NCBI RefSeq assembly: GCF_963678975.1
Contig: NC_089274.1
Span: 8,276,143 to 8,340,142, forward strand
Origin: Dysidea avara
Lineage: Eukaryota; Porifera; Demospongiae; Dictyoceratida; Dysideidae
Reading direction: 5' to 3'
Length of the DNA stretch: 64,000 nucleotides
In this document: positions 1 through 64,000 of the stretch, piece by piece
Numbering within the stretch: position 1 is the stretch's first letter
Layout of the letters: the number at the start of each line of letters is the position of its first letter
The notes under the pieces: model-generated
What the model was told of the DNA's origin: nothing
The model's input: only the letters and a program-made list of their open reading frames with translations
Database searches by the model: none
Program-made: the position numbers and the translations under genes

Positions 1-739
1 TTTGAACACTTCTTGGTGTTTGTTATGTACACCTGGTTTAGTTAATAAAATTATCACAATTCGGTCACACATTAAGTTTGTAAGTCAATAAGAGCATACA
101 GGCTAGTATTTACAAACAAAAATATCTTCCAGCTAGCATTAATATTGCATGTACATTAAATCATAAACAATGAAGAAGGCAAAACAATGGAAGAAATATA
201 GCATGTGACTCTACTACTGATGTATCTCATGCACATGCATAAGATGTACATGCAGTAGATTTGTGTAGGTGCTAATTAGTGAGATGACAGTATGATGGCA
301 TTATCACGTACCTGTACATATACACTGTATTATTTCTTGTGACAACCATGCAGTAATTCACTTCAGAACCTTTTAAAATGAAATCCACAATCGAAAGTCA
401 TGCTTATTGGTTACATTATAAATACAAACTGAAAACCATAAGAGGTAGGAAGAGTTGATGATACTGAATGTATGTATTACTATCACATATCCATGTTTCT
501 TGCATGTTCTTTGTGTCAATGATATGATGAAGTTTGAAATTGTTCAGTGAAATGTGATTGGCTGTATGACAAACAAAACACTCTATTTTCTTTTAAAATA
601 TCTTCTACACCCCATGGTTGTAATTGAAGTACCCTATAGGTGTAACAGAATGCCCTTAGAGGAGCTTGGTATAAATGGCAGCTATAGCACCCCAAAAGGT
701 GTTTTATAAACACCTTTTTTTAACAGTGTGTCCAATTGC
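1..739. other. No recognisable gene
   Basis: AT-rich sequence with only short chance open frames. I see no domain, splice structure or repeat boundary here. Confidence 0.5.
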
Positions 740-1335
740 TGTAAAGTCATCATGCTATCAAACTTATTTACGACCAGTTTTAGAGTATGCATCAGTGGTA
801 TGGTCACCACACTACCAGACAGACATCGACAGACTATAGATGGTGCAAAGACGATCAGCAAGATTTGCTTTAAATAAGAAAGACAGGTACGCTAGCATGA
901 CTAAAATGATGGAATCTTTGGGATGGCCTAGTTTGTAAAGCAGAAGAACAAATGCAAAACTGATAATGTTAATTAACAATGTTGTTGATGTTGACATTGA
1001 TGACAATATACTAGTACCAGTAACATGTCACTATACACATGGTCACCTCATGCAGCCATACACAAGAGTGGACACAAACAAATATTCATACATGCCATCA
1101 TCGATTAAACTTTGAAATACCTTGCCGGGAGATGTTGTCAATCAAAACTCAGTGGAAAATTTTCAAGCCAACTTGCACACAGACATGCACACACTTGTAA
1201 CTAACTGACAAACAACTAATGTTAACATACATTCACACACAATCATAATTATGATTCAGATATGCATGATTATACTCCACTTATGGAGGTATGTACATCA
1301 AATCTATTATTATATTATTATTATTATTGTAGGGA
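740..1335 (+). pseudogene. Degenerate LINE, 3' end of reverse transcriptase ORF plus tail
   Basis: One frame from 743 reads as the C-terminal part of a non-LTR retrotransposon polymerase protein, with the phrases YLRPVLEYASVVWSPHYQ, MVQRRSARFALNKK and, near the end, a WNTLPGDV-like segment in which W is now TGA. Three in-frame stops (TAG, TAA, TGA) interrupt it, one directly after DIDRL. The 5' part, including the catalytic YADD box, is missing, as expected from 5'-truncated target-primed insertion. It ends in a run of ATT triplets near 1300-1335, like the simple-repeat tails of the other LINE copies here. It is certainly dead. Confidence 0.85.
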
Positions 1336-1565
1336 CAGTTTTAGAGGGTTTCTGCATGGAGTTTCCAGAAACCCCTTTGGGGCTGGGCTTACTTCAGAAC
1401 AGCTGTCCAGCCTTTAGGCAACTAGTGTACTGATTCTTCCTTAACTACAACTTTGATGGTTTCAAATACCCAAACCCGTAGGACATAACACATGAATCAT
1501 ATACCATAGATAAGATAATGGTATATATTATCTATGCATATACTCACCAATGCTCATCTGCTAAC

Positions 1566-1854
1566 CAGTGGCGGATCTAGAAATTTTCAGAGGGGGTTTC
1601 AGATTCCACTGAACTTCAGCCTAGCTGTAAGTCGAAGACCAAAAAAAAAAAAAAAAAAAAAAAAGGTCACAACCTGCTCTTCAACGCCATTTCAAAGGAA
1701 AAAGTGAAAGTTTCGCCAGTAGAAAGTCCTACTATAACACACTACGTATAACTAGTGGTGATTTTATCACGAGTCGTTAATAAATTTGGGGCACGTGCTA
1801 TTCTCAGAGAGGGGTTTCAGCTGAAACCATTGCAACCCCCTGTATCCGCCACTG
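1566..1854. mobile_element. hAT-like MITE, CAGTGGCGGAT ends
   Basis: The left end is CAGTGGCGGATC and the right end is its near inverse, ending ATCCGCCACTG. The 5-bp sequence CTAAC flanks both sides (1561-1565 and 1855-1859). An internal poly-A run preceded by AGACC recurs, inverted, as poly-T followed by GGTCT in the MITEs at 13270 and 16710. It has no coding capacity. CAGTGGCGG-type ends are typical of the hAT superfamily; a 5-bp duplication is shorter than the classic 8 bp. Confidence 0.75.
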
Positions 1855-1920
1855 CTAACTGATACTTTCACTATTCTTGTAGTAAAACTCAAGTATCGCA
1901 AGTATTGTTGAGAGCGCACA

Positions 1921-1967
1921 AGATCGAGATACTCTAATAGAACAGTCATCTACTCTAATAGAACATT
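1921..1967 (+). repeat. CTCTAATAGAG-type motif pair
   Basis: GATCGAGATACTCTAATAGA followed by AACAGTCA, then a second TACTCTAATAGAACATTCAG. It lies 66 bp outside the MITE at 1566 and is the first of at least seven occurrences in the window. Confidence 0.7.
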
Positions 1968-2228
1968 CAGTTGAAACATTAGGCAATATATATATACTAG
2001 TTCCACGATTTATTTGTTTTTAGGATGCAGTTTATCTACAATTATATGTATCTTTACTAATTTATGTGTGTATTTCAAAGCTACTTGTACAGTACTTAAT
2101 GACAGTCATTGAGGAATACTGAATTCATGCACTAATGCACCACTGAAATTGTTCTCAAAATTGTCCTGTGAGGCTTATATGCCCTAATGGTGTGATTTAC
2201 GCACTAAGGTGCAGTTAATGATTCTTAG

Positions 2229-2712
2229 CAATGGCGGATCCAGGATGGGGCATTTGGGGCAAATGCCCCCCCCCCCCTTCACCTTGTGGAGGAGCCAGCC
2301 ACACCTCTGATTAACATAGCTACCAAACTTTATGTCAGGCCAAGAAACTCATGAAAATATGCTTTTACTAGCAATTTATTACAAATTCACCTGAAACTAA
2401 AGCGAACCAAAGTCGAAGTAGCTGTAAAATTGTCACCCAGCACCTTCGTGTGTATTAAGCGCCTCTAAAACAATTATCGTGTTGTTTGAGACATTCAGAG
2501 CCTTTAAAGACTTCACAACCACCTAAAAAAAAGGCCAAAATGGTAAAAATCAATAGTGAGATACTACTAAGAGGTGTATTATTTGCGAGATTATTTGCTG
2601 CTTCAAAATTGCACAACTAGCTAACAAGAGGATCTGCAGCTGGCTCTCCCCAACCACCTACAACTTGGCCTGTTTGTGCCCCTCCCCTTGCCAGATCCTG
2701 GATTCGCCCCTG
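2229..2712. mobile_element. hAT-like MITE, CAATGGCGGATCCAGGAT ends
   Basis: Starts CAATGGCGGATCCAGGAT and ends ATCCTGGATTCGCCCCTG, imperfect terminal inverted repeats. CTTAG is repeated directly outside each end (2224-2228 and 2713-2717). Close to the left end is a GGGGCATTTGGGGC hairpin followed by a run of C. No protein is encoded. Same general class as the 1566 element but a different family. Confidence 0.7.
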
Positions 2713-2717
2713 CTTAG

Positions 2718-3480
2718 ATACTTCCTGAATTTTAACCGCCTCGTATGACTTTGCCCCCTTACCCCAACTTAGCTAGAGTACTGTTCTGTCAAGTTAGAGT
2801 AGTATTCTCCACCCCTGATATTGACATAGTAGTAAGCCTTCCAAGACTACAGAGCAAATAGAAGAGGATATAGAAGGTGATGATAATAGTGATAACGAAG
2901 CAGAAATGCCAATTATGAAGAAGCAAAGAGTTGATTATTATTATTATTATTACTAGGACCGCGTCACATGCAACCAAGTACATACATTGGGAAAGTATAA
3001 ACAGTGCCATAGGAAACACTCAGAGCAGTGTGCGTGTACCTGTGGAAATGATACATATGCATACGTACACAGGCAAGGGAGTTTAACTGGCATCAGAAAA
3101 CCACAATACTAAAACACAACCTATACAAAAAACCAAGTTAAGTTAGCTATATTGAAAGTAACTATATATTGTAGGTGTGACGTGTCTCTGAAGATGACTC
3201 AGCAGTGAAGTGAGGCTATGCAGAATAAGGGATATGGTGAAGGCACAATTAGCAATCAAGCCAATATGGCACAACAGACTCTGTTGTAACTAGAGGCCAC
3301 TGGTGATGTACCTGTATATCAGCGGTGTGGCATTGGCACAGTGATCACAGTCTATAATATTATGCATACAGCCAGGCACAACATACAGGAGATAGTTACA
3401 CATTGTTGTATATGCAGCACTGCATTGGCTTCTTGTTTAGCTATTACAGACTCACAGTAGACTAGTAGTTAAGCCGAGTG
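2718..3480. other. Intergenic, ATT microsatellite
   Basis: No gene. A short ATT/TTA microsatellite lies at about 2933-2954. Confidence 0.5.
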
Positions 3481-3482
3481 GA

Positions 3483-3565
3483 AAATAATTCCAGCCGCCA
3501 GCAAGCCAGATGAAGGTACCGGTATAATGAAAATAATTCCAACCGCTAGCAAGCCAGATGAAGGA
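3483..3565 (+). repeat. Short direct duplication
   Basis: Two copies of a roughly 36-bp sequence beginning GAAAATAATTCCA and ending AGCCAGATGAAGG, separated by about a dozen bases around an ACCGGT site. Confidence 0.7.
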
Positions 3566-3654
3566 TGAAGATGTAGACCTATAATACAACTACCGGTACA
3601 AGTATTACATTACTCATTACCTTGCTGTTCCAGCTGGTTGTTTATGAGCGCATC

Positions 3655-4809
3655 AACTGGTATCCAAAGACTATTAGTTAAATTAAGACACTATGGTATC
3701 AACGATCACATCTGTCAGTGGGTCAATACTTGGCTGACCAGAAGGTCACAGCAAGTAGCTTTGGACGGTACTTTTTCTGACTCGATAGCTGTTCACTCAG
3801 GAGTCCCTCAAGGGACGGTCCTCGGCCCTTTGATGTTTCTTCTATACATTAATGATATAACAGAACATGTAAATTCGCCACTACGGTTATTTGCTGATGA
3901 CTGTTTACTTTACAGAATTATCACCACCAAGGAGGATGCCATTCAACTTCAGCATGATCTTGATCAACTACACGAATGGGCAACTAAGTGGCAATTAAGA
4001 TTCAATGTAACCAAATGTACTATTATGCGGTTTACCAGATCATTATCACCAATCATTTTCAACTACAAGCTAAACAATCACAACTTGGGTACATCAAACC
4101 AACACTCCTACCTTGGTGTTATATTGGACAACAAACTATCATGGTCTCCACATATTAGTAATATAGCTGCTAAGGCCAATAGAACATTAAACTTCTTGAA
4201 ACGCAATCTGAGTTGCTGCTCGTCTAACATCAAAGCAACAGCCTACCTTACGATAGTACGACCGTCAATGGAATACGCTGCAGTCATCTGGGACCCATAC
4301 CACCATAACAATATTCAACAGCTAGAGAAAATACATGCAGCGTAGGGCAGCTAGATGGGTCCTAAATGATTTCAATCGATTCAGCTCAGTCACAGCTATG
4401 TTACAGCATCTTTCTTGGCCAAGCCTTCAGCTGAGACGTAAAATATCCAGATTACAAGCACTTTTTAAAATTATACATCAAGATTATTCACTGTCAATTC
4501 CTCCTCATTTTATTTCAATGACAAGATCCACCAGACTATATCACCCACATCATTTTATTCTACCAAATTCATCTACCTATTCATACCAACAGAGCTTTTT
4601 CTCCAGATCAATTAAGGATTGGAACAACTTACCATCTTCCATCATTGAGAGCAACAATATTGACTCTTTTTCAGCGGAACTGCAAACATTGTATGGAACT
4701 CAATAACTGTAATCTTTGTAACTACGTAGCTAAATTCATTTTATGATTGCTTTTTTCCTGAGCATATCAGCTGTGCTGTCTGCTCAGTAACAATAATAAT
4801 AATAATAAT
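3655..4809 (+). pseudogene. 5'-truncated LINE, reverse transcriptase with one frameshift
   Basis: The first 230 residues carry reverse transcriptase motifs: SGVPQGTVLGPLMFLLYIND, the catalytic box FADDCLLY, and SYLGVILDNKLSW in the thumb region. The frame breaks at about 4340, where about four extra bases sit between QLEKI and QRRAARW. The second frame then runs to a natural end, with SRSIKDWNNLPSSII near the C-terminus, stopping at 4706. The endonuclease and the N-terminal half of the polymerase are absent. The 3' UTR ends in a stem-loop (CTGAGCA...TGCTCAG) followed by an (AAT)n tail. This is one of the better preserved LINE copies, but inactive. Confidence 0.9.
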
Positions 4810-4861
4810 AGCTTAACTGTGCCGGTTAGCACAAAAAGAATCACGCACGCCTCCAGCCAGT

Positions 4862-5018
4862 TACTGAGGTTTTCACCAGCGTTCGAATCTGCGTGACGCC
4901 GTGCGTGAGAGCGTACCCGGTTAGCGTGAAGGCAAAAGCCTGAGTGTGCAATCACGCTAACTGCTACGCTCTCACGCACGGCGTCACGCAGATTCGAACG
5001 CTGGTGAAAACCTCAGTA
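4862..5018. repeat. Perfect 54-bp inverted repeat (hairpin element)
   Basis: Left arm 4862-4915 begins TACTGAGGTTTTCACCAGCG. Right arm 4965-5018 is its exact reverse complement. A second inverted pair (GTTAGCGTGA / TCACGCTAAC) lies inside the loop. The arms are more GC-rich than the surroundings. It adjoins the LINE tail. Confidence 0.95.
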
Positions 5019-5604
5019 CGCACGTGATGCAGAAGGCGCCATTTGTTGGCTCGTGTGATCGAACTTCAACTCGTCGTGCGTAAAAGTGCGAGACGGAGAG
5101 CAATGATATTTCATCTCTACCTCAAACGGAATGATATCGTGATGAATAATAGGGTATCAACTTCTACTTTTACCCCGCGAACCACAGTGATAACCGTCAG
5201 AATGTGACCAGGAAGATTCTCAAGAAAGTTTCCGGCACTAGTTTGATCAATAGTGCTCTAGCCGCGGTGGCACACACAGATCACAACTGATTCTATCGGT
5301 AGATGCTCCAGTATCGTCTCGCCGAGTGAGTTATCACCTACCACCGGAAATCCCCACTAACCAGTCATCGATCATTCTCCTCCCTTCACACAGGAAGGGA
5401 GTGAAATATAGTACATCCTGGAGGTAGGCGTAGAGGGTACCTGGCCTTTTAGGGTAAGGTTGCTGGAATTTTCTTTTGAAAAGAATTTATGGATTGGTTG
5501 ACCGCAAATTAAGCTGGTTGGATTCCACATTTTAAAGTATAGCCCCTAGGAGGGAGGGAAAAAGGGAATGATAGCTAGGCCTGGTTCAGTTGGGACAGGT
5601 GGAT
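5019..5604. other. No recognisable gene
   Basis: Mixed-composition sequence between the hairpin and the satellite. No open frame or element boundary that I can support. Confidence 0.5.
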
Positions 5605-8490
5605 TGGCAGCTACATCAGTAGCATTCAAACATCAGCTACATCGGTAGCACTCACATCAGCTACGTCGGTAGCACTCACATCAGCTACATCAGTAGCACT
5701 CAAACATCAGCTACGTCAGTAGCACTCACATCAGCTACGTTGGTAGCACTCAAACATCAGCTACTTCAGTAGCACTCAAACATCAGCTACGTCGGTAGCA
5801 CTCAAACATCAGCTACGTCAGTAGCACTCAAACATCAGCTACGTCGGTAGCACTTAAACACCAACTACGTCGGTGGCACTCAAACATCAGCCACATCAGT
5901 AGCACTCACATCAGCTACGTCGGTAGCACTCAAACATCAGCTACTTCAGTAGCACTCACATCAGCTACATCAGTAGCACTCAAACATCAGCTACGTTGGC
6001 AGCACTCGAACACCAGCTACGTCGGTAGCACTCAAACATCAGCTACGTCAGTAGCACTCACATCAGCTACGTTGGTAGCACTCAAACATCAGCTACATTA
6101 ATTGGTAGTAGCACTCAAACATCAGCTACGTTGGCAGCACTCACACATGAGCGACATCGGTAGGACTCACACATGAGCTATGTCAATAGTACTCGAACAT
6201 GAGCTACATCAGTAGTACTCAAACCTGAGCTACATCAGTAGCACTCAATATGTCATTAACACCTAGACTTGAGCTGTCAGTAGCATTCAATTTGTTATTA
6301 ACACCCAGACACGATCTGTCAGTAACACTCAGACTTGGTAGCGCTCAAATGAGGCAAGTTGGTACTCAAACATCAGCTACATCTCACAATGTGAGCCATG
6401 TTGGTAGCACTCACACATGAGCTACAACGGTAGCACTCAAACATGAGCTACATTGGTAGCACCATCAAACACTAGCTATGTTGCAAACATGAGCTATGTC
6501 AGTAGCAGTCAAACATGAGCTACGTCGGTAGTACCCAAACCTGAGTTACATCAGCAGCACTCAATATGTCAGTAACACCCAGACATGAACTACATCACTA
6601 GTAGCCAGACACGTATAGCACCCAGAGATGAGCTATGTTGGTAGCACTCTAATGAGGTAAGTTGGTACTGAAACATGAGCTACAGCTCACAGTATGAGCT
6701 ATGTCAGTAGCACTCAAACTGAACTACTATACATCAGTAGCACTCAGACATAAGCTACATCTCACAACATGAGCCATGTCGGTAGCACTCACACAGCATA
6801 AGCTATGCTGGTAGCACTCAAACATGAGCTACATTGGTAGCACTCACACATAAGCTATGTCAGCAGCACTGAAACATGAGTTAAGACGGTATAGCACTCA
6901 AACGAGCTATGTCAGCAGTTCTCAAACATGATCATGAGCTACATTGGTAGTACCCAAATCTGAGTTACATCGGTAGCACTCAATATGTTGGTAACACCCA
7001 AAATGAGCTGTCAGTTGCACTCAGACATGAGCTACATCACTAGTAGCCAGATATGAGCGGCTATAGCACCCAGAAATGAGCTATGTTGCTAGCACCCAAA
7101 TGAGGTAAGTGGGTACTCAAACATGAGTCTACATCTCACAATACGAGCTACGTCGGTAGCACGTAAACACGAACTACTATACGTTGGTAGCACTCAGGCA
7201 TGAGCTACATTGGTAGTGCCCAGACATGAACTACATCGGTAGCACCCATACACGAGCTACATCGGTAGCACCCATAATTAATGTGGTAAGTTAAAAGCTT
7301 TCACACATGAGCTATGTCGGTAGCACTCAAACATGAGTTACAACAGTAGAACTCCACCATAAACATATTGGTAGCACTCAAGCATGAACTACATCAGTAG
7401 CACTCAAAACATGAGCTACATTGCAAACACTCAAGAGTGAGTAGCATTCAAACATGAGCTACATCAGTAGCACTCAAAAGAGGTACGCTGGTAGCATTCA
7501 AACACGAGCTATGTCAGTAGCAAGCAAACATGAGCTACAAACATCAGTAGCACTCAGTATCAGACATGAGCTATCTCGGTAGCACATAAACATGAGCAGT
7601 CAGTAGCACTCAAACATTAGCTATATAATAGCACTCAGACAGGAGCTATGTCAGTAGCACTCAAAAGAGGTAATTATACAAGTCGGTAACATGGGCTACT
7701 ACACTCAGACATGAGCTATGTTGGTAGCACTCAAACTCAAACATGAGCTACATCAGCAGTACTCAAACATGAGGTACATCAGTAGCATGCAAACATGAGC
7801 TACGAACATCAGTAGCACTCAATTTCAGACATGAGCTATGTTTGGTAGCACTCAAACATGAGCTATATTAGTAGCACTCATACATGAGCTACTTAGTACA
7901 TAGCACTCAAAGATGTAAGCTGGTAACTTGAGCTACATCAGTAGCACTCAGACATGAGCTGTGTTGGTAGCACTCAAACATGATCTACGTCCATGTAACA
8001 TTCAAACATGGGCTATGTCAGTAACAATCAAACATGAGCTATATCATTAGCATTATGTGGACATGATCATGAGCCATGTTGGTAGTACTCAAACATGCTT
8101 ACATGAGCTACATCGCTGATGCTCAAACATAAACTACATTGGTAACACTCAGACATGAGCTATATTGATAGTACCCAGACAGGAGCTCCCAGACATGAGC
8201 TATGTAAGTCTGTAGCACTCAAATGAGGTAAGCTGCTAGCACTCAAACACGAGCTGCACCAGACATGAACTACATTAATTGCAGCCATACGTGAGCTATG
8301 TCAGTAGCACTCAGATGAGGTAAGTTGGCAGCTCTCAAACATGAGTGATGTCAGTAGCAATCACACATGAGCTACGCCAGTAACACTCAAACATGAGCTA
8401 TGTCAATGGTACTCAACCATGAGCTACATCAGTAAACGTGGGCTACATCCATAGTACTCAAACATGGGTTACATTGGTAGCTCTCAAACA
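5605..8490 (+). repeat. 24/26-bp satellite array
   Basis: Tandem copies of TCAGCTACGTCGGTAGCACT followed by CACA (24 bp) or CAAACA (26 bp). Units are nearly uniform to about 6140, then drift to ACATGAGCTACATCAGTAGC forms. In the drifted part a longer block recurs at about 6346, 6650 and 7089, with GAGGTAAGTTGGTACT plus a CTCACA(A/G) insert. Because units are 24 or 26 bp, no reading frame survives, so this is non-coding. Confidence 0.95.
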
Positions 8491-9990
8491 TGAATGATGC
8501 AACATCCATTCTAGTAAAATTAATGTGATAACTATGTTGGTATCACAGTACAATCATGCATACATCAGCTACCTGACTATCAATCACAGTGAACGTGACC
8601 TCTTGTCATCACACATTTACACGACAGCTGCATCAACTGTAGTTGCTACGTCAACAACACTGTACAGTCATTATATTGCTAGCTTCTGACTACATCAGTG
8701 GTAAAAAAAATAATAAAATGAAAAATGGGACAGCCATAGTACTGCTATACATTATTACCATGCACTGTAGCAACAGCCACACATCAGCTATATTGTTACA
8801 TAGGAACATGTCACAGCGGAGGTGGTAGAAACTTCAGCAGGGCAGCTACATATCAGCTACATCATCACCTGACTGCATCATGATCAGGACAGCTACACCA
8901 GTAGCACTGTACAGTCTATACTGTTAGCATCAGACTATATCAAATACAATGGAGGTAGCAGAAACATCACCAGCGTAGCCACACACTCTCACTACATCAA
9001 TTGCAGCTTCAGTGGACATGACGGCTACATCAGTAGCACTGTGCAGTCACATATATCAGGTATATTGTTACATCTGACTGCATCAATTGTAGCAGATGTG
9101 ACATCTGGCTTTGTCATAATCCTACATCCACACATCAGATAGATTGCTACGAATAATGTACAGCAGAAGTGTCAGGAATTTCAACTGCATACTGAAAACA
9201 CCTGACGCATTAGTTGCAGACGTAACAGCCATGCCAGGATAGATAATCCTGACCACATCACGATTGCGGCTACACATTAGTTGCATTATTTGTACCTGCA
9301 CCATTGACAGATCTTACAGATAGTAACAGCACAGGGCAGCTATGAGCTTTCTCACCTGACTGCATCACTATCACTCAGTATCAGTCACAGTGGGTGAGAC
9401 AACTATGTCAGTAATGCATTTTTCAGTGCAGTGCAGTGGCCATAGCAATCACATGAGGGCTTTGGTCTCTGCAAAATCTTACATACTTAGCATGTCCAAC
9501 CATGTGCTCTAAAGACTCCTCTTCACCCACACTGATGATAATAAAGGCCTAGTTCCTGCTTCAGCTATAACGATAGCACCTGACAGTGTCATTTGCAGTA
9601 TATTTGACAGTTATACAGTGGTATAGCACAGTTCACTACAGACATGTATCAGCTATACATGACAACATCGATGACAGTAAACAAAATGGCTACTCAGTTG
9701 CCTATACAGTAGCATATCAGTTACTGCACTTAACTGAAGGACAGGACAGCTACATTTGTAGCATGGTACAGTGACACATCAGCTGATCACTACCACTAAA
9801 TGGCAGGACTTGCAGCAGCTGTGGCCACAGTTTAAGCACGCTTCAGCTACACCGAGAGCATATGACTATACCTGCTAAGTGACCAGCACAGTGTAGTCAG
9901 TCATCAACTTGAGCGTTAGCACCAGACTATATTATTTGCTGTAGCTAGATGTGGCAGCGATGTTCAGTAGCACATGTACAGTACACACAT
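8491..9990 (+). repeat. Ancient derivative of the satellite
   Basis: Words such as CATCAGCTACATCA, CAGTAGCACTGTACAGTC and CACCTGACTGCATCA recur at loose intervals of roughly 100-130 bp. They share the TCAGCTAC...GTAGCACT core of the adjoining array. Short open frames here are chance products. Confidence 0.55.
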
Positions 9991-10927
9991 ATCAGCTAAA
10001 TCAATAACCAATAATCAAGATGACCAGCTGCGACTAGTACAGCTCACTTGCTGGGAACACCTTGACTAGAACTCCTAGCAATCAAAAAAAAACAAAAAAC
10101 AAAAAAAACAGACTAGAATATTCTATATCCAGCTAGTCAGGATGTGACAGATAAGCAGCACACTATAACAGCTATGGTGACCACCGAACAAAGCAACCGA
10201 GTGAGTCTAGATCTAGTAGCACTACTTCAGGCAACAAGACAAAGTTGTACTAAGGTATTTGATCATTACCACATGCCAGCGGTATCATGCACTAGTTTAT
10301 TGAAATCACACCAGGCATGGTTAACACACATACCTATACTATAAATAGAGATGTGACATTGCCCTAAGCAGTATCAGATTAGTGACACATAGACACATCA
10401 GACTGGGCTGTGCTTCAATTCTCCGGATACGGGGAACACGTCAATTATGATTGTGTCAAGAGTGCACAAATAGGTGAGCCAATATTACTCACTATGACTG
10501 CACTGCGAGCCGGGGACAGAGCGCAACTGCACATCAGCTAGGTCATCACATGACTACAGTGCAAAAATCCAACAGGCCATGCAGCCACTAAAACGCACTT
10601 GCATACACACGTACATTATAGATTAATAACAAGCTATAGCTACGGCTACTGATACTGCCAACTTTGCACCACGCAGGTGACACACCTATAGTAGCGATTT
10701 CCAACCTACCAATTTTTCACACATATTTTTGCTACTTAAATTATACACCTTCAATAAACGTTTCACAAGCTGCCGTTCCAGTAAATGGTAGCCAATGCTT
10801 CGTACTTCGTAATGCACTTTACTGGATTAAAATCCATACGGTATTTATTGAAATATAGCAAATCAAAGTTTGAGAAATAAAAATCCCCATAAGAAGCCTA
10901 TACAAATGATTGCGTACGTAATTCTAA
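9991..10927. other. No recognisable gene
   Basis: Low-complexity AC/A-rich patch near 10085-10110 and short chance frames only. Confidence 0.45.
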
Positions 10928-11112
10928 TTGGAAGAATGCGGCACCTGTGATAGCCGAAGTTTCCGAGTGTTTCCGCGTGAATCTGCTGCTGATGAGGACG
11001 AAGAAAGTGGTTCTGGGCAAACCGTATATGCTGATTTCGATTTTACCATGTGTTTTTTGATTGGAGGACGATTGATGTTGGATTACGATGGAAATATGAC
11101 CCTTTTAAAGGT
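10928..11112 (+). CDS. Possible isolated exon, unknown protein
   Basis: An open stretch of about 60 codons with an acidic segment (ADEDEESGSG) and a hydrophobic continuation (FDFTMCFLIGGRLMLDYDG) ends at AAG|GTAAAT, a good splice donor. The composition is more protein-like than the neighbouring frames, and an AATAAA occurs about 370 bp downstream. I see no partner exon, no clear ATG context and no recognisable domain. It could equally be a chance frame. Confidence 0.2.
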
Positions 11113-11254
11113 AAATCGCTATCTAACACTGCTCAGAATTCAGCATTACAATCACCCTGGACTTCAAGGCATCCCCCTGCATCGATGCAAGTATAGTTTG
11201 AAGGTGAGCAGTTTGTTGTCTTGCGCGGAATTGCAAAATAAGGTTCAAGGTTGA

Positions 11255-12894
11255 GCATAATCTTTTCAAAAGTGGAGACTGGCATGTGATACCAACCTTA
11301 CATGGCTTCACACGTACCTGTTGTTATATTCTGGTGTATTTACTGCTGTTTTGATCCATTTTATAGCAGCTTTAGTGGTTGTACTTTTGATCAGAAACTA
11401 TTTATAATTTCTCTTTGTAGTATATTGATGTCATTGTGTTATATAATAATTATCATCCTTAGTGCTTACAATGTGACAAATAAAGCTGAGCAGTGTCCAA
11501 ACAAATCTATTTTAAAAATAATGTTGCTCTTACATTGTGTTATCTGATTGTCATGCATGTTTCCGAAGTACGTGTTAATTGTGACTTGTGATGCCAGTAC
11601 TTGCCATTTATAAAATATTACTGATTTTTCTAGTTAGCTGTTCCAGAAAATGCATTGGGTACCAGTGTATACTTAGAATTACACAATACACACAGTTTTA
11701 TTTGTGAATCACTTGCTTTATTCATGTAATATTCTGAGTGGTCAATCTACAAAGAAGTGGTCACTTTTGAGAGGTTTTACTTAGTTCATATGCTGTTCTT
11801 CATAAAATAGATATGTGGTGAAAATTTCATGTCGTTATTAGTTTCCTATCTAGATTTATGACACTTTGTATATTGTGTTTGGTGCCATGCAATATACATA
11901 AAAAGCATTGAAATGCTGTACACAAAAATCATCACACTGTCAACTTCTTTTCCTTATATCTTTTGATAGGAACCACTGATTGGGGTGGGGTTTGCACTAA
12001 AATGACCCTGAAAAAATGCACAATATTTATCATACCAATGAATGTATGGAATGTAAATCATTTAATTTAGTTGGAAATCTCTACCTATAGCAAGCAGTCT
12101 TAGCATAAGTCATAACTATGACCATAAAACTTCAATCAAACAAAGGCTGTAGTGTCACGCAGCTAAGTATCGATGAAGCTGGGGTAGTCCGCTGACAGCG
12201 CCGGATTGCTCGCCAGACCAGGGCATGGCACTGATACAACATCACTCACTTAACGTTTTGAAATATATTCCTTTCTATACCGGCCAGTATCAACAACCAA
12301 TAGCAATTTGCAGCTCCTAAACTGCGCTGCCGGCACGGTTTACATAGAGGTGGCCAGGTAGCCATGAATAGGCAGACACACGTGCTAACCCTATGGCGCT
12401 AACGCTTAACAGTGCCTATCAAAGGCGACAAGACCTCATCTGGGCGATAGGAAAACCAAGCTCAAACAAGATGATCATTTTTGACAAGGTTTAACCTACT
12501 CCAACTAGCCACTTAGAACCCCCTGCTACCCCATTATGGGCTTTCTTTGGGCTATGGAACTCTCGTCCAGATAGGCTCGAGTTAGCTGCAGGGGCCAAAA
12601 ATCCTACATCGAGCCATACAGATTACAACAAAGGCTCGAAAACGCAATAGCAGCTACGTGCTTGTCACCGACCTGCGTTGAGAGGGGATCACGTGCACCT
12701 GATCACGTGATTAAACAACCTGACCGCCTGCCAAAAAATATAGTTAATAGTGATACTACCAGCATCTACTAAATGTAATTCGATGAATACTTAATACCAC
12801 CAACAACCACAATACGTGATTCGATAAATATGTGCTAATTATTTATTTATTTATTAATGACGTAATTTTAACCGCATTTCGTATTATTCTTACT
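11255..12894. other. Intergenic
   Basis: No gene. About 12150-12720 is more GC-rich than its surroundings and contains paired ATCACGTG sites near 12690-12712. It may be a regulatory region or an old repeat; nothing in it is diagnostic. Confidence 0.4.
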
Positions 12895-13968
12895 ACTTTA
12901 TTATTATTATTATTATTATTATTAATGGACAAAAATTGCTTGGCAGTACAAGACTGTCAAGCTAGCCGCAGGCCTTTGAGAGTGCCCATATCTTGTTGTT
13001 CTCCATAAATCATCAAGATTCTTCTTAAACAATGCCACGGTTGGTGCAGAAATAACATCTGCAGGAAGAGAATTCCACAAATTAACTACTGAAAAAATTA
13101 TGCTTCACTAGCAGCCGAGATCGAAATTTAAAGAGTTTACGGTGGTAACCTCTGGTGGTATCCATATTACTCAAAGTGAAAAATGAGGTAGGGTTGATGT
13201 CATAGTAACCCTTCAATATCTTGTAGGTCTCAATTAGATCTCCCCTTTGACGTCTACAATACAGTGAATCATAGGCGGCGGAAAGGGGGGGGGCTAGGGG
13301 GCTAAAGCCCCCCCTCAGAATGATATCACACCGAAATTATCTTTCTTGGAGTGGGGCTGAAAACCGTGATAAAGATCGAGATACTCTAATAGAGCAGTCA
13401 CTCTAATAAAGCAGTCAGTGTGTAGCGAGCTATGAAAGGATTTTTATGTAGTTTATCAGCTAGAAATGGTAGCTGGTGAGGTGGAAAGCTCTTGTCAGTT
13501 GGTTGCGACCTTTTTTTTTTTTTGGTCTCACCTTACCAAACTATAGAAATAAGTCTGGGTCAGCCCAGCCCCCCCTCATATCAACTACTTCCTCCGCCGC
13601 TGCAGTGAATATAAACCACGTCTCTCTAGACGAGTTTCGTATGGTAAATCAAATAAACTAGGTAATAACTTGGTGGCACGTCTCTGTACTTTCTCTAGGA
13701 GATCAATATCTTTCGCCAAGTAAGGGCTCCAGACCTGGATGCAATACTCCAAGTGAGGTCTGACATACATTTTGTACAAAAAAGTCAACAAGTCAACAGA
13801 AAAAAGTTTGAAGGACCTTCTTAGCAAACCAAGAACTTGCATAGCTTTTGCTGCAGCCTTACGACACTGTAGAGATGGTTTCAAGTCTTCAGTGCACCAA
13901 ATACCAAGATCTTTTTCTTCTTGCACTTCTGTGATTTCAAAGGGTAAGTTGGTGGAACTGTCCAGCAT
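12895..13968 (-). pseudogene. LINE, C-terminal reverse transcriptase part, split by a MITE
   Basis: On the minus strand, 13968 to 13611 encodes a thumb/connection region with KDLGIWCTEDLKPSLQ, RPHLEYCIQVWSPYLAKDI and EKVQRRATKLL. The frame is interrupted by the hAT MITE at 13270-13602 and resumes at about 13261 with CRRQRGDLIETYKILKGYYD, ending near LWNSLPADVISAPTV. The 3' end has a short stem-loop (CTTGACAG...CTGCCAAG) and an (ATT)n tail at 12900-12925. Outside the insertion I noticed at least one in-frame stop (TAG near 13100). The N-terminal polymerase part is missing. Confidence 0.85.
13270..13602. mobile_element. hAT MITE inside a LINE, 8-bp target duplication
   Basis: Starts CATAGGCGGCGGAAAGG and ends CTTCCTCCGCCGCTG. 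CAGTGAAT stands directly before (13262-13269) and after (13603-13610), and removing one copy plus the element rejoins the interrupted LINE frame. It contains the CTCTAATAGAG motif (13374-13420) and a poly-T run followed by GGTCT. An 8-bp duplication and GGCGG-rich ends indicate hAT. Confidence 0.9.
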
Positions 13969-14094
13969 AGAGTAGGTGAACGGAGCAGAGTTACTTGGTT
14001 GGATAATTATTGTTTTTCAGTACACACACACAAAAAAGGTACTCAAAGCCACTGACAAGTGCTGCCAGTGACTCTACTACAACTAATTACAGTA

Positions 14095-16530
14095 AATAAT
14101 TACTTATAACAGTACTGCATATATTGGTGATGGTGACGCTGTTGAACAGTGGCAGCAGGGACAGAGGTAATGGAAAGTTTGAATGTTTGTATCATTGAAT
14201 TGCCGCATGAAATGATCCCACATGTAGTTGTACAGTTTGTGTTTAATAATGTTTGTGGACAGAGATAGCTAGGTCTATTTTTGGTAATGAGTTCCAGAGA
14301 CGTGGTAAACTGGTGATAAAAGTAAAAGTTTTGAGCAGTGTTGGAGGAACATCTATGATGAACCATTTTTTCAGATGCACCAAATCGTGTATTAGAGGTA
14401 CTAAACTGGACATATTCAGTAATGTTGAAATGTGATGACTGTTGCTTGTAGGACTTGATGAAGAATGTAATATCATTCATTTCATATACGTACATTAGTG
14501 GTAATAGATGTAGAGTGACCAGGCGTGACCTATATGATGATTGTTAGTCATTCAAAATCCACTTTGTAGCTTGCCTCTGTATTCTTTCTAACATATTGAT
14601 ATTTTTAATTAGATAAGGTCTCCACACTTGTGAACAATATAAGATTTGTGAACGAACAAGTGAGATATACAGTCTCAACTGGTCCACTACCTGAAAAACT
14701 TCTACGAATTAATCCAAGAATTTTGTAGGCCTTGCCTGATATTAATTTGTAGTGGTTCTCCCATGTTAAGTTCTGTGTTATTATTATCCCTAGATCTTTA
14801 GTGCTATCAACAGTAGCAATCAGCTTGTTGTCAATAAAATAGGAGGCAGCAGTCATGTAACTCTTTAGCCAGAATTGTAAGTGCGCAAATTTGCTGAAAT
14901 GGTAATATAAATCAGATGTTATGCCCCATTGGAAGAGGTTATCTAGATCTTTTTGAAGGAGGTTCATTTCAGTTGTATTCAGACCACTTCGATGTTTCAG
15001 GCATTTGGTATCATCAGCATAGATAAATGCACTAGAAAACTTTAGGCACTTAAGTAGATCATTTATAAATAGAACAAAAAATAATGGGCCTAGGATACTT
15101 CCTTGGGAAACCCCAGATAATACCGGTAGAAACTCTGAGAGACTGTTGTTGACTCGGACATATTGTACTCGATTAGAAAGATATGCTACAAACCAGTTAA
15201 ATAATGTTCCAGTAATGCCAAAAGATCTTATTTTGTGTAGTAACTTGGTATGAGTAACAGAGTCGAAGGCTTTCTTGAAGTCTAGATAAATGACATCTGA
15301 TACCTTGTTTGTTCTTTTCGCTTCCAATAGTTCATTGATGAATAATAACAACTGCTGTAGGGTAGATCTACCAGGTAGAAAGCCAAACTGATGAGGGGTA
15401 AACGAGTTGGATAAAAACTTGATTGATATATTAAAGATGATCTTTTCCAAAACCTTTGAAATGATACATAATAGTGATATAGGATGGTAGTTGGATATAG
15501 TAGTACGGTTCCCACACTTGAAGATTGGAATGACACAATGTGTACGCCATTCAGATGGTAAATAGCTATTTGTAATGGTTAATTGAAAAAGATAACTGAT
15601 GGGTTGACAAAGGGCGTCTGCACAATATTTTAATACTTTAGGGCTGATGCCATCAGGTCCCATTGCTTTGTTTGGATCTAGGGAGACTAGAGCTTCATGA
15701 ACATCTTCAGCTGTGATTACTATGTCACTTAAGGAAGCACCAGAAGTTTCATTGGTGGTAGTCAGGGAATCATTGATCAAGTCTTTATCATTAAAAACAG
15801 AGTAGAAATAGCTGTTAAACAATCTGGCTTTGTCCTAGTCACAGGTGGCGGTGTCTGTACCTAAATGCATCTGAGGTGGTAAGCAGTCACTTTTTGAAAG
15901 AGAGGATATGTATTTATAGATGAGACTATTATTGCCACTAGCATAGTTGCTGATTAAGTTGGATTCATAGTCACTCTTAGCTTCTACAATCAATGCTTGG
16001 AGATTATCTTCTTCTGCTTGTAACTTTAGCTTTAGATTATTACTGGGATTCTTTTTGTACTTTCTTCTTAAAGAATGAATACAGTTCAGACAATGCTTTA
16101 TGGTTGGTGTAAACTATTTGGGATGCTGCTTCGTCTTGACCAAAAACTGTGGGACAAAAGCTTGAATAGCAGTCTGTAGAATATGTTTTAATGTAGCCCA
16201 AACTTCTTCAACATCACTTAGATGATAGTATTCATGAAAATTGTGATTCATCATAGAGTTATACATACTGTCCCAGTCAGCTCTTGAGTAATCGTAAGCA
16301 ACATAGGAGGCTTTCTGTTCCACAGTGTGAGATGATGTTGGAACACTGAAATTAATTATAAAGTGATCAGATGAGAGGCCTTGAGGGTGAGCATCAGATA
16401 CTGTTGGCTGGTTGATGACAAAATTTGCTAAAACGACATCCAGGATGTTGCCATTAATGTGGGTTGGTTTATCAACCAGCTGTTCCAAGTTTAATTCAAA
16501 AATCTTGTCCCACAATTCAAAAATCTTGTC
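14095..16530 (-). pseudogene. Near full-length LINE: endonuclease C-terminus, reverse transcriptase, C-terminal region
   Basis: Reading on the minus strand, about 16500-16140 is the end of an APE-type endonuclease, with LVDKPTHINGNILDVVLAN and the SDHF motif. The same frame continues through a linker to the polymerase (15822-14605), which has NKAMGPDGISPKVLK, YLDFKKAFDSVTHTKLL, SGVSQGSILGPLFFVLFIND and the catalytic box FIYADDTKC. Two in-frame stops break the linker (a TAG after KQHPK, and a TAG just before 15822). A one-base deletion near 14670 shifts the frame into QILYCSQVWRPYL, and a further shift lies near 14300. The endonuclease N-terminus is missing. It is the most complete LINE here, yet inactive. 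Confidence 0.9.
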
Positions 16531-16709
16531 ACAGATCATGACTATAGCTATAAAGCTAGCTAAATACTTGAAACTAATCATAAAGATTCAGTAGACCAAT
16601 CTATCATAGCTAACTACATAACTATTGGTGAAAACATGACATGTTAAATGCTAGTGAGCATCAGCAGATCTGAAACTCTGTAAAATAGTTTTTAAACAGC
16701 TTATATAAG

Positions 16710-17052
16710 CAGGGCCGCCCACAGGAGGGAAACTGGGAAATTTTTCCCCGGGCCCCAGCCTGAAAGAGGCCCTGAATACCTGTTTAAAAGATCGATATAC
16801 TCTAATAGAGCAGTCAGATCTTGATACTCTAATAGAGCAGTCACACTATTCTTCAGAGGAGCAGTGTAATAAGCTTTTTTTTTTTTTTGGTCTTTGCTTA
16901 CAGCTAGGCTGAAGTTGTGCATTCAGACTGGAACCGTCCTCCTTGCCCCTGGGGCCCCACTTTATCATTGTAAAATTAAAACCTTGTCAGCACACAGACC
17001 CTCCCACTACAACTGGAAACCCCCTTCTAAAAATCCTAGATCCGCCCATGAC
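16710..17052. mobile_element. Composite hAT-like MITE
   Basis: Left end CAGGGCCGCCCACAGGAGGG, right end TCCTAGATCCGCCCATG. Inside are two CTCTAATAGAG motifs (16796-16850) and a poly-T run followed by GGTCT. The ends are not clean inverses of each other and I found no target duplication, so this may be two overlapping elements. Confidence 0.55.
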
Positions 17053-17179
17053 AATGTGACAGTTAAGGTGCCAAGATAAACATGGATAAATAGAATGTAC
17101 CAAGGTGCCAAAATCAAAATAATTAGCTGCAGCAAGTGCCAAAACAACATGTGTAAGTCTGAAGACCAATTTAGCACAG

Positions 17180-18712
17180 TCAGTGCGACTGTGAAGAAAT
17201 TAGACTATTATGGAATACGACGGAAAACACTTCAGTGGATTACATCTTTTCTACACAACAGATCACAGCAAGTAGTCATTGAGGGCACATACGCATCCCC
17301 ATGTAAAGTCACTTCTGGAGTACCTCAGGGTACAGTTTTAGGACCAACACTATTTCTACTAAATATTAATGATCTAATATCAAATATTCAGAGCACTGTT
17401 CGTTTATTTGCTGATGACTGTCTTATCTATCGACCGATAAATTCTCCTAACGATCATCAGCTATTACAACAGGACTTAAATACACTAAATACTTGGGCTA
17501 AAACATGGCAAATGAAATTTAATGTTTGACAAGTGTTGCATTCTTCAGTTATCCAAACACCACCATAAAACAACATTTCTTTATCACATGTCAAACAAAC
17601 CCCTCAAAGTTGTTGAACAGCATTCTTACCTTGGAATAATAATAGATCACCATCTTTCTTGGGGACCACAAGTTAACCATGTATGCAACAAGGCAACCAG
17701 ACTAATCGGTTTTTACAACGTAACTTAAGAAACTGTTCACGTGCACCTAAGCTATAAACAATTTATCTTACCTGTGCTGGAATATGCTGCTGCAATTTGG
17801 GACCCATACCACCTAAAGGACATAAATAAAATAGAAATGATACAACATAGAGCAGCTAGATTTGTCCTGAATCGACCATGGAGAAGGAATATGCGAGATA
17901 GTATAACTGATATGCTAACATCATTAGAATGGCCACCACTCCAATTAAGGAGAAAATGTGCATGATTAACTCTATTATACAAGATTATCCACAACTTAAC
18001 TGAAATACCTAACAGCTGCTTACCAACATTATCACCTGTCACCATTACAAGATCTAATCATGAACAAAAATTCCTACACTATCATACATCAATAGACAAT
18101 TAATTACAAGTACTCATTTTTTCCAAGAACAATACCAGAATGGAATGGACTACCACAAGACATCATCAACCAACAAACTGTTAACAGCTTCAAACAATTA
18201 TTATACAATCACTTTTAATTTAATGTACATTAGCAATTAGAAAACGAAAAATAAAAAGTTTGGCTAAAGCAAGGATCGAACCAAGGACGTCCCATACTCT
18301 AGCCTAGCGCTCTACCAGTGTATCACTGCGGTTCCAGCTACCCTACTCCCTTAGTTTGTACCTTATATATGTCATTCATGAAGAAGCCTATATAACACCA
18401 ATAAAGAAGAAACTAAACCTGAACCCTTACCCTAACTCTAAAGTACAAGGCGCATCCCCTAAAGTCGAATGCTCGGGGCATACTACCAGGCGCGTCCCCT
18501 AAAGTTGAATGCTCGGGGAATACTACTAGGCGCGTGACCTAAAGTCGAATGCTCGGGGAATACTAGACTCCTGCCAACCCTAGCTCGCCTCAAACTCAAC
18601 AAAAATTTACCTTCATACAACCACTGTGTGAATTCTGGTTGACTGCGCCGTGACTTTAGCACCAGTCATGGTGCCGTGACTCTAGGCACAGCGATAATAA
18701 TAATAATAACTT
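17180..18712 (+). pseudogene. 5'-truncated LINE, frameshifted reverse transcriptase
   Basis: The first frame has SGVPQGTVLGPTLFLLNIND and the catalytic box FADDCLIY, ending at about 17529. A shift continues it as SYLGIIIDHHLSWGPQ, and another gives LPVLEYAAAIWDPYHLKDI and IQHRAARFVLN. After an in-frame TGA at about 17963 a final segment ends FPRTIPEWNGLPQDIINQ and stops near 18219. Close relative of the copy at 3655. The 3' UTR hosts the SINE-like block at 18240-18560 and ends with a GTGCC...GGCAC stem-loop and (ATA)n tail at 18685-18712. Confidence 0.85.
18240..18560 (-). repeat. SINE-like element with tRNA-derived head
   Basis: On the minus strand, 18335-18255 looks like a decayed tRNA: TGGTAGAGCGC resembles an A box and GGTTCGATCC a B box, but the T stem does not pair, so it is not a functional tRNA gene. 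The body shares AAGAAGAAAC(T/C)AAA and CCCTAAAGTC(G/A)AATGCTC with the element at 40026. A roughly 43-bp unit (AGGCGCGTCCCCTAAAGT...) is repeated three times at about 18450-18560. Confidence 0.55.
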
Positions 18713-18870
18713 GGCTAGTGGGTGTATTCCCTTCATTGTATTTCATACTGAGGTTTTGTCTGCATTGATGACAAATATTAATTTCACGCATAGTTATGTA
18801 GTGATGCTGCTGATGCACCAATAAGAGACTTTGCCAATTATCTGATTAGCCAACATTGAAGTTCATATAT

Positions 18871-18926
18871 TAGGCCAATGAAACTTGATTAGCAGTTTCG
18901 CGTCATCGCCCGCATACTTTTGATAC
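18871..18926. mobile_element. Left part of the TTAGGCC-family MITE, split by the MULE
   Basis: TTAGGCCAATGAAACTTGAT onward matches 32143-32198 almost base for base, up to and including TTTTGATAC (18918-18926), where the large element begins. The matching right part is at 29387-29702. Confidence 0.9.
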
Positions 18927-18968
18927 GAATCTCGTTATACGCAGAAATCCTACGACCTTTGAACTTCC
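18927..18968 (+). repeat. MULE left terminal inverted repeat
   Basis: 42 bp, begins GAATCTCGTTATACGC and ends GACCTTTGAACTTCC. It matches the right repeat at 41 of 42 positions. Confidence 0.95.
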
Positions 18969-19014
18969 TGTTTCTACAAAAATCACGTGATTTCTTCCGT
19001 CATCCACTGAGTTT

Positions 19015-19411
19015 TAGTGATGGGCGATATCAGGATTTTCAGAACGATACGATATCGATACGATATTGATTAAAATTGACCGATATTGATACTTTTCGAT
19101 ACGATATTGTAACATTATTTGTTCATGTAAATTGCCAGTTTTCTTACATAATTTGATAGTAGGTAGCTATAGCTATACACAATGGAGATTCCCCGCCCAC
19201 ATACACAAGAGTAATAGTGATTTGAAAATTGCTGAAGGTAATGGAAAGCTACAATTAACAATTAAATAAGCTAAAATGCATTTTAAAATTAAATTCAGAT
19301 CACGTGATGTATCGTATCGAAATATCGGATTCTGTAAAATATATCGATACTTTTCGATATTAGCAAAAAATCAAACGATACGATATAATATCGATATATC
19401 GCCCAACACTA
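19015..19411. mobile_element. hAT MITE in the MULE 5' region
   Basis: Ends TAGTGATGGGCGATAT and ATATCGCCCAACACTA are inverted, with CTGAGTTT duplicated at 19007-19014 and 19412-19419. It is rich in ATCGATA words. Its right end lies 18 bp before the transposase start codon, so it was inserted into the promoter or 5' UTR of the gene. Confidence 0.9.
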
Positions 19412-19429
19412 CTGAGTTTTGGCGGAAAA

Positions 19430-20856
19430 ATGGCTTCCAGGGAAATCGTGTTTGACAGTGACCCTGACACGGATTGTAAAAGAAACGGTTACTCTCATGT
19501 TGATCATGAAAAGGTAAAGTAACTCACTGATTGTACTTCTAATCGAATCAGTAGCTCATTACAAAGCCAACAAATCAGTACTGAAATGACAAGTTTAATC
19601 TTATAGGTACCTAAATATTTTATAGACTAATTGTTACCCATAACATAAAGCGTTTGCTAGTTGGTATTATGATATGCACAGTTGTTTTTGTATATGGGCC
19701 ATTCCAAGAAGGCAGTATGTAATTGTGTGTGTATATAACCAGCTGCAGGTGTTCAAATGCCCTGAGAATGAGTGCTGCAAGTCCTACAACAGAAAGGACA
19801 ATTTACTTCAACACTTGAAACGAGACCACCAGATCCCAGCTACAAAAAGTGGACGGTTTAAGTGTCACATCCATGATTGCCAACAGTGTTACTTCCATCG
19901 TACTGAACTGATAAAACACTTACAAACTGAACACAGCATTCATATAGGTGAGGTACTGATGATACAACATTATATAATCAGGTGTACTCTTTAATAGCAC
20001 AAGAAACGAAAGAATTCAACAGCTGGACTGAGTTTGAATCATGGAAAGATCAAGAAGAAGAAAGCTTGCATTGCTACTTTGTACAACCTACAGGAGAGAA
20101 GCAACGTACTAATGGTAAGAGACACTGCAATAGTTTATCAGTGACCAATACACACACATCTGTTCAATTACAGAGGAAAAGCGTATAGTAGTTTATGCGT
20201 GCTGTCGGGATGGTGGGTACAGAGGCTGTACTAAGCAACGCAAGACTGATAAACAGAGGTCTTCCAAAGAATCTCGCAAACTCACGCCAGAGAAGTTTTG
20301 TTTGGCATCAATCACGGCAACTGAGAATTTGGTATCAGGGAAAGTCACTGTTTGTTACATGGCAACACACACTAATCACCAACTGAATTTGAAAGAATGT
20401 AAACATCTGCCATTGCCCAAGGCCATCATAGAAAGGGTGAAGACCATGTTAGCAAATGGCGTGGAAATGGAAACAATAATGGATGGTATGAAGTGCACAT
20501 AATTGTTTGTATTCATTTGGAATTGCAGCATGCAACAATTACACAACAATCATATACACATGCGTTGAGCTGAGCCCTGAGAAAACAGCAAAAAGAATGC
20601 GGATTATTCAACCATTATTGATGACAATACAGAGCAAAACAGATAATGTGCGATTTGACTTCCTGGAAATAGACTATGCTCTTTTATGGAAATGTACAGT
20701 GACAACTTGGTCATAAATAACATGTCAGATTTTGAATGAATAGATTATATTACAAATTGAAGAACTAGAGTAATTTTTCATCAGTATGATGTATTCAATG
20801 GCTCAGCTCAACATGTATGTATACCATACGTACTAATATGTACATACTACCTATAT

Positions 20857-20945
<89 letters not shown>

Positions 20946-23900
20946 ACACACACACTTCTGCATTATTAACACTACACTAACCACAGTTACCCTTATGTTG
21001 TATGCATTGCACTTGTTAACTATTAACATAAAAGTTCGTGACCAGACATCCACGTAAATTATATGGGCTGCATGTTTGACCACAATCAAGTTTGGTCAGA
21101 CATACATATTCTGCACTGTGTGAATGCATACAGACAAAAAAAAAGATGCAGACTAAGGGATGTAGTATATGTGGCCCTCGTTGCTAGGAGATGCTACATT
21201 CTGGAGGGTGTTTCAGGCCAATTTTGAGTGATAGTTGTTAGTCTTCATCAGCAGTGGTCAGTGAATAATCTAAATAGTTGAAATTTAATGTGTACAACTT
21301 TACCTTGTTCAAAAGAACATTAAGGCTGGTCAAACCTGCACATGGCATGGGTCTACTGTGAGATGTAATATTCGTCTCTGAATGCTATTTTACATAAGTT
21401 ATTTTCAACCACACAGACATCCGTGGTAGTGTGGGTAGTCGTGTAAAGAGACAATATTTCAGAGAAACTGCAAGCAGAAAGCACTTCGTTTCTCGCCAAG
21501 ATTGCAGAAACATACGAAGAAAACTAAATGAATTTATAAAACATCGACACACAGATGATGCCATTTCTGTAGATCGTCTTGTCAATGAACTAAATCAAGA
21601 ATCACCATCACCAATTATAGCATATAAGCAGCAAGGGATTACCAATTCCCAGTACCTACTACCTGATGATAGTTTCTTTTTGGCTATCATGACAGAATTT
21701 CAGATGAATATATTTGAAGAATTTTCAGCCAAAATTGTGTGCCTGGATTCAACGCACCGGACAAACCAGTATAAACATAAGTTAGTAACACTGGTAGTCC
21801 CAGATGAGTTTCGTAATGGTAAGACAACATTAAACTGCACTGTATTAATTATTAATCTGTTGTTATAATCATTAGACCATACCTATTTGATCTTATGTTG
21901 CACGAGCAAAATTATTTTAAATTTGGGTAGGTAGATCAGTTTGAAAATGATAGCAATTTTCATACAAAATGCAGTAGCTATATTTTACATACACAGTTAA
22001 AAATTCAGGTTTCATATTATCACACTGCCTGTTTGCCAGCTAGGTTCCCCACTTTGAGCTTTCCCATTATATCTGTACAATTTTAGACTGTTGGACAATC
22101 TTCAATGGGCCCTTTTGGCTGTAACACAATTGTATGGTCTTTTAATTGGAACATGCCATCCACACACATGATTTTCAAAATTATTTCACTTGAAGAAAAA
22201 TGCAGTTGGTCGGGCCTGCACAACATGAGATCAGATAGGTATGTATGGCCTAATGAGTATAAGACCTTGAAATGCACATCCCCATGCATATACAGAATTA
22301 AGGATACTACTTTCACATTACATTTGTTAACATTTATTTGCCCATCTTTAAAGATAACTTTTCATGTATGTAATTTCTTTCCGTCTATAACAATCAGTAA
22401 CATAGCAGTAGCAAAACATAAGGAGTTTGAAATAACCCCCCTCCCTGATTATTATGATTTCTTGGCTGTGAGTCCCATATTGTACCCTGTACTGACTACG
22501 CACTGCTATACATGCAGGTTTAATGGTTGGCATTGTATTACAAATGTATTTGGTATAAAAATTACATGTCATGCCAGGCTGCCAGTAATCACATTACAAG
22601 ATAGTGTGCACACTTGTATTTCTATGAACAGCTAATCATTTGTATAATCCAAATCACAATTCTTAATATCGTTAGAACCTGCCCTGCATACTTATGCTTA
22701 TATACACCCAGGATGTCCTGTGGCTTGGTTGATCTCTAATAGAGAAGATGAAGCTACACTAACTATGTTTTTCAAAGTAGTTCATGAACGATGTCCTAAA
22801 GCAAAGATTACTAATTTGATGACAGATGACGGTATGTATCTAGCTATTGTGTCACAATGACAAGATGTGTTATTTCATATTTTCAATGATGTTTGTAGAT
22901 TTGGCTGGAGTCAATGGATGTAGTACTGTATATCCAGGAGTGAGACATTTGCTTTGTAAATGACATATTGATAGGTACAGGTTAATGTGCTACCTCAATT
23001 TGTTTTTATCACAACATGTATTTATACAAAACATTTAGAGCATGGCAGAGAAAACTGAAAGCCCTAGTGAAGGATTCAGAACAGAAGGCAAACCTATATG
23101 CATGTTTATGGATACTAATGAACGAAGAGGACAGCGACACATTTAAAGATAAGGAGGAAACTTTCACAACTTATTGGTCTACCAGACAGCCGAAGTTTAT
23201 AGAGTATTACAACAATGAGTATAGATCCAGAGCAGGTACTGTCATGATGTAAGTGATCCACATTCCAAGTTGTCTGGCCAGGCCAACAACAGTACTTCTA
23301 ATGGTTTGGCCAGAGCATATAATGTTGTCTCAATTGGTTCCTTGTTACAAGTGATCCCCACCCACTCACACAATACTGTAGAAAGTTTGGCAACTGTGTG
23401 GTATTTCAACAAACTAAAATCTGCCAAATCATTTGTCCAATACAAATCTGTAACAATTTCACCAAAAATTTTCTCACCAGAATCCTACTGCTACAACTTT
23501 CCTCCTGCCTAACTATCTAGCTATAATATGGTAGCTAGCTAATGACTCAAACCACAATGATACGGGTGATATGATATGTTCTCAACCAGCATGATTGTGA
23601 TACTTAAAAGATTTACCATAGCTTTTACCTTTTAGAAAAGATACATGTTGAGTGAAGCAAAACTTATAATAAGGACTGGCTTCTGTTATTGGTGGTATGT
23701 ATATATGGTATAGTTACTGTACACAATCATAAGTGAAAAGTGACAAACTCTGCTGATTATACAACTCATGTTTGTTACATGGGTTATTGTTATGTTAAAT
23801 GGAAACTATCCATAGTGCTGTAAATGGTCCGTAGGGACCATTTGTGGCACTGTAAGTGGTCTACGGAACCATCAGTGGCTGATATAGGTGGTCAGGAGGA

Positions 23901-26572
23901 CCAACTTTTGGGGGACCAGTTGTAGCAATTACTTGTAATAACACTTGTGCACATATTTACTGAAAATGTTCATTTACAATTTAATAGAAAAGTGGGCCAT
24001 GTGTTACCGTCACTTTGATCACCAGAGCACAGACACTAATATGCTTGTAGAAAGGTAGGTGTATAATAGTAAGAGGTTAAGATGCAATTTACACATCATA
24101 TATACTACTGCATGTATCTGTAGTTTTCATAACAAGCTAAAGATGAATCCAAGATATCTGGCACATCAAGTTAACAAAAGAATTGATGATCTGGTTGGAA
24201 CACTCCTACAAATTGAAGATTTGTTTTTTGATCGCATGCGTAAGGAGGTCATGAGAGACAGCAGTGAGGCATCACTAAAACAAGAGGGTACTGACAGGCA
24301 CACCCGTGGGATGGAAATTCCTGATGAGTCAATACAGGTATAGATTATATACTCATACTTAGTGATAATCTGTCATTCTACAATAGATGGTCAGTGAGGA
24401 TATCTTTAAAGTTGTGTCTACAAGCGGAGAGAAGGAGTACACTATTCATGTTTATGCTGAGCAATGTGCACTAGGAAGCAAGTGTGTCCCTCACTGCATA
24501 GCCCCCGAGTGTTCCCATTTATGTCGGTGTATCATGGAGTGTTCGTGCATTGACTACAAATGTGGACACATATGCAAGCATACCCATAAGGTCATCTTTC
24601 ATACTCTGCATATGTACATGCAGTATGAGGGAAACTTTAATACTTAATATGTATGTAGGTTAGAGCATTGGTAGTGAACACACAGGTGGAAGACTTAAAA
24701 CCAATCAATCATCAGTCCATTATAGAGGATGAACCTACTGAGACAACAGAGACGTCTACTGTATACATGTGTACCCCATCACAAGACAAGCGAAAATCTT
24801 CAGGTACTTAATATAATGTGATTTACAAATTACTATAATTACTAGACATCAATGGACGCAAGGAAGCAGTTAGGAAAATGCTAGAAGCCATAAGTGAATC
24901 ATGTGACCAAACCTGTGATTCAAATGTCCTAGAACGTGTGTTGTGTTTACTGACGCAAGCATCTGCAGCTTTGAAGGCTGTTACCCAATCTTTACCAGAA
25001 AATGAATTGTGTAATTTTGAAGTTAAGGAGAAATTTGCACCGGCACAAAAGAATGAAATACAATTACGATTATGGAAAACATCAAAAGATCCTGGAAGAA
25101 AACCCTCTAACCCTCCAATGAAGTTTGTTGTGTACTGTACACATGCATGCACAGTTATAGGCAAAGCTACTGTACGTACATAGTATAATTACCATCTTCT
25201 CTCTTCTAGGAAGCCTAGTAACGATGACAAGTTGAAGATAATGTCAGTGATATCTGGATCTCAGCAGACAGCATCAAACAGGTAGCTAAATAAAGCATAT
25301 GTACATAAAAGGTGATAAACACAACGTACATGTATTTATAGCAATCAGCTTTACGTTGACAGAGAAACAAACATTTGTATAGTCAAAGACCAACAGCCAC
25401 AAGTTATTGGTAAACAGTATATTTTACAATTACACGTCTGCATTGTTTCCATACAAATAGGAAAAAAGCGAAAGAGATGTGGCACTTGCAAAGGCTGTAC
25501 TAGAGTAAATTGTGAGAAGTGCGTCAACTGTCAAGACATGCCAAAATATGGAGGACCAGGAAAGAAGAAGAGGCCATGCAGTGAACGGAAATGTGAAAGG
25601 TCGATACAAATTTATGTTAATGATATGGAGATATTACGTTTTTCACACACAGATTAACACAGGAAACTGATACACTGAACACTGCTAGAAAGGTTTGATA
25701 ATGATTGAACTACTGTAATATTAACACATACCAATGCACCACAATGTGTTTAGGAAAATATTCAGCCTGTTGACGACACAATTTCGAGGAAATTAACTGA
25801 CAATTTTATATCAGGTATATGAACAAACAAATCGAAACAATATACAAACATACTTAACATATGCAGGTAGTAACAATGGAAAAAACAAACAGCCTAAGAC
25901 ACAACATGGTGTAAGTCACATTTACAACAAATTTTATTATAATCTATTGCTAAAGTAATATTTAAAATTGTATTTGATATACTGCCTGAATGTTTATTTT
26001 AGGTAGCCGAGGAGTTGATGTTATCATGTGATGCATATTTAACCAGACAAAGTCGTAAAGTAATAAAGATTAAACGGGACGGAAACTGTTTCTATGCATC
26101 ACTTTCCTTTCAACTATTCGGTACACAAGATGAAGACTTTGAAGTTCGACACGTGGTAACCAGTATGGTTAAAAAAAACCAAAGTATTTTCAGACCTTAT
26201 TTTATTCCAAGGAAAGATGTGGATACGATTGAAAAACATTGTGAGCAAAACTGGCCGTCAGGTGCATGGGCCACTCAGGTAGAAGTAGTAGCTGCAGCAA
26301 CAGTTTTTGCAGTACCGATATTTTTCATAGAGCAGTCAGGAAATGAGCACAAGTGGAATACTACTATATACCCACTGCACAACCCCACACTCAAGTATCC
26401 TCACATTCCTGAGATGGAAGAATGTGCTTTGTTGAGGCCAACACATTTTGAGTTGTTATACTACACAAATTCTCATTATGATGCAATAGTATCTGTGGAT
26501 ACAGGAAGGGTGTGCATTTACCAGCCTTTATTATCAGGAGAATCTAGTGAACTGATCGAGATATCTGACTAG
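19430..26572 (+). CDS. Multidomain MULE transposase: C2H2 x2, FAR1/FLYWCH-like, MULE, SWIM, CXXC, OTU
   Basis: My exon model: 19430-19513, 19749-19947, 19998-20114, 20174-20485, 21417-21818, 22712-22831, 22899-22974, 23039-23235, 23988-24054, 24124-24337, 24387-24590, 24659-24803, 24846-25122, 25210-25281, 25342-25409, 25461-25599, 25653-25692, 25754-25814, 25867-25910, 26003-26572. All junctions are GT-AG and in phase; the total is 3408 nt, 1136 codons. Start: AAAAATGG at 19430. Domains: C2H2 fingers C32-H55 and C67-H90; FAR1/FLYWCH-like region 134-238 (VVYACCRDGG, THTNHQLNL); MULE core with VCLDSTHRTNQY (D348), GCPVAWLISNRED and LMTDD (about 411); SWIM CxC-CxH at C648, C650, C659, H661; CXXC finger 852-898 (KRCGTCKGC, CQDMPKYGGPGKK); OTU protease 947-1135 with DGNCF (C975) and SHYDAIV (H1104). 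Codon 433 is TGA where the MULE motif LCxWHxxRAW expects tryptophan. DNA cutting and joining is established for MULEs; the roles of CXXC and OTU here are inference. Confidence 0.88.
20859..20955 (+). repeat. (CA)n microsatellite
   Basis: About 97 bp of CA with one TA interruption, inside intron 4 of the transposase gene. Open frames across it are artefacts. Confidence 0.98.
23825..23903 (+). repeat. Three hairpins at exact 32-bp spacing
   Basis: TGGTCCGTAGGGACCA (23825), TGGTCTACGGAACCA (23857) and TGGTCAGGAGGACCA (23889) each fold on themselves, with starts exactly 32 bp apart. They lie in intron 8 of the transposase gene, the intron between the RAW and AEKWA segments. Confidence 0.85.
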
Positions 26573-28099
26573 TCTCTTATTATTATTATGACAACCACTA
26601 GGAATATTGATTATATTGCATGCAGTTTAAATATCTTTGTTATACCTATGTCATTGTGAATCTTTTCTTTAAAAAAATCCTTGCTTGAATCCGGCGCCAG
26701 TTTTCAAGCGAGAATGGTTAAACAGCTGGCAGTGTATTCATTTTACTTGACACACTAATGGTGTTTGAGGGTAAGCTTATGGTAGTTTGAGAGTTGACCT
26801 GGCTTTGCTGGGACAAGCCACTCTCCAGCCCTCTCGTAAACTTACCTTCATACAGACAGTGGAAAGTCATAACAAGCAAACCTCAGGATAGCATTAAGGT
26901 AAAAGTTTTAATAATTTCCTCTGCCAGCCAAGACCATGAATTTGTACTAAACATACCTGACGACAACATACGTGGCTGAAAAACATTACCATTTGCATTA
27001 CATTACTCGAGGCTTTCAACTTTTTACAAAACCACATCCAAGATTGCACATCTCAGATGGTCTATTATAGCAAATTCATAAACACGTCACACTTACTGTA
27101 CACCAAATCTCAAACTGGTGGATTCTGTGTCATCTTGCTATAATACTCAGCAAAATAGTTTTACAACACAATAAGCAGGATATGAAAAATAATTAAAGCA
27201 TTAGCTAGGTAAGTAATTGCATCGTTCCAGCTCTGTGATGTCGGCCAGTTCCTCTGTTGTTGCAATTTCTGAAACACATGCAGCCTACCAGCATGGCTGT
27301 AGATCTGTTTCTGCTGTAGAACTCAATGTGGATCACATGGCTGCTGGAGCATTTATTCTTCATTGATATGTACATAAGTAGCTGTTACGGTAACAACATT
27401 TTGTGTAAGCGTACAAGTGGAAAGGACTTATATAGGCTGTGCCTTCTTTCTTGTAATTTTATCAATTCCAAATGTGGTCAATAAAATTCAGTATAATAAT
27501 GTAGCAGAATTTTAACCTTAAAATTGCAATTTTGGACTAACCGTATATAAATTTCATGGTAAAGTACATTATGTGGCAGTGTGAATTGTAATTATTTTTG
27601 GCTTTGTTATCTATTAATAAGCTTTATAGCGCAACAAACATTATGCCAGTTGCATGTGTGGGAACAGGGGAATTGCACTCTAAGCACTCTGTGCAAGCAA
27701 CTTCTAGATCTACAAGCACCCATCAACTGAACTGATGAACACACAATACAAAACAAAAATCACATTACAAATACACACACACACACAAGTTTACAACAGC
27801 TACAATACTAAAAGAAGTCTTCACTCTTCACATACAAGCTGTGGACAGAGAGGCAAACTCTGTCCTATCCTGTGATGACTGAACTGATTATTGGCATGAT
27901 GTGCAGATTATCTTGTCAGCTATAATAGAATGCATAACTATTTTGTGATTAACTGATAGCACTGAACACCTTATGATTTACTCACTTTTAGTCCAGAGAA
28001 AGAACCATCATTAGTAATATGATGATACATACAATACATTATTAGTCCTCGGTCTTGTGCGACCACAGTCAGATCAAGCAAAATGAGATCTTGTGGGCA
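26573..28099. other. MULE interior, no further gene seen
   Basis: AT-rich sequence after the OTU stop codon, with no AATAAA immediately downstream. A possible distant polyadenylation signal (GTCAATAAAATTC) is near 27480, and a short (CA)n lies at about 27774-27787. No second MULE gene is recognisable. Confidence 0.45.
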
Positions 28100-29030
28100 C
28101 GGCAAGTTGTGTACATGTAAAAAGAAAACAAACAAACAAAAAAAAAGACTAACAACAACAGCAACAACAATAATTACAAGACAAAAATTAAGTTAAGTGC
28201 TCGGTTGACCAATCACTACAAAAAAATCTTTTGCGAACATGTCATACATTGACGAGCAGCATTGTCGAGGATCTTTTGGATGGAAGATTTGGTGGTTACA
28301 CAAAGTTGTACAAAGTCAATAAAGTTCTTGATGTTCTGAATGGAAGAAGGTAGGTAGTGACCTAGCACACTAATTTCAATAGTTTCATAATAGTTTGGGA
28401 TTTTTAAGTGATCAAATTCTGCAAGCAGTCGATGATATTCAATCTTATTTTGTTTTCTAGACCTAGCAGATTGAATGTTGTGTTCTGAGTCTAGAGGGCA
28501 GGTTAGTTCAAGTAAAGCAACAGAGGGTTTGCCTGAGTTATATACAACAATATCTGGCCTGTAAGGTGTGATTAGTAAGGTAGATAGAATAGTGGCTTGA
28601 GGTGCTTCACTAGCTCGTAAACCCTGAAGGTCAGCAAAAACATGGATAGATGGATTGTCACTAAATATTTCTTTTGAGTTTAGAGGCCAGAAGGTGAAGA
28701 ACTTGATCATGACGGTATGTATATCTCTGTTGCGGTAAGGCAACAGGACAGCCTCCTTGGATGTGAGCTGTGGTAGGATGAGTCGAGTCACACAATGTAC
28801 ACTTAACATCAGATTGAACACACCAATGCCTAAAGTTAACTGCAGTTGGTAAGGTATCTGAAGCAGCCCACAAAAGAAATGACAACTGCCCAGGATGAAA
28901 ACCAGACATCAGCCGGACATGTTCTGTCCAACCACTTCTTCAGATAACGAGTGGCAGTTGATTCCATCTGTGAAATTGTCCTATTTGACACTGCATCAAC
29001 ACATAGGTGAAAATGTAACAATGATATGAT
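28100..29030 (-). pseudogene. LINE 3' fragment with CCHC knuckle and PD-(D/E)xK-type nuclease domain
   Basis: Minus strand, three frames in sequence. About 29000-28950 has a polymerase-thumb phrase (QMESTATRYLKKWLDR). From 28909 there is DTLPTAVNFRHW and a knuckle starting at about 28801, CTLCDSTHPTTAHIQGGC, followed by RYTYRHDQVL. From 28821 to 28216 is a domain with RPDIVVY, VALLELTCPLD and SRKQNKIEYHRLL, then IEISVLGHYLP. The order thumb, CCHC, PD-ExK resembles the C-terminus of LINEs with a restriction-like endonuclease (R2/NeSL type). Two frameshifts break it. A simple-repeat AAC/A-rich tail lies at 28120-28190. It was inserted within the MULE. Confidence 0.7.
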
Positions 29031-29344
29031 GTAGTTTCTATATATCCAAACCTTGTACTCTCCACGAATACAGAGAGAATCAGTTGCATTCAGTAGGTAG
29101 TCAGTCTAGCAATCATTTGTTTACCTGCAGCTCTTTTAGTAGCACTCAAAGATCCACAATCAGTCGATGCAAAACTGAACTAAAAGCATTTTATGGTTTA
29201 CCGTAGAAGCCGCGTAGCATCAGTTCGAAGTAACCACTTGAGGTGAGAATAACAGATAAAACACCAAAGCACCAAAGAAGAAGAATCTCACTTTTAGGTA
29301 ATCGTGTGCGAATGACCGAAATGTGATCACGTGATTTCGGTACC

Positions 29345-29386
29345 GGAAGTTCAAAGGTCGTAGGATTTCTGCGTATAACAAGATTC
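29345..29386 (-). repeat. MULE right terminal inverted repeat
   Basis: 42 bp ending GCGTATAACAAGATTC, the inverse of the left repeat with one mismatch. Confidence 0.95.
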
Positions 29387-29702
29387 TTTTGATACACCCG
29401 CATAGGATTTCATTATTGGAATTTCAGATTGAAATACTCTAATAGAGCAGTCACTTTTACTCTAATGAAGCAATCAGCTATACTCTAATGGGAAAATCAT
29501 TTGTTATATGGATTAGTAATGTACTTTAGCTATTTAATGCAAGAGTAATCAATGTAGATCTCACTTTTTTGGCAGAAATCTTCATGTTTGGGATGTGTGT
29601 TGTGCTTTTGGAAAATAATGAATAATGAACAATAACCGCCCGCCCTCATCAAATTTTCAAAAATCTGAGCGAGAAACTGGTAATCAAGTTTCATTGGCCT
29701 AA
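29387..29702. mobile_element. Right part of the TTAGGCC-family MITE
   Basis: From TTTTGATACACCCGC to TTCATTGGCCTAA, nearly identical to 32190-32506 (one base longer T run in the latter). It contains the CTCTAATAGAG motif at about 29433-29490. Confidence 0.9.
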
Positions 29703-30435
29703 TGGCCAATACCAATAACCGATCTGATGTTTCAGTATTTTATCAAAATTTCACCGATATTTTGTAAAATTGCTATATATTTTTAAATTTTATTTTTTGA
29801 TCTTATTTTTATGAAAGTAATAACATCAGGGTAAAATTAATCAGCTAAATAATAATTACCAATACTGCTCGATATTGCTGAAATTTGGTTGATAAACTGA
29901 TTTCTGATTATTTACCCTTATACTTAAACCCACCATGTTTGGTTTATGCAATAGAATGTATACGTAGCTACCTACATGATTCTTTTTCAAAGAACAAGTA
30001 TAATACAGTGCAAGTAATTTCACTATATTTAAAAAGAGCTCTTGTTATGCAAATTTTGTGATAATTTAAGTTAGCTACGTCCTTCTTGAAAACATCACAG
30101 TAGTAACCTTTTAGCATTAAACCCTTGTGATGATTATTAAATAATTTTATAGCAAAACACTTTTAGTTGCTTTTATATTCATTGTCAGGTAGTAAGTTTT
30201 TAGCATAAATTTCGATGTAAAAATTGAGGAATTTTAGGTTTGATTTATAGTTTTGGTCTACAAATCATAAAAACTTTAGTTTTAGTTTCAGATAACTAAA
30301 AGTAAAAGCCCCAATAAAACCACTTTTGGTTTTAATTTTAGTAAAACAACACTACTGCATGGAAACAATATAAGCCTACTAGTTATGGTTTCAAGCATAT
30401 TTCAAGTATTGCTACCAAATTAAAATAGAGACTCA
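29703..30435. other. No recognisable gene
   Basis: AT-rich sequence with only short chance frames. Confidence 0.5.
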
Positions 30436-30439
30436 TTTC

Positions 30440-30535
30440 TCAGACTTATGCAATGTCTTCAGTATCAGGGGTGCCTCTAGGGAGTGTCCTAGGACCTGAT
30501 TGTGTTTGTCATGTTTATTAACGATTTACCTTAAA
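30440..30535 (+). pseudogene. Short reverse transcriptase relic
   Basis: A VSGVPLGSVLGP phrase followed, after a shift, by VMFINDLP matches the conserved SGVPQGSVLGP...LFINDL block of LINE polymerases. Nothing more of the element is readable. Confidence 0.65.
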
Positions 30536-30900
30536 AAAAACATCCAATTTGCAATCCCCTTCATTCTTGCATATGATATCAAGTGTCTACACTTTTTCCC
30601 ACCCCACACTGGCTACACAAAACTATATAGTGCTTATTTGATTAGATCCAACTGGCTGTTCCAGCGAACCCTGGCATTCTCACTTACTCCATAATGATGT
30701 AATTAATTACTTATGGATATCAGCACCAGTTGCAGGCATGCCTTCAGTATGCATATGCACACAAATTGACTGCGATTCATACACACATGCTGTAAGGCTA
30801 ATATACTAAGCAAATAAATGTAAACACTTTTCAGGTATGCATGATAAAAGTACTGATAATGTCTTAATATAGTTGTGGCTACAAAATTGCCATTCTTACA
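30536..30900. other. No recognisable gene
   Basis: AT-rich sequence between the RT relic and the end of the GTPase gene. Confidence 0.5.
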
Positions 30901-31798
30901 TCACATAATACTACAGAGCTTTTTATGGCCTTTGCGATGCATTTTGGTCAAATGTTCCGCCAATTGCTGATTGTTCTGCTGCGCTTCTCTGAGTTCACGT
31001 GTTAGGGAAGACAAAGTGTCTTGAAATATTGCTTGTTGTTTTTCTTGTTCTGATTTCATACTAGCCATAGCTGCTGCCATATCTGCACTCATCTTCATCA
31101 CATTTTCTTGAGCTTTCCGAAGTTGCTCTTCTTTATTTTGTTCTCTCCTCTTAGCTTCTTGGTACAGCTCATTTGCTTTTTTGAAATAATAGTTGGTGTA
31201 AAGCCTTCTGTTGGCAGAATAAATATTATCTACCATTGTGAAGAATTCGGTAACCTTTGATCTTCGATAGTCAGTGCTGTTGTCAGTGCTCTCAAGCATC
31301 ATAAACCATCTGTTAACCCTTTCCATCAACATTTTAAGATGTTCTGGACACTTTGGGTCATCAAGCGCACTGATAACTAAATCTCGTTGCTCCTGCTCAT
31401 TTGTACCATAACATTTTGTTGCAGTGAAAATGATGAACATGAAAGGCCACAATTCTCCTAGCAACTCAAGCTCTTCAAGAGCTGTAGCTTCTGCAGAAGT
31501 GAACCTGTGGCTTGCATTGATAACTAAAGCTATCGCATGTACACCTTCCTTAGCTAAAAGAATAGCTTTGCCTAATTCATTGACTTTCTCTTCTTCTTTT
31601 CAAAGTCATCGCAAAACCCTGGCGTGTCTATTAATCGAACCTTCCTGCCACGAATCTCAGTCTTGTGAGCACCACTTTTTGATGTTACAGAGATCAACCC
31701 TCCACCAACTTTAAATACCTCATTTCCAAATAAATAATTGCAAGCAGTACTCTTCCCTGCTCCAGTGACTCCTGTCAACATAACAGATACTCCACCAC
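30901..31798 (-). pseudogene. AIG1/GIMAP-type GTPase exon, frameshifted, C-terminal CaaX box
   Basis: Minus strand. After an acceptor (TTATACAG) at 31799, the exon encodes the P-loop GVTGAGKSTACN, the G3 motif LIDTPGF, the family segment HAIALVINASHRFTSAE, a helical region and a long coiled coil (EKQQAIFQDTLSSLTREL). It ends KGHKKLCSIM, a basic stretch plus a CaaX-type tetrapeptide. Two extra bases in a GA-rich run at about 31590 shift the frame just after DTPGF...DDFEK; the paralog at 42564 lacks them. This is either a pseudogene or an assembly error. The upstream exon and start codon are not visible. AIG1/GIMAP proteins are membrane-associated GTPases linked to immunity and cell survival; prenylation is inferred from the motif. 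Confidence 0.8.
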
Positions 31799-31957
31799 CT
31801 GTATAATAGAGAGATATATTAAATGATCTATATCTATATGCTTTTATTCAATCTTTCATATTTAGTACATAACTACATCATGTTGCAGTGCCCACACCAA
31901 AGATCTGATTGTGCATGGTTGTACAAGGCCGTATCTTTGCATGACCATACAAGAACC

Positions 31958-32814
31958 TAGTCTGGCGGCGCCCGCCCCTTCGCATAGAGTAAGGGTCTGG
32001 TATGCTTAGTATAGTGGAGTTGTACCGGATTACCAAAAACTGGTGCAACCAATCAGAACGCTCCACGTTAATCAGCGCATTTTTGTTTATGTTACGTCAA
32101 AAGAATGAATCAAATGCCCTAACAGTACTGAAAGAGTTAGCTAAGGCCAATGAAACTTGATTAGCAGTTTCGCGTCATCGTCCGCATACTTTTGATACAC
32201 CCGCATAGGATTTCATTATTGGAATTTCAGATTGAAATACTCTAATAGAGCAGTCACTTTTACTCTAATGAAGCAATCAGCTATACTCTAATGGGAAAAT
32301 CATTTGTTATATGGATTAGTAATGTACTTTAGCTATTTAATGCAAGAGTAATCAATGTAGATCTCACTTTTTTTGGCAGAAATCTTCATGTTTGGGATGT
32401 GTGTTGTGCTTTTGGAAAATAATGAATAATGAACAATAACCGCCCGCCCTCATCAAATTTTCAAAAATCTGAGCGAGAAACTGGTAATCAAGTTTCATTG
32501 GCCTAATAAAGAACAAAGAGAAGTGTTATTTCGGGAAGGATTTTCGCCTTGTTTGATATGCGAAAAACCCGGGTTACGCTCTGATTTCCTAGGTAGGGAG
32601 ACATGTCTATTCTATAAAAGTAGACCAATCCACTTTCGCCTGTGTAAAGGCGAAGGAAGTTCAATATCACTGCCACAATTTTGAGTGAGGCACTTCCGTT
32701 AAGACCATTTTCGTTACGTCATTACATTCAAATTAAATTCCTCCAGAACAACTCGGTGATACTAAGCAAACCAGACTCTTACTCCATGCGAAGGGGTGGG
32801 CGCCGCCAGACTAG
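31958..32814. mobile_element. hAT-type non-autonomous element with nested MITE
   Basis: Inverted ends TAGTCTGGCGGCGCCC and GGGCGCCGCCAGACTAG extend to about 60 bp with few mismatches. CAAGAACC is duplicated at 31950-31957 and 32815-32822. The TTAGGCC MITE (32143-32506) is nested inside. Open frames over the two ends give the same peptide, YSMRRGGRRQT, an artefact of the inverted repeats. Confidence 0.85.
32143..32506. mobile_element. TTAGGCC-family MITE, intact empty site of the MULE
   Basis: Inverted ends: AGGCCAATGAAACTTGATTA on the left, TAATCAAGTTTCATTGGCCT on the right. TTTTGATAC occurs once at 32190-32198, the point where the MULE interrupts the other copy. It carries the CTCTAATAGAG motif at about 32237-32290. 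Non-coding. Confidence 0.9.
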
Positions 32815-32937
32815 CAAGAACCTATTTCTATTGTATGGCATTATAGTAATTTTATTTACAATACTTCACACAAGCTTATCTATAAAATCACGTGCGCACG
32901 CGCTATGCATTTTTTAGGGCAAAAACGTACAAAGGTT

Positions 32938-33616
32938 CTGTACAGAGGTTTTGAGGTTGCTTGATACACGACTACGTCGCTCGTGTGCAGAAACTAGCCA
33001 AAATGAAATTTAAGCAGCATATCTGAATTTCACGAAGAGTAAATTTCATTAGCTATATCTGTTGCACATGCGTAATACGATCGTGCCACTTTAACCAAGC
33101 AACCTCAAAACCTCTGTACAGGGAATTTAACACTTCTTGCAATTTCGTAAGTATGAATACGCACGCATGCGTGTTTTCAGTTGTAAGCGATTTATCTGGT
33201 GCTACTGCGGTTTTCCAAGTTCTTGCAATGCAAAGCGTCATGCGCTATACAAGCATGTTCGTGCGCAGTTGTTCAACAGCGGATTTTCAGTGCCAACTAC
33301 TGACTCACAGGACTTTAAACATGCTTACGCATAAACTCGACAGCCACAGAACGTTACAAGTGTATAGTTACATACATTTAAAGAACTGCGCATACTGACA
33401 CATTATTAGCGCATGACGCTTTGCATTGCAAGAACTTGGAAAACCGCAGTACAATGCATGGTGGTGGATACCCATGACGTGCTTTAGACTGCTGTATACG
33501 CGACAAATTCCCCCTAAACAGGGGTAGTAACATAGGTTATTTCACCTCGAGAATAGCCAAATAATAGCAAATACGTATGCATTTCGTACGAAATTGCAAG
33601 AAGTGCAAATTCCCTG
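32938..33616. repeat. Nested foldback structure
   Basis: Three inverted pairs. About 32938-32962 versus 33097-33121 (GTACAGAGGTTTTGAGGTTG). 33119-33149 versus 33588-33616 (CTTGCAATTTCGTA and inverse, imperfect). And a perfect 43-bp pair, 33203-33245 versus 33409-33451 (TACTGCGGTTTTCCAAGTTC and inverse). Small open frames here are by-products. Confidence 0.8.
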
Positions 33617-33944
33617 TAGCTACATCATGATCAGTACATTCTACGAAAACCTTTTAAAATGCTATTGCGATTTGCGAAGGAGACAGACTATTGGACTGAA
33701 TGGTCGTCCTACATCTGCCAGTATCGAGGAGCACACAGTAGTGCTCGAACTGACGGACAGAACGCTGCTTTTCTTTAGCCGTTCCTATAGTGGCTCCATG
33801 CGAAGAGGAACGGTATATTTTCCAACCGGATACTTCAGTGAGTGAGTGCATGAGTGCATGTAACATTCAGTCGCTAGGCTCCCCGAGTGCAAACGTTTTG
33901 TATGAGGGCAGCAAATAAATCAGCTAGTTATGGGTGCAATACTG

Positions 33945-34106
33945 TTACTCACCAGACGCCTCTGCAATTAAACTTTGGAACCCCCTTCCCCCCTACATAA
34001 TTAATTCCCCTTCCCTGGATAATTTTTGTAACAACTTAAGTAATTATATCTGTGCATTATAATCATTTGTGATTTCTGCACAGTAAAAACAAATAATAAA
34101 TAATAG
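33945..34106 (+). pseudogene. LINE extreme 3' end
   Basis: ASAIKLWNPLPPYIINSP followed by a stop at about 34061 is the terminal segment of the LINE polyprotein. A CTGTGCA...TGCACAG stem-loop and an (AAATAAT)n tail follow, as in the copies at 3655 and 35795. Confidence 0.8.
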
Positions 34107-34597
34107 ACGCCATGATAAACGGCCGAGTAGCTCAGTATATATTTCGCTGATTAATTATTCAAAATCTGAACTACCTCCGTAAGTACGTTCTATTGATATT
34201 TAACTGCTAGCTGGATATATAGTAACATTCCCCATACCATTACGTATGCAACCTCAACTAAATGGATGGTGATACGTCACCGTGACGTCAATGTATAGAC
34301 CACAAACTTAAAAAAAATATTGCATGCGTGCCAAACGCAGTGGGCACGAGACTACATCAGACCATCATAGTGCAGCTGGTATAGTTGTGTACTGCTGATA
34401 AACCACAAGATTCTAATTGTAACCCAACTATTACACATAGCTACTTGCCCAGGGATTTCCCATCAGATTTCTAGGAATCACTATACAAACATTTGGTTCA
34501 AAAACTAAAGAAAACTAATCTACTTGTTAGTATAGTATTTCCTGGAAATTGCTGTCCAATGTATTGCATCAGAAAATGCATTGGAATGATGTAATTG
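34107..34597. other. No recognisable gene
   Basis: Contains a GTGACGTCA site near 34280 but no supported feature. Confidence 0.4.
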
Positions 34598-34602
34598 CTA
34601 AA

Positions 34603-34681
34603 CCATAGATTATAGAGGGCCATAAGACACTAAAACCATAGACTACAGCCTGGGCCGTAAAGCTCTCTCTATAATCTATGG
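34603..34681. mobile_element. Miniature 79-bp inverted-repeat element
   Basis: Starts CCATAGATTATAGAG, ends CTCTATAATCTATGG, with CTAAA on both sides (34598-34602 and 34682-34686). Too short to classify. Confidence 0.6.
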
Positions 34682-34798
34682 CTAAATACATGTGGATAAT
34701 ATTGGCAAGAGTTCATATTTGTATCATGGGAGAGAGTATCTAACTGCCAGTATGGCCTGCACAAACACACTGCTGCAAGTTCCTTTTTTATCCTCTAG

Positions 34799-34873
34799 CC
34801 TGATTCTACTGATGACAAAGAACTTTTGATAGGCATTGATAAGGTCAAGCCTTTCTTCTACGAGAAGCCTGAG
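34799..34873 (+). CDS. Possible isolated exon, unknown protein
   Basis: Preceded by TTTTTTATCCTCTAG, a good acceptor, this 75-bp stretch encodes PDSTDDKELLIGIDKVKPFF and ends GAG|GTGTTA. The reading is protein-like, but no partner exons are apparent and no domain is recognised. Confidence 0.2.
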
Positions 34874-35794
34874 GTGTTACTGCATGCTGCAACAGTGTGT
34901 TTGCTGAATGAACTCTTGATATATTGCTGTTTGCTAGTACTTGGCCATTCACATTATTCTGGAACCAGTTGTCCTGCACATCATTCATACAGTATCATAT
35001 TATGTAGGGATCATGCAGAGTTTTGGGCTTTATTGCCCTTAAAAATCACCCAAAAAACAGCCTCAGTTTTCCTTCAAAATAGTTCAGTTGGTGCATATTG
35101 GGTAAGCATATAACCAAGCCCAAAAATGCCTTCAGAGCTACCCTAAACCCTTCCAACAAGTTTCTATGGAATTTTATAATTTTCAATTTAACTGATTTTT
35201 TTAATAACTGACTAACTAATCCCTTCAACCAAGCATAACTTGACAATGCGTCACTGCACTTTTCACTAGTTGATTGTCTGGTCATACATGCACACATTCA
35301 GATGTAAAATTAATTTTATAGTATGCCTGGTGCCATTCTTTCTTTTGATGTGGTATGCACGGGTTCATTAGCCATACTGTGTTATGAATAAAAAAATAAA
35401 CAATAAGAAGGAAAAATTAGAAATTTTTAGTTGGATTATAGGGATCATAAATGTCCAGCAGTATAATCTGCAGGTATATAGGCAACCTCTCTTGTTTTGC
35501 AACTTTTTTATTCCCTGCAGTATTTCACTACTTTTATTATTCTTAGATCTACAATTTTTTCTATATATATACTTGTATTGTCTAAATAGAATGTTTAGTC
35601 AGAAACATTTTCAACACCAGACCTCTATAATTATGATTATGATTATATGATAATTGTAGCATATGATCACAACATGTAGCAAACAGTGATCTTCGGTTGA
35701 AAATGCTATAGTCTACTATATAGGTAAGTATAATGCATTCAGCGGTGCTTAAATCCATTTGCCAAAGTTGAGTCCACTTTACTATATAAGATTA
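34874..35794. other. No recognisable gene
   Basis: AT-rich; only short chance frames. Confidence 0.45.
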
Positions 35795-36361
35795 AGTTCA
35801 TGCTGTAGTTGCTCAAGCTTTTATTAGAAGAAATATCAACTACTACCCAAGACACATTAAATCCAACTGTTACCAAACCATTGTCAGACCTATACTTGAA
35901 TATGCATGATCCAATATGGGCACCTCACTCACAAATAGACATCTCTGCAATAGAAAAAGTACAACATACTGCAGCACTACTCTTGGAAAAACAGTGTTAC
36001 TATTATGATTAACTCACTTAATTGGCGTTCTCTTGATTCATGCATGTTGTACCTACTTCAAGCTAACTATGTTTTACAAGATATTATTATTGTCCCATCT
36101 ATATCATTAACTCCAATGTCCACATTCACCAGGGGTCACTCTAACACCATGCATATGCCACTTACCTTTTCTCCTTCTTGCCTTCAACTATTAAATTATG
36201 AAATCAGAAAACATAGTCAACCATCTTTGAACAATTTAAAAGAATTATTGTATAGTTACTTATTTTATATGTTGATTTAGTATTAAGTAATCACTTTATA
36301 TCTGTGTGTCATGCTCTGTAGAGTTTCTACACAGTAATAAATAAATAAACAAATAAATAAA
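35795..36361 (+). pseudogene. Degenerate LINE 3' part
   Basis: SFIRRNINYYPRHIKSNCY-like and QTIVRPILEYA phrases, then after a shift PIWAPHSQIDISAIEKVQH, are LINE polymerase C-terminal signatures. The end has a CTGTGTG...TACACAG stem-loop and an (AAAT)n tail at 36335-36361. Confidence 0.75.
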
Positions 36362-36419
36362 TCTTTATTGATGGTTCTGTATAATATGCACTTATCTGTA
36401 AAAAGTCATAACTGAGACA

Positions 36420-36770
36420 AAATACCATAGTTGATGCCATTAATGTAACAAAAACATCAGACGGGAACTTCTGATTGAACTTGTTGAAATCTCAGTTATA
36501 CCGATTCAAAAGTGCACATGTTCTCTGAGTCCATAATGACAAAGCTTAAAAATCTATAATACAGAACTGTATCAAACACTTTAAAGTCAATAAAGATTAT
36601 GTTGACTTGGAAAGTGTGATCCATGGCTAGTTTTATGTCTTCAACAAGCAATGATTCCAGTCAACATGGACCACTGTCTATAAACATTAACTATAAAACC
36701 ACTTGCTTTACTAGGTTTATTCAGTAGACAAACAGCCTTTGACAATCCAACTATCACTGCTAGCAAAATG
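36420..36770 (-). pseudogene. Reverse transcriptase relic
   Basis: On the minus strand a VDIIFIDFKVFDTVLYYRFL phrase corresponds to the conserved iYLDFKKAFDtV block. The rest is stop-riddled. Confidence 0.6.
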
Positions 36771-37889
36771 GTGTATCATGAATTACACCTTACGGATTCA
36801 AATTGGGAGTTGTTATGAAGCGACTGAAGTGAGGGAGAATGATCTCTATAGCTAATATCAAAGAGTGGTACATATGAGACAGAGTTTAATGGTAGGAAGA
36901 TTCGGTCAATTAATATCCCCAGGGTTTTGAGGGGAGAGCTATCATTTTTAGCAAAAGATGGTGTACATGTGGTAGTTATCAATATGGCTCACCAATTTAT
37001 AAGTTAGTCATTTTGAACAAATTGAGTTGCTAGGACAATTATGCCTAGTGGTCATAATATGTCCCACTGAAGCCCTACATCAAAAGTAAGGATATGGCAA
37101 TTAAACCCCAGAAATGAATGTTAAATCCAGTAGGTCAGAGTTCTTAAATATAATTCAGTTGGATCAAAAGGAAATATGAAGCCATATCATATAAAACTGC
37201 AAGCATAGCAATATTGAAACTTTACTAGCCTCATTATAGTTCTTTATGAAGTCAAATGCTTCAAAGTATGGGTTAGAAACCAGTTGAATTACACCTGCAC
37301 TAATAGAATATATCAACACGTCAGCCTCTAGCTTTGCCTTGGATTAATAACAATTAATGATATCCTACTTATGGTGGGGTTTAACTATAGCTTATTTTCA
37401 CTGCAGCACAAGGTCATGTGACCAACCGCAATGAGAAAATAGTAATCAGAACATTTTGCATATTGAAATTAATGGAAAGAGTCAAATGGCAGTTTATGAT
37501 GCTTGAGAGCACTGACAAAAGTTTAGAATATCAAAAGTTAAGAATTCGATCATTGAAGTAGTGAATGGAATTTATACCACCAACAATAGGTTTTACACTA
37601 ACATACCATGAAAGCAAATACCAAGAGTAAAAAGATGAGATGAGGAACTAAGAAAAGCTTTAAAGAACATTCAGGACGTAAATGACCACCACGAGATCAG
37701 AAAATAATCATAAAGACAGCTGCAACAAGCTATATTTCAACTAGAGTTGTATTGATAATTGGTCCAGTATGCAGCTGCAGTATACCATTGAACTAGGGCT
37801 AATATCAAAGGTTCTGGCATGTACTTTGCCATTAGGGTTTGTGGTAACTACAAAGCCAACTGTAAACAGAGATGGTTGGAGCCCTAGCC
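36771..37889. other. No recognisable gene
   Basis: AT-rich. A short inverted pair (CTAGGGCT / AGCCCTAG) at about 37794-37893 may mark a roughly 100-bp hAT-like MITE. Confidence 0.4.
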
Positions 37890-38740
37890 CACTTGTAAAA
37901 TTAGTAGCTTTGAGTTAACTGCGAGCAATAGGTGAGATGAGGACGAACTAGAGTAATATACAAATGTAGTTTGACTGATGGGCAGTGCTTGTAACAAAAT
38001 GTATGCCATATCAAAGCCAATAATTTGTATGCTTTGGATATTATAGAATTGTAATGATTTGACCAGTTCAGGTCACTGGATACAATCACTCCCAGGTCCT
38101 TTAGAGTCTCTTGACAATTGATTTCAGTGCTGGGAATAAGATATCTGGTGTTGGAGATTGACTTGAAGGGGACATGAACACATTTGGTAAAGCTGATAGT
38201 TAGTATAAAAATGTTTGATGAATAATAGAGTCACATCTTGCTGGAGCTTAATGCGGTCCTCATCACATGAAATGGTCATAAAACATTTCATGTTATCAGC
38301 AAACTTCAATACTTTGCTAACTTCTATACTGGAAGAGATACTGTTCATATAAACTAAAAAATAATAGGGGGGCTAAAATACTCCCCTGGGGGACGCCAGA
38401 TATAACTGGTAGTACACTGTCTGATAAGGTGTTGTTGATAGATACCTGCTGTACTCGATCAGTGAGATAGCATTTAAACCACGACCACAGTATGTCAGTA
38501 ATGCCAAAAGACCAGAGGTGATTTAGTAGAATACCACCTGAAACAGTGTCAAAAGCCAAAAGCTTTACGTATATCCAGATATATAGTATCAATTTGCATT
38601 GGGCTGCTGGTCAAGAAGTCAAAGAATATTAAAAGCTTTTGTAAGGTGGAAGTTCCTTTTATAAACTAGAAATATAGTCCAACTAATGAACCCTTTTTAT
38701 AGGACATCTTAGCATAGAGTTGCGGTGGATGGACATACCA
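37890..38740 (-). pseudogene. Degenerate LINE reverse transcriptase
   Basis: Minus strand: a YLDIRKAFDTVSGGILLNHL-like block near 38560, then ISGVPQGSILAPLLFF. After a shift comes FADNMKCF at about 38300, where the catalytic DD has become DN, and after another shift DLNWSNHYNSII and ITLVRPHLTYCSQL. Two frameshifts and the changed catalytic site show it is dead. Confidence 0.8.
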
Positions 38741-39941
38741 TTAGGGCTGGTTCTTCTTCTCTTTTAAAATTTAAAAAAAAACTAAGAACAGTTTTCCTTC
38801 AGCATTTGTATCATAAATAGTCAGCACACTTGCTGACACCATGCATTCATTTGTGTCTAATTAAGAATCCACGGATGACTAAAAATAATCACATGATACT
38901 TAGAATACATCAGTTTACAGAATAATGGAATTTTCTGGCTTGGCAAAAAAAACCATAATTGTATCTGTGTGATGATTGTACTGTTTGTCTATACTGTAGG
39001 TCTTGGAGATGTCTAGGCTATACGTCTTGGAGATGTAAAACTGCTACCTAAAACTAGGGAGCAGAGAAACCTGTCATTGGTGGGTACTGAAAAGGAAACC
39101 AAACCAACAGGCCTTCCTAAATAAGCAGGTATGTGTGCTATGACCGCCTAAATGTGACAGGTAACATGGGGAGTACTTCATTATAACAACTGCACATGCA
39201 CACCACTCTTACATTCTATTTAATACACAACACGTATAAACTACTATTCTAATCTAAGTCAGTTACTGCCAACAGTGTTACATATATATACACTTTTACA
39301 AATGCTATGGTGTGTTCAATTTATTTATCACTGCCATAGCTATGCTACTTTGGTTTGTGCATCCCATGGGCACTTTCCAGATCAAGTAAGACCAGATCAA
39401 TTCTACCAAATATGCTACTGCATCTTTATACCTTCACGTCATGCTGTAAAATGTATGTTAGAGGAGCATGGCTGGAATTTGAAGGAGTAGTAGTGTACCC
39501 TGCTACCTGCTACCACTGCATGTGCAAGGCCAATAAGAGATTGCCACAGAAAATTCTATTCTGAATGCAGTTGGTAGCTATACCACTACAAAATGAACAT
39601 AGAGAAGCAACAGAAAAAAATCCAACCACTGTTTCTGTTATCCATGTGATAGTCACTACACTAATCATTGTATTCTTATTTGCTGTTTTCATTATGTTTT
39701 AACATGAGAAATCAATAATTATTAAAATTCTCTCGAGTATGAGATAAGAGGCTATGATTACAATTGCATGCATTGAAATGAGCTATTAGCCAGTTGCCTT
39801 GCAATCATTGCAAGTGATCACTGCCTGAAATTTGTAAGCTTACTGCCACATTACGAGAACTATAGCTAGTGAGTTAATGGAGCCTATGGTGTAGATACTA
39901 GTAGCTCAAGTACAGTGGCCCAGAGTTGTACAAAGTCATAA

Positions 39942-39943
<2 letters not shown>
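38741..39943. other. No recognisable gene
   Basis: Only short frames on both strands. No domain or splice structure that I can support. Confidence 0.5.
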
Positions 39944-39991
<48 letters not shown>

Positions 39992-40000
39992 TATATATAT
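39944..40000. repeat. (AT)n microsatellite
   Basis: About 55 bp of AT with one AATATT interruption. Confidence 0.97.
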
Positions 40001-40025
40001 GCATGTATGTTCACTAAAAAAATTA

Positions 40026-40420
40026 GGCAGTGGTTACTGAACCGAAAGTCGGTTCAATAAGCTGGACTCGCTATTGAACCGACAGTAAAACTTAGACAAA
40101 AAAAGGGTCACTAAACAAAACAAAAAACCCACAAAACTCAACCTGGGCTCAAACCCTGGACTACTAGAACTGTAGGCAGTGTGTTAACCACTGTGCTACC
40201 GCTGCTAGCTGCCCACTATGCCTACTTTTCTACCTTATAAATTTTACTCACATAGTAGCTATAAGAAGAATGTAACATACAGGTGAAGAAGAAACCAAAG
40301 CTGAACCCGAGCCTAACCCTAACGCTAGTGCTAATGTTACTTTTTGCATCCCCTAAAGTCAAATGCTCAGGAAAACTACTAGTCGCGAAAATAAAACCTT
40401 TCGGTTCAGTAACCACTTCC
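40026..40420. mobile_element. Mutator-type MITE containing a tRNA-like segment
   Basis: Inverted ends GGCAGTGGTTACTGAACCG and its inverse (one mismatch, 23 bp). AAAAAATTA is duplicated at 40017-40025 and 40421-40429, a 9-bp duplication. Inside, on the minus strand around 40140-40205, lie A-box-like TAGCACAGTGG and B-box-like GGTTTGAGCCC, but the T stem is incomplete. The body resembles the block at 18240-18560. Its ends differ from those of the MULE at 18927. Confidence 0.8.
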
Positions 40421-40432
40421 AAAAAATTAACA

Positions 40433-40679
40433 CCATTGCATCATCGTAAAATCTCTTGACATTAATAATTAGCTTAAGGTGACAAAAATTAATTCCACAT
40501 AGACCTATATGCTAGGCTTAATTAATAACACTTTCTCACTGCATGTAGCTATATTAACTACATGCAGTGAGGAAAGTGTTAATCAAGCCTAACTAAAACT
40601 TAGCATATAAGTGAAGTTATCATGTTTTGTCACCTTAAGCTAATTATTAATGTCAAGAGATTTTACAATGATCCAATGG
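40433..40679. repeat. Foldback element, 247 bp
   Basis: Arms starting CCATTGCATCATCGTAAAAT and ending in its inverse. Nearly the whole length folds, with an inner pair CACTTTCTCACTGCATGTAG / CTACATGCAGTGAGGAAAGTG. It starts 12 bp after the Mutator-type MITE. Confidence 0.9.
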
Positions 40680-41007
40680 ACTTAGTAAACATGCATGCAT
40701 ATAGCTATATATAAAAGTTATGATGTAATGGTAACATATGTAACTATTTTGCATGTCATTTGCACCAATTGTATTTGAGGTTACAACCATGATGGGACTG
40801 TCCTAGCAGTTGCACAATTGTGCAGTCAGGAATCTATGAATGTGACATAGGTGATAGTTTAGACTTTCAATCAAGCCCTGCAGCGAGACATACCTATATA
40901 CTTAGCCAAAGATCATGGCGTCTGGTGAGAAACAATAATTCCTAGCTAACTAGTTGTTTAGTCTCGCATGCCCAGACTTTTGTTCTTTGTCATTGGGTAG
41001 GGAGACT
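40680..41007. other. No recognisable gene
   Basis: AT-rich spacer between two elements. Confidence 0.5.
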
Positions 41008-41273
41008 GAGGGGTAGGTAACGAGCTAAAATCATCTATGAAATTTCAAAAATAACTGCCCATATTTCATCTTTTAAGACAAATTTCAATTCAAATATCTC
41101 CGTAAATTCTAAAATCTGTAAATTTTAGACTCCGTAAAATGTAAATTGTCACCATATCTTTTCGATTGTCAAATTTCATCTTTCAAACTGCACAAATTTC
41201 AGGCAATATTTCATCTTTCAGAAATAATTTCAGAGATGATCTACAAAATTTCAGGTCGTTACCTACCCCTCGA
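41008..41273. mobile_element. MITE with GAGGGGTAGGTAACGA ends
   Basis: GAGGGGTAGGTAACGA at the left and TCGTTACCTACCCCTC at the right. GGGAGACT is repeated at 41000-41007 and 41274-41281. An internal ATTTCATCTTT word recurs several times. The 8-bp duplication suggests hAT. Confidence 0.75.
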
Positions 41274-41424
41274 GGGAGACTAGCTACTCAATGACCCAAG
41301 GGCAATGACAAAGAAAAATGTGGTCTGGCCATGCAATTAGCCAAGATCTATTGTCTGACGGGACCATGGGGAGATTAAGTCTTCGACTCATTGGTTTTAT
41401 GACTGCATGATGTTTGCTTTGTGC

Positions 41425-41813
41425 TAGGGCTGGGCGGTATTGGAGTTTTGCTTCATGATATATCGTGCAGAAATATATCACGATATTACTATTTATCGCG
41501 GTTATTAAAGATGACTGCTATATTAGAGTAGCTGACTGCTTTATTAGGGTATCTCGATCCTAGCTGACTGTTCTATTAGAGTATCTCGATCTTTGTAAAA
41601 AAAAATTGACTAGCTAGTACTAGGTCCTTGTTTGCAGTAGTATCACGTGTGCATTATAACAACCTTAAGGGCTTAAAAAGCTGTCACAAACACTAAAAAT
41701 CGTAATAATATCGATATCGTGATATTATCGTTTCACCGAATCTACGCGATACAGATATCGTTTCATTGCAATACCGCGGTATTACTATAATACCGAGAAA
41801 CCGCCCAGCCCTA
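41425..41813. mobile_element. hAT MITE, TAGGGCTGGGCGG ends
   Basis: Ends TAGGGCTGGGCGGTAT and CCGCCCAGCCCTA, with CTTTGTGC duplicated at 41417-41424 and 41814-41821. It carries three inverse-orientation copies of the CTCTAATAGAG-type motif (41515-41592). Confidence 0.9.
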
Positions 41814-42560
41814 CTTTGTGCATATTTAATTATACACTGTCGAAATAAACTATATTCAATTTTGTCCTATTATCACATGACTGCCAAAATACCTGATGCA
41901 CGTTCTTCTAAAACAAAACAAAAGATTCTTCTGAGCTCAGGCATAGCTATATTTGCATGCATGTCCATTTCCATTATAAAATTGGCAGTTTTTCAAGCCA
42001 TTATTTGCCTGGCACAATAAACACAACTGTACCCTAAAGATTTCACTGATTGTACATCTGTTATTCTATACCTGTATGCAGTCTTGTAAAGTTATATATA
42101 ACCAAATCAAGTCAATTAAGCTTGTACCTTCCTTTTAATAAATAACACAAGCATGAATTCATAGCTACCAACTTGATAGCACTCAGTGCTGACATGGCTT
42201 TTACTGAGCATGTACAGTACAGAATGCAAAAATAATGGAAGAATACAGAATAATGGTCAGAGCTGATAGTAGCCAGATGCAGGTGATAGACAGGAAACAG
42301 AGAATTTATTTGGAGTGGCCTAAATATGATGTGATCTCATAGCTAGCTGTACTAATGCATATCCCCTTGTCTTTTTCTCTGGGCCAAGCAATGGCAAGCA
42401 CAGCACGCTTTGATTGACTGTCATGGAATACAGCTTGACCTTTGTCCATTGCTTATAATACTTGTCCGTTGAATTTTGCTTTTAATGTGGTTGGATCGAA
42501 GTACTGTAGTTACAGTGGCTATTGGAGTGACACCCCTACTTATCTTTCTCTCTCTACATG
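41814..42560. other. Spacer, possible upstream region of the GTPase exon
   Basis: No feature I can support apart from the splice acceptor (CTCTCTCTACATGTAG) at its end. Confidence 0.4.
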
Positions 42561-42563
42561 TAG

Positions 42564-42890
42564 GTAATGAAATAATTGTTATGTTGACAGGAGTCACTGG
42601 AGTAGGGAAGAGCACTGCTTGCAATTTTTTGCTTGGAAATGAGGTATTTCGAGTTGGTGGAGGATTGATCTCTGCAACATCAAAAAGTGGTGCTCACGAG
42701 ACTGAGATCTGTGGCAGGAAGGTCCAACTAATCGACACTCCAGGATTTAGTGATGACTTTGAAAAAGAAGAGAAAGTCAATGAATCAGGTAAAGCTATTG
42801 TTTTAGCTAAGAAAGGTGTACATGCGATAGCTTTAGTTATCAATGCAAGCCACAGGTTTACTTCTGCAGAAGTTACAGCTCTTCTTTTGT
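42564..42890 (+). pseudogene. AIG1/GIMAP-type GTPase exon, truncated by a LINE
   Basis: After the acceptor at 42563 the exon reads GNEIIVMLTGVTGVGKSTAC (P-loop), then LIDTPGFSDDFEKEEKVNES and HAIALVINASHRFTSAEVTA. It is highly similar to the exon at 30901-31798, without that copy's frameshift. Similarity stops at about 42888, where the 3' end of a minus-strand LINE begins. The coiled coil and CaaX end are absent, so the gene copy is broken. Confidence 0.8.
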
Positions 42891-43870
42891 TATTAGTTAT
42901 TATGTTCAGCCTTAAATACAAATCAATTTACAATGAATTAGTATATTAGTGATTGCTAATTTCCATTTAAATACTTGACTCAATGATCACATCATCAAGT
43001 CTATTCCAAAATGGTACTGTTCTTGGTAGGAAGTATTTGTATACGTCAATTCTTGATAGGGATAGTAAGGTTGTGTTAATGTCAAGTCCTCAACACAGAC
43101 GATCTCATGCATAACAGAACAACTGGGTATAATTAAAACTCAACATGTACTTTATAGAGCTAATTAGACTATAGTCTTGCCCATTTGCGATGTTCTTATA
43201 ATGTTGTATTTTCAAGGATGCTTGTGATGCTGTCTCTTTGATTTCTTTTCCATCACTGATTACTTGTCACAAAACAAGCAGCTCAATGCTGGACCATCTC
43301 AACTTGTGGATTTAGTTGTGAGAATCCCATATTGGTGAACAGTACTCTATTATGGGTATCACAAATTGCTCATATGCTAGCTCACGCAGATGTCAAGGTC
43401 AATGCCAAAGATTTCATTAACTGATGGTATATTTTTCATTGCATACACATAAATAAACTTTTGCTATGGTGGTTCAAAATTTGCATTTACTAATAGTAAA
43501 ATCCATCTATTTTCTGCCCATTTTGACTATGTTAAGTTGTTAGGTCTTGTTGAAATATTAGGTGGTCACTTGTGCTATGAATAACCACAAAGAGTTTCAT
43601 CTGACTATTATTAATACTCTAAGTTATGTCATTTATATTGTAGTAAAAACAGGCCAAGGTGACCCAAGGCTAAGCCTTGTGGTACCCCTGATGTGACTTC
43701 ACAAGAAGAAGGAAAGGAAGCATCAACAACAACTGGTTGGTAGCTAGTGATTGCTCAAGAAAGACTCTAACCATCACAAAAATCTCATCTTTAATGTGCT
43801 ATAGGAATAATAGGATTTGATTTTTGGTAGTAATCTTGTATGTGGAACTTTATCATAAACAGGGGTGCCA
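42890..43870 (-). pseudogene. Degenerate LINE reverse transcriptase
   Basis: Minus strand: a DKVPHTRLLPKIKSY-like phrase near 43840, SGVPQGLALGHLGLFL near 43660, PIIEYCSPIWDSHN near 43340, and near the end PRTVPFWNRLDDVIIESSI at about 43000. Many stops and shifts lie between. Its 3' end abuts the GTPase exon. Confidence 0.75.
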
Positions 43871-43926
43871 CTCAGGCTCTTGCTGTGGGTCGATCTGCGA
43901 CTGCGGTCAAACTCTAAGTCAACGGT

Positions 43927-44126
43927 NNNNNNNNNNNNNNNNNNNNNNNNNNNNNNNNNNNNNNNNNNNNNNNNNNNNNNNNNNNNNNNNNNNNNNNNNN
44001 NNNNNNNNNNNNNNNNNNNNNNNNNNNNNNNNNNNNNNNNNNNNNNNNNNNNNNNNNNNNNNNNNNNNNNNNNNNNNNNNNNNNNNNNNNNNNNNNNNNN
44101 NNNNNNNNNNNNNNNNNNNNNNNNNN
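43927..44126. other. Assembly gap
   Basis: 200 N; a round number typical of scaffolding, so the true size is unknown. Confidence 0.99.
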
Positions 44127-45364
44127 ACCATACCTATTGTTCAACTCTGTTCCAGGAGAATATAGCTTCCTTTCCTCAAGAGTTTTTCAAAAACAAGTTT
44201 CGATTGTGGGTTGCATCTCTAGTTACAAACGTTTTAATTGTGGGTTTTGTTTTATTCAGATGATTAGCAGTGTTTTCCACTATGGCTATAAGAAGTGATT
44301 AGTGTGGCTTTTTTATATTTTAAAATGAATTATATGATTCAAAAAGTGTTAGCTGTTTCAATTGGTTAGATTTATCAGCTTCAGTATAATATGTAGCTAG
44401 CTACCAACTCAGCAAACTGTAGTCTTTTGGTAACTTGCAGTCTCATAAGACAGCTATAGCATATTCACCCACTTTTGTCTTTGAATGTAAAATCTGTATT
44501 AATTACCTTCTGATATGACCCCATGCTGTGGGTTACATAGTGCTGGCATTTGTAGCTAGCCTATAGTTCAGTCTTCATAACCTGGCAGATATAATAAGTT
44601 GACTATATACAACAACAGATTCAGAAAGCCCATAAATGCAAATAAATTATATAGCTAAGGATTGCCAGTGGACTAGCTAATAGCTACTAGTATCCTTCAC
44701 TGCATTCTACTTTTCAGCACACTAAATTGGTGTTATGACTAAAAAAGTGTCACTAGGCTAAGGAGCATGCATACTAATAATTGTGATGTTCAATACCACT
44801 ACTATACTTAGCTATACATGTTTCTGCCTCACAGATTTAGCTGATTTGAGCATGGCTATGAGGAGCTGATGCATTATGGTATATAGCTAGCTATATCTAA
44901 GTGCTTGGTAGCTACAAATGAAAAGATTATGTATAGCTATCATGCATGCATGATAGCTATACTCAATGCATATTGCAATGATGGAAAGTAAAATTTTAAT
45001 GATATATGATAAACTGAAATTCCATTATTTTCCACTGAAAAACTGTTTAAAATACTCTCAAATTCACCTTTAGAGGGCCTAATTTTCAAAAATTTCCTGG
45101 GGGGGTGGCGTGCCCCCAGACTCCCCTAGGTTGGCATGCTAATGTAGTCACTATTCCAAATAACTAATTTGACCATGGATACTATATGAATCTTACAACT
45201 AGGGCCTTGTGAGGAGGCTTGGTATCTTCTAATGTCTGGCTAGTTACCTAAATATGTCCCTGTCCAGCTTAGCCCCCCCCCCCCTTCTAGATCCATCCCT
45301 GCATTTCACCATGATTGTAATGATTTTTCTCCCCCAGCTGTTGGTAGCACACACCAAGAAAATA
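44127..45364. other. No recognisable gene
   Basis: AT-rich. A decayed hAT-like MITE may span about 45062-45303, from a CCTGGGGGGGTGGCGTGCCCC hairpin region to CTAGATCCATCCCTG. Confidence 0.4.
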
Positions 45365-45710
45365 TTATACTATTTATTTATCTATTATTTATTTATGATT
45401 ACTAGGCAGTCAGCACAGCAGGAAAAAAAATGGTATCACAGTATTAGACACAATTATATACTAACTAGTGTGGTGCTGATTGTTTGTAAGGTGTGATATC
45501 AAGTTAGTTGTAAACTCATCATAGTTTGTCATCTCTATAATAAATACAGGCAGTTCATTCCATTCTTTGATTGACCTTGAGTAAAATGATTGTTGATAAG
45601 ATGTTGTAGATGGTGTGGACAGGATAAAATGCAAGGGATGATAGTGTCTTGTTTGTCTCTCTACAGATTGATAATATGGGGGAATTGATAGGGATATACT
45701 AGGTTACAAG
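45365..45710 (-). pseudogene. LINE 3' end
   Basis: Minus strand: YYQQSFYSRSIKEWNELPVF-like ending, close to SRSIKDWNNLPSS in the copy at 3655, followed by a CTGTGCTGACTGCCTAG region and an (AAAT)n tail at 45365-45395. Confidence 0.75.
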
Positions 45711-48360
45711 CGCAGGCATTGGAAAATAGAGAAATATAAAGCAGAGGTCAAAAGTTGGACAACAAATGCTCAAGTCACAGGTCAAAGACGATAAACGCTG
45801 CAAGTCAAGGGTCAAGGTGAAATTTACCCTGGTCAAGACTTTGACTGCAGTCGCAGATCTACCTGCAGTGTGTGCTGATGTGACACCCCCTTGTCTAATC
45901 AAGATACACGGTAGTGTGTCGTGCGGCCCAAGAAGCCGGTGCGCCACACCGTGAGTATATTTACAGGAAGAAAGTAAACGCAATTTTCATACCTTTGTAA
46001 CTCCGTAGTTCCTTATCCGATTGAAACCAAAGTTGCTACAGAAGTGCCGGCTAGGTAGGGGAGTCCACATTCCAAATTTGAAGAAAATCGCTCCATCCAT
46101 TTCCGAGATACGAGCGGCCAAACTTTGGGTTTTTCTTCTTCGTTTTTTTCTTCTTCTACTAGGCATTCCAGACTGATCTTAAAATTTTGGAAAAACGGGC
46201 TTTTTATATGCTCAATAGATAGATTATTGATTGCTGATCTCAGAAATATATAGTTTGTCGGGTTGGAATTAGCTACTTTGGCATGCACAGTGCTTAAAAA
46301 CTGAAAAAAGGTACATTTTTTCTCCAGGGCTCCCCATACATTTTACAGGGGAAAATGGCACAATTGAATCAGGAAGCCATCTAGCAATCTGGACTATCTT
46401 GAAACTGCAGTTGCTTCTAGCTGCAAGTTTGTACATGTAATGAGAGTAACTTCAGGTCTTATCGGATCTCAGCGATCTTTGTATGCTTTGTGGTGAGCAA
46501 ATATGTTTCACCTACTGCACAATGGTGTATGCCCATAGGCAAGTGGCTATCTCAAGTTGGTAAAAACATCAAGTTAACAACTTATAAAGGTAAACAACTA
46601 AAGTGGAGGTGCCACAATGATGCAACAATACCTAAGGTAGAGTTGTGGTTTCAATTATGGCATTGTTATGCCGACTTTGAAGTGGTTTATACTTTTGAGC
46701 TGATGACACAACCATCAGAAAATTGCTCTGGAGCTGAAAATCGCTAACCCGAGCGAAGTAACTACGCACTTTAAAGTAAGCACCAGTGACTACCTTCCAC
46801 CCGACCGTACGTTTTTTAAAGTTTTAAAGTATTCTACATACATTACAAGGCTTGAAAAGATTACAAAACAACACAAAACTTACTTATATGTAACGCGCAC
46901 GATAAAACTAAGATTTTCATGATGATCAGCGTGTGGACAAACCCCACAGCGATTTTCACCCTCATTGGAGCTCGGACGACGGAGCAATCTCAAGTTAAAC
47001 ATGAGTTGTCATTTTGTGCCAGGGTTCTATTGGGGAATATACGGAGAATTTTTTTATTAAAAAATCTCGGATACTGGAATGCCTACTTCTACTTCTTTTC
47101 GCACACTTTGCAAAATCTGCAATAAAACACGAATTCGTGCTCCAATCGGGCTGAAATGTGGCACACTTAAAGGGCTCATTAAGGCGAATCTCAGTACCAA
47201 GTTTGGTAGGAATCCGATGAACATTCACGGAGTTATGACCGATTATTTGCGTAAAATAAGGTCGAAGGTCTGTCACGCCCACAGGGTAAACCGCTTGAAG
47301 GAATGAGCTGACAATTGCTATGTAGATGGCGTAACTATCGTAGGAGTGCCTTTTTGTGGTTTGAAAGGAATCCAGTTAAAGGCCATCTAGATATAACACA
47401 AAACCCAACCTGTGTCACAATTACGCGATCGATTTTTATGAATGAAAAAACTATTAGTAGGCATTCCAGCACAATTTTGAAAGTTCTAAAAATCGAACTT
47501 TTTATGTGCTGAAGATATAGAGTATTGATTGCCGATCTCAAATATATATAGTTTATTAGGGTGGGTGTGGCTACGGGAATGCGCACGAAATTTTTTTTGC
47601 AAAAAAAGGTGCAATTTTTCTCCGCGATTGCCCATATATTTTGTACTAAAAAATGGCACAATCGAGTTTTGTGAAACTTATTGTTGTAGCTGTAGCTGTA
47701 TCCAAGCTTGTACGTTGATGAAAAGTGGTCTAGGGTTTGTTGACATGGCGAAGACAGTGGTGACATTGTTTTTAACTCACATGGAGCTCTAAGGTGAGTT
47801 TTAAGTCACATATTACTTTAAAACTTGGCTTTTGTGTTTGTTATATAGCTATATAACTAACCTATACTCAAGCCTCAACTTATAATAAAACGTTTTTTGC
47901 CGGTATGTCAAGACGACAAGAGTAGTATTATGCATTATTTTAGCTAAATTGATTTGTATTCAGTAAGCCTTAGGCAGTTGCCTGTGAGCCACGCAATATA
48001 TCAACAGCGCATATCCAACAATTAAGCGACTTTTAATAAAAAAAATTTTATTGGCAAGATACACGCGTCTACACTGGAAGCAGGTTTTCAAGGCTCTGTT
48101 ATGGATCGTCAGATAACTTTTAAACCCTTTCCAGGTTCTAGCAGGAATGGCCAGCATGACATCTACTTTCACGTAAAATGTAACAGCTTAATACGGCCTT
48201 CTTCATGGTACAAAGTAGGGGGTTTAACATTACACATAGAACCATTGGCCATGAAAACATTGGCTCACCTCAACAATCCAGGCGCGAACTTTTTAACGAT
48301 TCCAGGTTATACCAGGCTAGATCTATCCTTTCTTGAATACTTCAGCTAGCTATACCGTTC
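45711..48360. repeat. Long repeat family, GGCATTCCAG module, two tandem blocks
   Basis: 46160-46380 and 47450-47670 are diverged direct copies, starting TA(C/G)TAGGCATTCCAG and ending AAAATGGCACAATTGA/CGA. 46735-47330 is shared with 54415-54870 (GACAAACCCCA, CAGGGTTCTATTG, AAAAATCTCGGATA, TGGAATGCCTAC). GGCATTCCA and TGGAATGCC face each other, suggesting an inverted-end element. No protein domain is recognisable; the small frames across it are not supported. Confidence 0.6.
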
Positions 48361-48734
48361 GTGACGAACGTTTTACACGGTACAAATAATTTTATAAAAA
48401 TCACTATCTCAATCCAATAGTCGCATACCCTGGCTGAGCACTGATTATTAATGACGCGCGCGCTATATTGCGTGGGCGAGTTGCAATGGAGAAGTATTAC
48501 GTTCTTGAATGTTTAATTCATCAACTTTTCAATGGTCAATAGTCCTTGTACATCATGCTAATAACTTTTTTTGATCACGTGATACATCTTTGTATTGTGT
48601 ACATGTAATCAAATAAATATTTTGAAAAATGGTCATTATAAAAATTTCAAGTTACTTGTTTGCAGTTCTCCAACGTATAAACCTGTGGAAAAACAGTCAC
48701 ATTTAAATTGGTGAATTTAAAAAAATCTTTATCA
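48361..48734. other. No recognisable gene
   Basis: Spacer before the microsatellite; includes a TTTGATCACGTGATA site near 48570. Confidence 0.45.
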
Positions 48735-50489
<1,755 letters not shown>

Positions 50490-53400
50490 ATGGCACTATC
50501 AAAACCACCTAGTGCAGCTAAAGGATATCATTCACCTTGTAGTCAGCCCTCAGTCACAAATGAAATGGTGCTTGATTTAATTGGTGCTATGAACTGTAAT
50601 TCAGATTACACATATTCAACACTTAGAGAATGGCTTCTGGAACAGTTTGGTGCACCATGTGCAAAGGAAAACTTTCCTTCAGTCAGTGCAATTCGCCAAA
50701 GTGTGTTACGTGTTTCTGCCAAGTTATGCAAGCTGAAGAAAGAAAGAAACTCTCAATCAAAATTAGAAAGGATTCAAGCATTTTTGCAAGATGAATACCA
50801 TTTACCACAGACCTGTGACAAAATCACAAAAGCTGCTGATTCACCGATGGGAGATAAGTCATTGTACATGCATTGTGATAAAGTACTCCAGAATATCAAT
50901 GTTGAGCTCTGCAGAAATTTAACTCAAAGTCAGTTAGACAATGAAGTCAAAGAAAGGAAGATAATGCAGCTAAGGCACAAAATGTATTCAATGCATCGAA
51001 ATACTTCAAAGAAATTCATTCGTAAAGAAGACACAATTGCTCTCCAGGCAAGGAAAATCAGTGAACAGGTTGACACATTGAAGTGCTTGAATGATGAAGT
51101 GACAAGTTTGAAACCACAGGTAGAAGAGCTTCAAAGGGATAAGGAGAAATTACGACACAGAGTGGCTTATTGGAAGAAAATGGTTGTTGATCTTAAGGAG
51201 GCATATGAACACCAAGCAGATGAAAATATTGCTCAACATCAGCAGCAATCGAGTAAGCTGACTGAAAGGTTGGATCACCTTGAGCAAGAAAACACCAAAC
51301 TGAAAGAAACAGTTGAGACTATTCTAGAAGACAGCCCTGATCTGCATGTGACAACTTTTCAGAATGGGAGGTATACAGATAATATCCGTGCTTGCTGTTA
51401 TGAATTATTATCATTAAATGTCGGAATCAAAAGAGTTGCTCCTATTATAATGACTGTATTGAAGAACCTTACAGATTTATCAATTGATAAGTTGCCAAGT
51501 AAATCTCTTCTTTGCAATGTGATGGTTGAATGTTTGACATTAGCTCATGCTCAATTGGGAGAGGAATTGTCATGTGATGATAAGAATAATTACACAATTC
51601 AAAGTGATGGAACCACCAAATTTGGAGAACACTATGGTACATTTGACATTGCAACAGATAATAACACTTACATACTTGGCATCCGCCATGTTTTTTCAGG
51701 ATCAGCCCAAGATACCTTAGATACCTTGAAAGAAATTCTAGAAGATTTAGATTTGGTTCAAGCAAAATTAGAATCTGCAAAGGTTTCATCCAAGATCATT
51801 GTGAAATTAAAGAATTCCATGTCAGATCGGCATGCAGCAGAGAAACATTTCAATCAGTTACTTTCTGAGTATCGCTCTGATATTTTACCTGACGTCTTCG
51901 CTGGTTGGTCAAGTTTAAGAGATAAGGAAAAAAAGCAAGTGATAAGAATGAACAATTTCTTCTGCGGCCTGCATTTCTTAGTTGCACTGGCTGATGCTGC
52001 TGAAGCTACCACGAAACTGTGGAAATTAGTTGACAGTGATGGTAAAGCAAGTGCTACATCTGGAACCCAACGTCTAATTCGGACTGCTTGTAAGGCGTTC
52101 ACTCATAGGGGTTCTGAACAAGCAGGATGCTCAGCTTACTTTCGTTCATACCTACGAGACAAGGGAATACACAGAATTGCCCTTGCTCCATTTCGTGGTA
52201 ACCGCTTTAACATCATTTTTTTATGATGCTGCTGGAGTGTACTACCTTAAGCAGCACATGGAGGATTATTTGAAGCATAGTCATGGCCAACTGAACAAGT
52301 TATTACAAGCTGTCTTGTCAGATCTATGTGTACCAACCTTTGTTGCTGGCTGCAAAGCACTAGGAATCATTGATAAGGTAGTGACTGGGCCTCTGTGGCG
52401 GCACCTTGTGCATTCATCTGTTTCAGTTTTGGAAATGAGTGATACATATTCTAAAATGCACACCTTGTTCAAAAGGTGGGGTGAGGATGCACAAGGTGTT
52501 CTTAATGGAGAGCAGGGTTTATTTAATAATGACCGGGGTGTGGATGATGCTGTGGCAGACAAATTATTTCAGTCTACAACAAGTGATGTAATTGTCCAAG
52601 AGTTGCTACAATTATTATTCAAATCATTCACTCTTACTGCAGAGCGTTTGTTACCCGATCACTTGCCTGGAGGAGTTTACAACTCTACCACAGACAGAGC
52701 ATTGATTGAAGAAACAAAATCTGTTCCCACAACTAATGTTGCTCCGGAACGTGACTTTGCTGTACTTGACCAACTCATGGCCCAGAAGCCAAATGCCAAT
52801 TCAATAGCATTGGAGTCGGTAATATTATATTCACATAATAGGACATCTGAATGGCTTAAAGGTAAATCACAGGCTCAGCAGAAGCAATTGTTTGAAGCAG
52901 CAATTTCACTCACCGCAGCTCATAAGGCTAATTTTTATGAGAGAAGAAAACAGATTGAAGTGCAACGTCTTGAAACTGTAAAAAGACGCCAAGAGGAAAT
53001 AGTAAAGAAAAGAGTGAAAGAGATCAAACAGAAAGAAGAGTTAAGCAAAAAACTTCAAAGGGTTGGAGGCCTTTGGATAACGGAACTAGAAGTAAGTGAT
53101 GGTTTGAAAAAATTTAAAGGAGCCAAAGCTAAACAAACTGCTTTGAAAGTGCAAATAAGTTTCCGTAAGAAAGTCCTAGGCCAAGAGCATTCTGACAAAA
53201 CAGTCTTCCAATTTTCACACAAGCGGCAAACATTTTCTGCTTCTCAGCTGAAAGAGAATTTAATTAAATTACTATCACCACATGAGGAATTACCATCACT
53301 TACTGAAGAGAAAATCTTTGACAATCCACAGCTTCTTGTTTACAAACGAGTTGAGCATCTCTTTAATTGTGGTGGTGAAATGATTTGGTTTACAGGAACT

Positions 53401-53508
53401 GTTGTTAGCTATAATGAAGACACTGGTGAATTTTCCATTGCATATGATGATGAGGGTGATGTTTGTCAATATCCTTTATTAGAAGATATTGCTAAAGGAG
53501 AACTTTGA
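50490..53508 (+). CDS. Large intronless protein: coiled coil, RNase H-like signature, Tudor-like C-terminus; one frameshift
   Basis: Start chosen at ATG 50490 (MALSKPPSAAKG). The frame is open to 52226, and a second frame takes over at about 52210. The switch lies in a run of seven T, where six would join GNRFNI to FYDAAGVYYL, giving about 1000 codons. Residues ~160-290 form a coiled coil. The centre has IQSDGTTKFG (D373), MSDRHAAEKHF (D446) and FFCGLHFLVAL (C492, H495). After the shift come APERDFAVLDQL, ESVILYSHNRTSEWL and a basic coiled coil. The last ~55 residues (KRVEHLFNCGGEMIWFTGTV, YDDEGDVCQYPLLEDI) resemble a Tudor/chromatin-reader fold. The SDGT, SDRH, CxxH, ERDF spacing suggests a transposase-like nuclease core, but I cannot name the family and found no terminal repeats. 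A domesticated gene, a transposon of an unnamed group or an ordinary host gene all remain possible. Confidence 0.7.
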
Positions 53509-54414
53509 CTCAAGTAGATTTTTAATGCTTTCTATAACTAAAGTATTTACAGTTCATGTTAACAATATTTGTGTACCATAACTTATTAATACATCAATTT
53601 AGCTAGCTGTACTCATGCGATAGCTTATTTAAAATTGTGCATTCACTGTACTTAATGAGAAATCTGCATTTTCTGGAATATCCTCTCACTGAATTGGCCA
53701 CCACTGAGCTAAACTACAATACTCACAAAGGAGACTCAGTATACATTATCAAACTACTTGTGGTATAAAAAATTCCCAATGTAGAATTTAATCTACTTGC
53801 TATGAATACCAAATATTCAATAAATGTGAAACATTTTTCAACTGTTGTGTGACATTCTAGGAAAAAAATAAGTTGTACATTACCTCTAGTTATTAAGCAA
53901 ATGGGTTACAATTGTTGACCATCAGTAGCAAGCAAGATGTCATGATGTTCAGCACACAATCACACAAACCAATACTTATGACCTATCTCCTGAAATTACA
54001 ATACACTGTATACAACATTGTTATCATAAACATCAGCAGTAACTAGTACATCAATAACTCGGTGAATCGGTCTAGTCTACCTGTAAATAAACACACAAAT
54101 GCATGCATTGCATTGCACAGCAGTGCATGGTGAACAAATAAAATGGGATTTGAAACTGAAATAGGCTACTGTGGCAAATTTGTGAATGTTTCCAAACTTT
54201 CCTACCATAGCTACTTCTGCATGTTTAGCATGCTTCAGTTTGAAAGGTGGAACCCATATTTAAAAACACTAAATCCACTGATCAGGGCCAGGAAACTTTA
54301 TTTCGGTTGAATATATTCTCACTGCACCCTCCATAATGCACTTCAAGAATGGTTCCGCCACTTCTTATCTCTCTAGATTCAACAAAATAGTTTTGAGCAA
54401 TAACACAATTGCGG
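53509..54414. other. Downstream region, no gene
   Basis: AT-rich 3' flank of the large ORF; no clear AATAAA close to the stop and no recognised repeat. Confidence 0.45.
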
Positions 54415-54900
54415 CCATTCGACAATTGCTGTGTAGCTCAAAATCGCCAACCGAGACAAAGTGATTAACCACTTCATAGTAAGCACAAGGGAATCCTTTC
54501 TATCCCACAGTGTGTTTTTCGAAGTTTGAAAGTACTCTTCATATGCTATAGTCCAATTAAAGTATTGCATAAGACACAAAACTTACCTAGCAATTACGCG
54601 GACGACAAAACTAACATCACCACGATTTTTAGCGTGTTGACAAACCCCATACACAGTTTCATCTTCGTAGCTGCTCGAATAAGGGAACAATCGCAAGTTG
54701 AACGCGCTTTGTTGTTTTGTGTCAGGGTTCTATTGAGGGATTTACGGAGATTATATTAATTTAAAAATCTCGGATATTGGAATGCCTACTATTAGTTTTC
54801 ACGCCTACCAGGCAAACCGCTTAGAGCAGCGAGCTGAAAATCGGTATGTAGCTGGAATAATTATCATAGAAAGTCCTTGCAGTAGTACAGAAGAATCGGA
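54415..54900 (+). repeat. Second locus of the GGCATTCCAG repeat family
   Basis: Parallel to 46735-47330: CTCAAAATCGCCAACCGAG, ACAAAACTTAC, GACAAACCCCATA, CAGGGTTCTATTGAGG, AAAAATCTCGGATATTGGAA, AGGCAAACCGCTT. It lacks the segment corresponding to about 47100-47270. Confidence 0.75.
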
Positions 54901-54957
54901 TTACAAACCACTGAGTTATGATTCCAAAGCCAACTACGTGTAGCATATGCGAGATCG

Positions 54958-55010
54958 AGATACTCTAATAGAACAGTCACCCTAATAGAGCATTCAGCTA
55001 CGTTTATAAC
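54958..55010 (+). repeat. CTCTAATAGA motif pair
   Basis: GATCGAGATACTCTAATAGA, then AACAGTCACCCTAATAGAGC, directly before the 31-bp satellite. Confidence 0.75.
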
Positions 55011-55039
55011 TTACTCTATTACAGAATTATTTTACATTG

Positions 55040-57200
55040 CAAGTTATTCTGTAGGGAGAAAGTTTAGCTGCAAACAAATTACCCTGTAGAGAGTTCAGCT
55101 ACAAACAAATCAACCTGTAGAGAGATCAGCTCGAGGAAGTCTCCTTGTAGAGAGATCAGCTAGAAACAAATCACCTTGTAGAGAGTTCAGTGACAAAGAA
55201 ACCATCCTGTAGAGAGATCAGCTAGAAACAAATCACCCTGTAGAGAGTTCAGCTAGAAACAAATCACCCTGTAGATAGATGAGCTAAAAACTAGACACAA
55301 TATAGGGAATTCAGTTACAAGCAAATCACCCTGTAGAGAGCTCGGCTACAAACCCTGTAGAGAAATCAGCTACAAACAAATCACCTTGCAAAGAGTTCGC
55401 TTACAAACAAATCTACCTGTGGAGATATCAGTTACAAACAAATCACCCACTGTAGGGAGATCAGATTACCCTGTAGGGACTTCAGCTACAAACAAATCAC
55501 CCTGTGGAAAGTTCAGGTATAAAAAATTCACCCTGTAGATAGTTTTGATACAAACAAATCACCCTGTAGAGAGTTCAGCAAGATAAAAGTCACCCTGCAG
55601 AGAGATCAGGTCACCCTATAGAGAGGTCAGCTAGAAGAAGTCACCTTGTAGAGAGATCAGCTAGAAGCAAGTTACCTTGTAGAGGGTTCAGTGACAAAGA
55701 AACCACCCTGTAGAGAGATCAGCTACAAACAAATCACCCTGAAGAGAGATCAGCTACAACCAAATCACCCTGTAGAGAGATCAGCTAAAAACACATCACC
55801 CTGTACAGAGTTCAGCTACAAATAAATCACTTTGTAGAGAGTTAAGCTATACAAACAAATTACCCTGTAGAGAAATCAGCTACAAACAAATCACCTTGCA
55901 AAGAGTTCACTTACAAACAAATCTACCTGTAGAGATATCAGTTACAAACAAATCACCCACTGTAGGGAGATCAGATTACCCTGTAGAGACTTCAGCTACA
56001 AACAAATCACTCTGTGGAAAGTTCGGGTATAAAAAATTCACCCTGTAGATAGTTTTGATACAAACAAATCACCCTGTAGAGAGTTCAGCAAGATAAAAGT
56101 CACCCTGCAGAGAGATCAGGTCACCCTATAGAGAGGTCAGCTAGAAGAAGTCACCTTGTAGAGAGTTCAGCTACAAAGAACAGAGAGTTCAGCTAGAAAC
56201 AAGTGACCCTATAGACAGATCAGCTAGAAACAAGTCATCCTGTAGAGAATTCAGCTACAAACAAATCACCCTGTAGAGATTTCAGCTACAAACAGATCAT
56301 CCTGTAGATAGTTCAGCTATAGATACAAGTCACCCTGTATAGTAGTAGCAGAAGTCACCTTGTAGAGACCAGCTACAAAGAAACCATCCTGTAGAGAGTT
56401 CAGCTACAAACAAATCACCCTGTAGAGAGTTCAGCTACAAACAAATCACCCTGTAGAGAGTTCATCTATGAACAGATCACCTGTAGATAGTTCAGCTATA
56501 CAAGTCACCCTGTAGAGAGATCAGCTAGAAGAAGTCACCGTCTAGAGAGATCAGCTAGAAGCAAGTCACCTTGTAGAGAGTTCAGCTACAAAGAAACCAT
56601 CCTGTAGAGAGTTCAGCTACAAACAAATCACCCTATAGAGTGTTCAGCTAGATAAAAGTCACTGTACAGAGAGATCAGGTCACCCTATAGAGAGATCAGC
56701 TAGAAGAAGTCACCTTGTAGAGAGTTTGGCTACAAAGAACACACTCTGTAGAGAGTTCAGCTACAAACATGTTACTCTATAGGGAGATCAGCTAGAAACA
56801 AGTCACCTTGTAGAGATTTCAGTTACAAACAGATCATCCTGTAGATAGTTCAGCTAGATACAAGTCACATTGTAGAGAGATCAGCTAGAGGAAGTCATCT
56901 TGTAGAGAGATAAGCTAAAACAAGTCACTTTGTAGAGAGTTCAGCTCCAAAGAACCCACTCTGTAGAAAGTTCAGCTACAAACAAGTTACCCTATATAGA
57001 GATTAGCTAGAAAGAAGCCTGTAGAAAGCTCAGCTACAATCAAATTACCTTGCAGAGAGTTCAGCTACAAACAAACCACTTTATAGAGAGATGAACTAGA
57101 AACAAGTCACCTTGTAGAGAGGTCAGCTACAAAGAAACCATCCTGTAGTTCAGCTACATTTCGAGTCACCCAGTAGAGAGATCAGGTACAAAGAAATTAT
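55040..57200 (+). repeat. 31-bp satellite array with a higher-order repeat
   Basis: Tandem units of CTGTAGAGAGTTCAGCTACA followed by AACAAATCACC. A block of about 295 bp at 55361-55655 recurs at 55871-56165, 510 bp downstream, with the same variants (CACCCACTGTAGGGAGATCAG, GGTATAAAAAATTCACC). Variants with GATCAGCTAGAAGAAGTCACC are interspersed. There are 31 bases per unit and stops in every frame, so it is non-coding. Confidence 0.95.
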
Positions 57201-57407
57201 CCTGTGGGGAATAATTGGTATTTAATAAATATATGTATATAATTTGTATAATTACTATATAATAGAATCAAAAATAGTTGAAGTATTAAAAATCATCTTT
57301 AAGTTCTTTTCTTTTTCCTGTGGTAAATAAAAAAAAACAGATGGGTTAAAAAAGCCCCAAAGCCAGCCACAGGCCGGCTTTGCAATATACAAATACAAAA
57401 AGAAGTG

Positions 57408-57745
57408 ATATCTAATCAAAAACAGCCAAGCTGTAAAAAAAGGTGCGGCCTCCAAAAAGGCCATGGTGAAAAAAGATGTGAAATCCAAGGTGGTGGCCAA
57501 GAAATGGCTGTGATGGTAGGTTAATGGCAAAAATTTTAATTACGACAATTCAGGTGAATTTGCGTTGCCTCCTCCATTAGGATTCGGCACCAAATTCACC
57601 TGAATTGTCGTAATTAAAATTTTTACCATTAACCTACCATCACAGCCATTTCTTGGCCGCCACCTTGGATTTCACATCTTTTTTCACCATGGCCTTTTTG
57701 GGGGCCGCACCTTTTTTTACAGCTTGGCTGTTTTTGATTAGATAT
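57408..57745. repeat. Large palindrome, 155-bp arms
   Basis: Arms 57408-57562 and 57591-57745 are inverse copies with a handful of mismatches and a 28-base loop. Each arm contains a short Lys/Ala-rich frame (KKGAA(S/P)KKAMVKKDVKSKV) ending AKKWL-stop, like a histone H1 tail, without a start of its own. A smaller hairpin (AAAGCCAGCC ACA GGCCGGCTTT) lies just to the left. Confidence 0.93.
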
Positions 57746-57829
57746 ATCTACCAAGTACCAACAGCTACTTGGAGTTTGATACAGTAAAAGCTACATATAG
57801 CAACATGCATATTGCATGATTCAGTCTTG

Positions 57830-58480
57830 CAGGTTTTCGTTCACAGGCTTCAAAAGTATTTACCAGAATTTTTTAAACTCTATGCTGACCTTCCAGGTTA
57901 TCTTGCCAGTGTCAGCCCTCCTAGCACTATCCCCACTGAACTTTCTACCTCCCTTAGCAGACCTGACTTGGTCTTGCATGGTTTCTAAGGATTCCATCTA
58001 CCTGTTTGAACTCACCGTTCCCACTAATACCCAGCAACACTTATTGGCTGCAAGAGCTCGGAAGGAAGATAGATATGGCTCTTTACTGTATGATCTTCAA
58101 CGCACTGGATTAGTTGTTGATCTCATTTCTATCGAGATAGGATGTCTGGGTCACTTTATGCCAGAAACACTTGCTCAAGTGAATACTGCTTGTTGTGTGT
58201 CGAAGAAAACTGTCCGGTCACTGTTTGAGCAGGCTGCTCGTATTGCCATCTCCTGCTCTTACAGAAGTTTCAATTCTAGAGCCTCTCCAGAGTGGGATCT
58301 ATTGGACCTCTTGACCTGAACTTTGTTACTGTGTAGTTATAATTTTGTACTGTATATAAGTTAAGTAATGTAAGTCTTACCAGGGTTCCTGCACTGATCA
58401 CTCTGGCTATCAGTGTACAGTAACCCTGAGTCTAGGCCCCTGTTTGTATACTATATATTGTCTTAATAATCAATAAGACG
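57830..58480 (+). pseudogene. LINE fragment with PD-(D/E)xK-type nuclease domain
   Basis: Starts within YLPEFFKLYADLPGYLASVS, reaches SRPDLVLHGF, then shifts frame at about 57985 into DSIYLFELTVPTNTQQHLLA, ARKEDRYGSLL and IEIGCLGHFMPETL, with a stop at 58319. It is homologous to the fragment at 28216 (RPDIVVY, LLELTCP, IEISVLGHYLP). The 3' UTR continues to about 58480 with an inverted AGGGTT/AACCCT pair. Only the C-terminal domain is present. Confidence 0.7.
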
Positions 58481-60900
58481 TTTATCACCAGTACATACAT
58501 GCATGACTCCCGATTTTGAGTGGAAAACCTACTAGATATAATATGACGTGATGTAAATTGTTACTTTTAGTGGTACTATAATTTGACTATCCTACATGCA
58601 CATATGAATCAATGAGCTATTCTACTGCTACAGATGACTCTCGCAGGCTTTGCATAGCCACCTCAAACATTTATATACTAGATCTATATAGCTACTGTGT
58701 AACTGCTGTTATTCTTGTTTTTGTTTTTTCTGTAGTTGCTTTGTGTAAATTGTGTTGTCCTGCTTACTTTTATGTCCTTGTAACTGTATGTGTTTTACGT
58801 GTGTTTTATTACTCCAACAAAGAAAAAAGAACAGCTTTGCCAATTGTTGGGAGGTAATAATCAATCAATTGCTGCTACTACTACTCTCACTTATTCTACT
58901 TCAATTCTCTATGAATCCATTAAATCTTTTTAATTCTCCATTCAATTAATGGCGTGAGCATTGCCAGCTATTTTTCACTGCCAAGCAATGCTTATAGCTC
59001 CTTCAAAGATACTACTGCTTGAAACTTGCTGCAGAAGCTGCTTGTAGCATACTATTTCTTGCAGCAAGCTACAGCTGCAATTTGCTGATGCTTGTAACTT
59101 GCTGCCTCTGCAGGTGCTTACAAATAACTGCTACCATGGCTGCTGTGGTTGTAAATTTTAGTGCTTCTTGCTTCTTGGATGCTTCTACTTCTATATAATT
59201 ACAGCTTGGTTCTACTACATTATTTACACTCTGCATGCTTGTAGCTTGCTGCTACTCCTTCTAGCTGCCGTAAGCCCCAAGGAGCAGCTGCAAGTTGCAA
59301 GCTGTATAGCAACAAGATACCAGTATAGTAGCGGCCAGCTTGCAAGTAGTAGTGACAGTACGGAAAAGCAAGCTGAGTAGAAATTGCACACTGTAAGAAG
59401 CATTAACATTTTGCAGCAGTTAGTTGCGAGCACCAGCAGTAGCAGCAATTAAGGTATATGGCAGCAAAGTACAAGTAACAACAATCACAAACAGCAGTAG
59501 ACTTTTGCAAGAAACAGCAAGGTAGCCAGCAATACCTTCCAGCATTGAATTTTCATAAAGATTACATTTACAAATTCAAAAACACTACCAAATTCAATCT
59601 CAAAATTATTGAGGAAACTATACCAACTAATTCTATTTTGTAGCTCAGTATATAGCTACTATTACCTTTCATACTTCCAGTGTTGAACTCAGCAAATTTC
59701 AGCCAAAATCAATCTCAGAGTGTTAGTTTTCAAAATTTCCATGGGGAGCAGCCTAGGCCTTACATTAATTTATTTTTTTAGTTTAGCAGCTATAACAAGT
59801 CTTAACATGTTTGAGTGAAATTTCACTTCTGTCATCAAAATTCAGCAACCTACATCCCTGTTGCAATGTTAAATGATGACAATCGTTCTCTGCACCGGTT
59901 ACCATCCTTGTACCAGATCTCAATTTCTGAATTCTGACTTGCTGTATTCCTTATTCTTTCCATGCTTCTTTTTTATTTCTGAGGAGAAATTTAAATGAAC
60001 ACTCATTAGCTATCATTTGGTACTTTTCTCATCATGCTTTCCTTTTCAGTGCAGCATTATTAGAATACTGCTGCTGATCAACAGAACTGTGATAGGAAGC
60101 TTTTAGTTATCTGCTGTAGTGATATCCTATAAAGCAAAAAACTTGTCTTATTCATAAAGAGACTACATTACTGCTTTGCTGCATATGATAATGTTCTTTG
60201 ATCACCATTCTTTGCAAGTAAATCTTGCCTGCTCAAGTCCAATGGTGCTTTGTGGAGCTTGGTCCCAATCACTTGAGGTCATATTTGTAAAGCATTTGTA
60301 AATGATTTAGCCTGGTCCACATGAAGATTTTTGCGGCATAAGTTTTTATTTTTACTTTTTTGCACTACATTAAGGTTGCTATTGTATGAGAAATGTCAGG
60401 AGTTTATGAAGAGCCGAAGGAACATGAAATTTACACTGCCTGCCAGGTGCCATCACATTTCAAATCAATCGCTGATTAGTTTCCATATAAGGAAAATAAA
60501 ATTCCATTTATTTGAAGCTGTATACAAAATTTCACATGACCAGTGACACATGGCAATGGTAAAGTTGGCTGAGTCTTCTCGAGGTCTTTCTCTTCTTCAA
60601 TGGTGGTGAACTCATCTCTACTTCGTGTGGCTGGAGTGCCATTTGCACGTGATGTAAAACAAACACAGTGACATAATTTGGATTGTCATGGAACTCAGTT
60701 TCACACTCCTTCGCCGCCTTTGGCAGCTCATAAGCTCCTGGTAATGTACTTAGGACTATGTAACTTGTTCCATGGTATGCTCAACATGTCATGCATAGAA
60801 ATATGCATCAATACATTGCCCAAACAATTTAGTAACCATTCATCATAAAACAGTCAATTTGTCATAATTTTGTGACTACTCTCAGCTTGACTAAGAAACT
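58481..60900. other. No recognisable gene; GCAAG/CTTGC-rich patch
   Basis: Between about 59020 and 59520 the words CTTGCTGC, GCTGCAAG and AGCAGC recur on both strands, a low-complexity patch. Membrane-like short frames near 58612-58860 have no support. Confidence 0.45.
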
Positions 60901-61405
60901 AATACTGCTGTGTGCTGCTCAATATACAAGTGAAAAAAGTATATCGCAAACGTATCTTTGAATCGGTTGGGTATCAAAGATGTGTTCTTAAGATATTTTC
61001 TGGCTTGAGCGGTTCCTTTGACTAAAGTGATCATACAGCCCAACCGATAAAACCCACAATCATATTCTAACATAGTAAAGCATAATGATGCATGAATAAT
61101 GTTCTGAGGGCTATTAGTCCACACTTTAAAACCATGATCAATCATCATGCAATAAAGCAAACAGGGTGAGTACTCTGTAGTTCTGTACAGTACTAATTAT
61201 TTTAAAGTACGGTAGCACTGTATAGTATGGAATAGGTATCACACATATTTATACTCTCCTGCCATAAAACGTCATCATAACCTTCCTTCACGACAGCTTG
61301 GCTACGAATATATGAACAAAGAAATAAAAGCCATTGAAAAGGGAGACCATTTACAACCTCAGCTATGCATTTACTAAAGGACGCTTATTCCTACTCCAGT
61401 TGTGG

Positions 61406-61596
61406 CTATACTACATTGACAGGCTGTATAATGATCGAAGTTGGAATTAAATGTGCAGGCGTAGGCAATCTCCCTTCTTTCAGGGCTTTTTTATTTCTAT
61501 GATCCATACTTAAAATACACTTTTGCATATGGTAATAATCATGCCAATTTTGAATAATTCCATTTACCCATCTCTCCTTGGATATATATGCCAAAT
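61406..61596 (-). CDS. Possible terminal exon, unknown protein
   Basis: Minus strand: an acceptor with a pyrimidine tract (CTCTTTTGTTTTCAG) precedes a frame reading LAYISKERWVNGIIQNWHDY and ending PTSIIIQPVNVV-stop. It is protein-like, but its relation to the exons at 61993-62184 is unclear, because those already end in a stop. Confidence 0.25.
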
Positions 61597-61729
61597 CTGA
61601 AAACAAAAGAGCTTAGCTATAATTTGGCTAAACACCTATCCACAGGCCAAGCTCATATGCATCCAGTGGTAGTTAGCTATAAGCTCTTGGGTAAGCCTGC
61701 TTCATTTGGACCAGTTTGGTGAACAAAAC

Positions 61730-61976
61730 TGATAGCTAGCTAAATACTGCATGTAGTTTGGTGAACTACATCGCAAAACTCACACCAGACCTAAAAACTG
61801 GTTTGGCAACCCCTGGTTTGACCCGGACCGATTTTGGTTGGGCCAGACCAGTTTTGGATGCCAAGAATGGTCCAGCTGGACCAGTTTTGACCAAAACTGA
61901 TCTGGCCAGACCGAGTTTTGACCAAAACTAGTCCAGCCAGACTGATTTTTGCCCTGGACCAAGTTTGGCATTACGT
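61730..61976. repeat. Short degenerate repeat of GACCAGTTTTG
   Basis: Variants of GACCAGTTTTGACCAAAACT, often self-complementary (CAGTTTTG / CAAAACTG), repeated about eight times. Confidence 0.7.
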
Positions 61977-61992
61977 ACCATTTAGATGTTGA

Positions 61993-62184
61993 TTACTTCT
62001 TCTGTTTGTCTGTTAATTCTGCCAAGTCCTGAATAGAAGCAAAAAGTCACAGTAACTTGAAGGACATAAAAGAATCTAGGATGTCTTGCTTTTCTTTTGC
62101 TATATAGTTTGGCAAGCAACCCTTTGGTATGATCTAGTCCAGTTATAATTGCATGCTCTTTCAATTCAAAACTTGCATACGATT
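61993..62184 (-). CDS. Probable 3' end of a gene: two exons, unknown protein
   Basis: Minus strand. Exon 62184-62057 reads SYASFELKEHAIITGLDHTK and continues LLAKLYSKRKARHPRFFYVLQ before GTTACT. A 28-bp intron-like gap ending TTCTATTCAG leads to 62028-61993, DLAELTDKQKK-stop, in phase. The intron would be very short, though short introns are also frequent in the MULE gene. Candidate upstream exons near 62420-62580 are ambiguous. No domain recognised. Confidence 0.35.
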
Positions 62185-62599
62185 CTTAGTATATATGAAT
62201 CATAGTACTAAAATGATCATTCCATATTAGATCTCATGCATGCTACTACAGCCCATTTCATAGCTGTATGACTAAAGACCAAGGGATTACAGCAATTCCA
62301 TGTTTTTGTTATGCCTTCCACCAATGAATAATATATACAATAGTAGTATAGTTAATTTACATAATATACATATGGAGGGATAATCCACATTAGTAATATG
62401 ATGGCAGCAAGAGTGGATCTGGAATTTTTGCAAAAGAAAGAGCACACCGGTAGAAGTAACCACACAGTGCATGTGATTCACTCTGCAAAATGCAAACATA
62501 AGATTTCTAGTGGGGTCTGGAATTATCTCTCCAAAGGAAACTTTGAAGAAATAAGCTTTTGAAATTGAATGTGATGGCACTTCAACTTAAAGTCATTTT

Positions 62600-64000
62600 A
62601 TTGAAAATTCATATACGTACAGTATATACAGTACTGAGCTAGAAAACAGAATTAGTAGAAGCTATAAGGTCTAAAGTACAAGCAATGGGCACTTCTGGTG
62701 CGAGGTGTACAGGTGCTTCTGCTTTTCAGTTTAAACAACCAAAATACTGATTCTCCTAACTCTACTATGATCTAGATCCTAGTCAGATATTCTTTGTAGA
62801 TGAATGATCAAGTATAGTGTTTTATAATTATACTACTCTTAAAGTAGTGACTACTCTATTACAGTATCTTGATTTTAATGCAGACGGAACTCAAAACCAT
62901 CTATTTTCCCATGTTCCCCTTGTAATATTATGTCATGGGTAGGGACAGGATTGGATATATTCACTATCATAAACTGCACAAAAATCTTTGAAATAATTAA
63001 AGCTTAGATATGTACAATGAGTATAACACTATGAAAATTTTCTGAAGGAAGACAGGCTGTGGAAATTCGCCTCTGACAGGCATACAACTCAGTGCTGTCA
63101 GCATTGATAGGATTCAGTATGGTTACTACACCCCTACACCAAACTAATAATTATATTATGCATTGCAAATGATTTATAACCAAAGGTGCAAGTATAGTAA
63201 GTACCATACATCAAAAAGTCATACCATACTGGAATCCTTTCTAGAAATTTATTTCAGTCTTTATACTCTCTTCTATGCAGCCCCTGCCAGTGCTGCTGTA
63301 GTCTAGCATATGCATGGAGGTCGACTGTGAGTAATCTGTAGCGGGGCTAGTTGCTTTAGACAAGTTGACAACTTCTTCTCATTCTTCAAATTTCAAGAGG
63401 AAAACTACAAACTGGCTTATTTAAATTATTAATTATGAGGTTTTCACTCACAGAGAAATGCCACACTTTTGACCAACCTCCTCTTCACACATGCAGCTTA
63501 GAAACATATAAAATATGTGTATCCTTTTTCTTCAAGGGTGGGTAACAAGTACACTACCTACTCCCCATGATTTTACTATATTATTCTATACCTTTTGTAA
63601 ACCCAGACTGTTATATCAGTTAGAAGTTTGTTGTTGAAGATGTACATGATTGACTATAAATAATCATACAATTGTAAGTCTGAAGGAGTGTTTTTTTATA
63701 GTGTTGCAATAGATACTGCAATACCACAATCTGTTGTAATTAAGTTTGTAACTTTGAAGGCATGTTTTGTAGTGTTGCCATGGATACTACAATACCATGG
63801 TCTGTTATTACCATTGATACATCAGGATCCATTTCATAGTGTTACCATGGTTACCACAAGTGTCTATTATGTTAAATGACAGTTTGCGTAAAATTTCCCT
63901 TTAGAAAGCACATACTATGCAACTGGGTTTTATGTCACTTACTCTGCATAAAATCTTTCCATTAAGTACACAAAGGAGACATTGGCATAAAATCTTCCCT
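62600..64000. other. No recognisable gene; weak tandem repeats at the right edge
   Basis: At about 63695-63860 the phrase GTGTTGCCATGGATACTACA recurs three times at roughly 70-bp spacing. At 63887-64000 GCATAAAATCTTTCC recurs at about 50-60 bp. A degenerate inverse CTCTAATAGAG motif (ACTCTATTACAGTATCTTGA) is at 62853. Confidence 0.5.

Follow-up and report, generated by a model that had tools for sequence, protein, structure and literature searches.

A Mutator-like transposon family of the sponge Dysidea avara with a CXXC zinc finger in its transposase and CpG-rich insertion sites

The element at positions 18927-29386 of a 64,000-nucleotide stretch of the Dysidea avara genome (hereafter the window) is a full-length DNA transposon of the Mutator superfamily, probably active in recent times, whose transposase gene encodes a CXXC zinc finger and an OTU domain downstream of the catalytic core. 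CXXC fingers, the animal readers of unmethylated CpG DNA, are a recurrent transposase module in this genome, and the insertion sites of the family are CpG-rich; the family may thus choose its landing place by reading DNA methylation. If this is true, a transposase bearing the host's own reader of unmethylated CpG would be a direct mechanism by which a cut-and-paste element could steer clear of silenced DNA.

Boundaries and complete copies of the element

The 42-bp ends with one mismatch, the 9-bp duplication and all coordinates given in the original prediction proved correct when the window was re-checked. The element and its surroundings comprise the following features:

18871..18926, + strand: interrupted host MITE, left part
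18918..18926, no strand: 9-bp target site duplication, left copy, TTTTGATAC
18927..18968, + strand: left terminal inverted repeat (TIR), 42 bp; 6/6 complete copies have C at base 7 of their left end
19006..19410, no strand: private nested insertion of ~405 bp in the 5' region of the window copy, absent from 5/5 other complete copies by alignment
29345..29386, - strand: right TIR, 42 bp; base 7 (inward reading) is T in the right end of 6/6 complete copies
29387..29395, no strand: 9-bp target site duplication, right copy, TTTTGATAC
29387..29702, + strand: interrupted host MITE, right part
32143..32506, + strand: uninterrupted paralogous MITE, a paralogous empty site

The single mismatch between 18927-18968 and 29345-29386 is fixed in the family, which rules out a fresh CpG deamination in the window copy as its source. 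When up to three mismatches were allowed, a 31-bp end pattern was found at 16 places in the 551-Mb genome, against none for the reversed pattern in the same search, so these matches are not due to chance. They form six inverted pairs 9.5-10.6 kb apart, plus four single right-type ends. The genome therefore holds six complete copies (c1, the window copy, to c6) of 9.5-10.6 kb each, three of them 9.96-10.0 kb long; five of the six are 98.6-99.9% identical. Besides the nested insertion of the window copy, a private insertion of 590 bp was found in c4. Paired ends had been expected to recur with 9-bp duplications: the pairs do recur, but the duplication is clean or near-clean in only three of the six, with 9/9 matching bases in the window copy and 8/9 each, read by eye, in c4 and c5. 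The duplication of c6 appears as an overlap of 9 bp in MITE coordinates with an identity of just 5/9, and none was seen in c2 and c3 when their flanks were read by eye. The left flanks of c3 and c4 are 99.4% identical over 3 kb.

The claim that the MITE halves rejoin like the copy at 32143-32506 was borne out by alignment (98.2% identity for the left half, across 55 bp, and 99.7% for the right, across 317 bp), the uninterrupted MITE containing TTTTGATAC once. As for the "empty site", an unfilled MITE does lie in the window, but it is a paralogous MITE copy 2.4 kb off and not an empty allele. An assembly artefact at the join 18926/18927 is unlikely, given the recurrence of these ends elsewhere in the genome and the letter-for-letter match of an NCBI protein, P0005, to the window gene. 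Target duplications of the Mutator superfamily measure 8-11 bp, usually 9 bp, and the assignment to this superfamily is upheld by the MULE core with its D/D/E residues, the SWIM-type finger, the TIRs, the 9-bp duplication and the five more complete copies.

The transposase gene

The gene model and its domains, in the order C2H2, MULE core, SWIM, CXXC and OTU, are as follows:

19430..26572, + strand: transposase gene of 20 exons and 1135 codons, from ATG to stop (gene model)
19749..19947, + strand: exon 2, C2H2 zinc finger region (Pfam PF00096, E=8.3e-5, 23.3 bits, below the curated cut-off of 25.2)
20174..20485, + strand: exon 4, weak FAR1/WRKY-GCM1-like DNA-binding region (PF03101, E=0.026, below cut-off; sequence context)
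21417..24054, + strand: exons 5-9, MULE catalytic core (D in CLDST, D in MTDD, E in VES; residues by eye)
24387..24590, + strand: exon 11, SWIM-type zinc finger (CRCIMECSCIDYKCGHICKH; motif by eye, no Pfam match)
25461..25599, + strand: exon 16, CXXC zinc finger with eight cysteines and KYGG (PF02008, E=7.5e-13, 48.7 bits, cut-off 26.5)
26003..26572, + strand: exon 20, OTU cysteine protease domain (DGNC ... SHYD) and stop codon (PF02338, E=2.1e-12, 48.1 bits, cut-off 23.3)

The 20-exon frame is uninterrupted from ATG to stop in c5, whose spliced protein matches PF10551 (E=1.9e-14, 54.3 bits, cut-off 27.6) and PF21056 (2.5e-11), in agreement with the earlier claim that the inner gene encodes a MULE core. 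The window copy carries a single in-frame TGA at 22961-22963 (codon 433); it is unable to make the full protein, and its movement would need another copy. GT..AG is intact at all introns in five of the six complete copies. Independent support for the 3' half of the gene model comes from the NCBI D. avara protein P0005, which is identical at every residue to codons 507-1135 of the window gene and likewise has CXXC and OTU joined to the C-terminal portion of the MULE. The ratio pN/pS among c1, c3, c5 and c6 is 0.21-0.33 in five of the six pairs; for c1-c3, the two most similar copies of the four, it is 0.72. Recent copies thus show signs that their reading frame has been under selection. An apparent frameshift after exon 2 was explained instead by an intron of 46-50 nt with GT..AG, also found in NCBI protein P0003.

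The CXXC finger matches KMT2B (E=5.5e-11) and DNMT1 (E=3.4e-9) among PDB sequences. In the OTU domain, catalytic-type DGNC and SHYD motifs were found by eye, with a PDB match to OTUD1 (E=5.6e-4). An NCBIfam search with five proteins returned no match. The CXXC and OTU domains and the premature stop are absent from the original prediction.

CXXC fingers as a recurrent transposase module

Typical animals have about a dozen CXXC domains, and plant Mu is not known to carry a CXXC finger. The sponge genome contains at least 150, and 58 of the 150 listed matches lie within 13 kb downstream of a MULE match on the same strand, against five in the wrong arrangement; random shifts give 0.4. The CXXC is thus a recurrent transposase module in D. 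avara. A CXXC domain above the Pfam cut-off also follows the MULE core in P0001, a JGI metagenome protein 54% identical to the sponge transposase, and a CXXC after the core is likewise carried by a sister family and by unrelated MULE-type groups; two more multi-copy CXXC groups that were sampled were both MULE-type by eye. Within the matches listed, no CXXC is recorded downstream at 23 of the 43 places related to P0001, nor at 112 of the 150 PF10551 places. Among the titles listed in a literature search, none concerned a CXXC-bearing MULE.

The sponge finger shares its eight cysteines and KFGG/KYGG motif with the host CXXC proteins KMT2B, DNMT1, CFP1 and KDM2, and differs from them in being borne by a transposase. 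The K-Q of the CXXC loop has a role in binding unmethylated CpG: the loop reads KKR in the window family and KKQ or LKQ in P0001 and two other sampled groups, so that the window family has R where KMT2B, DNMT1, P0001 and these groups keep Q.

The CXXC and OTU domains could also be non-working host fragments, passively captured in the manner of Pack-MULEs, and capture of host gene fragments is indeed described for MULEs (PMC6446971). We disfavour this reading as very improbable, since both domains continue the reading frame of the transposase over introns that retain GT..AG in five of six copies, since P0005 joins them to the MULE C-terminal part, and since the same arrangement of CXXC after the core recurs in P0001, the sister family and the unrelated MULE-type groups.

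CpG content of the insertion flanks

Insertion sites of the family are CpG-rich. CpG stands at 4.67 per 100 bp at 12 insertion sites, compared with 2.0 in 20 MITE flanks and 1.27 in 240 random windows of the D. avara genome (p=4.8e-4 and p=1.8e-7, respectively); the excess over MITE flanks at 100 bp is also seen with 16 sites (p=1.4e-3). Pooled CpG density is 6.1 per 100 bp in the nearest 50 bp (15 flanks) and drops to 1.6 at a distance of 1-1.5 kb (11 flanks), and flank G+C is somewhat above random (p=0.014 at 100 bp). The CpG hypothesis was derived from the first ten ends, themselves part of the count. Six related-family ends, fetched after the hypothesis, have 8.3 CpG per 200 bp (p=3.2e-4 against random, 0.0056 against MITE flanks). 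At 100 bp, all six give p=0.063 against MITE flanks, and the last four alone, with a mean of 2.75, do not differ from them (p=0.25). Individual flanks can be CpG-poor, with one CpG per 100 bp at c1 right and c6 left, and two at c2 left, c2 right and c9 right.

Several stretches were left out of the count. First, the left flank of c3 was excluded as a duplicate of that of c4. Second, what looked like the right end of CXXC group g47 proved to be the truncation point of one copy, so its two flanks (one with 8 CpG per 100 bp, the other with none) were dropped, along with four further g47 stretches. Third, the ends of group g53 were not found, homology continuing through the stretches examined. Finally, among 12 upstream stretches (L065, L066, L097-L106), eight had no accepted end and were uncounted. 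Ends were accepted in L066, L097, L103 and L104; those of L103 and L104 depart from the pattern at 7 positions and were retained because they have a common end sequence with differing flanks, and a single 7-mismatch match in L102 (0 CpG per 100 bp) was not accepted.

Three readings of this enrichment were weighed. In the first, the element may be an ordinary MULE that, like maize Mu, enters open, gene-near chromatin, CpG richness being a by-product and the CXXC finger being otherwise employed; this is a credible, albeit lesser, possibility. Plant Mu prefers open chromatin, where its insertions are concentrated (PMC2774946), and MITE flanks are themselves mildly CpG-rich relative to random windows (p=0.0097). 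The finger could conceivably serve to bind the element's own ends, the left TIR containing three CpGs, to shield the element from silencing or to provide nuclear anchoring. Against simple preference for open chromatin stand the excess of CpG at CXXC-MULE sites over MITE flanks and the positions of c1 and c6, which inserted ~19 bp apart in a single MITE family that makes up at least 0.036% of the genome, adjoining the CpG cluster of the MITE.

Insertion could instead be unbiased, copies elsewhere having been lost by selection or ectopic recombination so that survivors are seen in CpG-rich regions. Surviving copies alone are observable, and some flanks, such as the near-identical left flanks of c3 and c4, suggest recombination or duplication. 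Such filtering is nevertheless improbable: five of the six complete copies are young, pooled CpG density is highest within 50 bp, two hits lie ~19 bp apart in a MITE, and insertions in CpG-rich, gene-like DNA would be expected to be more harmful, not less.

The third reading, that of a new MULE variant using its CXXC finger for insertion into unmethylated CpG-rich DNA, stands in our estimation at an even chance. Weighing against it are the CpG-poor flanks, the weaker excess at the later ends, the origin of the hypothesis in ends that were themselves counted, the mildly raised CpG of MITE flanks, the somewhat higher G+C, the preference of plant Mu for open chromatin, the R in the CXXC loop, the places with no listed CXXC downstream and the three complete copies whose target duplication is not clean. 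A shade more cautiously, the broader pattern (many families in one sponge, plus one metagenome protein) suggests an animal MULE lineage in which CXXC, fused to the transposase, may aim insertions at methylation-free CpG islands of a CpG-depleted, presumably heavily methylated genome.

A possible mechanism of target choice

Under targeting by the CXXC finger, the finger would dock the transpososome on unmethylated CpG clusters, which in a CpG-depleted genome would mark open or promoter DNA, and new copies would land beside such clusters. A staggered cut at the target would yield the 9-bp duplications. By analogy, the deubiquitinase-like OTU domain would probably strip ubiquitin either off the transposase or off proteins of chromatin or DNA repair at the site. 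If true, targeting of this kind would help explain the at least 150 CXXC domains of the sponge genome, at least 58 of which adjoin MULE cores, and the family would be a source of new CXXC/OTU combinations for host chromatin proteins.

Relation to known elements

The sponge element shares with known MULEs the DDE core, SWIM and C2H2 fingers, TIR size and 9-bp duplication, these hallmarks being given in a survey as a MULE DDE core, SWIM/C2H2 fingers, TIRs of 14-500 bp and 9-bp duplications (PMC6446971). It differs from the MULEs of that survey, in the consulted passages of which no CXXC was found, by its C-terminal CXXC and OTU (PMC6446971). MuDR-6_HM of Hydra is, according to a table of the survey, a MULE group that includes an ovarian tumour (OTU) gene, as in the sponge element, but, unlike the latter, with no CXXC listed (PMC6446971). 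An oyster protein (P0021, Crassostrea virginica) and an ENA protein (P0009) likewise unite an OTU with a finger region and a MULE core, with 35% identity to the sponge transposase over 539 aligned residues and 31% over 827, respectively; their OTU is N-terminal, whereas that of the sponge transposase is C-terminal, and their precomputed Pfam annotations include no CXXC. Ginger1 resembles the sponge element in that its DNA transposase bears an OTU or Ulp1 protease at the C-terminus, but it is of Gypsy-integrase type rather than a MULE, and CXXC goes unmentioned in the consulted part of its description (PMC2836005).

A retrotransposon tail inside the element

A minus-strand open reading frame at 28216-28908 was considered as a second element gene and rejected, as it reads as part of a 5'-truncated non-LTR tail:

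28216..29105, - strand: decayed tail of a 5'-truncated non-LTR retrotransposon, with RT thumb, zinc knuckle and PD-(D/E)XK-like endonuclease

A Pfam search of 28219-28908 gave no match. The aligned region is missing in c2, and the tail is present in c1 and c3-c6, split into several frames; we take it to belong to a non-LTR retrotransposon family.

Structure and Family of the Element

The original prediction of a complete Mutator-type element with 42-bp inverted ends and one mismatch was borne out in the sequence, together with its 9-bp target duplication (TTTTGATAC, 9/9 identical to the left and right). The two halves of the MITE that it interrupts fit the intact MITE at 32143-32506 (98.2% over 55 bp, 99.7% over 317 bp), which had been put forward as an empty site. 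The unfilled MITE is indeed present, but as a paralogous copy; the locus is therefore a paralogous empty site and not an empty allele. A 200-base assembly gap at 43927-44126 lies outside the element.

18927-29386, complete Mutator-type element (window copy, c1)
19006-19410, private insertion of about 405 bp in c1, from the alignment of complete copies
19430-26572, transposase gene, 20 exons and 1135 codons (gene model)

In the 551-Mb assembly, an exact search with the 16-bp end returned 6 places and the 31-bp end at up to 3 mismatches returned 16, the reversed pattern of the latter giving 0 places at the same tolerance. As anticipated, the terminal repeats recur as paired ends, the 16 places corresponding to six complete copies and four single right-type ends (c7-c10). 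The complete copies outside the window are, by contig handle:

c2, C3:14554446
c3, C9:1929050-1939020
c4, C9:2013114-2023683
c5, C12:16227184-16237139
c6, C12:25792346-25802347

Complete copies span 9.5-10.6 kb. Pairwise identity is 98.6-99.9% among c1, c3, c4, c5 and c6, and 94.9-95.2% between c2 and the others. The mismatch between the inverted ends is fixed in the family (left C, right T in 6/6 complete copies), and c4 carries its own private insertion of 590 bp in the same alignment. Among the single ends, c8 is a partial copy and c7 resembles the element across its last 253 bp; because similarity is confined to the last 46-66 bp in c9 and c10, these may be members of related families.

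The expectation of 9-bp duplications around the other paired ends held in part. Scored by eye in the six complete copies, duplications match at 8/9 positions in c4 and in c5, and none is found in c2 or c3. The young copy c6 has a 9-bp overlap in MITE coordinates, its duplicated 9-mers being 5/9 identical. Since c3 and c4 have a common left flank (99.4% identity across 3 kb) and different right flanks, one of them is, judging from sequence, the product of duplication or recombination. Their flanks (C9:1.93 Mb and 2.02 Mb) mark a segmental duplication or recombination with its breakpoint inside or beside the transposon.

Transposase Gene and Domains

All introns retain GT..AG borders in 5/6 complete copies, and codons 507-1135 of the c1 gene model agree at every residue with the 629-aa D. 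avara protein P0005 from NCBI. The reading frame is open from start to end in c5, interrupted by stops in c1 (codon 433), c3 and c4 (codon 710) and c6 (codon 709), and disrupted by indels in c2. The pN/pS ratios are 0.21 (c5-c6), 0.24 (c1-c6), 0.27 (c1-c5), 0.29 (c3-c6), 0.33 (c3-c5) and 0.72 (c1-c3), and 0.44-0.49 in pairs involving c2; in most pairs, and with small counts, they suggest that selection acted on the protein during the spread of the family. CpG sites hold 29/152 single-copy substitutions among c1, c3, c5 and c6 and account for about 2.6% of the sequence (c5 has 131 CpGs over 9956 bp), a pattern that fits methylation of the element itself in the germline.

A Pfam profile search with the spliced c5 protein gave four matches above the cut-off: MULE (1.9e-14), CXXC (2.3e-11), ZSWIM RNaseH-like (2.5e-11) and OTU (2.1e-10). 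In a separate Pfam search, C2H2 (8.3e-5) and FAR1 (0.026) gave weak matches below the cut-off, and a SWIM motif was recognised by eye. The CXXC exon aligns to the solved CXXC domains of KMT2B (E=5.5e-11) and DNMT1 (E=3.4e-9). Its loop reads KKRPC in this family, as against KKQCC in KMT2B, SKQAC in DNMT1 and KKQAC in the JGI metagenome protein P0001. The OTU domain is C-terminal in the sponge element but N-terminal in the MULE proteins P0021 (oyster) and P0009 (ENA), which makes repeated gain or relocation of the protease probable. An OTU domain on a MULE was already known from MuDR-6_HM (passages of PMC6446971). No paper on a CXXC-bearing MULE was found among the top matches in the open-licence literature, so that an earlier description elsewhere in print is possible.

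CXXC as a Recurrent Transposase Module

By its sequence associations, CXXC is a recurrent transposase module in the D. avara genome. P0001, 54% identical to the window transposase, also has MULE and CXXC. The list of 60 proteins for P0001, which includes P0001, has a CXXC annotation in two (P0001, P0005) and an OTU annotation in three (P0005, P0009, P0021). The genome holds at least 150 PF02008 (CXXC) matches (150 scored of 193 candidates), and many of them fall into equal-score groups, suggestive of multi-copy elements. Of the 150 listed, 58 lie within 13 kb downstream of a MULE match on the same strand, 38 following a PF10551 place and 20 a genome match to P0001; 5 show the wrong arrangement near a MULE match, and random shifts gave a mean of 0.4 CXXC-after-MULE pairs (maximum 4 in 200 shifts). 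A sister family with ends GAATCTCGTTACGCGCAGAGATTC has the MULE core and CXXC in the same order. Two multi-copy CXXC groups without mutual nucleotide similarity are both MULE-type by motifs read by eye, one with SWIM and CXXC, the other with the MULE E-motif, SWIM, CXXC and OTU. In CXXC group g47, a long coding minisatellite lies in the transposase frame between SWIM and CXXC. Many MULEs in this genome may be without CXXC, since no listed CXXC lies within 13 kb downstream of 112/150 PF10551 places (150 of 410 candidates listed) and 23/43 P0001 places, although the CXXC and MULE lists are both incomplete.

CpG Content of Insertion Sites

Against a CpG-depleted genomic background (o/e 0.35 across 20 random stretches of 1.2 kb), the insertion sites are CpG-rich. 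Right flanks of c1-c10 hold 1, 2, 5, 7, 9, 7, 7, 4, 2 and 8 CpG per 100 bp, a mean of 5.2 against 1.27 at random (p=6e-6); the usable left flanks of c1, c2, c4, c5 and c6 hold 4, 2, 4, 5 and 1. In the first 50 bp the pooled density is 6.1 per 100 bp (15 flanks); at 1-1.5 kb it has dropped to 1.6 (11 long-enough flanks). The flanks are higher in G+C as well (p=0.014 at 100 bp), but the rise in CpG o/e is as strong as that in CpG count (p=6e-6).

The main rival explanation is that MULEs in general prefer open chromatin, as reported for maize Mu in the abstract of PMC2774946. For comparison, a random draw of 20 outer flanks from the window's MITE family averages 2.0 CpG per 100 bp, itself above random (p=0.0097). 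Adding two sites of the sister family brings the number of sites to 12 and the mean to 4.67 (p=4.8e-4 vs MITE flanks, 1.8e-7 vs random); when the two copies hosted by MITEs are dropped along with c9, c10 and the sister-family sites, six right flanks remain, with a mean of 5.67 (p=0.0019 vs MITE). Four later-found ends, averaging 2.75, show no difference from MITE flanks at 100 bp (p=0.25), and all 16 sites average 4.19 (p=1.4e-3 vs MITE). The CpG preference was hypothesised on the first ten ends; the six gathered afterwards, taken alone, differ from random (p=0.0033 at 100 bp, 3.2e-4 at 200 bp) and compare with MITE flanks at p=0.063 and 0.0056, respectively. Independence of adjacent random windows is assumed in these tests; when each random stretch contributes a single window (n=20), p for the 16 sites is still 1.6e-5.

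The MITE end occurs at 1090 places at up to 2 mismatches, that is about 545 copies and at least 0.036% of the genome. MITEs of this kind harbour both c1 (at MITE positions 48-56) and c6 (at about 67-75), inserted in opposite orientations and next to the MITE's CpG cluster (29, 31, 37, 41, 60). The chance of 2/5 independent insertions in the MITE is about 1e-6, or 1e-4 were it ten times commoner, in a comparison chosen post hoc.

Proposed Mechanism

Alongside the observed anatomy, family, signs of selection and CpG-rich target sites, we propose that the C2H2, FAR1-like and SWIM regions would recognise the element ends, the DDE core would make cuts staggered by 9 bp, and the CXXC finger would anchor the complex at clusters of unmethylated CpG. 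Removal of ubiquitin in the course of transposition is a possible role of the OTU domain, by analogy with Ginger1 and other protease-bearing elements, for which passages of PMC2836005 suggest a protease role.

Other Features of the Window

Two stretches resemble C-terminal fragments of non-LTR retrotransposons, presumably their restriction-like endonuclease ends:

28216-29105, minus strand, non-LTR-like C-terminal fragment
57801-58319, plus strand, non-LTR-like C-terminal fragment

Related ORFs at 31477-31800 and 42562-42883, which we take to be GTPase-like, form an inverted duplicated pair on opposite strands (arms 87-94% complementary). Long, degenerate minisatellites are present at 5608-8492 (26-bp unit) and 55057-57205 (31-bp unit), and a near-perfect palindrome lies at 57408-57745 (155-nt arms, 98% complementary, 28 nt apart).
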